Assembly: GCA_037576195.1 (NCBI GenBank)
Contig: CM075102.1
Coordinates: 13,140,745 to 13,204,744, forward strand
Reading direction: 5' to 3'
DNA: 64,000 nt
Source: Phytoseiulus persimilis
Taxonomy: Eukaryota; Arthropoda; Arachnida; Mesostigmata; Phytoseiidae
The stretch's first letter is position 1. Each line of letters starts with the position of its first letter. A program made the position numbers and the translations under genes. This document shows, in pieces, positions 1-64,000 of the stretch. The notes below the pieces were generated by a model. The model made no database searches and had not been told where the DNA came from. It was given only the letters and a program-made list of their open reading frames with translations.

Positions 1-1632
1 CGTCTTCCATACAGATTCAGGGCCGAAGCAAACGCTCACGCAGCGAAGGGTCATCCAAGCGACAAGAGAAAAGCTCAACAGGATGAGACCAATTACTGTG
101 AGCCATCATCCTACCATGAAGCTATGAGCAGTTCAGAACAAAAACTATGGGCGGATGCCATCAAAGAAGAACTCGACGCAATGGACCAGCTTTTCGTCTG
201 GAGGGTTGCAGATCTGCCCACCGGACGCAGAGCAATAGAGTCAAAGTGGGTCTTCAAAAGGAAAGAGGATCCACAGAACAAATCGACAAGGTACAAGGCA
301 CGTCTGGTAATCAAAGGATTCCGACAACGCGAGGGTCAAGATTACTCTGCCGACGATGTGTACAGCCCCGTGGCTCGTTCTGAAGGTCTGAGAACAGTAC
401 TCAGCATCTCCGCTCAGGAGAAACTACATTTGCACCAATTCGACGTGGGAACTGCGTTCCTTACGGCTGAATTGGAAGATGAGATCTATATCAAAATCCC
501 GGACGGGTTGAAAGGAATTCAACCAGATAAGGTTCTCAGACTACAGCGGGCTGTCTACGGGTTGAAGCAAAGTAGTCACTTATTCAACAAGAAATTAACG
601 AAAATTCTGATTGAGATGGGACTCAATCAATGCAAAACGGACCGGTGCATCTTCTACCAGAACGGCAAGGACCGAGTTTTGGTTTGCATTTACGTCGACG
701 ACGGCATGCTGGCAACAGCAACAGTGGAATTAGCAATGAGCTTCCTCGACTCTCTGAAGAAACATTTCAAAATCACATGGAAGGTCATGTCATACTTCTT
801 AGGTCTTCAATTCGAAAGAGACGAGAATTTCAACGTCCACATACATCAGACTAAATATGTCGAAGAAGTACTAAAGAGATTCAACATGCAAAATTGCAGA
901 CCTGCCACAACACCATGTGATCCATCGATATATTCAATCAAAAGCGATGGACCAAATAGCCTTAAGGAATACCGCCGCCTTATTGGTTCAATAATGTTCT
1001 TAGCAACAGGATGTAGGGTAGATATTTGTTATGCAACATCATATCTCAGCAGATACCTGGACAAATGTACTCAAGAGCACATGGATGCCGCTCTCAGAAT
1101 CTTGAGATACTTGAGGTCCTGTCCGTCGCTCGGGATCACGTACAGAAGCGACGACACAACCGGAACTCAGGTGTATTCCGATGCTGACTTCGGATCAGAC
1201 ATCGAAGACAGAAAATCTACGTCCGGAACTCTAATTCTGAGACAGTCTGGACCAGTGGTTTGGCACACAACCAAACAATCCAATGTAGCTAGCAGCTCAT
1301 GCGAATCAGAATTCATCGCTGCGTCAGAGACCTCAAAAGGCTCTCTCTGGATGACGAAGCTCTTAGGAGAGCTAGGTATTCAAGAAAAGCACACAATTCA
1401 GATTGACAACATGTCAGCAATCAATCTGATGAAACAAGTCCAGAACTACCGTCGCTCAAAGCATATCGAACTAAAATACTTTCACTTAAAGGACGTATAC
1501 TCAAAAGGTCAAATCAACATAGAGTACGTACCAACAACGGAACAGAAAAGCGACTGGTTAACGAAACCGTGCAACAAGGGAGTCTCCCTGAAACAGAGGG
1601 CTCTGTCAGGATTGGAGGTATGGAAGAAATGA
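1..1632 (+). CDS. pol: Copia (Ty1-type) pol, RT-RNase H part, 5' end outside window (element A)
   Basis: The frame is open from base 1, so this is the 3' part of a longer polyprotein; the first Met is at 124. Counting from that Met, the RT palm begins near residue 45, the first catalytic Asp sits in QFDVGTAFL (about 107), and the YVDDG box is at about 190. RNase H follows with YSDADFGSD (about 351), SSSCESEFIA (about 390), DNMSAINL (about 428) and RSKHIELKYFHLKD. This RT-RNase H order and the KSTSG...SSCESE signature are typical of Ty1/Copia. There is no stop or frameshift in 544 codons, so this is the least damaged pol of the window. Its stop overlaps the start of the Env-like gene. The integrase part would lie upstream of the window. 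Confidence 0.95.
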   Translation, partial: RLPYRFRAEANAHAAKGHPSDKRKAQQDETNYCEPSSYHEAMSSSEQKLWADAIKEELDAMDQLFVWRVADLPTGRRAIESKWVFKRKEDPQNKSTRYKARLVIKGFRQREGQDYSADDVYSPVARSEGLRTVLSISAQEKLHLHQFDVGTAFLTAELEDEIYIKIPDGLKGIQPDKVLRLQRAVYGLKQSSHLFNKKLTKILIEMGLNQCKTDRCIFYQNGKDRVLVCIYVDDGMLATATVELAMSFLDSLKKHFKITWKVMSYFLGLQFERDENFNVHIHQTKYVEEVLKRFNMQNCRPATTPCDPSIYSIKSDGPNSLKEYRRLIGSIMFLATGCRVDICYATSYLSRYLDKCTQEHMDAALRILRYLRSCPSLGITYRSDDTTGTQVYSDADFGSDIEDRKSTSGTLILRQSGPVVWHTTKQSNVASSSCESEFIAASETSKGSLWMTKLLGELGIQEKHTIQIDNMSAINLMKQVQNYRRSKHIELKYFHLKDVYSKGQINIEYVPTTEQKSDWLTKPCNKGVSLKQRALSGLEVWKK

Positions 1633-2117
1633 AAGGTCAGACAGCGATGATACTCTTAGCAATCACCACATTGATAACCCAAAGCACCCAATACTTTACT
1701 TACACGGACTGTGGTGAAAAGTGCATGAATGAACGTTTACCTTGCAATATGATACGAACCATTGGAGGTATGTTCACAACCCTATGCTTGGAACAAGAAG
1801 CTTGCGAGATCCAGTCGAGCGAAGAAACGCCATGCATCTCCTACGACTTACCAACTAAGGGAGGAATTTCTTTATGGAGATTGTATAAGCAGAGAGCTTT
1901 ACCTCCCAAACCTCAACCACAGAGACCATGTAATTGCAACGTATGGAGAATCCTGTCCATGATTCAATCGGTGGTCTCAGCAACGGCACTCACAATAATA
2001 ATTGTGAAGCGTATCATAAGATACAGAGCACGCATGCAGTATGAGCGTATCCAAGAACGGGCTGTCATAACAGATAATCCATATTTAACGACCACGGAGG
2101 AGATACCTCCAGAGTAG
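1620..2117 (+). CDS. Env-like six-Cys type I membrane protein of Copia element A
   Basis: 165-residue protein. Seen in sequence: hydrophobic signal peptide (residues 8-20), YFTYTDC motif, Cys at 31, 35, 42, 56, 62 and 72, Pro-rich segment 95-103, CNC at 104-106, TM helix about 109-129, then a basic tail (KRIIRYRAR) of about 35 residues. The Cys spacing C-x3-C-x6-C-x13-C-x5-C-x9-C recurs in elements B and C, which makes this a real conserved family. Two start codons fit, 1620 and 1629; the latter forms ATGA with the pol stop (1629-1632), suggesting stop-start reinitiation or a spliced subgenomic RNA. I infer an envelope-like or surface glycoprotein. I recognise no named family, and a host-derived secreted domain is an alternative. 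Confidence 0.75.
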   Translation: MEEMKGQTAMILLAITTLITQSTQYFTYTDCGEKCMNERLPCNMIRTIGGMFTTLCLEQEACEIQSSEETPCISYDLPTKGGISLWRLYKQRALPPKPQPQRPCNCNVWRILSMIQSVVSATALTIIIVKRIIRYRARMQYERIQERAVITDNPYLTTTEEIPPE

Positions 2118-2287
2118 ACACACCGGTGGCCGGCAGCGATCAACGAGTGACGCCAAATCATACGGAAATGGCTTGTAAACAAGCGACTCGTCTGCTGCTG
2201 CACCGTAGAATCGAAAGCAAGCGATGGCGCTAAAAGGAAACGACAACGATATGCGCGAACAGAGATTTATTAGAAATCATCAGGATA

Positions 2288-2893
2288 TTACCAATTGCCG
2301 AATTTCTCGCAGGCCTTGTAGAACCAAGAATGAAAGTCCTGAGCATAATATTCGGAAAAATCCCTGTGTTGGTGAAAAATGTAGAGCAAACGAAGCTGAA
2401 CAGCCGCTCTCAAATAGGATTCGTTCATCTTCCTGGCCAGATCTGCGAGCTTCTTTCTATGTCTCGGAAATCTTGAGCGCCAAGCATCAAGAATCAATTT
2501 AGAGGGAATCTCCTGATCCCAATCGCTGAAATGCCGATGAATTGTACTCTTGAATTCACCGTAGGCAGAAGCCCAACGATAGTTCCACTCGATCTTCATT
2601 GCAACAGACTTGAGGATTGCTTCTCTGGCCTCATTGATCAAAATCCAGCGCCAGGGATCGTCGAAGGTCTCGGGCACACGAAAAAGACGTATGCCGCGGA
2701 AGTACCTTCCGATTTCTTCGTGGCACAGATAACTTTCTGAACAGTCGCATGGGTCTTCACACATGCACACTGATGGTAACTCAGTCCATGATGAGAATGG
2801 CTTCTGGACTGAGGCACATTCTTCACTAGTGTAACTCAGAAGAGCTCCCATGATGAAAGCAGAAGGGCACCGAATGATGGTCGCCAGGAGCAC
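2288..2893 (-). CDS. Convergent ORF of element A, Cys-rich head and helical body
   Basis: 201 codons on the strand opposite to pol, ending 170 bp after the Env-like stop, the same position as the convergent genes of elements B and C. The N-terminus is hydrophobic (LLATIIRCPSAFIMGALLSY), followed by a Cys cluster (CMCEDPCDCSESYLC) and a long charged, helix-prone region; the C-terminus is KACEKFGNW, where C-x2-F resembles the ends of the B and C proteins. A clean splice acceptor (pyrimidine tract then CAG, near 2915) lies just upstream on this strand, so the ORF may be a second exon. Role unknown; I infer a secreted or membrane protein. Homology to the B/C genes is suggested by position more than by sequence. 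Confidence 0.5.
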   Translation of the reverse strand: MLLATIIRCPSAFIMGALLSYTSEECASVQKPFSSWTELPSVCMCEDPCDCSESYLCHEEIGRYFRGIRLFRVPETFDDPWRWILINEAREAILKSVAMKIEWNYRWASAYGEFKSTIHRHFSDWDQEIPSKLILDAWRSRFPRHRKKLADLARKMNESYLRAAVQLRLLYIFHQHRDFSEYYAQDFHSWFYKACEKFGNW

Positions 2894-2960
2894 TGTACTA
2901 AAACACTGAAAAGAACTGTACGAACAATAGCCTCTGAAATACTAGGCAAATGGGACAGCG

Positions 2961-3579
2961 ATGGCGCTGCTATCGCTCATTGGGAGGAAGCCTGAAAAGC
3001 GTCGTCAACGAGACAAGAATAAGCATGACTAACAACAACGATGTAAAACACCAAAAAAAATAGGCATGGATCTGGATGCTCAAACATGACTGAGCAAAAT
3101 AACTTTGTCAATACAATCAGGAAAAATTTCCTGGATAGACTGCACCGAGACAAGTGACACATGCCAGGCCTTGACCACACTATTGGTTGCTAGGGAGGAC
3201 AGGGGACGCACGACACAAACCCTCTGTAGAGAGCCGCTGCACATCCTGTAGAGCGCCGCGGATTGAATCTTCGGCCGCTTTGTCTCACGAATTGACAAAG
3301 GAGATGTCTACCCAAGGAGGAAGATGAAAACATATTCTCGTTCGTCTGTTCGGGTCGCACCTTCAGAATGGTGGAAGAAATCGAACTGTAAACTTCTGCG
3401 CGGCCACGCCCCGTAGAGAACACACAGGTTTGAATTTCCTTCCCGAAGCCGCGAGACAGCGCGGAATCGGACAGAACTCCATTACCGTTCCCATTTCAGT
3501 TTCGCCTATCATCGTCGAACCTGACCCGTAATCGAATTCGACAACTCTTTTTGAACAATGAGCGACAGGTACGACGTGG
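2961..3579. other. No supported gene
   Basis: Only short ORFs. The minus-strand ORF at 2977-3180 is hydrophobic (LFFLVFYIVVVSHAY) and could be a TM exon of a second convergent gene of element A, but I cannot show a splice connection. Confidence 0.4.
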
Positions 3580-3600
3580 CTCCAGACCAGAGTTGGGCAG

Positions 3601-4320
3601 ATTCGAATCACTTTCGATTCGAATCAAGTTGATTCGAATCACCTGATTCGAATCGAGAAACATCGAATCAAAAGTGATTCGAATCAAAAACCGTCGAATC
3701 AGGCTGATTCGAATCAAAAGTGATTCGAATCATTTTGATTCGAATCAGGATCGATCATCTGATTCGAATCACACGATTCGAATCACTCTGATTCGAATCA
3801 AAGTTTGATTCGAATCATTTTCTGATTCGAATCCTTACTACATATACTCGGCTTAGTCCGGGACCAGTCTGACCATACTTTTCAAAAGCTGGAGGGGTGA
3901 TTCCGAGACCAATCTGAGCATTACTTCCCAGTTGTTCCCAGAGTTGGGAAGTAATGCTCAGATTGGTCACGGAATCACCCCTCCAGAGTTGGGAAGTAAT
4001 GTGCGGACAAACTGACAAACTAAGCCGATCATATATAGTAGGGATTCGAATCAGAAAATGATTCGAATCAGAACATGATTCGAATCCTCTGGTTCGAATC
4101 AAAAATGATTCGAATCACTTGATTCGAATCAGAAATGATTCGAATCAGGATGATTCGACTCAGAAGCTATCGAATCACGTGATTCGAATCAAAAATGATT
4201 CGAATCATTTTGATTCGAATCAGGACGATTCGAATCACATCTGATCCGATCTGATTCGAATCCAATGATTCGAATCAGAGGAGATTCGAATCAAATTATT
4301 CGAATCAAAATGATTCGAAT
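3601..4320. repeat. Palindromic simple satellite GATTCGAATC
   Basis: Irregularly spaced copies of the palindrome TGATTCGAATCA separated by 0-8 variable bases, on both sides of the nested element. Each copy is self-complementary, so the whole block can form many small hairpins. Confidence 0.9.
3834..4042. mobile_element. Short member of the 45-bp minisatellite element family
   Basis: Inverted ends of the form TTACTACATATACTCGGCTT and CCTACTATATATGATCGGCT. The interior holds about four units of the 45-bp minisatellite arranged head to head, making an almost perfect hairpin. The same ends border the large array at 58546-62510. It interrupts the GATTCGAATC satellite. Confidence 0.65.
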
Positions 4321-4341
4321 CTGCCCAACTCTGCTCCAGAC

Positions 4342-5611
4342 TGCTTTTGGGATCCAATTTTTTGAGAACTTGATGCAAGGATCAAAGAAGCTGATACGCA
4401 ATCCCGAGCCTTTGAAGCATCCGAAGGAACGATACAACGACAATTTAGAGAAGCTGAAGCGCAAACCACAAAGCGAGCTCCTCACAAGCACAATGAAGCG
4501 AGTCAATTTCATGGTAATCCAGCTGAAGCGAACACTCCAAGGAAGACTCCAGAAACAGCCTAAGACACTTTCCGATCTGCTACGATATTCGCCGACGGCC
4601 TCCACCGAGCTCATCAGGCGAGATTGAAGAATCCCGCAGTCGGAGGACTCCGGGCGACACAGGAAGTTCCTGAAGCTCGAGGTTCGCCGCGGAACCCCTC
4701 CTCCGAGAGTTCACAATTTTGGCTGAAAATCGTCACGATGTCGCAGCTGAACGACTTTTCTTCGCCGGGGGCGGCGATATCACACTATGCCCCGATGTGG
4801 GATTCGGCTACGCCTTCTCGGAATCTTCCGCCCACTATCACCGGAACGAGGACCGCTAATACCGACGACAGAACAAGAAACATGTAGTTCTTTGTTCAAT
4901 TCAGAACCATCGTTTAATGGTTGTTGATTATTGTGGTTGCAGGTGATTCGAGAAGACGTTGAGTTGACAAGCACGTTCCCCTCGCTCAATGTTTGGGAAG
5001 CATGTCAGATCAAGCGGAAAGCCTGGAGCTGTATCAGAGATGGTTATCACGCAGTTCTTTGAGAGGGAGGGAGGAAGTCGCGCCGAGGATCTGTCACAAA
5101 ATCGGTCAAGAAGGTGAGGCGACTACGATCGGAGGAAAAGTTGTGAAACCCTGCTTGCTAGACGCCGCTGCTAGATGCTGCAAGAGAAACGGATTGAACA
5201 GATTCAGCTCGGAACCAGAACCGTGCAGAACGGTTATGAGTTGTTGTGAATGCGCTCGACGGCGCTTGAATGAGGCGTTGAGTTGACAAGTACGTTTCCC
5301 TCCCCGAATGCTTCGGAGACCGCATCAGATCGAGATCTTTTACACGCATTGTAATGAGGACAGAACAGAGTCGAATGAGCGACCCCTCCTGAGCTGAAGA
5401 TCCAGTGGAATGTTGACCAGCTCCAGGATTGGGTATTAGGGAAAGAAGAGAGGGATCGAAGTTATTCACTGTTCTAGCGCACCCGGAGTACTTAGTGTTG
5501 ACGGAAATCTCGGCCCTCTCGCCGTCCTCGTGCTCCGTCATTGATGCAGAATCGAACGTGATGACGGTGTCACAAGGAGCCCAATCACGAATCACCCCTT
5601 CTTCATTCATA
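4342..5611. other. No recognised gene
   Basis: Short ORFs only (the longest, 4265-4627 on plus, begins inside the MITE and is Lys/Arg-rich without a known domain). Similar phrases at 4953-4990 and 5272-5310 (gttgagttgacaag) suggest a diverged tandem duplication of about 320 bp. Confidence 0.4.
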
Positions 5612-6255
5612 TAGTACTAGCCGGCCTTCGGCCGACTACGCTGGCTCACCCGTCCCTTGCTTCGGGAGTCTACTGCTGACAGACACACATTGCCTTACAT
5701 GTAGAGTCATGAGAGCTTCGGGATTGGCCACCGATTCTCGATAGGATTCTGACCTGGAATCGAGGCACTTTCTCTCTCTTCACTTGGTCAGCATCATGGT
5801 TTTGAGAAGTATGGTCAGATTGGTTTCGTAATCACCCCTCCAGATTCGGAGAAGCATGGTCAGATTGGTCCCGGAATCACCCCTCCAAGTTTTGAAAAGT
5901 ATGGTTAGATTTGTTTCGAGATCACCCCTCCAGACTTGGAAAGTAATAGTCAGATTTGTCCCGGAATCACCCCTCCAGACTTGGGAAGTAGTGTTTAGAT
6001 TGGTCCCGGGATCACCCCTCCAGACTTGGGAAGTAGTGTTCAGATTGGTCTCGAAATCACCCCTCAGGAGTTGGAAAGTAATGGTCGGATTGGTCTCAGA
6101 ATCACGCCTCTAGAGTTAAAAAGTAATAGTCAGATTGGTCCCGGAATCACCCCTCCAGACTTGAAGAAGTATGGTCAGATTGGTCCCGGAATCACCCCTC
6201 CAGACTTAAGAAAGCATGGTCAGATTGGTCTCAGATCACCCCCCCCCCCCCGGGC
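5612..6255 (+). mobile_element. Decayed 45-bp minisatellite element
   Basis: The left end (tagccggccttcggccgac) and the following stretch with tctctcttcacttggtcagc match, in reverse, the right end of the 58546-62510 element. Then come about ten diverged 45-bp units (5800-6240) in the opposite orientation to the big array. The right end dissolves into a run of 13 C at 6239-6251. Confidence 0.65.
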
Positions 6256-7250
6256 AGAGAAATGACGACCAATGAGGCTAATGATGTTTTCTCCGCAACT
6301 GACGCACAGCGGGAGGGAGAGATCAGGTACAGCGGGATCCATCTCACGGTTCCTCGTCGCCCTTACCGTAAGAATCCCAGCTTCAAGTCAAACGCACCTG
6401 TCATACATGTTATTCATCTCGTTACCCGGCATTGATATACTGGAAGCAAACAAAGATCTCGGATATTCAAAATGGATTGGGAAATTAGCAAGGTGCAATC
6501 TTTCCCCTATGAGAAAGCAATTTCGGCGTCACCGTTTACATTAATGGTATAGAATCACATCATCATTCAAGGAGAAGAATGTCTCCCCACGAACAGATCG
6601 GCGGCGAGCCCCGACGACAGCAGAATTAATTTCCGTGACGCGATCTGGGGTGGATTCCCGAGTCTCTGTATCGAAACCATGTACAAGCGGGCAGGAGTCG
6701 CGCGATCCTGAGGTTAGCTGTTCGAGCGTGTTTGACTGTAGTGTCCGAAGAACCCATATTGGAGAGGGCCTGGTGACATGCAACCATGATATTGGAGCCA
6801 TCTCGTGGAGGGTAGATCACTGCAGCGGGACGATTGAGTTAACGAATCACTGAGTTTCGATGAAGAACTCAAATGACCTGAGGTGGCTGAGGAGCAAGTG
6901 GCCTTAGCTGCGCGTCGTCGTCGTCTGGAACTCCCTACTCGATCAGTTGACGACATGGCTATAGATAACATCTTGGTCTTGAACGGGACAACTGGCTGCC
7001 GATTCGCGTGGTTTCGCAATCGAGCGAACATCATCCCTGTTCCATTTAGGTTTTCCCCGAGTTCGCAGCGCCGTGGGCTCGATTCGCGGAAGCCCAGAAA
7101 ACAGAATCAATCCGAGAGAAAGTCACGTCGGCAGCGGGTGACGGCAAGACGCGCATGAAGGATGACGGGTCACTCATTCCTCTCGAAGATCTGATTCGAG
7201 CACAATCTGATTTGGAAGAATAGCCGGGGATGGCTTCATTAACTTCATCA
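6256..7250. other. No recognised gene
   Basis: Only short ORFs in several frames; no domain, repeat or RNA gene recognised. Confidence 0.4.
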
Positions 7251-8305
7251 ACAAAATTTCTTATGTGGTAAAAAGAGGATTTAATTTATATCGGAATCAA
7301 ATCTGAACCATCTTAAGACCCAAGCCCACCGCCCGCAATGGGATTTGCGAGGCGATAGGGAGCAGTGGCGTATCTAGGGGGGGGACCAGAGGGGGGCTCG
7401 TGCCCCGGGCGCAAAGCTGATGGGGCGCAGTTATGGGGCGTGAAACCGTATTTGATTTTTTTCGTAGCCCTAAGCGCAAGATGAACTCAATTCGCCTTCC
7501 GAACGGATAATCCGGGGGCCCTCAATTCCGAGTTGAAGTTTGGCCATATCCGTATCTGCATAGGAGATTCGATTTGTCTCGGCAACTCGGAACATTGCCT
7601 CAGAGAAGTTAGGGGTGCAGATCTGAGGGACAAGGAAGAGATGAAGTACCATAAATGTCTCAGACTGCAATGAAAACTCGCCTTAACTCAGGCACAGGAA
7701 CATGCACCAAAGGGCTGAGGGTTTGCATCTCTATCTCTTGAGGGCGCAGAGCTGAAGACAAACGGATTCGAAGATCTGTCAATCTCCTCCACTGCAGCAG
7801 AAATTCAATCGGAATCAAGAACAAAATCGCGACCCATGGAGCTGAGGGGCGTAGAATCGGAGTTCCACTTCGACCCATCGGAGAAACTTCGGGAGGATAT
7901 GAATGACTGTGGAACGTTGGTCCAAGTCAGAGATCATTATGGTTCGGGAGAATCTGGGCGCATTAGCTCTTTTGAGCATTGAGAGACGAAAGGAAAAAAA
8001 ATGTTTTTGGAGCTGTTGAATGATAGAAAGTTTCGCCGCAATTGAGGCTCATCGTGTGCGAATCAGGTCATCAACCTATCGTGGTAACATTGAGTGAACA
8101 TGACCTTGTGTCCAACGAGAAGAATCTCTTGCGATGGCTCACCCAATTTTCCTGCAGGCTCGAAGAGGGCGGGGGGGCGCATGTTTGCCGGTTTGACCCG
8201 GGCGCTGCTTGAACTCGATACGCCACTGATAGGGAGTGTTAATGAAGCAATACCGAAAGGTGATTTCGGGACACTTCTGAGGGCTGACTGAGAGGTTCAG
8301 CCGGA
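7251..8305. repeat. SINE-related body, split by a hAT insertion
   Basis: Bases 7251-7362 plus 8237-8305 together match 58086-58275, which has no insertion. The tRNA-like head seen at 58001-58083 is missing here. Confidence 0.7.
7363..8228. mobile_element. hAT-type nonautonomous element, 866 bp
   Basis: Perfect 12-bp inverted ends CAGTGGCGTATC / GATACGCCACTG and an 8-bp target duplication ATAGGGAG at 7355-7362 and 8229-8236. The paralogous repeat at 58190-58197 has a single ATAGGGAG, an empty site. The interior begins with a G-rich stretch and contains no transposase. Confidence 0.92.
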
Positions 8306-9539
8306 AAACGAAGGGCTTCATTAACGGAGTTTATTCATGAGAGAATGCGGACGAGGCTCCACCCTACAGCGATCAGTCCGTGTCTCGTGTCCTTGGGGTA
8401 CGTCTCGTGCAAGGTCGACTTCTGCGACAGGCTTGCCAGCTCGCAATTTTCGCAGAATGGAGCGCGGAAAGGGAATCACGGAAAGGGAAGCCATGTTCCG
8501 CCGCTGATATGAAACCGAAGGGCTCGACGATGATCTGACTGTGGGACCTGTCGTAATATCTGCGGGAACTCGGCGGGAAAGTCGGCAAAGACCGATCCAG
8601 GAAGGCCGGCGAGCGTTGCGTCGTCTACGAAGCAGGGCTCAAACGCTGATCAGAGAGTCGACGCGAATCGGTTGGAAGCGATGCGAGAGAAGGTGGAGCC
8701 ACAGGGTTCACCCTGCTGAACTCTTTTCCGCGGGAGGGCGACTCCGTTGTCCCGGAATAGCTCAGAGGGGCGACCTGTACTTCTGGTGGATCATGGGAAA
8801 AAAGGCAAGGAAGTTGGCTTGAACAGTGCTGGGGATCCGTTTTTTTCGGAGGGAGTTGAAAGCGTTGGCGGAGCTTCACGGGAAAGTTCTCTGCGTCGAA
8901 GTCGGGGCCCAAGGCCAGAATCGCCGACTGGGCAGCAATGTAGATGTTCAGCCCCGTTGCCTATCAGGTACCTGCCCCAGGGCAGAGAACTTTCGACCCG
9001 GGCGATTTCGTTCCGAATCCGTGGATTGATTCGCACGATCAACGCCATCGTCTCGAAAGAAATTCAACAGCGACGATTTCCATCGATTTTATGAGGCAAA
9101 ATGGAGTCACTGAGCTTCTCCATGTATAATTCCATCCATGTTGATGTTCTACCTCGATTCACCCTTGTGGACTTCTTGAGCTTTTGAACTGCGCCATATT
9201 GTTTCCATCGGCTTATACTAAGCGCTGATTTTATTGAATTCCTCTCAAACAATTTCTTCACTCGGATCTAAGACCGATTGCCGCGATAGCTCCTACGCTC
9301 GGAACCCGACGTCTCGTTATTTCCATTTCTCGAATAGCGTAGGGCGTTACACAGGTTCTGTGGGGCGGCCTCATCCCAGCTCCCACCCTGAGATCGAACT
9401 TTCCCCCGCAAATCCTCGCGGACCCGTTTCGAAAAGATTGCCGGATCTTTGGAAAGCCTACTCCCACGAGATGGTTGCTCTAACACAATGAATCATCGAA
9501 GGTGGACGCAAAGTTTCGCATCACATAACCGCTTCTTTT
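8306..9539. other. No recognised gene
   Basis: Overlapping short ORFs on both strands without recognisable domains; no RNA gene seen. Confidence 0.4.
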
Positions 9540-9725
9540 TTGCTCCCAGATTCTTCCACAGGCTCACGGATTCATTGGACTCGGAGTACAGGACTTACAT
9601 GAGTTTGGATCACCACGTTCGAACAACGCTGAATGGGGCCGCATAGGTTGAGAAGCACACGCCAGCGAGTGAACCGGAGATGGGATCCCTGGTATATTTT
9701 CGGGGAGGGAGTATGAATTCTGGTT
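9540..9725 (-). repeat. Inverted partial copy of repeat family R1
   Basis: Reads, on the minus strand, like 10325-10510 (attcatactcctcccc ... gttggcgtgtgcttctcaac ... cgtgagcctgtg). A third, more diverged copy begins at 24890. Confidence 0.7.
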
Positions 9726-10312
9726 TCCTGGCCTGGCCTGGTTTTCTGCTGTCGTGGCAACGGACACCACACTTGGGCGCGCACTCAAAGTTTCCCCTGT
9801 GCTTTAGGCAGACGGAGGGACGATGAAGCCGTAGGCAACCAACGCCGACGGTCTTCCTCGCTCCGACCAGGCGTGATCAGAACACAGCCAAGTCATGACA
9901 TAAAAGAGAGCCTTCCAACTGAAATTGACCACAATGATGTCGATTGAAAGACAGTCATTGATGAGACTCTTCACTCGAACTTGCGAGATGGTGTTAAATC
10001 GTTTCCGAGGATGGGAACAGCGCCTTTTACCACAATGGAGCTCCCGATAGTCGTGGGCTGTGGTCGGTCCTCAAATGCTTCGCTGGTATCCTGGTGGGGT
10101 CAGTTCTCACCACCCCGGGCTTTCAATCGTATATTCGACTTCTCCGGGCTGTTAGAATGGAACTAACGCTGGGGGCATTTCGAACCGCCCGCCGCGAGAG
10201 CCTACAGGAAACAGTACCCTGTTTCGCTGCTCGCTGATCTGCCCCGAATCGGACTCACAAGTGAAACTCATTTTTTGCTAGAAACTTGATGCACTTCGGA
10301 TGGTAGAGAGAG
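9726..10312. other. No recognised gene; spacer between inverted R1 copies
   Basis: Short ORFs only. The two flanking R1 pieces are in opposite orientation, so this stretch would be the loop of a long hairpin. Confidence 0.4.
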
Positions 10313-11690
10313 ATGAAACCGCAGAGTTCATACTCCTCCCCCGAGAATATAACAGATATTCCCTCTCCCATTCACACGTTGGCGTGTGCTTCTCAACCTA
10401 CGCGCCATCATTTGTCGTGGATCAGACCTGTTGAACTGAACTCTTCATCCAGCCCAAAGTACGTTCTGGACTACAAGTCCAACGAACCCGTGAGCCTGTG
10501 AAAGAATTTGGAACTCCCTTTCCGATTGAAAAGGGGGGTCAAGGTGATCATGAAGAGTCAACCATACAGAGATCCTTGACTTATTAAAGTCCCTCTCATG
10601 GTCCCTCTGCATTCGGAGTGAGATTCCGAGCCTGGCTGGTCAAGCATGCGCTGCTCTTGCCTCTGGGTGATACCGGGAAGCTACTTCTTCTATTCTTCGC
10701 TACTTCTCATCAGGGAGCTCGACTCGGGCGAGATTCTCCCACTCAGAAGATGTGACTAGCACTTCTTCCATCCTAGCTCGCGTGCGGTGGTCTGCTCAAT
10801 CTTGAACTCTCATCTCTGGGGGGCTGAACGGCTTCCGTGCCACTCTGAAGTCGTTGATCCATGCGTCGCGAGAAAACCTCGACCTAGCGGATAGAAGAAT
10901 CTGACTCTACTCTGTATTTCTTCAGAGTCCCTCAAATCGCAGCGGCTCACGTCGAAAGCGTACATCGTTTACGCACACATCCGCACCCAAGATCGCTCCA
11001 GCGTTTGTCCCCAGCGACAAAGAGACCGTACAGGAAATATGTCGAATGAGTAATACTGGGCGCTGAAAATGGAGCTGGAGGAATTCACGGACTGTCAGAC
11101 ACTAAGGCAGAAATCCTGGCTGACAGGTTCTGGCCGCTGATGGAAGGAGCGTGGCAACCGATGACCGCGAGGATGAGATGATTCCCGGACGCCCCTGGTG
11201 GCGAATCTGTGTTGGTTGCGCCGGGAAGAAACTGAGGGAACGCATCCTCGATGACAAGACTGAGGCCGAGAAGCGATTGGAGGCCCTGCAGGAGGAGACA
11301 AGAAGACTGCGGGAGCAGCTCCACTCAGCGACGCTGAGCAACGAGCTTCTGGAAGTTCAACTTCGGTTCTTCCAAACCCAAGCCGAAGGAACCTGGACGG
11401 AAGAAATGGAGTGGCTGAAAGATAGAGAGGATCTGCTTCGACGGATCCATGAGCTCCACGAGCAGATGCGCGGAGTGGTTTCGAGGAGCACCACATATCA
11501 TGAGCTGTATGTCGCGCGAGTCGAGTTCCTTGAGACTCAACTCCGCGTCAAAGAAGCCGAGGAGGGGACCCCGGCTGATCAGCATTCTTTTTCTCCAGAT
11601 CCAGGGTGCTCCTCCCTCCGAATGTGCCGATTGAAAACGGGTACCGATGACTGCTATCGGCCGATCGGTCCCGACCCGCCCTCCTGAATC
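10313..11690 (+). repeat. Repeat family R1, copy 1
   Basis: Matches 24880-25640 in the same order over its non-coding lead and coding region. It includes the damaged coiled-coil gene listed separately. I cannot define the ends. Confidence 0.65.
11044..11687 (+). pseudogene. R1 coiled-coil protein, broken start (copy 1)
   Basis: The start region equivalent to copy 2 has an in-frame TAA four codons after the ATG and then a frame change; from 11151 the frame is open for 178 codons. It contains PGRPWWRICVGCA and then a heptad-rich coiled coil (EAEKRLEALQEETRRLREQL onward, about residues 40-140). I recognise no family. A high-copy unknown mobile-element ORF1 or gag-like protein is possible because the same sequence recurs at 25238. 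Confidence 0.5.
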
Positions 11691-11699
11691 CTTCTGAGT

Positions 11700-12488
11700 A
11701 CCCCTGAATAAAGGTCTTGGAGATTTCCCGACTCGATCTGCATCTTTTCTGGAGGCACGGCTTCGAGCCCCTTCCATTGCCAGTTTTTCCCCGATTAGGA
11801 TGTTGCTCTGCTTGATCGACTCTGGCCTGTCGTTTATGCGACCGCCGACAACCGGGATTCGAGTGTTCAGTAGCTAACTCACATACACGTTTCGCGGCTT
11901 TCGAATTTCGATGGCGGTCATGTTTTCAGTGGGGAACTCCGATTTCCAGCTGAGGAACCAAACGAATCCCCTGCCCGACCGCATGGGCCGAGCTTCGAAG
12001 GGCCACGGAATAATCTCCAAATTCGCTCGGAAATCAGGCTCCTTTCAGGGAGAAGGATGACGAGGATGTTCTTTCGAAGAAAGTGCGGTGCAGCTGGCTA
12101 CGACATTCTCCGAAGTCCGCGGAATTGAAGAATCTCGAGGAAGAGCAGCGAGAGGAATTGGTGGACGAGAGGGCAAACGATAACTTCCTCAAAAGAATAC
12201 CTTTGGCCGTCCCTTCACTTCCAATTCAGGGATTGCAGCCGACTTTCCGTCGAATGAGGCTGATGCACATGATCACGACCGGAGCCGGTCACTTTGGCTT
12301 CAGACATTTTGGCCATCGATAACCGGAGTTTGAGGAATGTTTGGGTAGCTTACGCATTGTTATGCGTAACTTTGCTCACCTGAATGACTTTCGAGGATGA
12401 GGTTCGCGTTGGGGATTTGATAAGCCTTTTGGGCCTGGCTCTAGCTTCTTTGCGGCTGGATGAGAAGATCGGTGGCGAGTACAAGACT
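11700..12488. other. No recognised gene
   Basis: A short plus-strand ORF at 12083-12322 has no recognisable domain. This stretch ends at the 3' LTR of element B. Confidence 0.4.
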
Positions 12489-12794
12489 TGCCTAGAGACG
12501 ACGGCTACTGAATGAAAACGACAATTCTGGTGGACAGAATGTTTGGCTCCCCCAACACACTGAAGTTTTATTCCGGCTTTTATAGTCACTGACAGGGGAG
12601 AGTTACACGGCGAACACTGACGGTTGACGTCAGTCTACAGGCGTCCGATTTCTATCTCAGTGATCTACAGTATCGCCTGTGCGCGGTTGATCATGCTCAA
12701 AGTTCACTGACGCTTCGCTTGCTCGAATGGCGTCTTCCCTGATTCCCAAAACTGTGCCGACGACTGCTCTGGGTAAAACATCAAATACTCAACA
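12489..12794 (-). repeat. 3' LTR of Copia element B
   Basis: 306 bp, TG...CA ends. On the minus strand, CTATAAAAG (about 12578-12586) is followed a few bases later by AATAAA (12567-12572), the same TATA-polyA spacing as in the element C LTR. Confidence 0.93.
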
Positions 12795-12806
12795 GCTCCC
12801 TCCTAC
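12795..12806 (-). promoter_or_regulatory. Polypurine tract of element B
   Basis: Reads AGGAGGGAGC on the minus strand directly before the TGTTG of the 3' LTR, the expected plus-strand primer site. Confidence 0.75.
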
Positions 12807-13131
12807 ACAGAACAGTCGCTAGCTGATCATGGCCGGAACCTTCCGATGTGGGGAACATTGCATGTGACATTACTCGGATGCGCGATTACAGATCTCTTCA
12901 GCGGAAGCATCTATCGAACATCCAATGTGTAGAGACTTCACTAGATACTTTATCAGTTCGAATTCTATAGAGAAACTCCAAGCTGATGTTTGTCTAGACA
13001 TCTTTGTCGCGAAATTTTCTTCCGATTGAAGTGACATACGACCGTATCTCGAGACAAACTCTCGCCAAAAATCGTATAAAAGGGGTTGCTTTCGAGCACT
13101 TCATTACCACACTCGTCCTCCAAGTTGAACG

Positions 13132-13659
13132 ATGTCCACACCAAATGGAAATCGCCAGTTGGCACCGAGCGAAGGATTCGAAGCCGACATCGTCGTTGCC
13201 GCTCTGCCGAGGCGACTGGTCCATGCTCTGAGGCTGCTGCGCAGACTGTGTGGTACCCGGTCGTACCTGGTAATAGTCGTTGTCGGAGTTTTTGTGACCG
13301 CTTGGATCGTTTTTGGTGAGTTGACAAATCTATAGGTGACCTCCGCGATGTACATTTATGTATTCCTTCTATGTTTATTTTGTTTATTAATTATTTGTGC
13401 TCTTGACTCATATTCCCGGGCGTTACCGGCACTGGTGCACCTCGGAGAGGTTTTGCGCGAGCGAATTGACCTTGGTCAATTCGCCTGCGAGCGGCTGGGC
13501 CAACATTGGGTCTGCCTTTCCTCGGCGACTCGCCGATGCCTCGTGATGAGGACTGAGGTCCCGGTGCCCGTGGTGGCAGTGTGTCGCGCTCAGCGACAAG
13601 CTCTCCGCATGTTTGTGAACGTGTGCGGAGAGTTCCGCGTTTATTTATGCTTAGAATAG
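13132..13659 (+). CDS. Convergent gene 2 of element B: short type II membrane protein, spliced
   Basis: Exon 1 13132-13315 and exon 2 13448-13659, 131 residues. Exon 1 encodes a 43-residue basic N-terminus and a TM helix (SYLVIVVVGVFVTAWIVF, residues 44-61) and ends at a strong GTGAGT donor in phase 1. The acceptor (CGGAG, 13446-13447) is weak but restores the frame. The ectodomain carries C-x8-C-x7-C (FACERLGQHWVC...RRC) and a final VCGEF, the module seen in the larger convergent genes. It is transcribed against the retroelement and lies just inside its 3' LTR. Function inferred only: surface or attachment-type accessory protein. Confidence 0.55.
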
Positions 13660-13826
13660 AAAAAAAAAAACATTTTTTTTACACATACTTTCTTGGTAGT
13701 TACTCGATGAGTCTTGCTTCTCATGATGAGCTCAGCTGGGATCTTACTCATGACCATGAATCATTTATCCTCCTGGAGCATGTTTGAAAACATTGGAAAG
13801 GGGAGTGAGAGTCTTGACATTACTCG

Positions 13827-15084
13827 ATGAGCACTGATACATCGAGTGCCACTTCCAACCTTTCTTCCGCCTCTAGAGCTACTTTCTCTCGATCCGCACT
13901 CTCTACGATGGAGCTCCAAGGAATCGACCATGAATGTTTCATTTCTCGTCAAGGTAGCGAGATGAATGTTCGATCATTTGCTCCGAACTTGCGCGCGGCC
14001 CGTGGTGTGGCGAAATACTTGTTGTTTGTGATTACCGTGTTGTCGGTCGTACTCGGAATTCTGGTCTACTCGGGTATGTTCCAGACGTCGTAGCATATCT
14101 TGATTACGTTTCCGTGAGAGCTGCATTCCAATTTTCCGTTACTCTCCTACAGTTTTTCTCTTAAGCTCCACATCCACGAAGAGTGAGCGCATGGTTCGCG
14201 AGGCCATGCACCCGCGAAACGCCACGAGTCTGCAGTCGGTCGGACTTCCGACAACGGCTGCAACGTCAAAACCGACATCGACTGTGAGGACCTCAACCAT
14301 TCCGGAATCTGTGAGATCTAAATCACCGACTCCAACAACACCAATGTATCGTACTCTCACTGAACAAGTGACTCGAGGGTATTTTCCAACCACGACCGTT
14401 CGCGCTGTCAGACATGGGGAACGTCGTCAAACAACGACTCGTCGTTGGGTACCGAGTTCCACAACTCCAAGGTATACCCGTTCTTCCGTAACGACGACTC
14501 ATCGCTGGTATGTCGAGCATACGACCGCCGGGCGACGTTCCTATCTCAGGCCGACTCAATCCATTTCATCATCAACTCCTTCTTCGCGGGTCACATCGTC
14601 GCTTCTCACTACGGCAATTCCCACGGTATCAACTACAACCACCACTCGGTCTTCTTTGACCACTGCCGAGGCAGTTGTTGCCTCGGACCTGCCGCTTACG
14701 ACAACAGCTCGGATTCTCCCTTCTACTTCCACAACCAGGCGTCTCACTTCTCCAAATTCAATCGTGCATCCAATGACAACTGACGCCGCTTCCATATCGA
14801 CTCTCTCGAGTTCGATTTCGGAAATGAGCACCGGTTCGATTTCATCGACTTTGCCACCCAGGCGATTCGAATTGGATATCCGTGGATATCACTGTTACCA
14901 GTTGTCGTATGTGCGGACCTGCATCTACCGCAGGGATCGACGCTGTGTCGTCATTCCTCTGCACATTCCGACTCCAGATCGCTTGTCAGCTCGAAACTAT
15001 GATCCAAGTAGTTTCGCTGCTTTTGGACAAGATGTATCCGAGATACAAAGGCTCTGTTTAAAATTTTCGATCTTCTCCGCTTGA
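13827..15084 (+). CDS. Convergent gene 1 of element B: mucin-like type II membrane protein, spliced
   Basis: Exon 1 13827-14073 and exon 2 14153-15084, 392 residues. Exon 1 gives a Ser-rich cytosolic segment and a TM helix (residues 61-81, VAKYLLFVITVLSVVLGILV); its GTATGT donor leaves one base, and the acceptor after CTCCTACAG supplies the two missing bases, so the 79-nt intron is phase 1. Exon 2 is a stalk of about 200 residues rich in Thr/Ser with a few Pro, like an O-glycosylated mucin, ending in a Cys module C-x8-C-x7-C (YHCYQLSYVRTC...RRC) and LCLKF. Faces the Env-like gene tail to tail with a 90-bp gap. I infer a heavily glycosylated surface protein; no named family recognised. Confidence 0.7.
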
Positions 15085-15174
15085 TCGACGGATAAAGGTT
15101 CAAATCTTTAATTTTTGTAAATAGTGAGACGTACGTTTTTATTCTTTGGGATAAGCGAGATTCACAAGAGAGAG

Positions 15175-15699
15175 TTATATCTCAGATCTCTTCGGATGTC
15201 GGTCGGTATGGTCCATCCTCCTGTTCAAGAGGCGGATCAGGCAAGCGAGCGTATGAGCGCGCTCGAATTCGTCTGATCCATCTCGTGAGGATGACCAACC
15301 CGGCGAGCACCGAGACACGTTTGTAACCACAAAGTATATCGACAGGAATTTGACCCAATATCCAATCGTCCGATCAGGATCGGGAACCGGGGGCGATGGC
15401 GTCGACGGGTGCGTATGGTTGAAGTATGGAATCCGAACGTCTTCTCCTCCTACAGTCCTATTCTTGATCAGGCATACAACTTCTCTTGACACCAATCTGA
15501 GGCAGCTCGCTTCGAGCTCCACGCAGTCGCATGGAAAGTTGTTCTCGTTCGTTTGGGAAATCGTGCATGGCCAGTTCATCTTCTGGCAATCAGTGTCGCA
15601 GTCGGAGTATGTGAAGTACCCCAACGCGCTACTGGCCATCACGCAGACTATGATGAACGTGATCATCATCTTGACGGTTTCCATCTGCAAGTGATCCAA
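15175..15699 (-). pseudogene. Env-like six-Cys membrane protein of element B, frameshifted at the TM
   Basis: Starts with signal peptide MITFIIVCVMASSALG, then YFTYSDC and Cys at 34, 38, 45, 59, 66 and 76 (C-x3-C-x6-C-x13-C-x6-C-x9-C), GGED, two N-glycosylation sequons (NRT, NHT) and a Pro-rich stalk. Near 15300, inside the TM helix, the frame changes; the TM end and the basic tail (WIRRIRARSYARL) continue in another frame to a stop near 15182, so a small indel disrupts the gene. Same family as the proteins at 1620-2117 and 44879-45385. It was separated from its pol by the LINE insertion. Confidence 0.75.
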
Positions 15700-15780
15700 G
15701 TCTTTGGAACGTTTCTCTAGACTCTCATCTAGGGCTTCAGAACTCCTTCGAAACCCGAATCTATTCGATGGGACACTGTT

Positions 15781-18008
15781 ATGGTTATGGTTATGGTTTT
15801 ATTTGGATCTGTGTGTGTACATAGCATAATATATAAGCACATCAGCCTTTCACTTCAGGCGCGAGCAAGCTCAGCGGATCCTATGTTCTCACGCTCCCAT
15901 TTCTCGAGGAGTCGTTTTGTTGCTTCCACGGCGAATCGATTCATCTCACTGTTCAGTCCCAAGTTGGTTAGGAGGTCCTCCGTCGTGTGGTGTGCATCGT
16001 TACATTGGAATATCACATGTCCTAGTGTTTCCTCGCTGATGCCACATCTGCTGCAAGTCGGTTCCGGGTTGGCGGAGAAACGGGACCGATACTCCTTCGT
16101 AGGGAGACCTCCAGCTCTGGCAAGTGCCAGGAGTGCGGACCCCCTACTATTGTCGTATATGTGTACGGCAGCTGTTCTCGACTCCTTGTGCATTCGGTAC
16201 AATTCGAGTGAAGATTTACTAGCCATCCCGTTTACCCAGTCGTTGTCCTGTGTGGCTTTGATCTTTTCGTTCAGTAAACGATTATAGATGCCGAGGAGTG
16301 CTCTTCCAGTCTCATCTCGTTCTATTTGCAATGTGTCGCATCTGAACTTGACTTTGAGCTCTTCCACCCGTGCACAGGCTTTTGTATCAATGTTTTGCGC
16401 TTTCAGCATGTCCAGTATCATTCTCGGCCAGCGAGTGGCTGCCATGCAACTGATTCGAGCAAAATACTTGAGTTTACTCTTGGCCTCCCGCGCTTCGAAG
16501 GATGACCAGTTGAGTTCGGACTCAAGGAATTCGTTGGCAACATTCCACCCTGTGATGCCGAGTGCCCATCGCGCTGCGCGCCGTTGGGTCTTCTCTAACT
16601 CGTCGCTTGTCTTCTTAGTCATCACCGTGACTGAATTAGCATAAGTTAGTTTGGGAACAGCCACTGCTTTCCAGAATGTCTTCGACAGCTCAAATTTGCT
16701 AGAGCTCCAGAGTACCTGAGCGTGCATCTGGTTCAGGGCTTTTTTGGATGTGTTGATCCAAATATCTTCCTGTTTCTTGAGATAGTTTGTTCCATCACAT
16801 AATGTTATTCCCAAGTATTTGTATTCCTCAGCCACCGGTATCGGCTCACCTTGAACTTTCAGTCCTGTGCAGTCGCCAACCTGGTGCCGAGAAAAGATCA
16901 AGATGGCACTCTTCTTTGGATTGAAATGCAGTTTCATTTCATCCCCAAATTTAGATGCGACCTGTAGGAGCTTTTGAATGTCTGCGGCGTTTCTTGCCAT
17001 GAGCACTAGATCATCGGCGAAGAGCAGACCTGGTACATTGGTGTACCTCTTTTCAGTTACGTTCCAGAAGTCGCCCTTCCTCCAAATTTCAAAACCGATC
17101 CCGGTTTTTATCAGGCGATTTCCTAGTTCTGAGATATATATGGAAAATAATATACTGCTGAGCGGACAGCCTTGTTTCACACCTTCAGTTGTGTACAACC
17201 AGTCTGAGTCGGTTCCATCATAGACAAGCTTTATTTTGTTGTCTATGTATAATCGCCTCAGCAGGTCTATCCACGTTGGATTCATTCCAACATCAGACAG
17301 TACTTTCCACAGTTTGACTCTGTCGATTTTGTCGAACGCTCGCGAGCAATCGAGGAAGCAGGCAATCAGGCCTTGCTTCTTTTTCCTAGACAGTTCTATG
17401 GCTGACGTGATAATGAACAGATTGTCATCTCCACGCCTTCCCGGTCTGAATCCATTCTGGATTTCACCAAGTATCCCTCTGTCCTCTATCCACTTCTGAA
17501 TCCTCGTTGCGAGTATTTTCGTGAATAGTCGATATAGAACCGGAGTGATAGTTATCGGTCTGAAGGTGTCGAGATGTCCTTTCTTGGACGAATCCTTACT
17601 CACGAGGGTGACTTTTCCTTCTTTCCAATCGTTTGGGATCTCTTCTTCCCCTGAGAAGATTCTATTTAGCAGGTCTGTCAGGATGGTGACTCCCTTCTCT
17701 CCCAAGCTTTTCAAGATGCTAGCAGGGATATCATCGAGTCCGCAACCAGTGCGTCCATTGATTTTCCCCAGCATCTCTATAGTCTCAGTCGTCTCAATGG
17801 AGATGTCTGTTTGTCCACCTCTGCGGCAGGCAGCGGATTTTCTGGGACTTGATTCAGTATCACCCTCTGTGCTGGCTACCAGCAGGTTCTGGGCCGTTGC
17901 AGTGAGGTGTTCACCTAATCTTTCATTTGGGACAATGGCTCCATCATTTCCCACGACTTTCGCTGGTTTCGAGTCCGACCTTTTCATGCGATTTATGTAA
18001 CGCCACAT
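15781..18008 (-). mobile_element. 5'-truncated LINE inserted in Copia element B
   Basis: An 8-bp target duplication ACACTGTT flanks it exactly (15773-15780 and 18009-18016). On the minus strand it starts inside coding sequence and ends in a short CCATAA-type repeat tail (complement of gttatggttatggtt at 15779-15793). It interrupts element B between RNase H and the Env-like gene. Confidence 0.93.
15855..18008 (-). CDS. LINE reverse transcriptase, endonuclease missing by 5' truncation
   Basis: 717 intact codons running from the insertion edge to the stop. RT blocks in order: RPITITPVLYRLFTKILATR, NGFRPGRRGDDNLF, DCSRAFDKIDR (catalytic Asp), GVKQGCPLSSILFSIYI, FADDLVLMA (catalytic DD), NPKKSAILIF and YKYLGITL. 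Near the C-terminus is CSRCGISEETLGHVIFQC, the CCHC-type zinc motif found after the RT in R1/jockey-like LINEs. The apurinic endonuclease and ORF1 are absent, the usual outcome of truncated target-primed reverse transcription. No stops, so the insertion is younger than the Copia host. Confidence 0.93.
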   Translation of the reverse strand: MWRYINRMKRSDSKPAKVVGNDGAIVPNERLGEHLTATAQNLLVASTEGDTESSPRKSAACRRGGQTDISIETTETIEMLGKINGRTGCGLDDIPASILKSLGEKGVTILTDLLNRIFSGEEEIPNDWKEGKVTLVSKDSSKKGHLDTFRPITITPVLYRLFTKILATRIQKWIEDRGILGEIQNGFRPGRRGDDNLFIITSAIELSRKKKQGLIACFLDCSRAFDKIDRVKLWKVLSDVGMNPTWIDLLRRLYIDNKIKLVYDGTDSDWLYTTEGVKQGCPLSSILFSIYISELGNRLIKTGIGFEIWRKGDFWNVTEKRYTNVPGLLFADDLVLMARNAADIQKLLQVASKFGDEMKLHFNPKKSAILIFSRHQVGDCTGLKVQGEPIPVAEEYKYLGITLCDGTNYLKKQEDIWINTSKKALNQMHAQVLWSSSKFELSKTFWKAVAVPKLTYANSVTVMTKKTSDELEKTQRRAARWALGITGWNVANEFLESELNWSSFEAREAKSKLKYFARISCMAATRWPRMILDMLKAQNIDTKACARVEELKVKFRCDTLQIERDETGRALLGIYNRLLNEKIKATQDNDWVNGMASKSSLELYRMHKESRTAAVHIYDNSRGSALLALARAGGLPTKEYRSRFSANPEPTCSRCGISEETLGHVIFQCNDAHHTTEDLLTNLGLNSEMNRFAVEATKRLLEKWERENIGSAELARA

Positions 18009-18026
18009 ACACTGTTCGCGAGTGCG

Positions 18027-20843
18027 TCAGCGAGGATGACGCCCTCGATAATTACCTTGGATGGGACAATCATCCCCCGATGCACAGCTGTTGTGGCATT
18101 GCAGGCACTTCGTCAGAATGTCAGCAACGTTCTGTGCTGTCGGGCAACAATGGATTGTAACTTCTCCGCGCTGTAGTTTCTCTCGACAGTAGAAATGTCT
18201 CACCTCGATGTGCTTTGAGCGCTTGTGGAAGGATGGATTCTCAGCAAGAGCGATCGTCGACTGGTTATCAACGAGCAACTTTGGTACGACTGGATGTCCA
18301 AGCTCTGCGAGTGAGCGCGCTGTCCAAATCGCGGTCTTGAGTGTCTCAGAGAGGGCCACAAGCTCCGCCTCCATTGAAGAGAGCGTCACGGACGCTTGGC
18401 GGTTGCTCGCCCAAGAAATGACTCCACCTCCGAACCGAATCAATGAGCCGGTGGTGCTCCGTCTCGTTTGCTCGTCGCCAGCGAAATCTGCATCGCTGAA
18501 ACACTCGAGCAGCTCTGGACCGCTCCCCGTGTACCGGAGACCGAAAGTCTTGGTACCTTGGAGGTAGCGCAGCACTTTCAATGCGAGATCCCAAAGACGT
18601 CTGGTGGGACGATCCAGGAACCTTGACAGGTATCCCACCACGTAACCGAGGTCAAAACGCGTCGCAATCGTGAGGTACATCAAACCACCAACAGTTGAAC
18701 GATACGGCAGTTCTGGCTCGACTTCGTCACTGGGATTCGACTTGTAGTTGTTGTCCATTGGGACTGCTGTTTCCTTGCATTTTTGACATCTGGAATCTGT
18801 CTAGCAGTTCTTGGATATACTTTGATTGGTGGACACGAATGACGGAGTTGTCATCCGATGATTCGACATGTAGACCGAGAAAGAACTCTAACTTCCTGGA
18901 AGTGATTTCGAACTCCTTACCGAGGTTCTCGAGAAACTCCTGCACGACCTCTTGGTCTGATCCCGCTGTCAATCCATCGTCAACGTACAGGGCAACCAAA
19001 ATTCGTTTTGGGCCAATTGTGAAGTACACGCAAGGATCAGCTTGGCTCTGTGTGAGTCAAAGTCCTGTCAGAACCTGGTCGATCCTCAGGTTCCAAGCCC
19101 TTGATGCCTGACGAAGGCCGTAGCCCGCCCTCAAGAGTTTGCAGACTCGATTCGTTCCATCTTCGAACCCTTTAGGTTGGTTCGTGTAGATTTCTTCCGA
19201 TAGTTCCGAGTGCAGAAATGGTGTCTTAACGTCGAACTGGTATAGCTTCAGTTTCTCCCTGGCAGCTATTGACAGAATTGTTTTGATGGTATCGAACCTA
19301 GCTACAGGCGAGTAGAGCTCTGTGAAATCTATACCTGGACGTTGGCTGAATCCTTGAATGACCCATCTTGCACGGAACCTCTCGATGTTACCTAGGGCGT
19401 CTTTCTTTGCTTTGAAGATCCATCGATTCCCAAACGTGCGTCTGCCTTTTGGAAGTTCGGTGAGCTTCCAAACCTTGTGGAAATCGAGCGACGCCATCTC
19501 CTCTGCCATTGCACTAAGCCACTGTTGGCTGTAATTGGACTTGTGGACATCTTCTATACATGTCGGTTCGTCAACCAAATTATTTACACCGGTGCTTACT
19601 GTTTCGCTGACACACATCGCAACGTGTGCGCTGCCGGCCTGGTACCTCTCCGGAGGACGCAACTTGGATCGATCTCGTAGCTCGTATCTCCCGCGCCGTT
19701 CGTTGCGTTTTTCACTTGGGGCAGCCGCTCCTGCGGCGCCATGTCCTTAATTCGAGGATTCTCTTTCCGGCACGGGGCCCGCGGATGCTGCTTTTTCACT
19801 TGCTGATGCGTTCTCTCTGGTTTCCGTTGACGGATTGGCTCCTTCGATTCGGATTGTTCTTCGCCGTTGCCTTCAGGCGCTTCTGCTTCGGCGGCATTCT
19901 CTGAGGCGACTCCTCCATCCAGTGGACTGGGAGTGCTCACTTACACGTCCTTTGTCGTGACGATCTGTCTGGTCTCGGGATACCACACACGATAGCTGAG
20001 ACCATCTTCGTCGATCCTGACAATGTAACCTGGGAATCCTCTGGTGTCCAACTTGTCCTTCTGCGGGGTGCGGTTGTAAAACTTGCACTCGGTGCCAAAT
20101 GCTCTGATGAGACTGATGTACGGTTTTCTCCTCATGATCATCTCGTACGGTGTCTTCCCGGCTGATTCGACAAACTTTACGCAATTCGTCGTGTGAGCGG
20201 AAAAGCTCACGGCTTCCGCCCAAAGGTACTTGGGAAGGCCACTGTCGATGAGCATGGTCCTTGCCAGGTCAAACAATGATCGATTTAAACGCTCACTTAT
20301 ACCATTAAGTTGGGGGGTAAAAGGAGGGGAGTAACTTACATCAGCTCCGATGGCACTCATGATCTCCTTCACTCTCTGATTCTTGAACTCAGTTCCTTCA
20401 TCAGAGTGGAGATGATACACAGTGAAACCGCTTTGATTCTGGAACCATTTGACGAACTCCGCGATGTGGTTAGGCACTTGATCCTTTGATTCCAAGAAGT
20501 ACACTTTTCGAAACCGAGTCATGTCGTCAGTCAGCGTGAGAAACAGATTCGCTCCTCCAAGAGATCTCTTACGCATAGCGCAGGTGTCCGCGTGTATGTA
20601 CCCTGGTCTTGGAGCTACCACTTTCCCGGGTTTCGGCCTGTTGCTCGAACGATGCATCTTGCCTTGGGTACATACGTCACATTTCACGAAGTCATTGATT
20701 ATCTCGTATCCTTCGCGGTTCAGCATTTTTCTGAGGGTCTTAACGTTGATGTGAGCGAACATCTCGTGTACCGCTTTCAGACTTACTTTCTTCTTTAGTC
20801 TCGTGGGTCGAGCCGCTATCAACAGCAAATATTTCTTCAGCAC
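18027..20843 (-). pseudogene. pol: Copia pol of element B (integrase-RT-RNase H), several lesions
   Basis: Integrase: HEMFAHIN...CDVC zinc region, then catalytic residues in YIHADT, LHSDEGTEF and GISERLNRS (20843-19944). A TAA at 19941-19943 interrupts the frame, a frameshift follows near 19655, a TGA sits at 19057-19059 just before the YVDDG box (RT), and another frameshift near 18785 precedes RNase H (YRSTVGGLMYLT, FSDADFAGD, SSMEAELVALSE). The domain content is complete from integrase onward, but this copy cannot make an uninterrupted polyprotein. Confidence 0.9.
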
Positions 20844-21330
20844 TTGCCTGATTGACTTCGGCTTGCTGGCACTCCACGATCAGGGCTTCAGCAATGTTGG
20901 CTTGCGGCGGCAGTGTTCTCGATTGTCCTCTGCCTCTTCCTCTGCCTCGAAATCCGCCTCTGCGTTGATTCCCGCCTTGTCGGGGAAGTCTGCAGGCAGA
21001 TTGCATGTGTCCTCGTTGATTGCAGTTGTAACATATCAGACAACCTCAGAGCAGGGACCCGATTCTCAAAGCTCCCTCGAAGCTCAAACTTAACTTCGGA
21101 TGACTGCACAGATGTTCTTCGGTAGTTGGATCTTCTGGCGAAGTTTCCTCTCCTGAAGTGTTGATTCCTTGAGGGGTTGAATCGGGAGAACATCGCTGTG
21201 ATCTCGTTGACGTCACTTTGGTTCCTTCGAATGGCTACTCCTTCGATTAGATCCGTCAGTGTGTCCAGATGTTTGTCAGAGTCCAGTCGGGTGCTCCATC
21301 CCTGTCGGAACGGTTCCCATGAACAAGACA
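20815..21330 (-). pseudogene. gag C-terminus and protease stub of element B
   Basis: Directly after the 5' LTR the sequence reads as mid-gag (SWEPFRQGW..., aligned with SWEALKQGF of element C), so the leader, primer-binding site and N-terminal gag are gone. Downstream are a frameshift, a CCHC knuckle (CYNCNQRGHMQSAC), an Arg/Gly-rich stretch, and the protease motif FAVDSGST, after which a deletion of roughly 370 bp joins to the pre-integrase region in a different frame. The element therefore lacks protease and priming signals. Confidence 0.8.
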
Positions 21331-21636
21331 TGCCTGGAGACGACGGCTACTGAATGAAAACGACAATTCTGGTGGACAGAATGTTTGGCTCCCCCAACAC
21401 ACTGAAGTTTTATTCCGGCTTTAATAGTCACTGACAGGGGAGAGTTACACGGCGAGCACTGACGTTTGACGTCAGTCTACAGGCGTCCGATTTCTATCTC
21501 AGTGATCCACAGTAACGCCTGTGCGCGGTTGATCATGCTCAAAGTTCACTGACGCTTCGCTTGCTCGAATGGCGTCTTCCCTGATTACCAAAACTGTGCC
21601 GACGACTGCTCTGGGTAAAACATCAAATACTCAACA
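21331..21636 (-). repeat. 5' LTR of Copia element B
   Basis: 306 bp, TGTTGAGTATT... start on the minus strand; partner of 12489-12794 with about seven substitutions. Confidence 0.93.
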
Positions 21637-22425
21637 GGATTGGCACCGCCAGCTTTGTGGCCGGGACATGAGAATGCGATATAGATGAGTCATAGGGTTC
21701 TTCCTCGAACTTTCACCGGTGCTCTCTGAGAGCGCTTCAGATCTCAAGAGCAGCCAAGAATGACGATTCCCATGTCGATTGCTTCGGTCTACTTATAATG
21801 AAGGATCTCCCATTCTCCGGTAGTCTCGCCTTGGAAAGAGGGAGCTACCAAGCTGATCGCTGCTCCCCATGCTCTGGCTCAATAGCTAGCGGTATGAATT
21901 CTGAGCACGAACCCGAATCCGCGAGGGCCCAGACGCGTGTCGATTATTCCATCTCCTTGAAAATCGAGGTGCGGTTTCCGAACTTCAGAAGCGGCCACCA
22001 GCGCCTTCTGGCGAAATTCCCAAGATGGACACAGCGCTTGGAAACTAAAAAGTTGTCGATAAACTTCCCTCGTGAACGAATGTAGCGGTATCTGCTGCTC
22101 CAAACGTGAATGCCGTGACTCCTTTTCTCACTCGAAAGTCGATTGAAGGACTTAACCAACCCCCGTGAATCATCAATGGGCATGATGATTTAAGGATTGA
22201 ACTACGGGGCATATCTCGACTTCAGGCAGACACCGCAGATACGCAGGAGCACGGCAATGTTATAATTCGAGACATACTCCAGTGTAGTCAATCCATTGGG
22301 AGGGCTGTCTGAAGAACAAATTCATAGAAGCAGTTGGCCGAATTCCCGTACGGCAACGGAGAGCTTTTCCAAAAAAATGGTCAGTCATCGCCGGAGCTTG
22401 GATGGCTCTAGAGGTAGGACGGTTA
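21637..22425. other. No recognised gene
   Basis: Short ORFs only; no repeat or RNA recognised. Confidence 0.4.
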
Positions 22426-23127
22426 CTATTCCTTCACTGTTTCCTCTCCGGCGTTGTACAGCGCTGCTGAAATCCACGTGCCCCAGCGTGTTACTACGGG
22501 CTCGGCAGGCATCGCGAGATCGGGTGCTGCGCTTCGGAAAGTGCGGATGCGGGACGGGCACTTTACAAATGCCTTCTTCACGTTAGCGACCAGATGGTCT
22601 ACGGCAGGAAATAATATTCGGACTTCCTCGCATACACGGTGCACCGCGTGGGCCAAGCAAGTTACGTGAACCATCTTCGAGAAGAGACCCTTCAGACCGT
22701 CGACGGCTTTTTTCATGTAAGATGCCCCATCAGAAACAAAGAGCCCACAAAAAAACTTTGTCATGGCAGATCTCTTGTGGCCACAACACACGGAGAGAGT
22801 TCATGAAAGCTTGCGCGACCGATGCATGGTTTGTACGTTCCACAATTTCTGATGCTATCAGGAAGGGGGTTGAGGGTGCTTCTGACGAGAGACAACCGAT
22901 TATTGTGTTGACGACGTATTGGCCCTTTGCGTCTGTGGTCTCGTCCATCTATATCCAGATACGATTCGCACCGACCTCGGTACGGATCCTCAGGATAGTT
23001 GCATCGTAGAGCCTGTTGAGATAGTTTTTCCGGAGCGTGGTATGGTCCGGGAGCTTCTGATTGGAATACTTCTCTAAGAAATTCCGGAAAGACTGATGCT
23101 GCACTTTGTACAGTGGTATGTTGCACT

Positions 23128-23843
23128 CAGGGCTGTGCGCCGCGTCACGGATTCGCCGGCGTTTCGGCGCGCCGAGCCAGACAGCGCGCCGCCGCCGCAT
23201 TGTTTTCATGGCGGCGCTTCATGGATTCGAGCCCGAATACCAGGGTTGCTAAGACAAATCACGACGAGGCGGAATTGACTGCTACGTATATTTTCTTCTC
23301 CCCCGCTTTTGATTTCATTGATACTTCGCCGCGTGAACTCCGGCGTCGGGAACCAACTAAAGAGATTCAGTTCTCAGTGATCGCTCCACGAACGTCGGCA
23401 TATTAGACATATCCATGAATTCGAAGTGTCAGGCTCTGAGCTGAAGGTTTGAACGATGTGTTCATGGAGACGGGGTCTTATGAGTGGTCCGTTCCGGCTA
23501 GAGGAATTCGACTATGTTCGCGTGATCATCGAAAAATACTGGACGGGTTCAGAACCTAGTTTAGAACACCCGTCTCTGCGAGACGGGTTTCTCACACTTG
23601 GCAAAATGTACATGGTCGACGAATGGTTGACGAGCGGCTCCGAGGAATGTTTGAAAATCAATTTTGAGGAATGGTTGACAATCAATTTCGAGGAATGGTT
23701 GACAATCAATTCCGAGGAATGGTTGACAATCAATCGCCGCGACACTTCCGGTCCGCCACTGTTCGCCGTTGCGAGCGTCGCCGCTGTGTGTGTTTCCAGT
23801 CCTTCGCCACCGCCGTCGGAAATACCCGCGGCGCACACCTCTG
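23128..23843. mobile_element. hAT-type MITE inside the hAT transposase pseudogene
   Basis: Inverted ends CAGGGCTGTGCGCCGCG and complement of CAGAGGTGTGCGCCGCG (17 bp, 2 mismatches); 8-bp target duplication GTTGCACT at 23120-23127 and 23844-23851. Removing it and one duplication rejoins the transposase frame across the glutamate-cysteine-asparagine codons seen at both edges. Confidence 0.9.
23625..23735. repeat. 27-bp minisatellite inside the MITE
   Basis: About four to five direct units of gaggaatggttgacaatcaa type with small differences. Confidence 0.85.
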
Positions 23844-24221
23844 GTTGCACTCCACAAGCATCTGGCAGAGGTCCATGCTGAAAGAGTTCTCCTTGCTCGA
23901 GAGCTCCAGAAAGTTTGCCAGCAGACAAACGCTTTGATTGCTGCTCCCTCTACGTCGCAAGCGATCCCGATGAAGAGCACTATCTATATGCTGTTGCACG
24001 TGATATTTGTTCTCGCCGTTGATGGGCTTCTCACAAATTTTGCAGGTCAAGATTCGTCCGTCGGTCGTGAGCGATTCTGCTCCGAACTCCCTCACATAGC
24101 GTTGCAGCCTTTGACTCGACATGCTCCGTTGGACATGTCGCAATCTGACAAGGAGGAGACGCTCGTGCAGAAACCACGAGCGGGGCACTGAGGGAACTTC
24201 GGAGGAAATGAGGAACTTCAC

Positions 24222-24879
24222 AGAGCTGACCAGAAGTTTAACGTTTGAAACGTTGACCGTTTTTCGAGTTTCCGCGGCTAACGTTCAGAATGGCTCCCCA
24301 GAGGGTGCGGCTTGCTTGTCATGCACTCGCCAACGAATACATAGAATGAGCTCGTAAATGTCGTCCGAGGAGCGATGCGTCGTCGAGGAGGATGATGAAG
24401 TTGAGTAGTTGAGATCGTCACCGATTCACCAATTAATACGAGGCGGAGGACCCAGGCCACAGAAGTAAGGACTCGTACCGCCTCCTAGACTCCTACCCTG
24501 TGAGCATGCCGCACTCTCTACCAAACTCGTAGGGGAACAGTATGATGCAGCAGCCCATATCACCCGCTCTCAGTCTTACTTAGAGCTCTGCGCCAAGCCG
24601 ACGTTTGGAAGCCTACGATTCATTCGAATCGCCATTCCGTCTCCGTCTAATTCTGCTTCTGGCATGATTCTCGTATCCTGCCTCCTGACGGGGATGTTGC
24701 GTTTTTTCACCACAGATACTGGAAAGGAAAGCTAGAATAGGCGAAATGCCTTAGAAATCTCAAGAATAGGCGAAATGTTGGGATGGACGTTGTAATAGGC
24801 ACTTTCAGGCATTTTAGGCATACTGCCCGAACATCCAATCTCTAGTGATGACATCGCAGGACTTCTAAGGCTTGAAAAA
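24222..24879. other. No recognised gene
   Basis: AT-richer spacer with an imperfect repeat (aataggcgaaatg at 24736 and 24765). No coding evidence. Confidence 0.4.
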
Positions 24880-25640
24880 TATAAGTGTGATTCTCTCCTG
24901 CCCGCTCGTTGGCGTATGTTCCTCAACCCGTTCGACATCATTCAGGGGCAATCAGAATTGACCAATCGAACCCTCCTTCCAGCCCCACCTAAGTTCTGGA
25001 CTCCGAATCCTACGGAACCGTGAGTCTGTGAACGAATTCTGGATATTCCTCTTGCTCCATGAAATTCGCGATCTAGAGGATATAGAATCTAACTCAATCT
25101 CGTATTTCTTCGGAGTCTCTGTAATCTCGGTGGCCGAGGATGGTATTCCCCCACCGATGTCGAAGCCGTGGCAGAGCCAATTTTCCTCAACTTGTACGGC
25201 GACAAATCCTCAGCGAAAGAGAGACATGTCAGGAAATATGTCAGAGAAGTCGTACTGGGCGTTGAAGAGGGAGCTGGAGGAAACTCTTGGACTGTCAGAT
25301 ACCAAGGCAGAAATCTTGGCTGACAGCTTTTGGCCGCCGATGGAGGGAGCGCGAGGAATCGGAGATCGCGAGGATGCGACGATCCCCGGACGCCCCCGGT
25401 GGCGGGTTCGTGTTGGTTGCGCCCAGAGCGGATTGAGGAAACGCATCCTCGACGATGAGCCTGACGTTGAGAAGCGAGCAGCGGCCTCGCAGGAAGGGAC
25501 GAGAAGACTCCAGGAGCAGTTCCGCTAAACGATGAGCAGAGAGATTCTGGGAGTTCAACTCTGATTCTTCCTGAATAGAGCTGAAACAACCTGGAAGGGG
25601 AAAATGGGGTGGCTGAAAGACAGGGAGTGTTAGGTACTTG
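24880..25640 (+). repeat. Repeat family R1, copy 2
   Basis: Same order of segments as 10313-11400: lead with ttggcgtatgttcctcaac, cgtgagtctgtgaacgaatt, then the coiled-coil coding part. Ends a few bases before the TA-flanked composite. Confidence 0.65.
25238..25528 (+). pseudogene. R1 coiled-coil protein, shortened (copy 2)
   Basis: Start chosen at 25238 because the sequence MSEKSYWALKRELEETLG is mirrored in copy 1. It reads through PGRPRWRVRVGCA and the first heptads, then stops early (FR then TAA) compared with copy 1, which continues about 110 residues further. Family unknown; recurrent copy number suggests a mobile-element protein rather than a host gene. Confidence 0.45.
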
Positions 25641-26367
25641 AATATCCCGCGCTAGCAGACGTACAGGGTGGTCAACGTAAGTCGGGAATTTTCGAACCCT
25701 TCCTTCTTTTGGTCATAACTCGGTCAAAAGTGGACCGATCCCGACAATTTTGATCGATAGCTGGAAGAATGGCGCATCTTTTCCAGCTTGATTCGATTGA
25801 ATCGGTTGGAACCTCTCTTTTTTGGGAAGCCGCGGAAAATGCCAATTTTTTTTTTCAAACTTTCTCAAAAAACTGCCCGTGAAATGTCCTAAGTGAACCG
25901 ATCCAGTTCGTCATCATTTTTTTTTAATGCAGCAAAGGATGCCCCTCATTCGCTGAAGAAATGGCGAGGATCGGTCGGAAGCACGAGAAAAGGCGACCGA
26001 TCGCATCAGCATCACAAAAACCACTCATCTTTTGACAAAATCTCGTCCTCGATGCGATTCCCCCCGTATCTCCTTAGGGAAGCCGAATTCGAAAAAACTC
26101 CCGATGGCGAAATTTTCTTAGAATGGTCCAAACTATCCGACGATGACCTTTCCGGGCCGATCCGACAGCTTTTTTTTTTTTGCCGAAAAATCGAGCATCC
26201 CCAATTCTTCGTCCTGGAAGCCTGAAACAGCTCGACACTGCTCGAGTATCAGTCGTGCGTGCGCTACGCAGCAGGGACATGCTTTCGACGAATGGCGCTC
26301 TCGTAACTTGAGCACCGGAGCTCGTCTGCTACGGTGGAAACATCAACCATTTTGAGAAGAGCACGTG

Positions 26368-26983
26368 CTCCACGAAACACGTTGAGAAGTCTTACCAAGT
26401 GTCTCTTGCCATGTCGAACTTCTGTGATCTATAGAAATGGCCGAAGCTGGACCCAGCAGAAACCATTCAGTGGAAGAGATGTACCGCCATGCGGTTCTTG
26501 CTCTGCTATCGGGCGGCGAGACTCCCCAAGAAGTCATCGCATTTACCGGATACTCGAAGTCCATGGTTTACCGAGTGAAAGCTGAGTGGGACCGGTCACA
26601 AGATCTGGTGCAGCTTCTATCCAAGGGAAGAAAACGTGAACGCAAGAACTCGGTGCGGACCCGTGAGCTCATCGTTTAACGAGATGTTTGGTGTCTCTTC
26701 GATTGCTTCGTCAACCGCATCGATGAGCTCACGGGTCCGCACCGAGTTCTTGCGTTCACGTTTTCTTCCCTTGGATAGAAGCTGCACCAGATCTTGTGAC
26801 CGGTCCCACTCAGCTTTCACTCGGTAAACCATGGACTTCGAGTATCCGGTAAAGAACCGCATGGCGGTACATCTCTTCCACTAAATGGTTTCTGCTGGGT
26901 CCAGCTTCGGCCATTTCGATAGATCACAGAAGTTCGACATGGCAAGAGACACTTGGTAAGACTTCTCAACGTGTTTCGTGGAG
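26368..26983. repeat. Fold-back (giant hairpin) carrying a transposase fragment twice
   Basis: Arms of roughly 290 bp are complementary (ctccacgaaacacgttgag ... ctcaacgtgtttcgtggag) around a loop of about 45 bp near 26700. The equivalent position of the right-hand arm of the composite (near 34300) lacks it, so it was inserted or created by inversion-duplication. The right arm has a 44-bp deletion relative to the left. Confidence 0.85.
26437..26679 (+). pseudogene. Tc1/mariner-type transposase N-terminal HTH fragment
   Basis: 80 codons with SVEEMYRHAVLALLSGGETP, QEVIAFTGYSKSMVYRVKAEW and a basic KGRKRERKNSV stretch, the helix-turn-helix and linker of Tc1/mariner-type transposases. The opposite arm of the fold-back encodes the same segment (26862-26617 on minus) and adds IDAVDEAIEETPNISL, which continues the family pattern. 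The DDE/D catalytic domain is absent in both. Confidence 0.7.
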
Positions 26984-27244
26984 GGTCTACGTCGGATGAC
27001 CGTAGGACAACATGGCGGCTACAGACGAATTCGAGGGAGAGGAGGAGAGGAGAAGGAAGTCTTGGTTGCCGCGGTTTCCAAAAATGTAGGGTGCTAGCAG
27101 TCAGGCGAGGACGACGGTGCAGCCGGCGCCAGGCTTCACCCCGAGGTTTGCGATTGCTGTACCCGACTCCACAAGAATGGAAGACTCGGCTCTCCAGGAT
27201 TTTGTTTCAAAAGCAAATTTACCGAAACGAATCCGGTATGCATA

Positions 27245-28037
27245 CAGTGGCGGCCAATAAAATGGAGCCACCCTCAGAAAATGGAGCTACTTCCCAAGCA
27301 TACATAGCTCTTCTAAAATGTCCCAAATGTCGATGATAAAAAAAGTCATCCTGTAGAGCAAGAAGGGATTTTCCCGATGCAGACAGCATGCTCGAGAGTG
27401 ATATCCCCCATAGTGGAGGAAATCGACTCCGAAGCACTTCCGAAGGACAAGAAGTTGGCTCTATTTTCTTGACCCATGACCGACCCAGGCAGAAACATCC
27501 CAGTAACGACCCAGTAATCCCATCCTGGGAAACGAACGAAAAATCGGAAGCTCTATTCTTGTGGTACAATATGATGTACTCATCAGTGCGCGCAGCCACC
27601 GACGTTGTGGCGTTTGTTTTTCTTTTCAATGGAGAGGACATCGATAAATCGTGCGATTTTGGAAGAAACTAATGCTAGACTCGTTGCTGCTCGAAACCTG
27701 GTCCCCCGTTCGAGCGGACGATGATAGCGTTTTGTCACAAAAACTCCACAAGACCATGGCGTCCTTGGAAATTTTCGGGAATCGATCTCGAAGCACTTCC
27801 CGACTCATCGAAGTTTGGAAACGACCTAACAAAATCAGGACACTGGCGAACTTCGAAGTCGATTCCTTCCTCTATGAAGAGAATTTTTCCCGGGAATACT
27901 TCGAATCCGGAAGCTCTCCCCTTCATCCACAAGATGCTCTTTTCATCATAGGAATTCGAGGACTTTCAGAACAGCTATGAATGGTTGGAAAGGGGCTGCG
28001 ATCTCCGAGGGTGGCTCTATTTCATTGACCGCCACTG
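27245..28037. mobile_element. TA-flanked MITE, 793 bp
   Basis: Inverted ends of about 31 bp beginning CAGTGGCGGCCAATAAAATG, matched at 28007-28037 with four or so mismatches; TA on both outer sides (27243-27244, 28038-28039). Two internal ORFs (27388-27672, 27651-27980) have no recognised domain. Confidence 0.85.
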
Positions 28038-29670
28038 TAGCTGACAATGAGACTCGATTGAACCGATGATATAGTTTCTGCTATCTTCGATGGAGAAACG
28101 CCTCGAAAAATGTGTTCCGAGAAACGAGGAAGTTCACGATAATTTCCTACAGCACCCCTGGTGAATCCAGGCACGATCGAAGTGGTCAAACTCTCGCTCT
28201 ACGTCACGGTCGATGGTTGAAACGTTGCCTTCGTTGAATCTTCCGTCGATATTTCAAAAACCAGGGGCAAATTCTGATGAGCTCATGATCTTGGGAAAAA
28301 CAGGCTCATGGATTTCGAGTCCAAACGCAACCTGCATTTCAGCGACAAGATGAGCACTCGAAAATAATCGAATTGAGGGTCTGAGCTCGATCCATGCTAA
28401 GGTGGATCCCAGTGCTGAGTGAGCCAAGACAGGCGCATCGCTGAAGGTGCGAACGTTCACGAACCAACGTGGTCTCGATGTCGCACATCGCGACCCTGCT
28501 GCTGTGATTCACAAGAGATGACCAGTCAGTTCGAGTGATTCCGAGCAAACGTGTCAGACAGCGTCTCTTCGCCAGTTGCTTCGGTTCCGATGACCATGTA
28601 GATCGCAATATCGCACGAAGCCAAACGCTTCTCCCTGGGATGAAGACTCGAAGCATCGGAAAGTCGGAGGATGTTGCGGCCATCGCGAAAACGTGCGGAG
28701 CTCGTCGAACCACCGTGTACAAAATTGGAAGCTATGCTGACTCGATCCGACAACAGGCAATTCGAGGGAGCAGGCGCAAATGGTGCAGAACCCCCGGTGA
28801 ATGCTTCCGATCAGCGGTGAGTTTTTGAAACGAGGAGCAAAGTCGATCGCCGCAGTCATGAGTGTCAGCTAAGACGATCCACGTCGGGCGACGGGGTTCC
28901 GGGATCCGTGAGTCGGTACGTACTTCCAACGAAACACATATGCGGTGGTTCGGGAACAATCAAACGATGACATCGAGGAGTGGACATAGCGTCACCGTCC
29001 GACAATATTGACATGAAACGTGAGCGGAATATACGCCGCGGATGAAACTGAACTTCCTACAGGATGATCCCGACTCAGACCGCTCCAACCGGAATTCGAG
29101 ACTGTTACAGTGGCGAACGGAGGTTTCAAGAATTGAAACTCGTCAGGAACCAATGGCGATTCACCATGTCAACGAAGAGATTCCCGAACACAGCCATACT
29201 GTTTGTAGAGCGAACCATTACGAATGAGTTGCACTCCGACAATGCAATTGAAGAACTCGCAGCTCTCGAGATGAGGAAAATTACGGTCCTAGAAGAAGTA
29301 CTCGTGAGGTGATGGAAGCGTACACAGCAGGTCATCTACACCTGCGATTCGAACTCATCCAAGGGGACCTTCAGGAGGCATGAAATCATAGGTCCACCTT
29401 TGGCATCATGGAGGATCGGTGCACCTCTGTACGGAGTTTGCGCCTCGGAATTCCCTCCGGCTGCTTGGGAAGTTCCAAGTTCAGCGTTAATTCTATGAAA
29501 ACACCTCGTGGTCGGAGTTCCATCCCGGAATCATGTTTTCGGATACGACAGTCTCCGACGCGACGTCCGGTTAGCTCCACCCCCCTGAATGCCGCCGACG
29601 CGCGCAACTGTCGTTTATCGAGTACGCGCGGACCGTTAGCATTCGTGCATCGGTTTGGCTTTCTTAGAAA
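28038..29670. other. No recognised gene upstream of the MULE gene
   Basis: Short ORFs only; may hold the promoter and terminal repeat of the MULE, which I could not identify. Confidence 0.4.
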
Positions 29671-32238
29671 ATGCAGCGTGCAGGTGAATTCTTATATGAG
29701 TGTGACGCCCGCAGGAGCGGCAGTAAAGTCTGGTGTGATCCTCATGGTCGATATCAGGTCGACAATGAAACCGGGGTTCCGGAATTTTTTTTCCATAAGG
29801 AAAATGATTCGAGGAACCCGGGAGCAATCATCGTCAGGTGCAAGAAAGCACGAAAGTGAGTACTCCTCCCCATTCAAAGTTGGCACCACAATCGTACGAG
29901 GCGGAGCACGTACCCAGGATGTGAATCGCGAAGCGTCCGCCTTCCGAAGCCTCGAATATCGAGTTTCCCTTCCAAGAATCTTTTTGTTCCCAGTCCTGAC
30001 CGATGCCGTGTGAGGGCTAAGATCACAACGGACGGACAAATCGTGTCGCTGACAGGTTGGCACAATCATAGAGGCGAATACGGTGGACACGCTCAGAGTG
30101 TGTACTCAGCAAGAGGAGATTGGATTCGGTCGCTTCGAGAAGATCCCCGCCGCTCCTCCACGGATGCAATCCTCGAGCAACGCAGAAGGTAGCACTCAAA
30201 CTCTTTCCTCCATTCCGATTCGTGTCTTACGTCCTTCTTCATGGATCCTCCTGATCGATTCCTATTTCTCACTCAATCATTCTTCTCAGGCTCCCTATGG
30301 CAGCTGCCGCGCAGATAATACCCGAAAAGCATCTCCGAACGGCCCAGAAGCAATCCGCTTCAGCGTTGCCAGCGAAGGTCCAGAGTCTCCAGCAGCTCCA
30401 TGAGATGATTGCGACCCGCATCCTTCCAGGGTATACGATCACCACCGATGGCGGAAGAATGCTCAGTTTCTTTTGTCCAAATCGGGGGAGCGTTGTTCTC
30501 ACCACGAGAAGACAGCTGAGGTATCTTTCCGAAGCCGTGATGTTCCACTGCGATGCTACTTATCAGGTCGCTCCGGGGAACAAACTGTTTTGCAAGCAGC
30601 TCCTAACCTTCCACGCAAACTGGAACGGTTATGTGAGTTCGATTCCAATACTTCACATGAGATTGACACAATTGATCGCTACCTCAGCTAGATTGCATCC
30701 CTACCGCATATTGATCAACTGTGATGACATCTATTCGTTTCAGGTCGGAATGATTGGTTGCGCATTAATGAACTCCGCCGACACGGAGGCATACCGTGAA
30801 GTTTTCCGCGCCCTGAGGAACGAAAGTCCCGGCAACGTTTGTTTGGCCTACATGGGTGACTTTGATGCCGCAATGAGAGCAGCTGTTCGCCTCGAGTTTC
30901 CTGAGGCTCCGATAAACGGCTGCTTATTCCATTTTTCGCAAGCACTGATCCGAAAGGCCAGCTCTCGAGACGTGAATCTTGCCCGAGAGATCCGACAGGA
31001 GCTGGGTGATGTATACAAACGTTTTGTAGCCTTCACCGCGTTGCCTTTGCTCCCGGCAGAACACATTCGTGATGTTTTCCGAGAACTTGCCCAGGAGGCT
31101 TGTCATGTTACTCATCGGGTGAGCATGGAGCAGTCAGAGTCTTATCCAGTATACGATTCACAAAACACTGGAAAACTGATGCGATTCCCCACCTTGGATG
31201 TTTTTCATCATGGTGTACTCACGTTTTGCAGCTGGACCCCGTGATTGAATATATCGAAACATACTGGTTGGGCGTCGTTGACACGGAAGATCTATCAGTG
31301 TTCCGAGCAATCAGCAGGACGAACAACGCTGTAGAGTCAAGCAACGCGAGTCTCAGTCGAAGACTTGGGGTGAACCCGTCCACGTGGAACGTGATAAGTG
31401 CGTTCTTGTGGAGTTGATCAGTCATTTCTGCCTTGACTCTCCCATCAGCCAGTTCCTGTGGAATCTTGATCAAGTTCTCAAGTTGCATTGTTTTACAGAA
31501 GCCGTTTGTGACACTTTCCATGACGTCGCCATAGACTTCAATGCTTTCTCGGCGGGAGCTCGAAACATCCGGTCGAGGCCGAGCCGTGCTACTTGCACCA
31601 ACGAAACTCGGATACAGAGAGCATGGGACCTGCTAGAGCAAGGAGATTTGACTCCGCGCGAGTTCATAGACCGCGTCAAGTACAGAACCGGTGGTGGTGA
31701 GTGACTGAAGGCCTCGCTGCAATGATCATTTGCATGTGGTCTGGGACCGCTGGATCAAGCGGCGAATCCCTGTGACGAATCGACGAACCAATGAATCTAA
31801 CAAAACTCCCGCGCTCTTGCAGCTGCTCACCGCCATGGTATGGTTCCGGAGAACGACGCGCCAGTCGACTACATTCCAATGCCCGCGGACCAAGACATCC
31901 CAGCTCCTCCTGTCGCCCCAGATGTAGCAGACGTCGTGGACCAGGGTACTGTCGCTTCCATCCCAACTCCTCTCGACCATGATTACCTGCAAGCTCCTAC
32001 TCCAGTCGAAGATCGAGAGACGGTTGCGCGATCCGCGGTCGAGGATGATTCCGTCATCTCCTTCGCTCATCTCGACCACGACTATCTCGGGGCTCCTCTT
32101 GATGACCTCAACCAAGGGGCGATGCATCAAATCGACGGGGAGAACAATATTCCTCAGGTTCCAGAAGACGACTTCACGTCAGAACTGGATGAAGCCGTAC
32201 TTTTCCGAGCCCTCGAACACGGTCATGTCATTCTGTAG
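29671..32238 (+). CDS. FLYWCH-MULE transposase gene, six exons
   Basis: Exons 29671-29855, 29994-30188, 30290-31118, 31232-31397, 31499-31696 and 31823-32238; all GT...AG, all five junctions keep the frame, giving 662 residues without a stop. Residues about 1-90 resemble a FLYWCH zinc finger (VRCKK ... CRVRAKITTDG ... GWHNH). The MULE catalytic core follows: D in FHCDATYQVAP (about 215), D in YMGDFDAAMRAAV (about 317), the CLFHFSQAL signature, and E in RTNNAVESSNASLSRRLG (about 436). The last exon adds an acidic, Pro/Asp-rich tail of about 138 residues. An acceptor-like TTTCTTAG lies just before the ATG, so an upstream exon is possible. It looks intact; either a live Mutator-like transposase or a domesticated one. 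Confidence 0.85.
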
Positions 32239-32847
32239 AGCTACTGGTGGCGTCCAGTGAGCCATACTTGCAGGCCCGGTTCCGCCGTCCAACGTGAAAT
32301 CCGTCGTTACCAGAAGCCCACTGAGCTCTCGATCTGCAACTCGCTGCTCCGACGTCGTCCAAGACGAAAAAAAAGGCCCTTTTCAGGGCCACTAAGTCAT
32401 GAGAGATCACGGTCCCCGAGTATCGTCCACTCTGGGGAAAGCTTTACTCGTTGAGTTCGTTTAACTCGTCGAGAGCGTATACGCAAGGAGAAAGCTATCC
32501 GCCGTTGACAATCTTCCGTTGGTACCATGATATTCCTTTTGCAATATTTCCATCCTGAAGTTGACATTGGTGACGACAACCGCGACAACTGACATTCCAC
32601 CGGAGCTCCCTCTCTCTCTTCCCAACAACTTAACCTGAGTCATTTTCTCGTTCGAATTCCGTGGCTGTCGTGGACCAGACGTGAGTGCGCGTCGACTGCT
32701 CATGGTTTGAACTGCGAGCTGACCTGCTCCATGAGATTAGTTCCTGAACCAGAATGTCGCTTTTACTGACGTCTACGGACTGACTAACGACATACTCCCG
32801 TATTTATTGACGTATGAGACGGGCCTCTTTTTCATGAAACAAGAATG
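32239..32847. other. No recognised gene
   Basis: A minus-strand ORF (32703-32461) is short and unassigned. Contains a small inverted repeat gagttcgtttaactcg near 32452. Confidence 0.35.
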
Positions 32848-33765
32848 ACACGTCAACTCGAGATCAGGAGAGACGAAGTGAATCTTATATTATCGGAGCG
32901 AAATCTCTTCTATATGAGCACTGAGAACAATGTCCAGACGGTCATGCGCAGATTTGCACATGACCATTGAAACTTTGGGACAGACAGACTTTATATATTT
33001 TATCGTCACCGTACCTGCCGCAACCATGACTCCGATGTAATGGTGCCGAAGATCTACATATATGCTTAGTTCTCTTGTGTTGAATCCCATCGAGACTGAG
33101 GAGGGCCGCGCCTTGATTTTCGCAGCAGAGGGTCATTAGTCGTCCCACCGAGACCGTTGACAGTATGACCAATCGTGACAGCCACCCCTATCAGCGTCGG
33201 AGGGGGCCTGAATACCTCCGGCTATATTTTCGTCCAACTTGAGTCGCAGGTTTAGCGTGCCTTTGAGATACCTCAAGGTTTTTTCACCGCTATCCAGAGT
33301 GCTCGACGGCTCTGAGCACAACTGATTGAGCATTCCGACAGTGTCGCAAAGATCCGGTCGAGTCGTTTGCGAAATGTGAATTAGACATCCGACAGCCCCG
33401 CGATGTGGAGCATCGGTGAATTTTCCTTCCCCGGAGCCCTCAGTCAATTCCGCCCCAGGCTGTGCTGGAGTCGCCACCGATTTACAATCACTCAGAGTGA
33501 GCCTCTGCAGAACTCTCCTGATGTTTCGTGCCTGATCGACCACGATTAGTTTCTCATCTGGTGTCTGTGTGATCTCCTGATCCCGCGACGATATTCGGCT
33601 ATAGACTTCCTCTTCCGTCGGAAACCTGGGCTCATAACCTGTTGGATCGAGATAGGGATGACACGTCAGCTCAAGATCGAGCCAGACCAAGTTGAGCTTC
33701 AATCATCGGAGCAGAATCTCATTGATATGAGCGTTGAAAACGACGTCCAGACGGTCGTGCGCAGA
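32848..33765 (-). mobile_element. Copia remnant between diverged direct repeats
   Basis: Two direct repeats of about 110 bp (32848-32955 and 33659-33765, sharing gacggtc(a/g)tgcgcagatttg) flank a piece of Copia RNase H. They could be LTR remnants of an internally deleted element. Confidence 0.5.
33136..33702 (-). pseudogene. Copia RT/RNase H fragment
   Basis: 188 codons. Recognisable: RNIRRVLQRLTLSDCKSVAT (end of RT), FTDAPHRGAVGCLIHISQTT, RPDLCDTVGMLNQL, EKTLRYLKGTLNLRLKLD and a broken PSDADRGG in place of the usual DADWAG. Closer to the Drosophila-copia style than to elements A-C of this window. No RT catalytic box or remainder of RNase H. Confidence 0.8.
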
Positions 33766-34189
33766 TTTGAGTACTGACTTCTTACACATGAGTCTTCCGA
33801 CGCGGATCAAAGCTCGCACGGTATGTTGCGATACGATGGGTTTGATGAAAAGCAACAGAACGACCGAGAGGCAGTCTGGAAACCCTCCAATCGAAAGAAT
33901 GATAGGAGATTGGAGAAACGAGGAAAGTGCTCTCCGTGGTGCTCCAAGAACGAGCAGAGCTATGAGCACAGCTGACTCGTTTACGTGGAGGCCGCTGTGC
34001 GTCTTGCAAAAAGCTTGACTGCGAACGATCGACGATTGTGCATGATCGATGGACGATACGGGTCTTCCATCGTCCTATATCGACGAACATCCGCAAGAGA
34101 GGAAACAAACGCAGGCCTCCTAACAAGCTTATCAAAGTATCGATGTCTCCCATACCATGTGATTTGTTTACGTTGCTCTGGGCAGCACC
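33766..34189. other. No recognised gene
   Basis: Spacer between the Copia remnant and the right arm of the composite; short ORFs only. Confidence 0.35.
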
Positions 34190-35439
34190 CTACAGTTTCA
34201 AAGAGCCGCGGACAGCGTTCGTCATGCCGCTCCCCTCCTCTCCCTCGAATTCGTCTGTAGCCGCCATGTTGTCCTACGGTCATCCGGCGCATTCCCTTTC
34301 GTGGAGTACGTGCTCTTCTCAAAATGGTTGATGTTCCCACCGTAGCAGACGAGCTCCGGTGCTCAAGTTACGAGAGCGCCATTCGTCGAAAGCATGTCCC
34401 TGCTGCGTAGCGCGCGCACGACTGATACTCGAGCAGTTTCGGGCTGTTTCAGGCTTCCAGGACGAAGAATTGGGGATGCTCGATTTTTCGGCAAAAAAAA
34501 AAAGCTGTCGGATCGGCCCGGAAAGGTCATTGTCGGATGGTTTGGACCATTCTAAGAAAATTTCGCCATCGGAAGTTTTTTCGAATTCGGCTTCCCTAAG
34601 GAGATACGGGGGGAATTGCATCGAGGACGAGATTTTGTCAAAAGATGAGTGGTTTTTGTGATGCTGATGCGATCGGTCGCCTTTTCTCGTGCTTCCGACC
34701 GATCCTCTCCATTTCTTCAGCGAATGAGGGGCATCCTTTGCTGCATTAAAAAAAATGATGACGAACTGGATCGGTTCACTTAGGACATTTCACGGGCAGT
34801 TTTTTGAGAAAGTTTGAAAAAAAAAATTGACATTTTCCGCGGCTTCCCAAAAAAGAGAGGTTTCAACCGATTCAATCGAATCAGCTGGAAAAGATGCGCC
34901 ATTCTTCCAGCTATCGATCAAAAAAAAAATTGTGGGGATCGGTCCACTTTTGACCGAGTTATGACCAAAAGAAGGAAGGGTTCGAAAATTCCCGACTTAC
35001 GTTGACCACCCTGTAGTGCTCGCGCTTACAATAATAAAAGCAAAAGGCAGTCAGTAGTTGCCGGCTTCTCGGATGACAGCGTCTCCTCCCTTGAACCCAT
35101 ACAAAGTACTAACATTGGCGACGAAGATGGAATAGGATCCACCCGGTTACCGTGATTCTACAATTTCGTGTTGAAACGAAAATACTTCAGAGGGAAATCC
35201 TACAACGTGCAAACGGTACTTGTGCGTTTGGCCCCCTCTTCGGAAGCGGCGCGAAAAACAGCCTAAATGGCGAGTCCTCAGCCCGTCAGCCGGCGGTACG
35301 TCGGAGCGGTTTGAAGAAGTCAACGAAGTTAAGAAACGGGTCGGAGTTTCCTCAGGCAGTTCGAATATCGCGCCTTTGGAAGCGGCGTTCCAGCCGCCGC
35401 GTCAGCCATCGTTGGCTGTCGGCTGGCAGGCTAGCCGGC

Positions 35440-35690
35440 TGTGATTTTAGAAGAGGGGGCCAAACGCACAAGAACCGTGCAAACCTACAACGAAAAAACC
35501 ACTGCTGCAACCATGGGACCCGGTATACCAATTTCCCAAGAATTCAAGCCGCAAAACGAAACCCTTTCTCAATGGGTTGATCGTCTCGAAAATCACCGAG
35601 AACTTCAAGGAGTTCCGGAGGATGTGAGAAAGAAACGTGCCATTCTCGCGTTTTTGGGAGCATAGGGGTTATAGAAGACTTCATGATCGT
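35440..35690 (+). pseudogene. Ty3/Gypsy-like gag N-terminal fragment
   Basis: Reads MGPGIPISQEFKPQNETLSQ, WVDRLENHRELQGVPEDV and KKRAILAFLGA; a 1-nt frameshift then continues GYRRLHDRPEYED. This pattern (W...RLE..., K+A.LA.LG...Y) is the start of a Gypsy capsid domain. It ends where the truncated LTR of Copia element C begins. Confidence 0.6.
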
Positions 35691-35950
35691 CCAGAATACG
35701 AGGACATTCTGACCGGAACCCTTTTCTGTGAGATACTGACAATGCCATCCATGAAGGACCTTCCGGCCTTCATGGACTGGCTCTTCTTTCGACAGTGGTA
35801 TATATAACCCCAATAAAGCAATGCTCAGGGAGCTACTCTATTCTAACACCAAATCTCTGTCTCTTTATTGTGTGCCGTGCTCTTCCCATACTTCACAGAT
35901 ACTTCTAGGTGAGGTGTCACCAACTGAGCTACGTGGACCTTATTCCAACA
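35690..35950 (+). repeat. 5' LTR of element C, first ~55 bp missing
   Basis: Matches 49437-49696. TATATATAA at 35799-35807 and AATAAA at 35812-35817; ends ttccaaca. Left part replaced by Gypsy gag sequence. Confidence 0.9.
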
Positions 35951-35972
35951 ATCGTTATCAGCACGAGTAATA
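35951..35972 (+). promoter_or_regulatory. Candidate primer-binding site (half-tRNA type)
   Basis: CGTTATCAGCACGAG directly follows the LTR. Its complement reads like the 5' strand and loop of the anticodon arm of tRNA-Ile(GAU), the way Drosophila copia uses an internal fragment of initiator tRNA. tRNA identity is from memory. Confidence 0.4.
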
Positions 35973-36067
35973 GCGGACACCTTCATCTGGACAGTGTACT
36001 GTGAAGTGCGTGACTCTCAAAGTGTACAAGTGATCGTTCGGTGCATCGATAAAAGAAGTCCTCGTGA

Positions 36068-38876
36068 ATGATGAATCCATCTGAGAGTCAACGTGGTCAG
36101 GAAGATTCCACCAGCTCCCACGGCTTTAGTGATATAGGCGACGACATGCCCGAGCAATCAGCTAGACGAGTAGGCGAACAGCTGGAACAAGGCAAGGACG
36201 ATGGGACAGATGATGAAGACGGTCTCAACATGACTCCAAGGCATCGTCCCCAGGAACTGGTGCAGTTGAAGCTGGACGGCTCAAATTACACGGCTTGGAA
36301 AACACTGATTTCTGCCGCATTGGATGCAGATCCATATGCGCTCGATGTTGCTCTGGGAAATGTGGCACCGCCTCCTTAAACGAAGACCGACAAACAATCC
36401 AAAGTCCAGAGGCAGAAGTTCGACGCTGGGAACCGTGCCGCGCGATGCACTCTGTTGGCATCGCTCCAAACTGCCCTCGCTGTTTCTCTGTTCTCCGGAA
36501 GATCCGACACCGTGGAAGCCCCAGAAATGTGGCGTGAGATAACCGGCAAGTTCACCCTTACAAATGGTGCTCTGAAACGGTTGGCTCTCACCAAGTTCCA
36601 CAACTTCGTGTACCAGGCGAACAAGACAGCGGGGACAACCTCTTCCGATTCAAGCAGATAGCGGCTCATGTTGCGTCTTTTGGCGTCCAACTTCCTGATG
36701 ATTTGAAGATAACGGTTCTTCTCGATAGTCTTCCCTCATCCTGGGAGGCCTTGAAGCAGGGTTTCAACGCGGGGGAGGATGCGTCTCAATTTCTGACTCA
36801 TCTGATGGCTATCGAACTTGAGACGATCAGAACAGGACGTTTCGACGCTAACGAGGTCACGGCCTTATTCTCGAGACTCCGTACATCCCGTAACAAACAG
36901 CATCGTCAGAAGACTTTCAACAGGACCAGTGTCAACCACACCGTCACTCGAACAACAGAGAGAACCTGTTACAAGTGCGGACGGACTGGATATCTCATGG
37001 CTCAGTGTCGCGTCCCAGTGCAGGGTGGGCACTCCGGCCGAAATCAACCACAGCACCATCATCGTCCTCAGCAACAACATCAGAATCACCAGAGACGCCC
37101 CGGAAGGCGACCTGGAAACCGGCAAAATCAACAACCCGCAACCGCCAACCACAGCGAAGCCCGCGCCATCGAGTTCTACAATTGTGAGTTAGAGCAGGCA
37201 GAGACAAACAGCGTGACTCCAGACAATGAGTTCATCGTGGACAGTGGAACAAATTTTCATATGATCAACTCCAAAAATCATTTGATCAACTACGTACCAT
37301 GTCCTCAGGCACGACAGGTCAGACTTGGGGGGTCTAGGACTCTGAGCGCTCCTGGGTCCGGGACTGCCTGTGTGACCTTTATGCAGAATGGACAGCCCAA
37401 AACTGTTCTCCTGAAGGATGTACTGTATGTTCCACGACTCCGTCGGAATCTCTTGTCGGTCTCGAAACTCACTGACGATAGCTTCGATTTGCGGATCTGT
37501 CGGGATTCTATCCACATGACAAAAGGGGAGATGACCATACGAGCGATTCGTAAAAATGGTCTCTACCTTCTGTACTCCACTGGAACGGCCGAAGGACTCG
37601 AAGCTGAGGGCAAAGAAGAGAAAAAGAGAAAGATCAGCCTAACAAAAGTGCACCGAACATTCGCCCACATAAACGTAGGATGGCTTCAGTCAATGTTGGA
37701 GAGACAAGGCTATGAGGTGCTCAAGGATATTACCAGCTGCGAGAGCTGTGTAAAAGGAAAAGTGCATAGAGCGAGCTATCGATCAAAGCCGATCAGCTCC
37801 CGCGCCCCTCGGATCGGATACATCAGCAGTGATGTCTGTTTTGTGAGCACCATGTCCTACGGAGGACATCAAGCATTCCTCACATTGACTGACGACTACA
37901 GCCGCTTCCGTGAAACGTATTTAGTCCGGAACAAAGTGGAAGTCTACGATCGAGTGAAGGACTTCCTCAAATGGTTCAGGCTCAGAACTGGACAACAAGT
38001 GTACCATTTCCACTCGGACGGCGGGAGTGAGTTTGTCAACAGGAGATTGCAGTCACTCCTCACCTCAACAGGATGTGACTACTCCTACCCCCCCCCCCCC
38101 CCCCCCCCCCCATACACAACACAGCTCAACTCGATTAGTGAACGCCTTAATCGTACACTATTGAACCTCGCAAGAACGATCATTATCGACAGCCAGTTGA
38201 AGAAGGGAGTTCGGGGGGAAGCAATTTCGTTCTCGACTTTCTGCCAGAATGTCACGAAATTCCTCGACCCTCCTGGCAAGACCCCATTCGAAATCATTAC
38301 TGGTCAGAAGCCCTATCTGGGTAGAGTTCTGAGGTTCGGAACCCGTCGTTGGTTCTACAATATCAAGCCTGACAAAACCAAGCTGGATCAGAGAGCCATC
38401 GCAGGAGCAGTCGTTGGCATCGACGAAGACGGTCTCAGTTACCGTGTACTCGAACTTGGAACGACCAGGATTCATCGTATCCGAGATATCCTAGTGAACG
38501 AGCCAGCACCCCTGTTCGAGGAAGAAAATCAACTTCCCGAAGAACCTTCACAGAATTACCCATCAACGAATAGCAACGAGACTCCAGCGAATGATGAAGA
38601 ACCCTCTCCCAGCGACGCCGGCGGCCGAGACAGCGCCGATGACGACAGCAACGACTGGAGTGGAGAGAGAAATGTGGATGTCGAATTGGGGATCGGCCCG
38701 GATGATGTGCCCGGCGGTCCGACACCGCCTGCCGTAAGTTCGCGCGAACAGAGGACACTAGGGAAAACTCCGGCAACGGCGAGTGAAAAATCCGAGGGAC
38801 GCAAGTGTGCCTTGAGAAGTAGAGAAACTCTCAAGAAGCCGGATAGGTACCAGGCAGGGTTAGCCTTCCTTGCCAC
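36068..38876 (+). pseudogene. gag-protease-integrase of Copia element C
   Basis: gag begins at 36068 (acidic leader, then LVQLKLDGSNYTAWKTLI, the Copia capsid start), has a TAA at 36377-36379 and a frameshift near 36632, then continues unbroken from 36703: CCHC knuckle (CYKCGRTGYLMAQC, with Tyr where His is expected), protease FIVDSGTNFHMI, pre-integrase KVHRTFAHIN...CESC, integrase with DVCFV, FHSDGGSEF and SISERLNRT. A run of 24 C at 38088-38111 adds prolines between the second and third catalytic residues. A Ser/Asp-rich linker leads into the Gypsy insertion at 38877. Confidence 0.9.
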
Positions 38877-39030
38877 TGTATTTCTCCTTAGTTCTTGATA
38901 ACTATAAGTTGTAGAGTGGAGCCATTGGGTGGTCTTGCTTTGTGCGTGACTATGCAACGCGACTTGTTTATTGTTATTGTACGTCAGCCGGTATATAGAA
39001 GCATGATAGAAGTCTATGACGGATATAACA
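38877..39030 (-). repeat. 3' LTR of the nested Gypsy
   Basis: 154 bp, TG...CA; partner of 43131-43284. Confidence 0.95.
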
Positions 39031-39041
39031 TCTTCCCTTTC
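39031..39041 (-). promoter_or_regulatory. Polypurine tract of the nested Gypsy
   Basis: Reads GAAAGGGAAGA on the minus strand immediately before the 3' LTR. Confidence 0.8.
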
Positions 39042-39075
39042 AAGGATGTGCAATGATAGTGGGTATGACTAAATG

Positions 39076-42000
39076 TTATGGTTGAGCGTATTTGGGATTC
39101 GGTCTCGGGATCCTACTTGAACGCCGCGTCTGCATAGGCTTGTGTCTTGCGCCAGTGACCGGGGGGGAATTCGGTGGAGTTCTGTAGTCCTCGACTTCTG
39201 AGGTCCCGGCTGGTTCAGGTATCAGGTTTATCATAACTCTGTTTCTCCGACACGTCCTGCCCGACCCTTCATCCTGGACGACGTAGGATCTTGGCTGTGC
39301 CAACACCGTTACCACCGTTCCTTTTTTCCAAACGTTGCGATGTGGTTCCTTGACGCGTACTCTGTCTCCTCTTTTTAGCGGCGGTAGCTCTCGAGCGTGC
39401 AGGTCATAGTACTGCTTCTGGATGTGCCGTTCTTTTTCTAGTTCGCTTCTCACGCGCTCGGGGGGGATCGTTCTAGGTTGGAGATTGTTCGGATGACTAG
39501 GCAGCGGCGTTCTAGTTGTTAGTCCCATCAGACGTCGACAAGGCGAACCGAGCCGCTCGTTTCTTTGTACGTTCCGTAACTCTAATATGGCCATGTAGTA
39601 TTCTTGCGAACCGAACTCATACTTTCTCAGGACCTTTTTTGCTTCTTGTACTGCCCTCTCAGCGAGCGAATTCCCTCGGGCATGGTACGGGCTCGATGTG
39701 GTCATTTTGATTCCCAAATTGCGCAGGTTGGTTCGGAATTCCCCCGATGCACACTGCGGGCCGTTATCCGACTTGATGATCCGAGGCAGTCCGAAGTGTT
39801 GGAAGACCTGGCAGAGTGCCGTTAGTACTGACTTCGCCGATGTACTCTTCATTCTTATCGCCTCGAAGTAGAAACTGTACGCATCCACGACAATGAGGAA
39901 CTCTCGTCCTTCGAAGTTGAACAAATCCAAGTACACGGTCGACCACGGTAGGTCCGGTATTTCGCTTACCCACATTGGTTGCTTCGTGTTTGCCCTCCTG
40001 TGCGTTTGACACTTGTCACATTGCCGCACGAACTCCTCTATTTCGATATTGAGCGACGGCCATTATATCGTGTTTCTCGAGCGGCTTTTCATTTTGGTAC
40101 TCCCGCTATGAGCTCCATGTAGTTGTATCAGGACCTCTCTTCTTGTTGTGCTCGGAACGATGATGCGATTCGACCTCGTGACTAGGCCCGATTCCACATG
40201 TATTTCATCTCGGCAAGGCCAATACGTGCGGGCCCGTTCTGGTACCTCTCGCTTGTCTCTCGGCCAACCGCTGTTCGAGAGTGACGTCAACATCTGGCTC
40301 TCTGGGTCATCAGCCGTTGCTGCGACATATTCTTCCAAACGGTGGTCCTGGATCGCAATGCTGCCGATGACGCAGTTCGGTATCTCATCATCTGCAACCT
40401 CAGGAACCGGGTTCCGAGAGAGGAAGTCCGCCATGAGTAGTTCTTTCCCCGGCTTATATGTGACCCGGAGATCATACCGCTGCAAGGCCATCCTCATTTT
40501 TTGTAGCCTTAGGGGAACCTGATAGAGAAGTTTCTCCATAATCGCCTCTAGTGGTTTGTGGTCGGACTCTACCAACATCTCTTTCTGGCCCAGTATATAA
40601 TAGTGGAACTTCTGGCAGCCAAACACAATTGCCAGTAACACTTTTTCAATTTGGGCATATTTTTGTTGCGTTTCCGTTGATGAGCGACTCGCGTATGCGA
40701 CGGGATGAGCACCCTGTAACAACACTGCGCCGAGCCCGTGCTGCGATGCATCAACCGACAATGTGACCGGTTCGTTTGGTTCGATAAACTTTAGCACCGG
40801 AGCTTGGATCAGCATGTTTTTCAGCTTCTCGAAAGCCGACTCCTGGTGTACTTCCCATGTGAACACGACATCTTTGGCGAGAAGTTGCCTGAGGGGTGCC
40901 ATGTGACTCGACAAGTTGGGGATGAAATTTGCGACGAAGTTAAGCATCTCAAGAAACTTTTGTACGTCCTTAACGCTGGTGGGTGTCTTGACGTCACAAA
41001 TATCTTTGATTCTCTGTTGCTCAATTCTGAGGCCGCTTTCGGATATCGTGTGTCCCAGGTACCTCACCTGTGACCGGCCTATTTTGCATTTCGACTCATT
41101 GAGGACCATTCCAGCGTCGACGCACTGTTGCAGAACCCTGGACAGGCGCGCGTCATGCTCCTCTCTCGTCGACCCCCATACCAGCAGGTCGTCGACGACA
41201 GCACTCACGCCATCCAGCTGCGCGAACAATTCATCCGTTAGTCTTTGGAATACGTCGGATGCGCAAACTATGCCGTACGACATTTTCAGAAAACGGTATC
41301 GGCCCCACGGGCTGGTGAAGGTGCACAGAAATGAGCTCTTCCTGTCAAGTTTCACCTGCCAGAAACCCTCATCTGCGTCCAGTGTCGAGAAGTATTTTGC
41401 TCCGAAAAGCTTTGACGATATCTGTTCGAGTCTTTTCGTCGGATGTGGGCCCCGTTGAATAGCCTTGTTGAGATGTGTGGGATCCAGACAAACTCGTATT
41501 TTCCCATTCGCTTTTTTCGTAATCGTGAGGTTCGATACAAACTCCGTATGTTCATCGACGGGAACAATTACACCCTTGTTGACCATACGCTGAAGTTCTT
41601 TCCTCGCCGCACCTTCATATTTGATTGGTATTGGCCGACAGGGACTGATCACAGGCTTGTAGTCTTGTTTCAACTGTATGTTGCACTCGAAGTTCTTGAT
41701 ATTTCCAACTCCCTTGAAGGCAGCCGGGAACTTGGCTCGCCACTTATCCAAATCTTCATCTCCATCGCTCAGTGTTTTGATTGGTTTTACTATTCCCAGA
41801 GCCTCAGCTGTGTCCCCGCAGATCGTCGGTGACACTGGATCGTTTACAATGTAGAACTTTTCCACAAGCTTGGTGTCCTTGTATGACAAGGGGAGGTACG
41901 CCACCTGTTGGCTGTCGTGAGCGTCTCCAAAGAATGACAAGAGACGAGTTTTCCGCCGACCCGTTGCTACCGGTATCTTTTGTTCATGGAGATGGTCGAT

Positions 42001-43080
42001 GAATTTTTTCGCGAGTACGCTAACATCTGCTCCCGTGTCAAGGGCGCATGATACTTTCTGCGAAGCTATGTTCAGAATCTCGAGCCATTTTCTTTCGGTG
42101 GTATTGTTGATACTGGCTATTTTTTTGGTTGCATTGATCGCGAAATCATCGGTTTCGGTGCCGCTGGATCGTTTGTCTTCGTTTATGGTCCATACGCGTC
42201 GTTTCGTTCTCATATCTTGGGTGCTTTGCCGATTGTCTTTTCGAGTTTGAGTTTTCCTCGTGCTGTTGCTGTAGCGAGAGCGACAAAATCGAGCGGAATG
42301 TCCTTCCCTTGAGCATTGGTCGCATGTTTTCCCGTACGCCGGACACGAGTTTCTCGAATGTCTTGCGCCACATCGGCTGCAAGCTCCTCTGTTGATTGCC
42401 GCTATCTGCCCAAACCCTTGGGCTGAGCTGTACTCTTCGTCCTCGCTGCTGTTCAAGCCTCCGTCAAGGCGTATTTTAGCCACTGTTCTGGCGGAATCGC
42501 CCTTAATGGTTTTTGTACCCTGGTCTCCGGCCTCAAAACCTCGACATTTTTTTAACGTTGCCGTCAGATCATAAACTTCAGTTAACAACGTTCGCTGTAG
42601 CTCTCTGTTGTGGATGCCGACGATCAACCTCGATTTTACAAGACGTTCTTCGAGCGCGCCAAACGCACAGTCACGAGCTGATGTCTTTATCCTTTCGTAG
42701 AAGCTTTCGAAGCTTTCTCCCGATTTCTGATCTTTTTCACGTTGCCAGAAATGGAAATCTGCTAAGGTTTCCGTTGTCGCCTCCCCAGTTTTGGTTTCAA
42801 TGTCTTTCTTTAGCTTTTCGAATGAGCCGGTTTCATCAATGGCGTTCCTGCTCAGCCATTTCCGAGCAGGACGGCCCAAACAGTCTAACAGCGCACATCT
42901 CTTGTACTCCTCGTCCTGCTTGTCGAGGTGCGTGAGAGTCGCGAAGATCTTGAAGTCCGAGATGAAACGTCTCCAGGACTCCGAAAGGTTTTCCCGTTCA
43001 ACGTTCAGTGGCTTCGGCTTTGTCGCCATCAGCACTCCGGTCGCCATTGTCATTGGTAGCTGCGGGTCAGTTGCATTCAT
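39076..43080 (-). pseudogene. Single-frame Gypsy gag-pol with one nonsense codon
   Basis: One frame of 1335 codons holds everything: capsid (about 30-180), double zinc knuckle (CSRCGARHSRNSC...CDQCSREGHSARFC), protease VSCALDTGADVSVLA, RT with LDADEGFWQVKLD and AVVDDLLVWG (VVDD instead of the common YxDD), RNase H SVDASQHGLGAVLLQ and DHKPLEAIM, integrase zinc region (LHGAHSG ... CDKCQTH), and core residues in VYLDLFNF, IIKSDNGPQC and SLAERAVQEAKK, ending in a basic C-terminus. The only lesion seen is TAA at 40063-40065, where a Tyr before WPSL is expected. A fused gag-pol in one frame recalls the Mag/CsRn1-type lineages. Confidence 0.93.
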
Positions 43081-43118
43081 GCTAACTCACTGTTTTCTGG
43101 TTTTGGGTTCTAGCTCAC

Positions 43119-43130
43119 GCGCTGACACCA
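43119..43130 (-). promoter_or_regulatory. Primer-binding site of the nested Gypsy
   Basis: TGGTGTCAGCGC on the minus strand, directly after the 5' LTR; complementary to a tRNA 3' end finishing ...GACACCA. I do not assign the tRNA. Confidence 0.7.
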
Positions 43131-43284
43131 TGTATTTCTCCTTAGTTCTTGATAACTATAAGTTGTAGAGTGGAGCCATTGGGTGGTCTTACTTTGTGCG
43201 TGACTATGCAACGCGACTTGTTTATTGTTATTGTACGTCAGCCGGTAGATAGAAGCATGATAGAAGCCCATGACGAATATTACA
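43131..43284 (-). repeat. 5' LTR of the nested Gypsy
   Basis: 154 bp; partner of 38877-39030. Confidence 0.95.
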
Positions 43285-44946
43285 GCCACCAGTAGCGCTA
43301 CAGAGTCTAACCAGACAAGCGAAACATTAGGCAGTTCAGAACAAGGGGTAGACGTGCCTTCATGCCTAGCTGATGTTAATCGCTCTAAGTACAAAAAGGA
43401 TTGGCTCGCCGCAATGGCTTCGGAGCTAGAATCATTCAAGAGTAATGAAGTTTATCAGCTCGTGGTTCCCGAGCCAGGACTGCATGTCCTTTCGAATCAT
43501 TGGATCTTTTCCTCGAAGTTCAACGAGGATGGCCAGATAGTGAGAAGGAAAGCTCGACTTGTCCTCGGAGGACACAGACAGAGAGCCGGACTTCACTATG
43601 ATACCTTGTTCTCGCCGGTTGCAAAGTACGAGACCATTCGTACTGTCCTGTCAATGTGCGCCAGGGAAAGATTGTGGATTCGGCAAGCCGATGTATCCAC
43701 TGCCTTTCTATCTGCCTCACTGGACCGTACTCTTTACATGAAACAGCCATCGGGAATGGAAGATGGAACTGGAAGAGTATGCAAGCTCCTCAAAGCGATG
43801 CACGGAGCGGTCCAGAGTCCTCTTTGCTTCAACAAGAAGCTGAATGACACATTGCTAAACTTGAAATCCGTGAAACTCACGAGGAGCAACCTCGACCCAT
43901 GCCTCTATTTCTCAAACAAACCCAACAGAGTTTTTATCTTGGTTTATGTCGATGATTGCCTGATCGCATCCGACAAAGAACAAACCAATGAGGAGTTGGT
44001 CAAGGAAGTCCAAGAGACGTTTGAACTCACCGCGAAGCCACTGGAATTCTTCTTGGGAATGAGGATTGAAATCTCCCCAGACCGAGGAACTATCCAGGTC
44101 AACCCGGCTCAATACATAGCAGAATTGCTAGACCGTTTCAACATGAAGAACTGCAAGGCATCTCCTGTTCCAATCGATGCCACTTGGAAATCTGCCTTCG
44201 AGGGGGAAGTCGATCTCAGTCTCCCATATTGAGAACTTGTGGGGGGTTTGATGTTCGCTTCCTTAGTAAGCCGAGCGGAAATTTCGTACAGCGTGAACAT
44301 GTTGGCTCGACATCTGGAGAGGCCTACCAAACACCTCTGGAACGTTGGTCTTAAAGTATTGAGGTATCTGTCTGGAACACGCTGTTTCGGTCCGAAATAC
44401 ACTGGGGATGTCTCTGATGGCATATTCGCATACAGTGATTCTGACTGGAGTGGGTGCAAGGCAACCAGAAGATCCACGAGCAGCGCATTCATCCTATTCG
44501 GAGGCGCGTGCGTAGTTTGGCCCTCAAAGAGACAAAACTGCATTTCGCTGAGCTCCATGGAAAGCGAGATCATAGCCTGTAGCGAAATGGGAAAGTCCGT
44601 GGTCTTGTTGACCCGCCTTCTGGGAGAGGTCGGATACCCAGTGGTACAAACTCTTCGGGTGGACAACACAGGTTGTTTGAATCTCTTCACCACCACACAG
44701 GTCTCCAGAAAAAGTAAGCATATCGAAATTCGCTACTTTTGGATGAGAGAAAAGATTGAGGCTGGAGAGTTTAAAATCGAGCATTGTGTGACTGATAAGA
44801 ACATCGCAGACATAGGAACTAAAGCTCTGCCTGAAACTCACTTTGTGGCGCTGCGGAATCTTGCAGGCATCAAAAACCATGTGGAGTTTCAAAGCAATCT
44901 TGGCTCTTCAGCTCGTGGCAAGGGTCACCAGCTTCTTCGAGTATAG
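43285..44946 (+). pseudogene. pol: RT-RNase H of Copia element C, one nonsense codon
   Basis: Continues the frame broken at 38876. RT: WIFSSKFNEDG, RQADVSTAFLSAS (catalytic Asp), VYVDDCLIASD, FFLGMRIE. A TGA at 44230-44232 stands where element B has an Arg codon (LPYRS), a likely CGA to TGA change. RNase H continues in the same frame: YSDSDWSGC, STSSAFILFGG, SSMESEIIACSE, RVDNTGCLN and SKHIEIRYFWMREK. Its 3' end overlaps the Env-like gene by 68 bp. Confidence 0.93.
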
Positions 44947-45385
44947 TTCCTGCTGTTTGCCCCTCTGCATACGGTCCAACCAACAATGCATGATCTCAGA
45001 ATTGAGTCCGGAACACTTCCCAGTGGATTGCATCCTCACGTTGCATGGCTGCAGAGAAAAAGCGTCACCAACGGTCGCATGTTTGTTTCCTGACGGACAG
45101 GTGTTTGGAGGCAAAGACATCTGGGAAGCGTATTACAACGATACTTATCCGAATCCACCAAATCCTGATCCAAACCCATCAACGAAGACGAACTTCCTCC
45201 TACTTTACGCGGTAATCCTCACGACGATCGTAGTGATCTATGGCGGTACTAGCTGTTCCCGATGCGTCATTCAAACATGGCGTCGGCAGCAGTACCAGCG
45301 TCTCAGCAGAGAAGATCAACCTCCTGCTGCCGGGGCTAACATGAACACCGGCTCGCCCTATGGCGCCACCACTCAAAACATCTAG
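44879..45385 (+). CDS. Env-like six-Cys type I membrane protein of element C
   Basis: 168 residues, intact. Signal peptide FKAILALQLVARV, FFEYSSCC, Cys at 26, 30, 37, 51, 58 and 68 with the family spacing C-x3-C-x6-C-x13-C-x6-C-x9-C, FGGKD, an N-glycosylation sequon (NDT), a stalk of PNPPNPDPNP, TM helix about 104-122 and a tail with WRRQQYQRL. Start 44879 is chosen because it precedes the signal peptide directly; an upstream GTG-frame extension lacks one. It overlaps the pol end in another frame, so it needs a spliced or internally initiated message. Shares its layout with the proteins of elements A and B despite low overall identity. Confidence 0.8.
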   Translation: MWSFKAILALQLVARVTSFFEYSSCCLPLCIRSNQQCMISELSPEHFPVDCILTLHGCREKASPTVACLFPDGQVFGGKDIWEAYYNDTYPNPPNPDPNPSTKTNFLLLYAVILTTIVVIYGGTSCSRCVIQTWRRQQYQRLSREDQPPAAGANMNTGSPYGATTQNI

Positions 45386-45459
45386 GATTCGATCATTCAC
45401 GGTGATCTCTCAAATAAACGGAAAGCAACTTCTAGCCAAATAAGAACACTCTCACTTCC

Positions 45460-47068
45460 TCATGAATAATACTTGACAAAATTTTTACATTGTTTTCCGA
45501 ACTTGTCATGCTCATCATCAATGGCAAATTCTTCATGTCCAACATATAGATGTACAGTCATTGTGTTCCTGAGCGGAGTTGTTCTCCGGACGAAAATGCA
45601 GATCTTGTGAATCAGCGACTTACAAATTCGATTGTAACTCATGGTCGTGCACTGATACCGATTGACGGGTGTGTACAGAATCATAGGTGGCGGCTCGGTG
45701 ATAACAACGCCCGGTGTTGTACTGTCAACATCATTGACAGCCGGATTGGTCGATGAAGAGGGGAGAAAGGACTCAGATGATTCATTGTTGGTTGATGACG
45801 GTCCTTCTGTAGTTGATGTTTCCAACTTGTCTTCAACGGTTGTTGGTGTTGAAACGTCGGGAGCCTCTGAGGTAGTCGATGATGAAGCTTTCTTGGCCTG
45901 ACCAGTGGTTGTCGTTGAGCGAACCGTGGTGAGGGTTGTGACGACCGGCTTGCGGGAGGTGGTCGATGTTGTGCTTCCGACCGGCCTCAAGGTGGTACTT
46001 TGAGTCGGACGTGTCGTAGTCGTGATTCTAGCGGACACGTTCATACGCACCGGGTTTGTTTAGAGGACGACGAGATCATCCGAGGTCTCAATCATGGCCT
46101 CGGGGCCAGATTTGCTCTTCTGTTCATTGACAGCCCGAGATTCTGCGATAGACACAACCGATAGTGGTCTGGCGGAAAAGGAACGCACAGACGCTGAGAA
46201 CGAATGGATGGTGGATGATGGAGAAATCAGACTTGTCCAGCTGGTCGTTCTGAGGGAGGATTTAGAGTAGTGAACTCTGTCCCTCAATGATGGAGATGAT
46301 GACCGGAACAACGCTGGAGTCTGAGGGACCCGTGTTGGCTGAATCAAGGTCGGCATTATGATACTCCGACGAGAAAGCCTTGGGAAAACTGAAGGCGTGA
46401 CCACTCTGCGCTCAGAAGAAAGCTCAGCAAATCCCGAAGGTGAAACATTGAAAATGTTAGATCTAGAAAGACGTTCAGGGAACGGAGATCTCGTAGACAG
46501 AAGATGTCTTGACTTTGATGAATCCATCTCACGACGGAGAGAAGCCCCGAGAAGATACCTCTGGTAGGTTAACTTCTGCTCCGTTGTGAAAGTCGTCAAG
46601 CTTGCGGAAGTTTCGAGAGTACGGGTAGGCGAGATCATGGTTGAGATCACAGAAGGAACAGCTGGTTCCGATGCAGAGTTAGATTAAGTGAGTTCTGAAG
46701 GGACCGGAATCACATGCAGCAGGAAAAGAGTGGAAGACATCTCAAGCCACGCGGTCGATGGCTCAAGGGAAATTGAGGAACTATCCATCGACCGAGATGT
46801 AGACAACGAGAAAGACTCAGAGAGGCAACACGCACTTTGATGATCCTCTGGGCAAAGTGTTTGGTAAAAAGCACTCTCCATCCACTGATGAAAAGTCCGG
46901 ATGTCTCACGGAAGGGAGCACATACGACACGAATACTCCCCAAACGAGATAAAGACTGAGAGCTAAACTCAGCAGAAAGAGGATGACCCCGGCCACTCGG
47001 CTGGCCATCGACTTGAATTGAGACATCGAGTTCATCGCGAGTATATTGTGAACCGTGGAAATCCACAT
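45460..47068 (-). pseudogene. Convergent gene 1 of element C: mucin-like type II membrane protein, decayed
   Basis: First exon near 47068-46910: short cytosolic part and TM helix (VAGVILFLLSLALSLYLVWG), with a possible GTGAGA donor and an acceptor near 46816 in phase 0. One Ser/Thr-rich frame then runs to 45463 but contains TAA at 46684-46686 and at 46060-46062. The C-terminus has YQC-x8-C-x7-C (YQCTTMSYNRIC...KIC) and QCKNF, the same module as the element B mucin gene. It is tail to tail with the Env-like gene at 75 bp. Exon limits are uncertain; the stops could mark further introns, but I see no good sites. Confidence 0.65.
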
Positions 47069-47748
47069 CGAGTCAGGTCTTGTATACCTGCGAACTCGAT
47101 GAGAAAGGGGCCCCCTCTGTCAACACAACTTGGAGTGTTGTGAGTGTTGTTGTTTAATCCGACACGGATAGAAAATATGCGTTCGTGGTCGTTGGATTTC
47201 TCTGAGAAGCTGATCGCGGTATCGATAACACTCGAAAAGCATAAACAAACTTCTGAGATTGAAAACAAGTGGTTTCTGAGATGGTTCATGTCTCAAGCGC
47301 GGACGCACTTGGACGCTGTCCCAGTGGGACTGCATGCTGTGGACTTTACTGAAACACTGCATCTCAGAAAATGCGTCACGGGCGCATTGCCATCGACAAC
47401 CAGACAGGTTTCTTCGTACCGATGTGTTGAGATGCAACACGCGAAAGCGGATGCATCCGAATCTAGATTCAGCAGACTCGGTTCGTACTAGAACCCACGC
47501 CACTCAAGGCGCCAAAGTAATCAATCCTTTCATCAGAAAACCTTAGAACCCCGGCTTAGTGCCGTAATTACTAACACCCTCGAAGTACTCCCCGAAGACT
47601 CAACTCAACAACTCTCACTCTCCCAATCACATCCCATATAACCATACTCAACACCCGAATAAACTACTGTTCATCTATACGCCGTACTGTCTTCTCCTTG
47701 CTACCGTATCAGTGTCCGCGAGGTGAATCTGCCTGTGCACGGAGCCCT
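47069..47748. other. Spacer between convergent genes 2 and 1 of element C
   Basis: No supported ORF. On the minus strand it would hold the end of gene 2 and any promoter of gene 1. Confidence 0.4.
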
Positions 47749-48857
47749 CTAGCTAGTGTGCCACTGAAGACGAATTTCCTCTCTAACACGATGTTTACAG
47801 GCCCAACCATCGTCATGACGCTTGCATTGGAAATACAGCGTAGAGATTCTTTTGCTGGATGGTGGCGCCGCATCAGGGATGAAACTGCGGTCGGTGACAA
47901 GTTCCGGATCGATCGGATTCTGCGATGGATTCAGATTGCTTCTTGCTCCTGAATCCAGAGTGTGGAACATGAGAATGTTTCCAGTTCCAGCTGTAACAAA
48001 GCAGCGAATTAGTCCGTGCCGGAGAAGATTGTTGAAACTACCAGGGGTCTGTGATGCCGTCTCTGATCGAGAGAATTTGTGACTGACGTACCTGTGATCA
48101 GGAGGAGAAGAAATCCGATGATCCATTTGCGTCTCTCCACTATCGTTCGGGCATCCTGACGAATGGAGCTCCAGCGAGCAGTTGGTACATTCGTGCTCTC
48201 CACGTGTTCACACGGAACCCGAGTAGATTCTTCGGTTTGGGCCTCAGTTGAGTACAGGTTTTCGGCAATGGCGAGTCTCACGGAGTTGAGGGAGGACCGC
48301 TGAGATCTCACTGTAGTTGAGAGCAGGTCCACCTCAGTCTGTTGAGAACGCACGCTGGTAGCAAGGCATGAAACATTCGAGCCTAGTGTGGTGACTGCAG
48401 ACTTGAGATTCTTAATCTCCGTGTTCAGGATACACTGCATCGAAACGACGTCGGTAATTTCTTTTCCAAACTTCGTGACCGTGGCAGATTGCTGGTCCTG
48501 ACGAGTTCGGATGTCCTTGTCTGCTTGGCCCAAGCTTCGATGTCGTTGATTGGTACGGTCAGCGAAATCTCGAAAGGCTGAATCCATCCGAATGAGACGA
48601 ACTTTTTGCGATTCCACTTGGAGCTCTTCTATCGAATGAAGAATCGGCTTAATTTGCTCGGTGGATGCTACAGACTTCGCGAAGAGATCAAGCTGTACCA
48701 GGAGTCGCGAGAAGTTGTCAGCGTTCTGATTCGTCCGGTTCACCAGCTCGCGAATTACTGTTTGCATGTCGCGGGTCGACGAAAGCTGGTTCACGCGGGA
48801 AATCATGTCGTTCCGATACAGTTCAATGTTGGTTTCCATGCGAGCGACACGATCCAT
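47749..48857 (-). CDS. Convergent gene 2 of element C: coiled-coil type II membrane protein, spliced
   Basis: Exon 1 48857-48092 and exon 2 47990-47749, 335 residues. Residues 1-200 form long heptad-rich helices (METNIELYRNDMISRVNQL; TEIKNLKSAVTTLGSNVS). ERRK precedes a TM helix at about 245-265, which is completed only after splicing. The donor CACAG|GTACGT is phase 1 and the acceptor TTTGTTACAG supplies the two missing bases. The short ectodomain ends with YFQC-x8-C, matching the first two Cys of the shared module. An in-frame TAA lies just upstream of the ATG. A separate ORF beginning MSEEQLSMVNVSEDHP at 48980 with a GTAAGT donor at its end may be an alternative first exon. Function unknown; perhaps an oligomerising partner of the Env-like protein. 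Confidence 0.65.
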
Positions 48858-49368
48858 GACTTACTTCTCGTATCAAAGGTCCTACCGGTTGGCCAGCGGA
48901 CTCTGGGGATGGGGCTGCCTCCGTCGATGTCATTGGATGGTCTTCGGACACGTTCACCATGGAGAGCTGTTCTTCGGACATGATCACAAGCTGAATCTTC
49001 GGAACGTAGGACAAAAATACCTCTCAGTTCGTAGACTGAGAAGGGAATGAACAGCACCGTCTATGCAACGGGTTGGAGACAATCTCAGTCTCAAGCCGCG
49101 TTCTCAAATGTCGTGCTTGACGTTTCAAATGTTGTGCACGTCCGCCTCATGGAGCGGGGTAGGTATTGAGTTTCTCGTTCGTTTCTTAAGGAAGAAAAAT
49201 ACTCGGCATCGAGAACTGTCCCAGTGATGCAAAGCGACGAATATTACTCAAAAGGAAATCCTACTAAACTTTGGTGGCAAAGACCAAATTTGTCAGTATC
49301 ATTGAGATATAGAGGAGAGGAAGTGAATTGCTCACAGTGGAACAAATGCCCTTCCAGACTGATTCCAT
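48858..49368. other. Region upstream of convergent gene 2
   Basis: No supported gene beyond the possible alternative exon (48980-48863). Presumably includes the promoter for antisense transcription; no clear TATA seen. Confidence 0.35.
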
Positions 49369-49379
49369 CTGAGGGAGGA
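49369..49379 (+). promoter_or_regulatory. Polypurine tract of element C
   Basis: TGAGGGAGGA directly before TGTTG of the 3' LTR, similar to AGGAGGGAGC of element B. Confidence 0.75.
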
Positions 49380-49696
49380 TGTTGAAATATAGCCATATTT
49401 CTGGGTAGCTGGAATTGGTCTGAAACAATGCAGGGTCCAGAAGACGAGGACATTCTGACCGGAACCCTTTTCTGTGAGATACTGACAATGCCATCCATGA
49501 AGGACCTTCCGGCCTTCATGGACTGGCTCTTCTTTACACAGTGGTATATATAACCCCAATAAAGCAACGCTCAAGGAGCTACTCTATTCTAACACCGAAT
49601 CCCTGTCTCTTTATTGTGTGCCGTGCTTTTCCCATGCTCTGCAGATACTTCTAGGTGAGGTGTCACCAACTGAGCTACGTGGACCTTATTCCAACA
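49380..49696 (+). repeat. 3' LTR of Copia element C
   Basis: 317 bp, TGTTGAAATATAG ... ttccaaca. TATATATAA at 49544-49552 followed by AATAAA at 49558-49563. Confidence 0.92.
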
Positions 49697-51425
49697 GAAT
49701 CTTCGGAATTCCTCGGAGAGCCGGGGAAAGACTCAACTCCGAGAATATTCAGGATTCCTCGAAGAGCCTCAACTCCGAGAATCTTCGGGATTCCTCGAAG
49801 AGCCTTAACTCCGAGAATCTTCGGGATTCCTCGAAGAGCCATGGACAGATTCAACTTAGAGAATCCTCGGAATTCCTCGAAGAGCCGTGGACAGACTCAA
49901 CTCCGAGAATATTCAGGATTCCTCGAAGAGCCTCAGCTCCGAGAATATTCGGAATTCCTCAAAGAGTCGTGGAAAGACTCAACTCCGAGAATATTCGGAA
50001 TTCCTCAAAGAGTCGTGGAAAGACTCAACTCCGAGAATATTCGGAATTCCTCAAAGAGTCGTGGAAAGACTCAACTCCGAGAATATTCGGAATTCCTCGA
50101 AGAGCCGTGGACAGACTCAACTCAGAGAATATTCAGGACTCCTCGAAGAGTCTCAGCTCCGAGAATCTCCGGGATTCCTCGAAGAGCCATGGACAGATTC
50201 AACTCCGAGAATCCTCGGAATTCCTCGAAGAGCCGTGGACAGACTCGACTCCGATAATATTCGGAATTTCTCAAAGAGCCGTGGAAAGACTCAACTCCGA
50301 GAATATTCGGAATTCCTCGAAGAGCCGTGGACAGACTCAACTCAGAGAATATTCAGGACTCCTCGAAGAGTCTCAGCTCCGAGAATCTCCGGGATTCCTC
50401 GAAGAGCCATGGACAGATTCAACTCCGAGAATCCTCGGAATTCCTCGAAGAGCCGTGGACAGACTCTGCTCCGAGAATATTCGGAATTCCTCGAAGAGCC
50501 GTGGACAGACTCGACTCCGATAATATTCGGAATTTCTCAAAGAGCCGTGGAAAGACTCAACTCCGAGAATCTTCGGGATTCCTCGAAGAGCCATGGACAG
50601 ATTCAACTCCGAGAATCCTCGGAATTCCTTGAAGAGCCGTGGACAGACTCAACTCCGAGAATATTCGGGATTCCTCGAAGAGCCTCAGCTCCGAGAATGT
50701 TCGGAATTCCTTTAAGAGTCGTGGAAAGACTCAACTCCGAGAATATTCGGAATTCCTCGAAGAGCCGTGAACAGACTCGACTCCGATATTATTCGGAATT
50801 CCTCAAAGAGCCGTGGAAAGACTCAACTCCGAGAATCTTCGGGATTCCTCGAAGAGCCATGGACAGATTCAACTCCGTGAATCCTCGGAATTCCTCGAAG
50901 AGCCGTGGACAGACTCAACTCCGAGAATATTTAGGATTCCTCGAAGAGCCGTGGACAGACTCGACTCCGGGAATATTCAGGATTCCTCGAAGAGCCTCAG
51001 CACCGAGAATATTCGGAATTCCTCAAAGAGTCGTGGAAAGACTTAACTCCGAGGATATTCGGAATTCCTCGAAGAGACGTGGACAGACTCGAGTCCGAGA
51101 ATCTTCGGTATTCCTCGAAAAGCCATGGACAGACTCAACTCCGATAATATTCGGAATTCCTCAAAGAGCCGTGGAAAGACTCAACTCCGAGAATCTTCGG
51201 GATTCCTCGAAGAGCCATGGACAGACTAAACTCCGAGAATATCCGGGATTCCTCGAAGAGCCTCAACTCCGAAAATCTTCGGGATTCCTCGAAGAGCCAT
51301 GGACAGCCTCAACTCCGAGAACATTCGTAATTCCTCGAAGAGCCATGGACAGACTCGACTACGAGAATCTTCGGAATGCTTCGAAGAACCATGGGCAGAC
51401 TCAACTCCGAGAATCTTCGGAATTC
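49697..51425 (+). repeat. 46-bp satellite array
   Basis: About 37 units of 46 bp (ggaattcctcgaagagccg ... gactcaactccgagaatatt), with some shortened units lacking the gtggacaga part. Because 46 is 1 mod 3, one frame cycles through three peptides (NSSKSRGQTQLRE, FLEEPWTDSTPR, FGIPRRAVDRL), producing long open frames that are not genes. Confidence 0.93.
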
Positions 51426-51915
51426 TCTGAATTTCGACGAGTTCGTCTCACTGTCCTCTATCAGAGGTGAAAATTTCGTTATTTTTCTGTTAGGCGTCAG
51501 CCGAGTTAAACAGCCGAAATTGGGGGGCTATCCCGAGTTTCTTTACGCCGAAACAGTCGGAGAGGGGAGAGGAGGTAGGGAGAGAGGCCGCTCCATAGCA
51601 AGACAACGCGAGCACATGAGAACGGTTGGCTTGGTCTTCAGCAAAGACGATTCGGAGAGCTGAATTCGGGCTCCATGAAGTGCGCGACATCGATTGTCCC
51701 TTTTGATTCTGTCTAGATGGCCAGGCGATGTACCTATGTCATCTCGCAAGCATACGCTGCAGGCACGCAAGAAACAACGTCGCGCGGAATCGATTGTCCT
51801 CTTTTGATTCCAACCGCATGGCCAGGCAATGTATCCATGCTTTCTCGCCGGAATACGCTGCTAACTCGCGAGTGGGGGGATCTCTCTCATCTCGATCCGT
51901 TCGGTTCACATCCAT
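51426..51915. other. Spacer with a ~100-bp tandem duplication
   Basis: 51683-51782 and 51783-51880 are related copies (gattgtcc(c/t)..ttttgattc, atggccaggc(g/a)atgta). It leads into the LINE. Confidence 0.55.
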
Positions 51916-53130
51916 GTGGTCATGTCTGAGATTGAGCGCAGCTTGAGCAGCCCTGGAGGACACACGTTCGCGGTATTGATTGATTGCCAAAAAGCGTTTG
52001 ATTTGGCCCCTCGTCAAGGAATGATAAACGCATTCAGAAGAGCCGGAGTCAACGGACAAATGCTCAGGGTGATAGAAAGCTTCTACAACCAAGACTCTCT
52101 AACAGTGGATGTTGGCGGAGGAGTGAAAGTTGAAATCCTACAGAACAGGGGGACCCCGCAGGGGGATCCATTGAGCTTTACAGGATTCTCCTTGCTGCTC
52201 GCAGACCTTCCACGGAAGATAAAGGACGAATTCAGGACGGGAACAATCGCGATGTTCGCTGATGACATTCTGATTATGCATAGGAACCGGAACCAACTGC
52301 AGAAAATGTTAGAGATTGTCGGAGTCCACCTCGAAAGGGAGAAGCTGCTATTGAATCCAGAGAAGACGATGGTCATGAAGCTGAGAAGAGGGGGGCCTCT
52401 AAGCAAGCGAGATCGTATCTTATGGAAAGGAAGAGCACTCGAATTCGTGGCAAGCGCAAAGTACCTAGGGATCAGACTGCAAACGACGGGAACCTGCTTC
52501 ACCAACCACATCGAGGAAATCTGCTGCAAGACAGTCGCCGCTATGCACGCCGAAATAGGAGACCCCTACCTCCTATCGGTCGACACGGCAAATAAACTTT
52601 TCAACATCAAAGCAATGCCAAAGCTTGGCCACGGGATGGGAAGACTATGGCATCATCTAACTCCGGGAAATTTCATCACGCTGGAAAAATGTTGCTGCTC
52701 GTATATGAAGAGGGTCCTCAGAATCTCCAAAAGCAGTCATAACAGATATGTGTATATACTAGCTGGCATCGACACACCTTTCGTCGAAATCTTGAGACTG
52801 TACGTGAAGGCGACATCGACGACAGCACAACAAGTTTTCATGGACGAGTGGAAGAAAAATGTAGCGGAGACGAGAGAAATCCTTGAGGGTGACCCCATCA
52901 TGGAACGCAAAGAGAGTTGGAGCAGGCCGATGTTCCCAAAGAGACACCTATTCACACGTTACCTGGTGCACGGCTACCACCACAAGCTCTGCATCACCCC
53001 CGGACGCCACACACCAAATGGCGAATGTATATGCACGTTTTGTGGAGAAGGATGTCCCCGCTATCATGCTTTGTTATGTGAATCGAGACCGAGACTCGAA
53101 GAACTCGGTGAACTAAGTTCTATTATGTAG
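51916..53130 (+). CDS. LINE reverse transcriptase, 5'-truncated, second family
   Basis: 404 codons. RT blocks: AVLIDCQKAFDLAPRQGMIN (catalytic Asp), NRGTPQGDPLSFTGFSLLLA, AMFADDILIMHRN (catalytic DD), NPEKTMVMKL and AKYLGIRLQ. C-terminal zinc motif CTFCGEGCPRYHALLC. It differs from the RT at 15855-18008, so it is another LINE family. The frame stays open about 30 codons upstream of the first listed codon; the fingers, endonuclease and ORF1 are missing. It ends soon after with ataaatca and a catcatc tail, a typical LINE 3' end. Confidence 0.9.
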   Translation: MVMSEIERSLSSPGGHTFAVLIDCQKAFDLAPRQGMINAFRRAGVNGQMLRVIESFYNQDSLTVDVGGGVKVEILQNRGTPQGDPLSFTGFSLLLADLPRKIKDEFRTGTIAMFADDILIMHRNRNQLQKMLEIVGVHLEREKLLLNPEKTMVMKLRRGGPLSKRDRILWKGRALEFVASAKYLGIRLQTTGTCFTNHIEEICCKTVAAMHAEIGDPYLLSVDTANKLFNIKAMPKLGHGMGRLWHHLTPGNFITLEKCCCSYMKRVLRISKSSHNRYVYILAGIDTPFVEILRLYVKATSTTAQQVFMDEWKKNVAETREILEGDPIMERKESWSRPMFPKRHLFTRYLVHGYHHKLCITPGRHTPNGECICTFCGEGCPRYHALLCESRPRLEELGELSSIM

Positions 53131-53149
53131 TATACATGCAATAAATCAT

Positions 53150-54384
53150 TTCATCATCTCGATCCGTTCCTCGTCGAATTCGCCTGGCGAGAGCAAGTGT
53201 TGGCAAGGCGTTCGACGCAATTCTTGCCGCCATTGCTTTCGTACATCCCCCTCGCTCGCGATGCTCTCCCAGCCAGTATCTCAGCACTACGGCGCCTCGG
53301 CTGGCATGCGCCTTTCGCCTAACAGCACAGAACCAAAATTTCAGCGCGCTGCGCCAAATAGCCAAGAAATGGCGGAAATTCGGAAATCTGGCGAAATCTC
53401 CCGTCGCGCTCATTATTCTCGGGCGACAACGAAGCACAAGTCTTTCCGGGGTATTTTTGCTTTACGCGGGTTGCGCGAAAAAGCAGCAAAGTCAGAACAC
53501 GCCGAAATGCCGAGTTGACGGTAGAGAGAGGAGGTGGGGAGAGGGGGACAGGAAACGAAACTTACCCGCGCGGTGTGGTTCGGAACTGTTGAGAATACCG
53601 AACCTCACCCATTCCTCCGCACTTCTCTGGGTCCGCTCGCTGTGAGTCTGTTCGCCAGGAACCTAACCTCTCCCAATCCCCCGCGTTTCCCCGGGTCCGC
53701 TCGCTGTCGATCCGCTTGCCAAGGACCTCACCTACTCAATCCACGGCACTGCCCCGGGTCTGCTCGCCTCGCTTCGCTCGCTTGCCAGGAACCCAACCCA
53801 ATCCCCCGCACTTCTCCGGGTCCGCTGGTATCGTTCCGCTCCCTCGCCTATCGCGATGCTGGCGGAGTGTCTCGCCTTACGGCAGCGGATCGCTTTCGTC
53901 TGCTGCGGCCAGTATCAACGCGCCACTCGCCACCCGCCTAACATAAAAGAACCCTTTTCGGATTGCTGCTTGCGCGCGCCAAATCGGATCCTCAAAAATC
54001 GGTGAGTTTGACTCGAAATTCGCGATAATTCTAGTATATTCTGTGCGTAGAAAGTGCTCTTAGCAATCTTGCAACGTTTGTGCGCTCGAAACTAATATGA
54101 AAATAGGTTTTTGCCGAATATTGGTTCTGAATACTCGAAATTCTCGAAAATGTTGTGAAAGTCTCCTCCGGAAGTGTGACCCGGTTGCCAGAGCTCGGGT
54201 TCAGGTAGATATATCGTGATGTTCCGCGTTTTTTCGGATAGAAAACGCGCTGTTTGCTTCCAATGCTGAGTCACCATAGACCTGCGGCGCATGCACGGAA
54301 GGTCCATGGGCGCCTATGGAATATACATTCGGCGACATGTCTTCTGCCATTGTTCGCAGCGCTTGTTTGAGATATTCCGAAGAT
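53150..54384. other. No recognised gene; contains a GC-rich tandem repeat
   Basis: Around 53600-53850 a unit of about 60 bp (cccgggtccgctcgct ... gccaggaacc) recurs three to four times. Otherwise short ORFs only. Confidence 0.5.
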
Positions 54385-55090
54385 TTTCAGAGTTGAGGCT
54401 TTCCATGGCGTTTTGAGGAATTCCGAAGATTGTCGGAGTCGAGACTGTCCATGGCTCGTTGAGATATTCCGAAGATTCTCGGAGTCGAGTCTGTCCACGG
54501 TTCTTCGAGGAATTCCGGAGATTCTCGGAGTTGAGTCTGTCCACGGCTCCTCGAGGAATTCCGCAGATTCTCTGAGTTGAGTCTGTCCACGGGTCTTCAA
54601 GGAATTTCGAAGATTCTCGGAGTTGAGTCTGTCCACGGCTCTTCGAGGAATTTCGGATATTCTCGGAGTTGAGTCTGTCCACGGCTCTTCGAGGAATTCC
54701 GAAGATTTTCGCAGTCGAGTCTGTCCACGGTTCTTCGAGGAATTCCGGAGATTCTCGGAGTTGAGTCTGTCCACGGCTCTTCGAGGAATTCCGAAGATTC
54801 TCGCAGTCGAGTCTGTCCACGGTTCTTCGAGGAATTCCGGAGATTCTCGGAATTGAGTCTGTCCACGGCTCTTCGAGGAATTCCGAAGATTCTCGGAGTC
54901 GAGACTGTCCTCGGCTCTTCGAGGAATTCTGAAGATTCTTGGAGTTGAGCCTGTCCACGGTTCTTCGGGGAATTCCGAAGATTCTCGGAGTTGAGTCTGC
55001 CCACGGTTCTTTACGAAATTCTGAAGATGCTCGGAGTTGTAGTTCCGTTGATTCCCGGAGTTGAGTCTTTCCATGGTCCTTCGAGGAATG
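54385..55090 (-). repeat. 46-bp satellite array, opposite orientation
   Basis: About 15 units of the same 46-bp repeat as 49697-51425, on the other strand (ttcttcgaggaattccggag, gagtctgtccacgg). Confidence 0.92.
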
Positions 55091-55134
55091 ATGCATCACA
55101 TTCGGATATCATATTCTTCCACATTTTTCATCAG

Positions 55135-55325
55135 CGCTCATCATGGACCACCGCCGACGAAGTGCCCGAGCTGCGGGGAAAGAAAATTCAAGACCCAAAA
55201 GATATGAGGATAAGATAGATCCAACACCCCCAAAGCGCCCAAAGATGACGAGGGACCCGGCAGCCGACGTAAAGCGTCGCTGACAACGCCGGAACCGGCA
55301 GGAGCAGAAGTTGCCCAAGATGTCG
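55135..55325 (+). pseudogene. Duplicated exon-like block
   Basis: Flanked by a splice-acceptor-like tract (ttccacatttttcatcag) and a GTGAGT donor, and about 55-60% alike with 56890-56970 including its surroundings. Its end reads GAEVAQDV before the donor, parallel to GAEIVPDV of the other copy, but its length (191 nt) breaks the frame. Confidence 0.4.
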
Positions 55326-55569
55326 GTGAGTTTTTTGAAAGCTGTCCCCATTTCTTGTGAATTCCACGTTCAGGCTCTGAGCCAAAAGGTCTAGCAACCG
55401 CTCGTGGCTCCGCCATGCTCTGCTGTGATCCTTCGCTTCTCGCGGAATCCAGAGTCAGTTCGGGCATTGCTATTGTGAGATGATATCATTTGCCTCTATA
55501 TGACGATTCGTTACCCATGATCCTATGATCTCGTGATCTCGCCTCGAAAACGCGAACAAGATCATGGCA

Positions 55570-56145
55570 CTTGTCATTCCGAAGATTCTCAGAGTTGTAA
55601 TTCCAAATATTCTCGGAGTTGTTGAAGGCTGTCCTCGGCTCTTCAAGGAATTCCGAAGATTCTCGGAGTTAAGGCTGTCCACGGCTCTTCGAGGAATTCC
55701 GAAGATTCTCGGAGTCAAGGCTGTCCACGGCTCTCCGAGGAATTCAGAAGATTCTCGGAGTTAATGTTGTCCACGGCTCGTTGAGATATTCCGAAGATTC
55801 TCGGAGTTGAGGCTGTCCACGGCTCCTCACGGAATCCCGAATATTCTCGGAGTTGAGGCTCTTCAAGGAATTCTGAATATTCTCGGAGCTGAGTCTGTCT
55901 ACGGCTTGTTGAGATATTCCGAAGATTATTCGAGTTGAGTCTGTCTAGGGCTCTTCGAGGAATTCCGAATATTCTCGGAGTTCAGGTTGTCCACGGCTCG
56001 TTGAGATATTCCGAAGATTCTCGGAGTTGAGGCTGTCCATGGCTGGTTGAGATATTCCGAAGATTCTCGGAGTTGAGGCTGTCCACGGCTCTTCAAGGAA
56101 TCCCGAATATTCTCGGAGTTGAGGCTCTTCGAGGAATTCCGAAGA
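55570..56145 (-). repeat. 46-bp satellite, diverged array
   Basis: About 12 units, more diverged than at 54385-55090; fuses directly with the 45-bp minisatellite near 56146. Confidence 0.85.
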
Positions 56146-56860
56146 TACTTTCCAACCCTGGAGGGGTGATTCCGAGACCAATCTGGCGATTACTTTCCAA
56201 CTCTGGAGGGATGATTCCGAGACCAATCTGGCGATTACTTCCCAACTCTGGAGGGGTGATTCCGGGGCCAATCTGAGCATTACTTTTCAACTCTGGAGGG
56301 GTGATTCCGGGGCCAATCTGAGCATTACTTCCCAACTCTGGAGGGGTGATGCCGAAACCAATCTGAGCATTACTTTCCAACTCTGGAGGGGTGATTCCGG
56401 GGCCAATCTGAGCATTTCTTTCCAACTCTGGAGGAGTGATTCCAGGGCCAATCTGAGAATTTCTTCCCAACTCTGGAGGGGTGATTCCGGGGCCAATCTG
56501 AGCACTTCTTTCCAACTCTGGGGGGGTGATGCCGAGACTAATCTGAGCATTACTTTCCAGCTCTGGAGGGGTGATTCCAGGGCCAATCTGAGCATTTCTT
56601 TCCAACTCTGGACGGGTGATGCCGAGACCAATCTGAGCATTACTTTCCAACTCTGGAGGGGTGATTCCAGGGCCAATCTGAGCATTTCTTTCCAACTCTG
56701 GAGGGGTGATTCCGAGACCAATCTGACCATCTCTTTCAAAATCAGAATACTGACCCAGTGAAGGGAGAGAAAGGTGCCTCGATGGCAGGGAGCGCCGTCC
56801 AACCGCGCGCAGCGCGGACGATTCCAGTCGGCCAGAGGCCGGCTGGTGTATCATATTCGG
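56146..56860 (-). mobile_element. 45-bp minisatellite element, left end lost
   Basis: About 13 units of 45 bp followed by the same right end as the 58546-62510 element (gacccagtgaagggagagaa ... ggccagaggccggctgg). Confidence 0.75.
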
Positions 56861-56889
56861 CTATCATATTATTTCACATGGTTTCTCAG

Positions 56890-57896
56890 CGCTCACCGAC
56901 AGCCGACAAACCGAAGAGGGACCACCCCCAACGCTGCAAAGAACAGGAGCAGAAATCGTCCCAGACGTCGGTGAGTTTTTTGAAGTTGTCTACATTCCTT
57001 GTGAATTTCATGTTCAGGCTCTGAGCAAGACGATCTAGCACCCGTCTGTAGCTCTGCCATGCCCTGCTGTGATCATTCGCTTCTCGCGAAATCCAGGGTC
57101 AGTTCGGGCATTGCTATTGTGAGATGATGGCATTTGCCTCAACCTGACAACTCGACGCCCATGATCCTATGATTTTGTGATCTCGCTCCGCAAACGCGAA
57201 CAACATCATTCCGAAGATTCTCGGAGTTGTAACTCTGAAGGGTCCCAGAGTTGAGTCTTTCCGCGGTGCTCTGAAAAGTTCCGAAGAGTCTCAGAGTTGT
57301 GATTCGGAAGTTTCCTGGAGTTGAGCTTTCCGTGGATCTTTGAGAAGTTACATATCATATGCGGCGGGTATCATATTTTCTTTCACATTGTTTCCTCAGA
57401 CGGTCGCCAATGTAACCAAGGTTCTCCAAATGCACTCGAGCATTATAACGCAACGATTCCAAAAATCATAAGACTCATGGCCGTTGCACCCGCAGTTTGC
57501 CGCGTAGAAAATATAGCAGACGCAGAAAAGCTATTGGTCAAACTCCGCCAATCGACCATTCTGCCAGATTTTGAGAAGGTCCCGTATAAAATAAAGCTTG
57601 CTCTGGCGGGGAGAGCCCCAAAACTAAGTGTAAATATTGAGACGTGGGTGAATGATGCCGAGGACGAGTCGGTTGAAGATTTCATTCGTCCCGTGATGTG
57701 GCAGTTATTCTGTGAAGCCCTAAAGCGTCTCGAGCATAATTCGGCATTGAGAAGTTACGGGCGGTTCTCCACGCGGAATCACTACGTTCGACTCTCGACA
57801 GGCTCAGGACAGAAATCTGGACGAACCAACGGGGCTCGTGGTCGCCTTGCTGGTGACCACGAAACCCTCGGGTTTGACCACTTTGCGAAACGTTAG
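56890..57896 (+). CDS. Candidate multi-exon gene, product unknown
   Basis: Exon 56890-56970 (81 nt, phase 1 at both ends) and exon 57400-57896 join in frame (acceptor ttgtttcctcag). The second exon encodes IPKIIRLMAVAPAVCRVENI, then ADAEKLLVKLRQSTILPDFE and LALAGRAPKLSVNIETWVND, an alpha-helical region that might be a gag-like capsid or a host protein; no motif decides. After the stop at 57894, another frame (57838-58026) has NHTQICLYCTKKLREFEKKK, so a frameshift may have cut a C-terminal zinc motif. The upstream exon-like block at 55135-55325 could be an older duplicate. A family search is needed before trusting this. Confidence 0.35.
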
Positions 57897-58000
57897 GAAG
57901 GACGGAAAGAACCACACCCAAATCTGCCTGTATTGCACGAAGAAACTCAGGGAATTTGAGAAGAAGAAAGGAGTAATCAGCGGTGTAGACCAGGCTCTTA

Positions 58001-58275
58001 GTCGGCTCGTTGGCCGTGTGGCATAAACCAACGCCTTGTGTGCCACGCTAAGCTAGCAATCGCGGGTTCGATCTCCGGCCGACAACAAAAATTTCTTATG
58101 TGGTAAAAAGAGGATTTAATTCATATCAGAATTAAATCTGAACCATCTTAAGACCCAAGCCCACCGCCCGCAATGGGATTTGCGAGGCGATAGGGAGTGT
58201 TACTGAAGCAATACCGAAAGGTGATTCCGGGACTCTTCTGAGGGCTGGCTGAGAGGTTCAGCCGGAAAACAAAGA
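58001..58275 (+). repeat. tRNA-derived SINE candidate
   Basis: 58001-58083 has pol III-like boxes (A box tggccgtgtgg near 58011, B box ggttcgatctcc at 58065-58076) and closing ends GTCGGCT / GGCCGAC that pair over 7 bp. A body follows that recurs at 7251-7362 plus 8237-8305. Too irregular in the anticodon arm to call a working tRNA. Confidence 0.5.
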
Positions 58276-58545
58276 CCAGGCTCCTAAACAAGGCCACGAT
58301 CACTTCGAATTCCATCATAAAAAAACCATTTGCATCCATCAGGACCAAGTGTCTTTCTTATGATAATACTCTTCTCCTATCTCCTTCGCCAATATGATTA
58401 AATCGGAATCCCCGAATATGAAGCAATGGGCAGAAGCAGTTCTCATTGCCAATACCAAATGGTGAAGAATAATCATGCTCATGAATCACAATGCTATTGA
58501 TGACAATATGAGAATATTGACTGTTATATTGATGAATTACAATCC
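58276..58545. other. No recognised gene
   Basis: AT-rich spacer between the SINE and the minisatellite element. Confidence 0.4.
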
Positions 58546-61500
58546 TTACTATATATAATCGGCTTAGTCTGTCAGTTTGTCAGTCTGTCAGTTTGTCCGT
58601 ACTTTTTCTGAAAGACATAAAGGTGATTCTGGGACCAATCTGAACATACTCTCCCGAGTCTGGAGAGGTGATTCCGGTACGAGTCTGACTATACTTTTCC
58701 AAAGCTGGAGGGGTGATTCTAGAACCAATCTGACCATACTTTTCAAAACGTGGAGGGGTGATTCTAGAACCAATCTGACCATACTTTTCAAAACGTGGAG
58801 GGGTGATTCCGGAACCGATCTGACCATTACTTTTCAAGTCTGGAGGGGTGATTCCGAGACCAATCTGAGCATTACTTCCCAACTCTGGAGGGGTGATTCC
58901 GAGACCAATCTGAGCATTACTTTCCAACTCTGGAGGGGTGATTCCGAGGACAATCTGAGCATTACTTCCCAACTCTGGAGGGGTGATTCCGGGGTCAATC
59001 TGAGCATTACTTTCCAACTCTGGAGGGGTGATTCCTAGGCCAATCTGAGCATTACTTCCCAACTCTGGAGGGGTGATTCCGAGACCAATCTGAGCATTAC
59101 TTCCCAACTCTGGAGGGGTGATTCCGGGGTCAATCTAAGCATTACTTTCCAACTCTGGAGGGGTGATTCCGGGGTCAATCTAAGCATTACTTTCCAACTC
59201 TGGAGGGGTGATTCCGAGACCAATCTGAGCATTACTTCCCAACTCTGGAGGGGTGATTTCGGGGTCAATCTAAGCATTACTTCCCAACTCTGGAGGGGTG
59301 ATTCCGGGGTCAATCTGAGCATTACTTTCCAACTCTGGAGGGGTGATTCCGGGGTCAATCTGAGCATTACTTTTCAAGTCTGGAGGGGTGATTCCGAGGA
59401 CAATCTGAGCATTACTTCCCAACTCTGGAGGGGTGATTCCGGGGTCAATCTGAGCATTACTTTCCAACTCTGGAGGGGTGATTCCGGGGTCAATCTGAGC
59501 ATAACTTTCCAACTCTGGAGGGGTGATTCCGGGGTCAATCTGAGCATTACTTTCCAACTCTGGAGGGGTGATTCCGAGACCAATCTGAGCATTACTTCCC
59601 AACTCTGGAGGGGTGATTCCGGGGTCAATCTAAGCATTACTTTCCAACTCTGGAGGGGTGATTCCGGGGTCAATCTAAGCATTACTTTCCAACTCTGGAG
59701 GGGTGATTCCGAGACCAATCTGAGCATTACTTTCCAACTCTGGAGGGGTGATTCCGAGGACAATCTGAGCATTACTTCCCAACTCTGGAGGGGTGATTCC
59801 GGGGTCAATCTGAGCATTACTTTCCAACTCTGGAGGGGTGATTCCGGGGTCAATCTGAGCATTACTTTCCAACTCTGGAGGGGTGATTCCGAGGCCAATC
59901 TGAGCATTACTTCCCAACTCTGGAGGGGTGATTCCGAGACCAATCTGAGCATTACTTCCCAACTCTGGAGGGGTGATTCCGGGGTCAATCTAAGCATTAC
60001 TTTCCAACTCTGGAGGGGTGATTCCGAGACCAATCTGAGCATTACTTCCCAACTCTGGAGGGGTGATTCCGAGACCAATCTGAGCATTACTTTCCAACTC
60101 TGGAGGGGTGATTCCGAGGACAATCTGAGCATTACTTCCCAACTCTGGAGGGGTGATTCCGGGGTCAATCTGAGCATTACTTTCCAACTCTGGAGGGGTG
60201 ATTCCGAGGCCAATCTGAGCATTACTTCCCAACTCTGGAGGGGTGATTCCGAGACCAATCTGAGCATTACTTCCCAACTCTGGAGGGGTGATTCCGGGGT
60301 CAATCTAAGCATTACTTTCCAACTCTGGAGGGGTGATTCCGAGGCCAATCTGAGCATTACTTCCCAACTCTGGAGGGGTGATTCCGGGGTCAATCTGAGC
60401 ATTACTCCCCAACTCTGGAGGGGTGATTCCGAGGCCAATCTGAGCATTACTTCCCAACTCTGGAGGGGTGATTCCGAGGCCAATCTGAGCATTACTCCCC
60501 AACTCTGGAGGGGTGATTCCGAGGCCAATCTGAGCATTACTTCCCAACTCTGGAGGGGTGATTCCGGGCTCAATCTGAGCATTACTTTCCAACTCTGGAG
60601 GGGTGATTCCGAGACCAATCTGGGCATTTCTTTCCAACTCTGGAGGGGTGATTCCGGGGTCAATCTGAGCATTACTTCCCAACTCTGGAGGGGTGATTTC
60701 GAGACCGATCTGAGCATTACTTTCCAACTCTGGAGGGGTGATTCCGGGCTCAATCTGAGCATTACTTTCCAACTCTGGAGGGGTGATTCCGAGACCAATC
60801 TGGGCATTTCTTCCCAACTCTGGAGGGGTGATTCCGGGTTCAATCTGAGCATTACTTTCCAGCTCTGGAGGGGTGATTCCGAGACCAATCTGGGCATTTC
60901 TTTCCAACTCTGGAGGGGTGATTCCGGGGTCAATCTGAGCATCACTTCCCAACTCTGGAGGGGTGATTTCGAGACCGATCTGAGCATTACTTCCCAACTC
61001 TGAAGGGGTGATTCCGAGACCAATCTGAGCATTACTTTCCAACTCTGGAGGGGGATTCCGGGGTCAATCTGAGCATTACTTCCCAACTCTGGAGGGGTGA
61101 TTCCGAGACCAATCTGAGCATTACTTTCCAACTCTGGAGGGGTGATTCCGGGATCAATCTGAGCATTACTTTCCAACTCTGCAGGGGTGATTACGGGGTC
61201 AATCTGAGCATTACTTCCCAACTCTGGAGGGGTGATTCCGGGGTCAATCTGAGCATTACTTTCCAACTCTGCAGGGGTGATTACGGGTTCAATCTGAGCA
61301 TTACTTCCCAACTCTGGAGGGGTGATTCCGAGACCAATCTGAGCATTACTTTCCAACTCTGGAGGGGTGATTCCGAAACCAATCTGAGCATTACTTTCCA
61401 ACTCTGGAGGGGTGATTCCGTGCTCAATCTGAGCATTACTTTCCAACTCTGGAGGGGTGATTCCGAGACCAATCTGAGCATTTCTTTCCAACTCTGGAGG

Positions 61501-62510
61501 GGTGATTCCGGGGTCAATCTGAGCATTACTTCCCAACTCTGGAGGGGTGATTCCGGGCTCAATCTGAGCATTACTTTCCAACTCTGGAGGGGTGATTCCG
61601 AAACCAATCTGAGCATTACTTTCCAACTCTGGAGGGGTGATTCCGTGCTCAATCTGAGCATTACTTTCCAACTCTGGAGGGGTGATTCCGAGACCAATCT
61701 GAGCATTTCTTTCCAACTCTGGAGGGGTGATTCCGGGGTCAATCTGAGCATTACTTCCCAACTCTGGAGGGGTGATTCCGGGCTCAATCTGAGCATTACT
61801 TTCCAACTCTGGAGGGGTGATTCCGAGACCAATCTGAGCATTTCTTTCCAACTCTGGAGGGGTGATTCCGGGGTCAATCTGAGCATTTCGTTCCAACCCT
61901 GGAGGGCTGATTCCGGGGTCAATCTGAGCATTACTTCCCAACTCTGGAGGGGTGATTCCGGGGTCAATTTGAGCATTATTTCCCAACTCTGGAGGGGTCA
62001 TTCCGGGGTCCGCCTGAGCATTACTTTCCAACTCTGGAGGGGTGATTCCGAGACCAATCTGAGCATTTCTTTCCAACTCTGGAGGGGTGATTCCGAGCTC
62101 AATCTGAGCATTACTTCCCAACTCTGGAGGGGTGATTCCGGGGTGAATTTGAGCATTATTTCCCAACTCTGGAGGGGTGATTCCGGGGTAAATCTGAGCA
62201 TTACTTTCCGACTCTGGAGGGGTGATTCCGGGGTCAATCTGAGCATTACTTTCCAACTCCGGAGCGGTGATTCCGAGACCAATCTGAGCATTACTTCCCA
62301 ACTCTGGAGGGGTGATTCCGGGGTCAATCTGAGCATTACTTTCCAACTTTGGAGGGGTGATTCCGAGACCAATCTGACCATACTTTTCAAAATCGGAATG
62401 CTGACCCAGTGAAGGGAGAGAAAAGTGCATCGATGGCAGGGAGCGCCGTCCAAGCGCGCGCAGCGCGGCTGACTCCAGTCGGCCAGAGGCCGGCTGGTTA
62501 TATATAGTAA
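58546..62510. mobile_element. TIR-flanked carrier of a large 45-bp minisatellite
   Basis: Ends TTACTATATATAATCGGC (58546) and the complement of TTACTATATATAACCAGCC (to 62510) are inverted repeats. The left subterminal part has tandem gtctgtcagtttgtc; the right has gacccagtgaagggagagaa and a GC-rich stem (gtcggccagaggccggc). No transposase inside. Three other members lie in the window. Confidence 0.7.
58640..62380. repeat. 45-bp minisatellite, about 80 units
   Basis: Unit ggaggggtgattccg(a/g)g..caatctgagcattactt.ccaactct. Very homogeneous, with higher-order alternation of gagacc, ggggtc, gaggcc and gggctc variants. As 45 is a multiple of 3, each frame repeats a 15-residue peptide without stops (for example ITPPELESNAQIGLG), giving a spurious open frame of over 1000 codons. 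Confidence 0.96.
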
Positions 62511-62874
62511 AGATTTGGGCTCACTACTTAGTCGGCGAACAGTCTCAATCTGAAAATGGGTTGAAGATCACGGCACAAAATAAACAGACAGAGTTTCGGT
62601 TAGAAACATCTAGCTCCTCAGAGCTGTGCTTCATTAGCTCTGGTTTATATACCCAGGGGAAAGTACTGTAACAGGTGGTAAGCAGATCCGGAGCTGGGTT
62701 GCCTTCGGATCTGTGTCAAGACATGCGGATGCAATACTGCGAAGTATCAGGGGTGAACTTCGTGTTCACCTCCAACTCTGACCGTTATCACACTGACGGG
62801 TTTCAGATACCCGCAATATTGCTAAATAATGCATCAGAATCCTCGAAGTTGAGACTTTCCATGGCTCCCGTACT
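62511..62874. other. Possible LTR remnant, no gene
   Basis: On the minus strand a TATA-like gggtatataaaccagagc (about 62640-62655) lies upstream of a T-rich stretch, LTR-like but without a partner copy in the window. Confidence 0.3.
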
Positions 62875-63700
62875 CAATCATGAACAGTTCCGTCGGCCTC
62901 GACTGCCCAAGCGGCGCGAGGTGAAGTTCGAGGTTCAGCTCTCTCGCCGCCCGCTCGCCGACCACGGTCACGGTGGCCTCAGTGTCAACGCTTGCTGTCC
63001 ATGGCAACCCGTTGATGAGAACCTTCTTCGCTCGGGTGCTGACTGGAAGTCTCTCCTGCTTGCATCTCGATCTGCCTGATCACCGCACTAGGACAGTGAC
63101 CGGCGAAGTGCCCGGTCTCATGACACCTGAAGCACGTCAGCGTTGATCGCGTGCCCGTAGAGCTCCTTGGTCAAGCACCAGCCGTGGCGCCTCGGCTTGC
63201 AGCGTCAGCCCCGACTCCGATTGTCGGCGTCTCGATGCATCTTGCCGACTCGCCCGCGCCACTAAGGTTGATTCGGTGTCGGTTTCTGCAAGTACCAGCG
63301 TTTGAGGACTTACACTCGGACAATCTGCAGCCCTTCTTCACTGCACGTCCCCGAATAGCAGTTTGTTGAACGCCAACGAATCGTGCAGATCCCGTTTGAC
63401 AGCGGAGTCATCCTCGTCCTTCCGTTCCCTGATTTCATGCACCGGAAACGAATATTCGGGCAACAGTCCCTTCAGAATGTGATTCTTGACACCTTCCGGT
63501 TCGAGCTTCAACTGTAGCGCAATGTTTCCCGTTCGCCGCGCGTATTCTTCTAGTCCTTCAGATTTCGCCTCCGCTGCCCCACACATCTTCGTCAAGATCA
63601 CACTGCGCGTGAAGTCTTCTGACCATTTGCCCCCTGTTTTGCCAACACCAATCGACTCGACCATCCATCCGCCCCAGCCCTGCAGCTCCATATAATCGCT
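62875..63700 (-). pseudogene. Ty3/Gypsy gag and protease remnant
   Basis: Minus strand. gag 63691-63338: RSVILTKMCGAAEAKSEGLE, EYARRTGNIALQLKLEPEGV and KNHILKGLLPEYS, the C-terminal capsid pattern. About 200 bp further, a CCHC knuckle (CFRCHETGHFAGHC, near 63130-63085), then a protease stretch KVLINGLPWTASVDTEATVT in which the catalytic DTGA is DTEA, then loss of similarity. Reading frames are broken between the parts. No RT follows. A different lineage from the nested Gypsy at 38877. Confidence 0.7.
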
Positions 63701-64000
63701 CTACCGAGTTGGATGTATCTATTGGCCGCTCCACTTACCTCTGGGGAGGTCGCTCATCGCCTTCAGGCTTCACGAGGCCGCCTTCAGCGATAATCTTCTC
63801 CAACAGTGCGGTCAGACGGGTCAGGGCTTCTCCGGCACTCATCTTGCTTCCCCTTTCTTTCGATCTTCCTTCTCTTTCTGTTCTCTTGTTGTTCTAGACA
63901 AGCTACCTCTCTCAGCGCCAAGGGGCGGCACTCTCTGTTCCGCCAATGAGTATCTCACACTACGGGATTGGAAACCCGGGAATCGTCGGATTTCTATTCA
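63701..64000. other. No recognised gene
   Basis: May be the upstream gag leader of the Gypsy remnant on minus; nothing else supported. Confidence 0.35.

Follow-up and report, generated by a model that had tools for sequence, protein, structure and literature searches.

A recurrent two-strand module of predicted membrane-protein genes between pol and the 3' LTR of Copia elements in Phytoseiulus persimilis

Animal Copia elements are usually thought to be purely intracellular. What, then, would such an element do with membrane-protein genes placed between pol and its 3' LTR? The question is raised by element C, which lies in the 64,000-nucleotide stretch of the Phytoseiulus persimilis contig CM075102.1 analyzed here (the window). 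A sequence-only reading had proposed that element C encodes, after RNase H, a sense type I protein and then type II proteins on the opposite strand, and both the open reading frames (ORFs) and the flanking LTRs were found. Self-blastn placed the 5' and 3' LTRs at 35689–35950 and 49435–49696 (+ strand), with 95.4% identity. Between them, the domains follow the Copia order: Pol_BBD, the integrase core (rve), and SH3_retrovirus (36703–38895) lie in an ORF at 36703–38898 (+), whose 3' end enters a nested LTR element (gypsy-like by eye), and are followed by the RT and RNase H region, carried by two ORFs at 43270–44946 (+). The reverse transcriptase is of the RVT_2 type (PF07727, E 4e-49), as expected of Ty1/copia (Pseudoviridae).

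The sense type I protein of element C (44879–45385, +) overlaps the end of pol and comprises a signal-like N-terminus, a Cys-rich ectodomain, a Pro-rich stalk, a transmembrane (TM) segment, and a tail. A sense AATAAA (45413–45418, +) lies 28 nt 3' of its stop, ahead of antisense gene 1, and is similarly placed in element B (described below) and in the copies L039 and L040. Searching with this protein recovered its counterpart in element B at E 4.1e-12, and the reverse search gave E 3.0e-12, in line with the homology between the two elements noted earlier. Across ten aligned type I proteins, a set that includes three near-identical copies from lineage E and two from C, nine columns were invariant, four of them Cys.

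The sequence-only reading had called this protein Env-like, but an envelope identity does not follow from the evidence. A Pfam scan of two type I proteins returned no family (best E 0.63 for C, none for B), and these proteins fall into no known retroviral or errantiviral Env sequence family. The C ectodomain (~85 residues) contains no RxxR-type site and no fusion peptide recognizable by eye, and so lacks the furin-type site and fusion peptide of a large Env ectodomain. Nor does it show the ~30-residue ectodomain and N-myristoylation motif of a FAST/sORF2-type fusogen, having a signal-like N-terminus and a longer Cys-rich ectodomain. In the AF2 model of the C protein, the ectodomain blocks reached pLDDT 82–91; neither predicted structure, the type I model included, had a clear fold match.

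Downstream, element C contains antisense ORFs at 45460–46050, 46060–46650, and 48009–48857 (all −). They belong to two genes, as had been claimed, though not to two intact single-exon ones. Gene 1 (45460–47120, −, right end approximate) encodes an S/T-rich stalk and a four-Cys head; the window copy is frame-broken, whereas the gene is open over 552–564 codons in 6 of the 14 C-type places. Gene 2 consists of two exons: exon 1 (48092–48857, −) encodes a cytoplasmic part, long and coiled-coil-like as judged by eye, and the TM segment. It is followed by a 101-nt phase-1 intron (47991–48091, −, GTACGT..TTACAG) and by exon 2 (47650–47990, −, left end approximate; ORF 47749–48126), which encodes the exported ectodomain and has 79 open codons in the window copy versus 108 in L039. 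The ORF 48857–48009 thus overruns the donor GTACGT at 48091 into the intron, and the idea of two single-exon type II proteins was rejected. We also considered gene 2 exon 1 and gene 1 as exons of a single protein; this was dropped as unnecessary, because an acceptor lies ~100 nt past the gene 2 donor and leads in frame into a Cys head of gene 2's own.

Element B, which lies in the opposite orientation, repeats this order, as the sequence-only reading had stated. Its 3' and 5' LTRs (12481–12795 and 21323–21637, −, self-blastn) are 97.5% identical. The RT and integrase regions occupy 18760–20843 (−), with the RVT_2 place at 18760–19476 and rve/SH3 in 19944–20843, so that integrase precedes RT in element sense here as it does in C; the rve match scores just under the cut-off. 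The RNase H end of pol (18027–18758, −) and the sense type I protein (15175–15699, −) follow; relatives of the latter shift frame past about residue 130 relative to the window copy. An ORF for a non-LTR RT (LINE) is nested between the RT and the type I gene. Antisense gene 1 has a first exon with TM (13827–14073, +), a phase-1 intron of 79 nt (14074–14152, +, GTATGT..CTACAG), and a second exon encoding an S/T-rich stalk and four-Cys head (14153–15084, +). Antisense gene 2 is preceded by a TATA-like box, TATAAAAG (13075–13082, +), that is the same in L027; its exon 1 (13132–13315, +) ends with the TM segment and a donor GTGAGT at 13316, and its exon 2 (13426–13659, +, putative start) encodes a four-Cys head, though the acceptor was not found in the expected place in the window copy. 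No convincing 5-bp target-site duplication was seen at the LTR ends of B or C. A third, partial element, A, stands at the left edge of the window, with RT at 196–918, a type I protein at 1629–2117 (+, recovered by homology search and alignment), and a non-canonical intron site.

We then looked downstream of Copia RT matches across the window's own genome. Behind 86 of the 150 best-scoring matches, a sample of the candidates from an initial genome search, the small Cys-rich type I protein lies just downstream, at about 610–894 nt from RT in 79 of the 86. Random placement would yield ~0.2 such pairs, an expectation that ignores the clustering of transposons. The count of 86 rests on the type I matches listed, so that some of the other 64 may have one; these 64 include element B itself, where the LINE intervenes. 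The antisense genes are also tied to the module: when second pieces of the same copy were merged, leaving 155 type I and 91 antisense places (minus-strand distances approximate), 81 of the 91 sat behind a type I match on the opposite strand and none on the same strand only. Among six short or weak antisense matches outside the 91, one lay behind an opposite-strand type I match, one on the same strand at 4.7 kb, and four had no type I match nearby. The RT stretches that we read numbered 30, a non-random choice of the top 20 and last 10 of the list.

These data support a recurrent Copia architecture in which a sense type I protein is joined by a pair of antisense type II genes and which is found in many copies and several divergent lineages. 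Other copies of the same lineage also carry the module, and its recurrence across divergent lineages is not that of a host sequence captured once. Copia elements without the module are also present in the genome. The module even seems dispensable for spread inside the genome, as a TAA interrupts the lineage D type I gene in 15 of the 150 type I matches listed, and its copies multiplied nonetheless.

A phase-1 GT-AG intron directly after the TM codons was predicted on the antisense strand in 19 gene copies belonging to lineages B, C, C3, E, and F (E alleles 1–5, B gene 1 twice, B gene 2 in L027, C gene 2 twice, C3 gene 2, and F). These introns are 76–113 nt long, and their sites are kept across ten divergent gene versions. 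As a control, we examined 40 TM-like segments: a donor of this kind followed two of them, both being the two B genes, and a donor in any phase followed five. The four-Cys head continues in frame after the intron in 17 of the 19 copies; in L012 and L042, the frame of exon 2 is broken. Gene 1 of C and C3 has no intron, the TM codons are lost in L028, the gene 1 head of L029 is without its first Cys, and profile comparison pointed to weak homology of the heads of the two genes. A TATA-like box precedes gene 2 in both B copies and in L029, with a weaker motif in one E allele and none in C or C3. The antisense proteins scanned had no Pfam match over the cut-off, and neither Pfam nor the PDB nor viral folds gave a clear match to the module proteins; elsewhere, a single relative was found by sequence. 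Lineage E has in addition a separate sense ORF resembling the coiled-coil-like cytoplasmic part of C.

Gene 2 is variable. In lineage E, its exons are 47–54% identical between alleles, versus 95–99% for most other features, and we read five alleles, with more indicated, in a single genome. The copy L012 carries allele 2, yet its flanks are nearest to allele-1 copies (99.3, 98.8, and 98.9%) and further from the allele-2 copy L019 (97.8, 95.6, and 97.6%). In lineage B, blastn gave no alignment of gene 2 for a pair of copies with flanks that are 93% and 90% identical. Since the history of gene 2 conflicts with that of its flanks in lineage E, comparison of the copies demonstrates a cassette-like replacement of gene 2 between them. 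The introns, the recurring four-Cys head, and this variability had not featured in the sequence-only reading.

Judged by substitution patterns, exon 2 of E allele 1 is under purifying selection in the antisense frame (dN/dS 0.23, no stop). Values were also low for the E type I gene (0.27), followed by the C type I gene (0.45) and C gene 1 (0.58). Two-copy comparisons gave no clear purifying selection, for either B gene 1 (0.61; two of its other frames gave 0.54 and 0.58) or E allele 2 (1.04).

Order, strand, multi-copy distribution, open and partly selected frames, intron signals, and gene 2 replacement are thus established at the level of sequence. As to function, we see an even chance that the module equips the element with surface proteins for moving between cells or hosts, with gene 2 as an exchangeable attachment or recognition protein; the surface role is predicted from the membrane topology of the module proteins. 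In these Ty1/copia LTR retrotransposons, a surface-protein module using both strands would sit between pol and the 3' LTR; its sense gene would yield a small type I membrane protein and one or two antisense genes would yield type II proteins consisting of a cytoplasmic part, a TM segment followed in the gene by the intron, and an exported four-Cys beta head. Transcription of the antisense genes would begin at a promoter of their own next to the 3' LTR, and the transcripts would be spliced and polyadenylated. Their introns, not being spliced from genomic RNA, would remain in it and could hence persist through retrotransposition. The proteins would be displayed on the producer cell or particle and would let capsids enter new hosts or other cells, as in a passage from soma to germline. 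Membrane activity or anchoring may fall to the type I protein, and attachment or recognition to gene 2; recombination between copies would swap the gene 2 allele, leading to a change of partner or escape from recognition. More tentatively, and with somewhat less than even confidence, we propose that animal-type Copia elements have become transmissible and retrovirus-like, that both strands encode their surface apparatus, and that the intron-bearing antisense attachment gene serves as a swappable antigen-like cassette.

The same variability and membrane topology would be accounted for if the antisense type II proteins were self-recognition or superinfection-exclusion factors. Each family would then mark its host cell and block particles of the same allele, so that rare alleles win and cassettes diversify, as the five alleles read, and more indicated, in one genome might suggest. 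We consider this unlikely: an entry partner would still be required, and the type I protein is the sole candidate seen. A task inside the cell, such as shaping membranes or vesicles during particle assembly with no intercellular transfer, fits the long coiled-coil-like cytoplasmic part of C (by eye) and the similar-looking separate sense ORF of E; in a type II topology, however, the variable Cys-containing part lies on the exported side, which makes this explanation rather improbable.

HTLV-1 HBZ is an antisense-encoded regulator, and the antisense genes could likewise tune sense RNA through their transcript or protein, as HBZ or the plant Retand/Grande ORFs may do. The internal sense AATAAA right after the type I gene would suit such a role, and place and orientation match the plant antisense ORFs (PMC11963269, PMC7264820). 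The products, however, have TM segments and Cys-containing exported heads, with no Pfam match over the cut-off and no TRP28, and the exchange of a protein part would stay unexplained; we regard regulation as quite improbable. Least probable is that the module consists of host genes that were picked up accidentally and persist as dead cargo. Some copies are indeed broken, including the window copy of C, and lineage D multiplied despite the stop in its type I gene. Conservation across lineages largely contradicts such a reading, however: the order is identical in divergent lineages, several genes are under purifying selection, and intron sites are kept in ten divergent gene versions.

Should the transfer reading prove correct, this would be, to our knowledge, the first LTR retroelement in which a surface protein is found to be diversified through exchange of cassettes among its genomic copies, with an intron kept through antisense orientation. 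Our literature search found no paper describing such Copia elements, although subscription literature was thinly covered, so that this absence is weak evidence. With a membrane module that is conserved, partly selected, and swapped, it would become possible to test directly whether a Pseudoviridae-type element moves from cell to cell or from host to host. Such a module would also show a way for a retroelement to keep introns, and it offers a natural record of surface-protein diversification within a single genome.

Several known systems share parts of this arrangement. Retrotransposition reporter cassettes also combine an antisense gene with an intron, the strand determining which RNA is spliced; the reporter intron is spliced from the sense RNA, whereas the mite intron has the orientation of the antisense gene and would be kept in genomic RNA. 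Paramyxovirus F and HN/G are type I and type II surface proteins that act as a pair, a resemblance in layout only, as the mite proteins are far smaller and homology was not found. Sireviruses such as SIRE-1 are Copia elements with an env-like ORF but are plant-specific, and they are likened here by description, not by sequence homology. Among bdelloid rotifer LTR retrotransposons, a varied ORF3 lies behind pol, in some cases with TM segments and Cys residues; these lineages are retrovirus-like rather than Copia, and the available part of their description includes no antisense or allelic genes, its single use of 'antisense' referring to small RNAs (PMC5408684). In the Drosophila MDG1 group, sORF2 genes of envelope-less elements encode short TM proteins at soma–oocyte contacts, with sORF2-like proteins of 63–107 aa, an ectodomain of ~30 residues, and mostly, with some exceptions, an N-myristoylation motif (PMC11952523). 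They too are small TM proteins of LTR retrotransposons without a classical Env that are tied to intercellular transfer, and so form a precedent for the transfer reading, but they belong to Gypsy elements, are forward-oriented, and have no antisense partner in the available portion of that account. Similar in placement are the plant Ty3/gypsy elements Retand, Grande, and RIRE2, whose extra ORFs, as in the mite elements, lie antisense to gag-pol in the stretch from pol to the 3' LTR; Grande is reported to have its own promoter upstream of the antisense ORF, and where a domain is known in Retand antisense ORFs, it is mostly TRP28, predicted to bind DNA (PMC11963269, PMC7264820). TRP28 (PF04195) was not listed in the mite antisense proteins scanned. 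The plant elements are Gypsy and not Copia; Retand has no sense TM gene in that place, its TRP28 ORFs are not membrane proteins, its description makes no mention of introns, and cassette exchange does not appear in the available parts of these accounts.

Elements B and C are both Copia, judged from their domain order and type of RT. The LTRs of B lie at window positions 12481-12795 and 21323-21637, and those of C at 35689-35950 and 49435-49696. The sequence-only reading had placed between pol and the 3' LTR an ORF for a small Cys-rich type I membrane protein, followed by antisense ORFs for type II membrane proteins (genes 1 and 2), and ORFs were found at those places. In element B, RNase H and the type I gene are separated by a 717-codon non-LTR RT ORF (15855-18008, minus strand), with RVT_1 detected and zf-RVT below the cut-off. 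Nested in C, between integrase and RT, is an LTR element, gypsy-like by eye (38877-43284, minus strand), whose LTR-like repeats (38877-39030 and 43131-43284) are 96.1% identical. A 45-bp tandem repeat forms large arrays beside C (49696-51425 and about 55600-62400), in both orientations and with long open frames; L023, a stretch elsewhere in the genome, also holds a long tandem array. An ORF at 22426-22791 (minus strand) resembles a hAT-type transposase by eye. Element A, the partial copy at the left edge, has an antisense ORF 3' of its type I gene (2291-2941, minus strand), common to stretch L045 at 97.7% DNA identity; inspection by eye for a four-Cys head saw none.

We searched the 181-Mb genome containing the window (C2:13140745-13204744). 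The type I protein of C matched at least 150 scored rows, some of them pieces of one copy, at identities from 99% down to 21%, many open for 169-193 codons; the B protein gave an overlapping set. Among the best 150 RVT_2 matches of 443 candidates, 86 were followed on the same strand by a type I match at most 3 kb away, at distances of about 330-2183 nt (610-894 nt in 79 of the 86), compared with about 0.2 pairs expected from random placement under a model that ignores clustering. When the gene 1 proteins of B and C served as queries, 81 of 91 antisense places lay behind a type I match on the opposite strand, none had only a same-strand type I match, and ten had no type I match nearby. Of thirty RT-anchored stretches read, the 20 top-ranked and the 10 last-ranked of the 150 RVT_2 matches, 19 had all or part of the type I protein in place and 11 did not. 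Four of these 11 (L021, L023, L024 and L026) form a separate clade whose shared sequence stops about 160 nt past the pol stop, resembling ordinary Copia elements in ending shortly behind pol; another (L022) is a copy of lineage E that breaks off after RNase H. The downstream inspection of Copia RT matches that the sequence-only reading had proposed thus shows a module that recurs among the Copia copies of this genome but is not carried by all of them.

In an alignment of ten type I proteins, C30, C37, F47, C58, S63, C68, G78, P94 and P96 (C numbering) are invariant, and a hydrophobic N-terminus, Pro-rich stalk and transmembrane segment (TM) are kept; six columns were still invariant in a 14-row alignment of more, partly different sequences. 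AlphaFold2 modelled residues 21-90 as mixed strands and helices with block means of 82-91 (whole model 71.4), and a structure search with the model gave no clear fold match. A search of 5.8 billion proteins gave a single relative, P0001 (E 7.9e-25), which lies on a 5274-base contig. Lineage E has a sense ORF 3' of the type I gene (L016 2327-3316, plus strand, and other E copies) that is coiled-coil-like by eye and matched no Pfam family above the cut-off.

Pooled pairwise dN/dS in the coding frame was 0.27 for the E type I gene (14 copies, no stop), 0.25 for the E sense ORF (nine copies, 16 stop-containing codon pairs), 0.23 for exon 2 of E allele 1 of the antisense gene (six copies, no stop), 0.45 for C type I (eight copies, 7 such pairs) and 0.58 for C gene 1 (eight copies, 21 such pairs). 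The opposite-strand frame sharing third positions gave ratios near those of the coding frame, as expected, but more stops. Two comparisons are weak, with two copies each: B gene 1 (0.61, and 0.54 and 0.58 in two other frames) and E allele 2 (1.04).

The antisense gene of lineage E occurs as strongly divergent alleles. By blastn, alleles 1-3 align with one another at the edges only, as do alleles 4 and 5 with allele 1. Allele 1 was found at 10 places, allele 2 at five plus two at 70-73%, and allele 3 at ten; another seven places resemble these three at 30-52%. The elements that carry alleles 4 (L042, L044) and 5 (L043) share 92.6-94.4% identity with L016 across the stretch containing the type I gene. 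Copies with allele 2 or 3 (L012, L019, L020) match L016, an allele-1 copy, at 97-99% in RT-RNase H, type I gene and sense ORF and at 96-97% behind the antisense gene, falling to 70-93% in the stretches adjoining the gene and, within it, to 47-54% in exons and 37-41% in the intron. L012 is closest to allele-1 copies in its flanks (99.3% to L011 in RT-RNase H; 98.8% and 98.9% to L028 in the next segments), compared with 97.8, 95.6 and 97.6% to L019, the other allele-2 copy; since the allele segments of L012 and L019 are nonetheless 95.9% identical, the gene and its surroundings have different histories. In element B, identity between L027 and the window copy is 93% and 90% in the two flanks of gene 2 (13114-13623), across which blastn gave no match. 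Exon 1 of C gene 2 is without such variability, most pieces being 79-91% identical and a few 64-68%.

All five E alleles have a donor (GTAAGT, GTGAGT, GTATGT or GTGAGC) directly after the TM codons and a phase-1 acceptor. The same arrangement was found in two copies of B gene 1 (window 14074-14152), B gene 2 in L027, C gene 2 in L039 and the window (48091-47991), and lineages C3 (gene 2, L040) and F (L041). Introns in the 19 gene copies with both splice sites measure 76-113 nt, and the phase-1 frame of exon 2 holds the head in 17 and is broken in two (L012, L042); acceptors in L012, L020, L025, L042 and L043 were read from the sequence, automatic picking having chosen others. Gene 2 of the window's B has a donor at 13316 but no acceptor at the expected place, L028 has lost the TM codons, C gene 1 and C3 gene 1 are without an intron, and the intron site of element A is non-canonical. 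As a control, 40 TM-like segments were collected by six-frame reading of the window and of ten stretches that lack the type I protein at its place. Two of them, the two B genes, have a phase-1 donor close to where the TM ends, and five have a donor when any phase is allowed. Splicing of the genomic RNA does not remove an intron that lies antisense to it, so the intron survives reverse transcription; its conservation argues for an antisense mRNA that would be made and spliced.

In C (window 45413), L039, L040 and B, a sense AATAAA follows the type I stop at 11-32 nt; B has others elsewhere, and in L016 one falls in the gap that separates the antisense gene from the sense ORF. AATAAA also stands at the antisense stop in allele 1 and the allele-3 copy L020. 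Ahead of gene 2, both copies of B have the box TATAAAAG; L029 has TATAAA. These candidate signals are motifs only.

Past anatomy, selection and recombination, every step is one we infer. The membrane proteins of the module, of types I and II, have exported parts that contain Cys, and one is swapped between copies as a cassette; they would most likely form an attachment or recognition system serving particle transfer between cells or hosts. In lineage D, whose copies are numerous, the type I gene is interrupted by a single TAA in 15 of the 150 rows scored with the C protein (for example C3:30341708, C1:8845891 and L035), which suggests that this lineage spread without a working module; its multiplication despite such stops is in keeping with a module required in transfer and not in copying.

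Env-like genes are known from plant Copia elements (Sireviruses) and several Gypsy groups. In the literature searched, we found no animal Copia described with antisense-strand membrane-protein genes, with introns or with cassette alleles. Drosophila MDG1 elements, which have a small transmembrane protein and no Env, offer a precedent for such transfer (PMC11952523). Plant Gypsy elements carry antisense genes in the same place, between pol and the 3' LTR, but those with known domains mostly encode predicted DNA-binding proteins, whereas the products here are membrane proteins (PMC11963269, PMC7264820).
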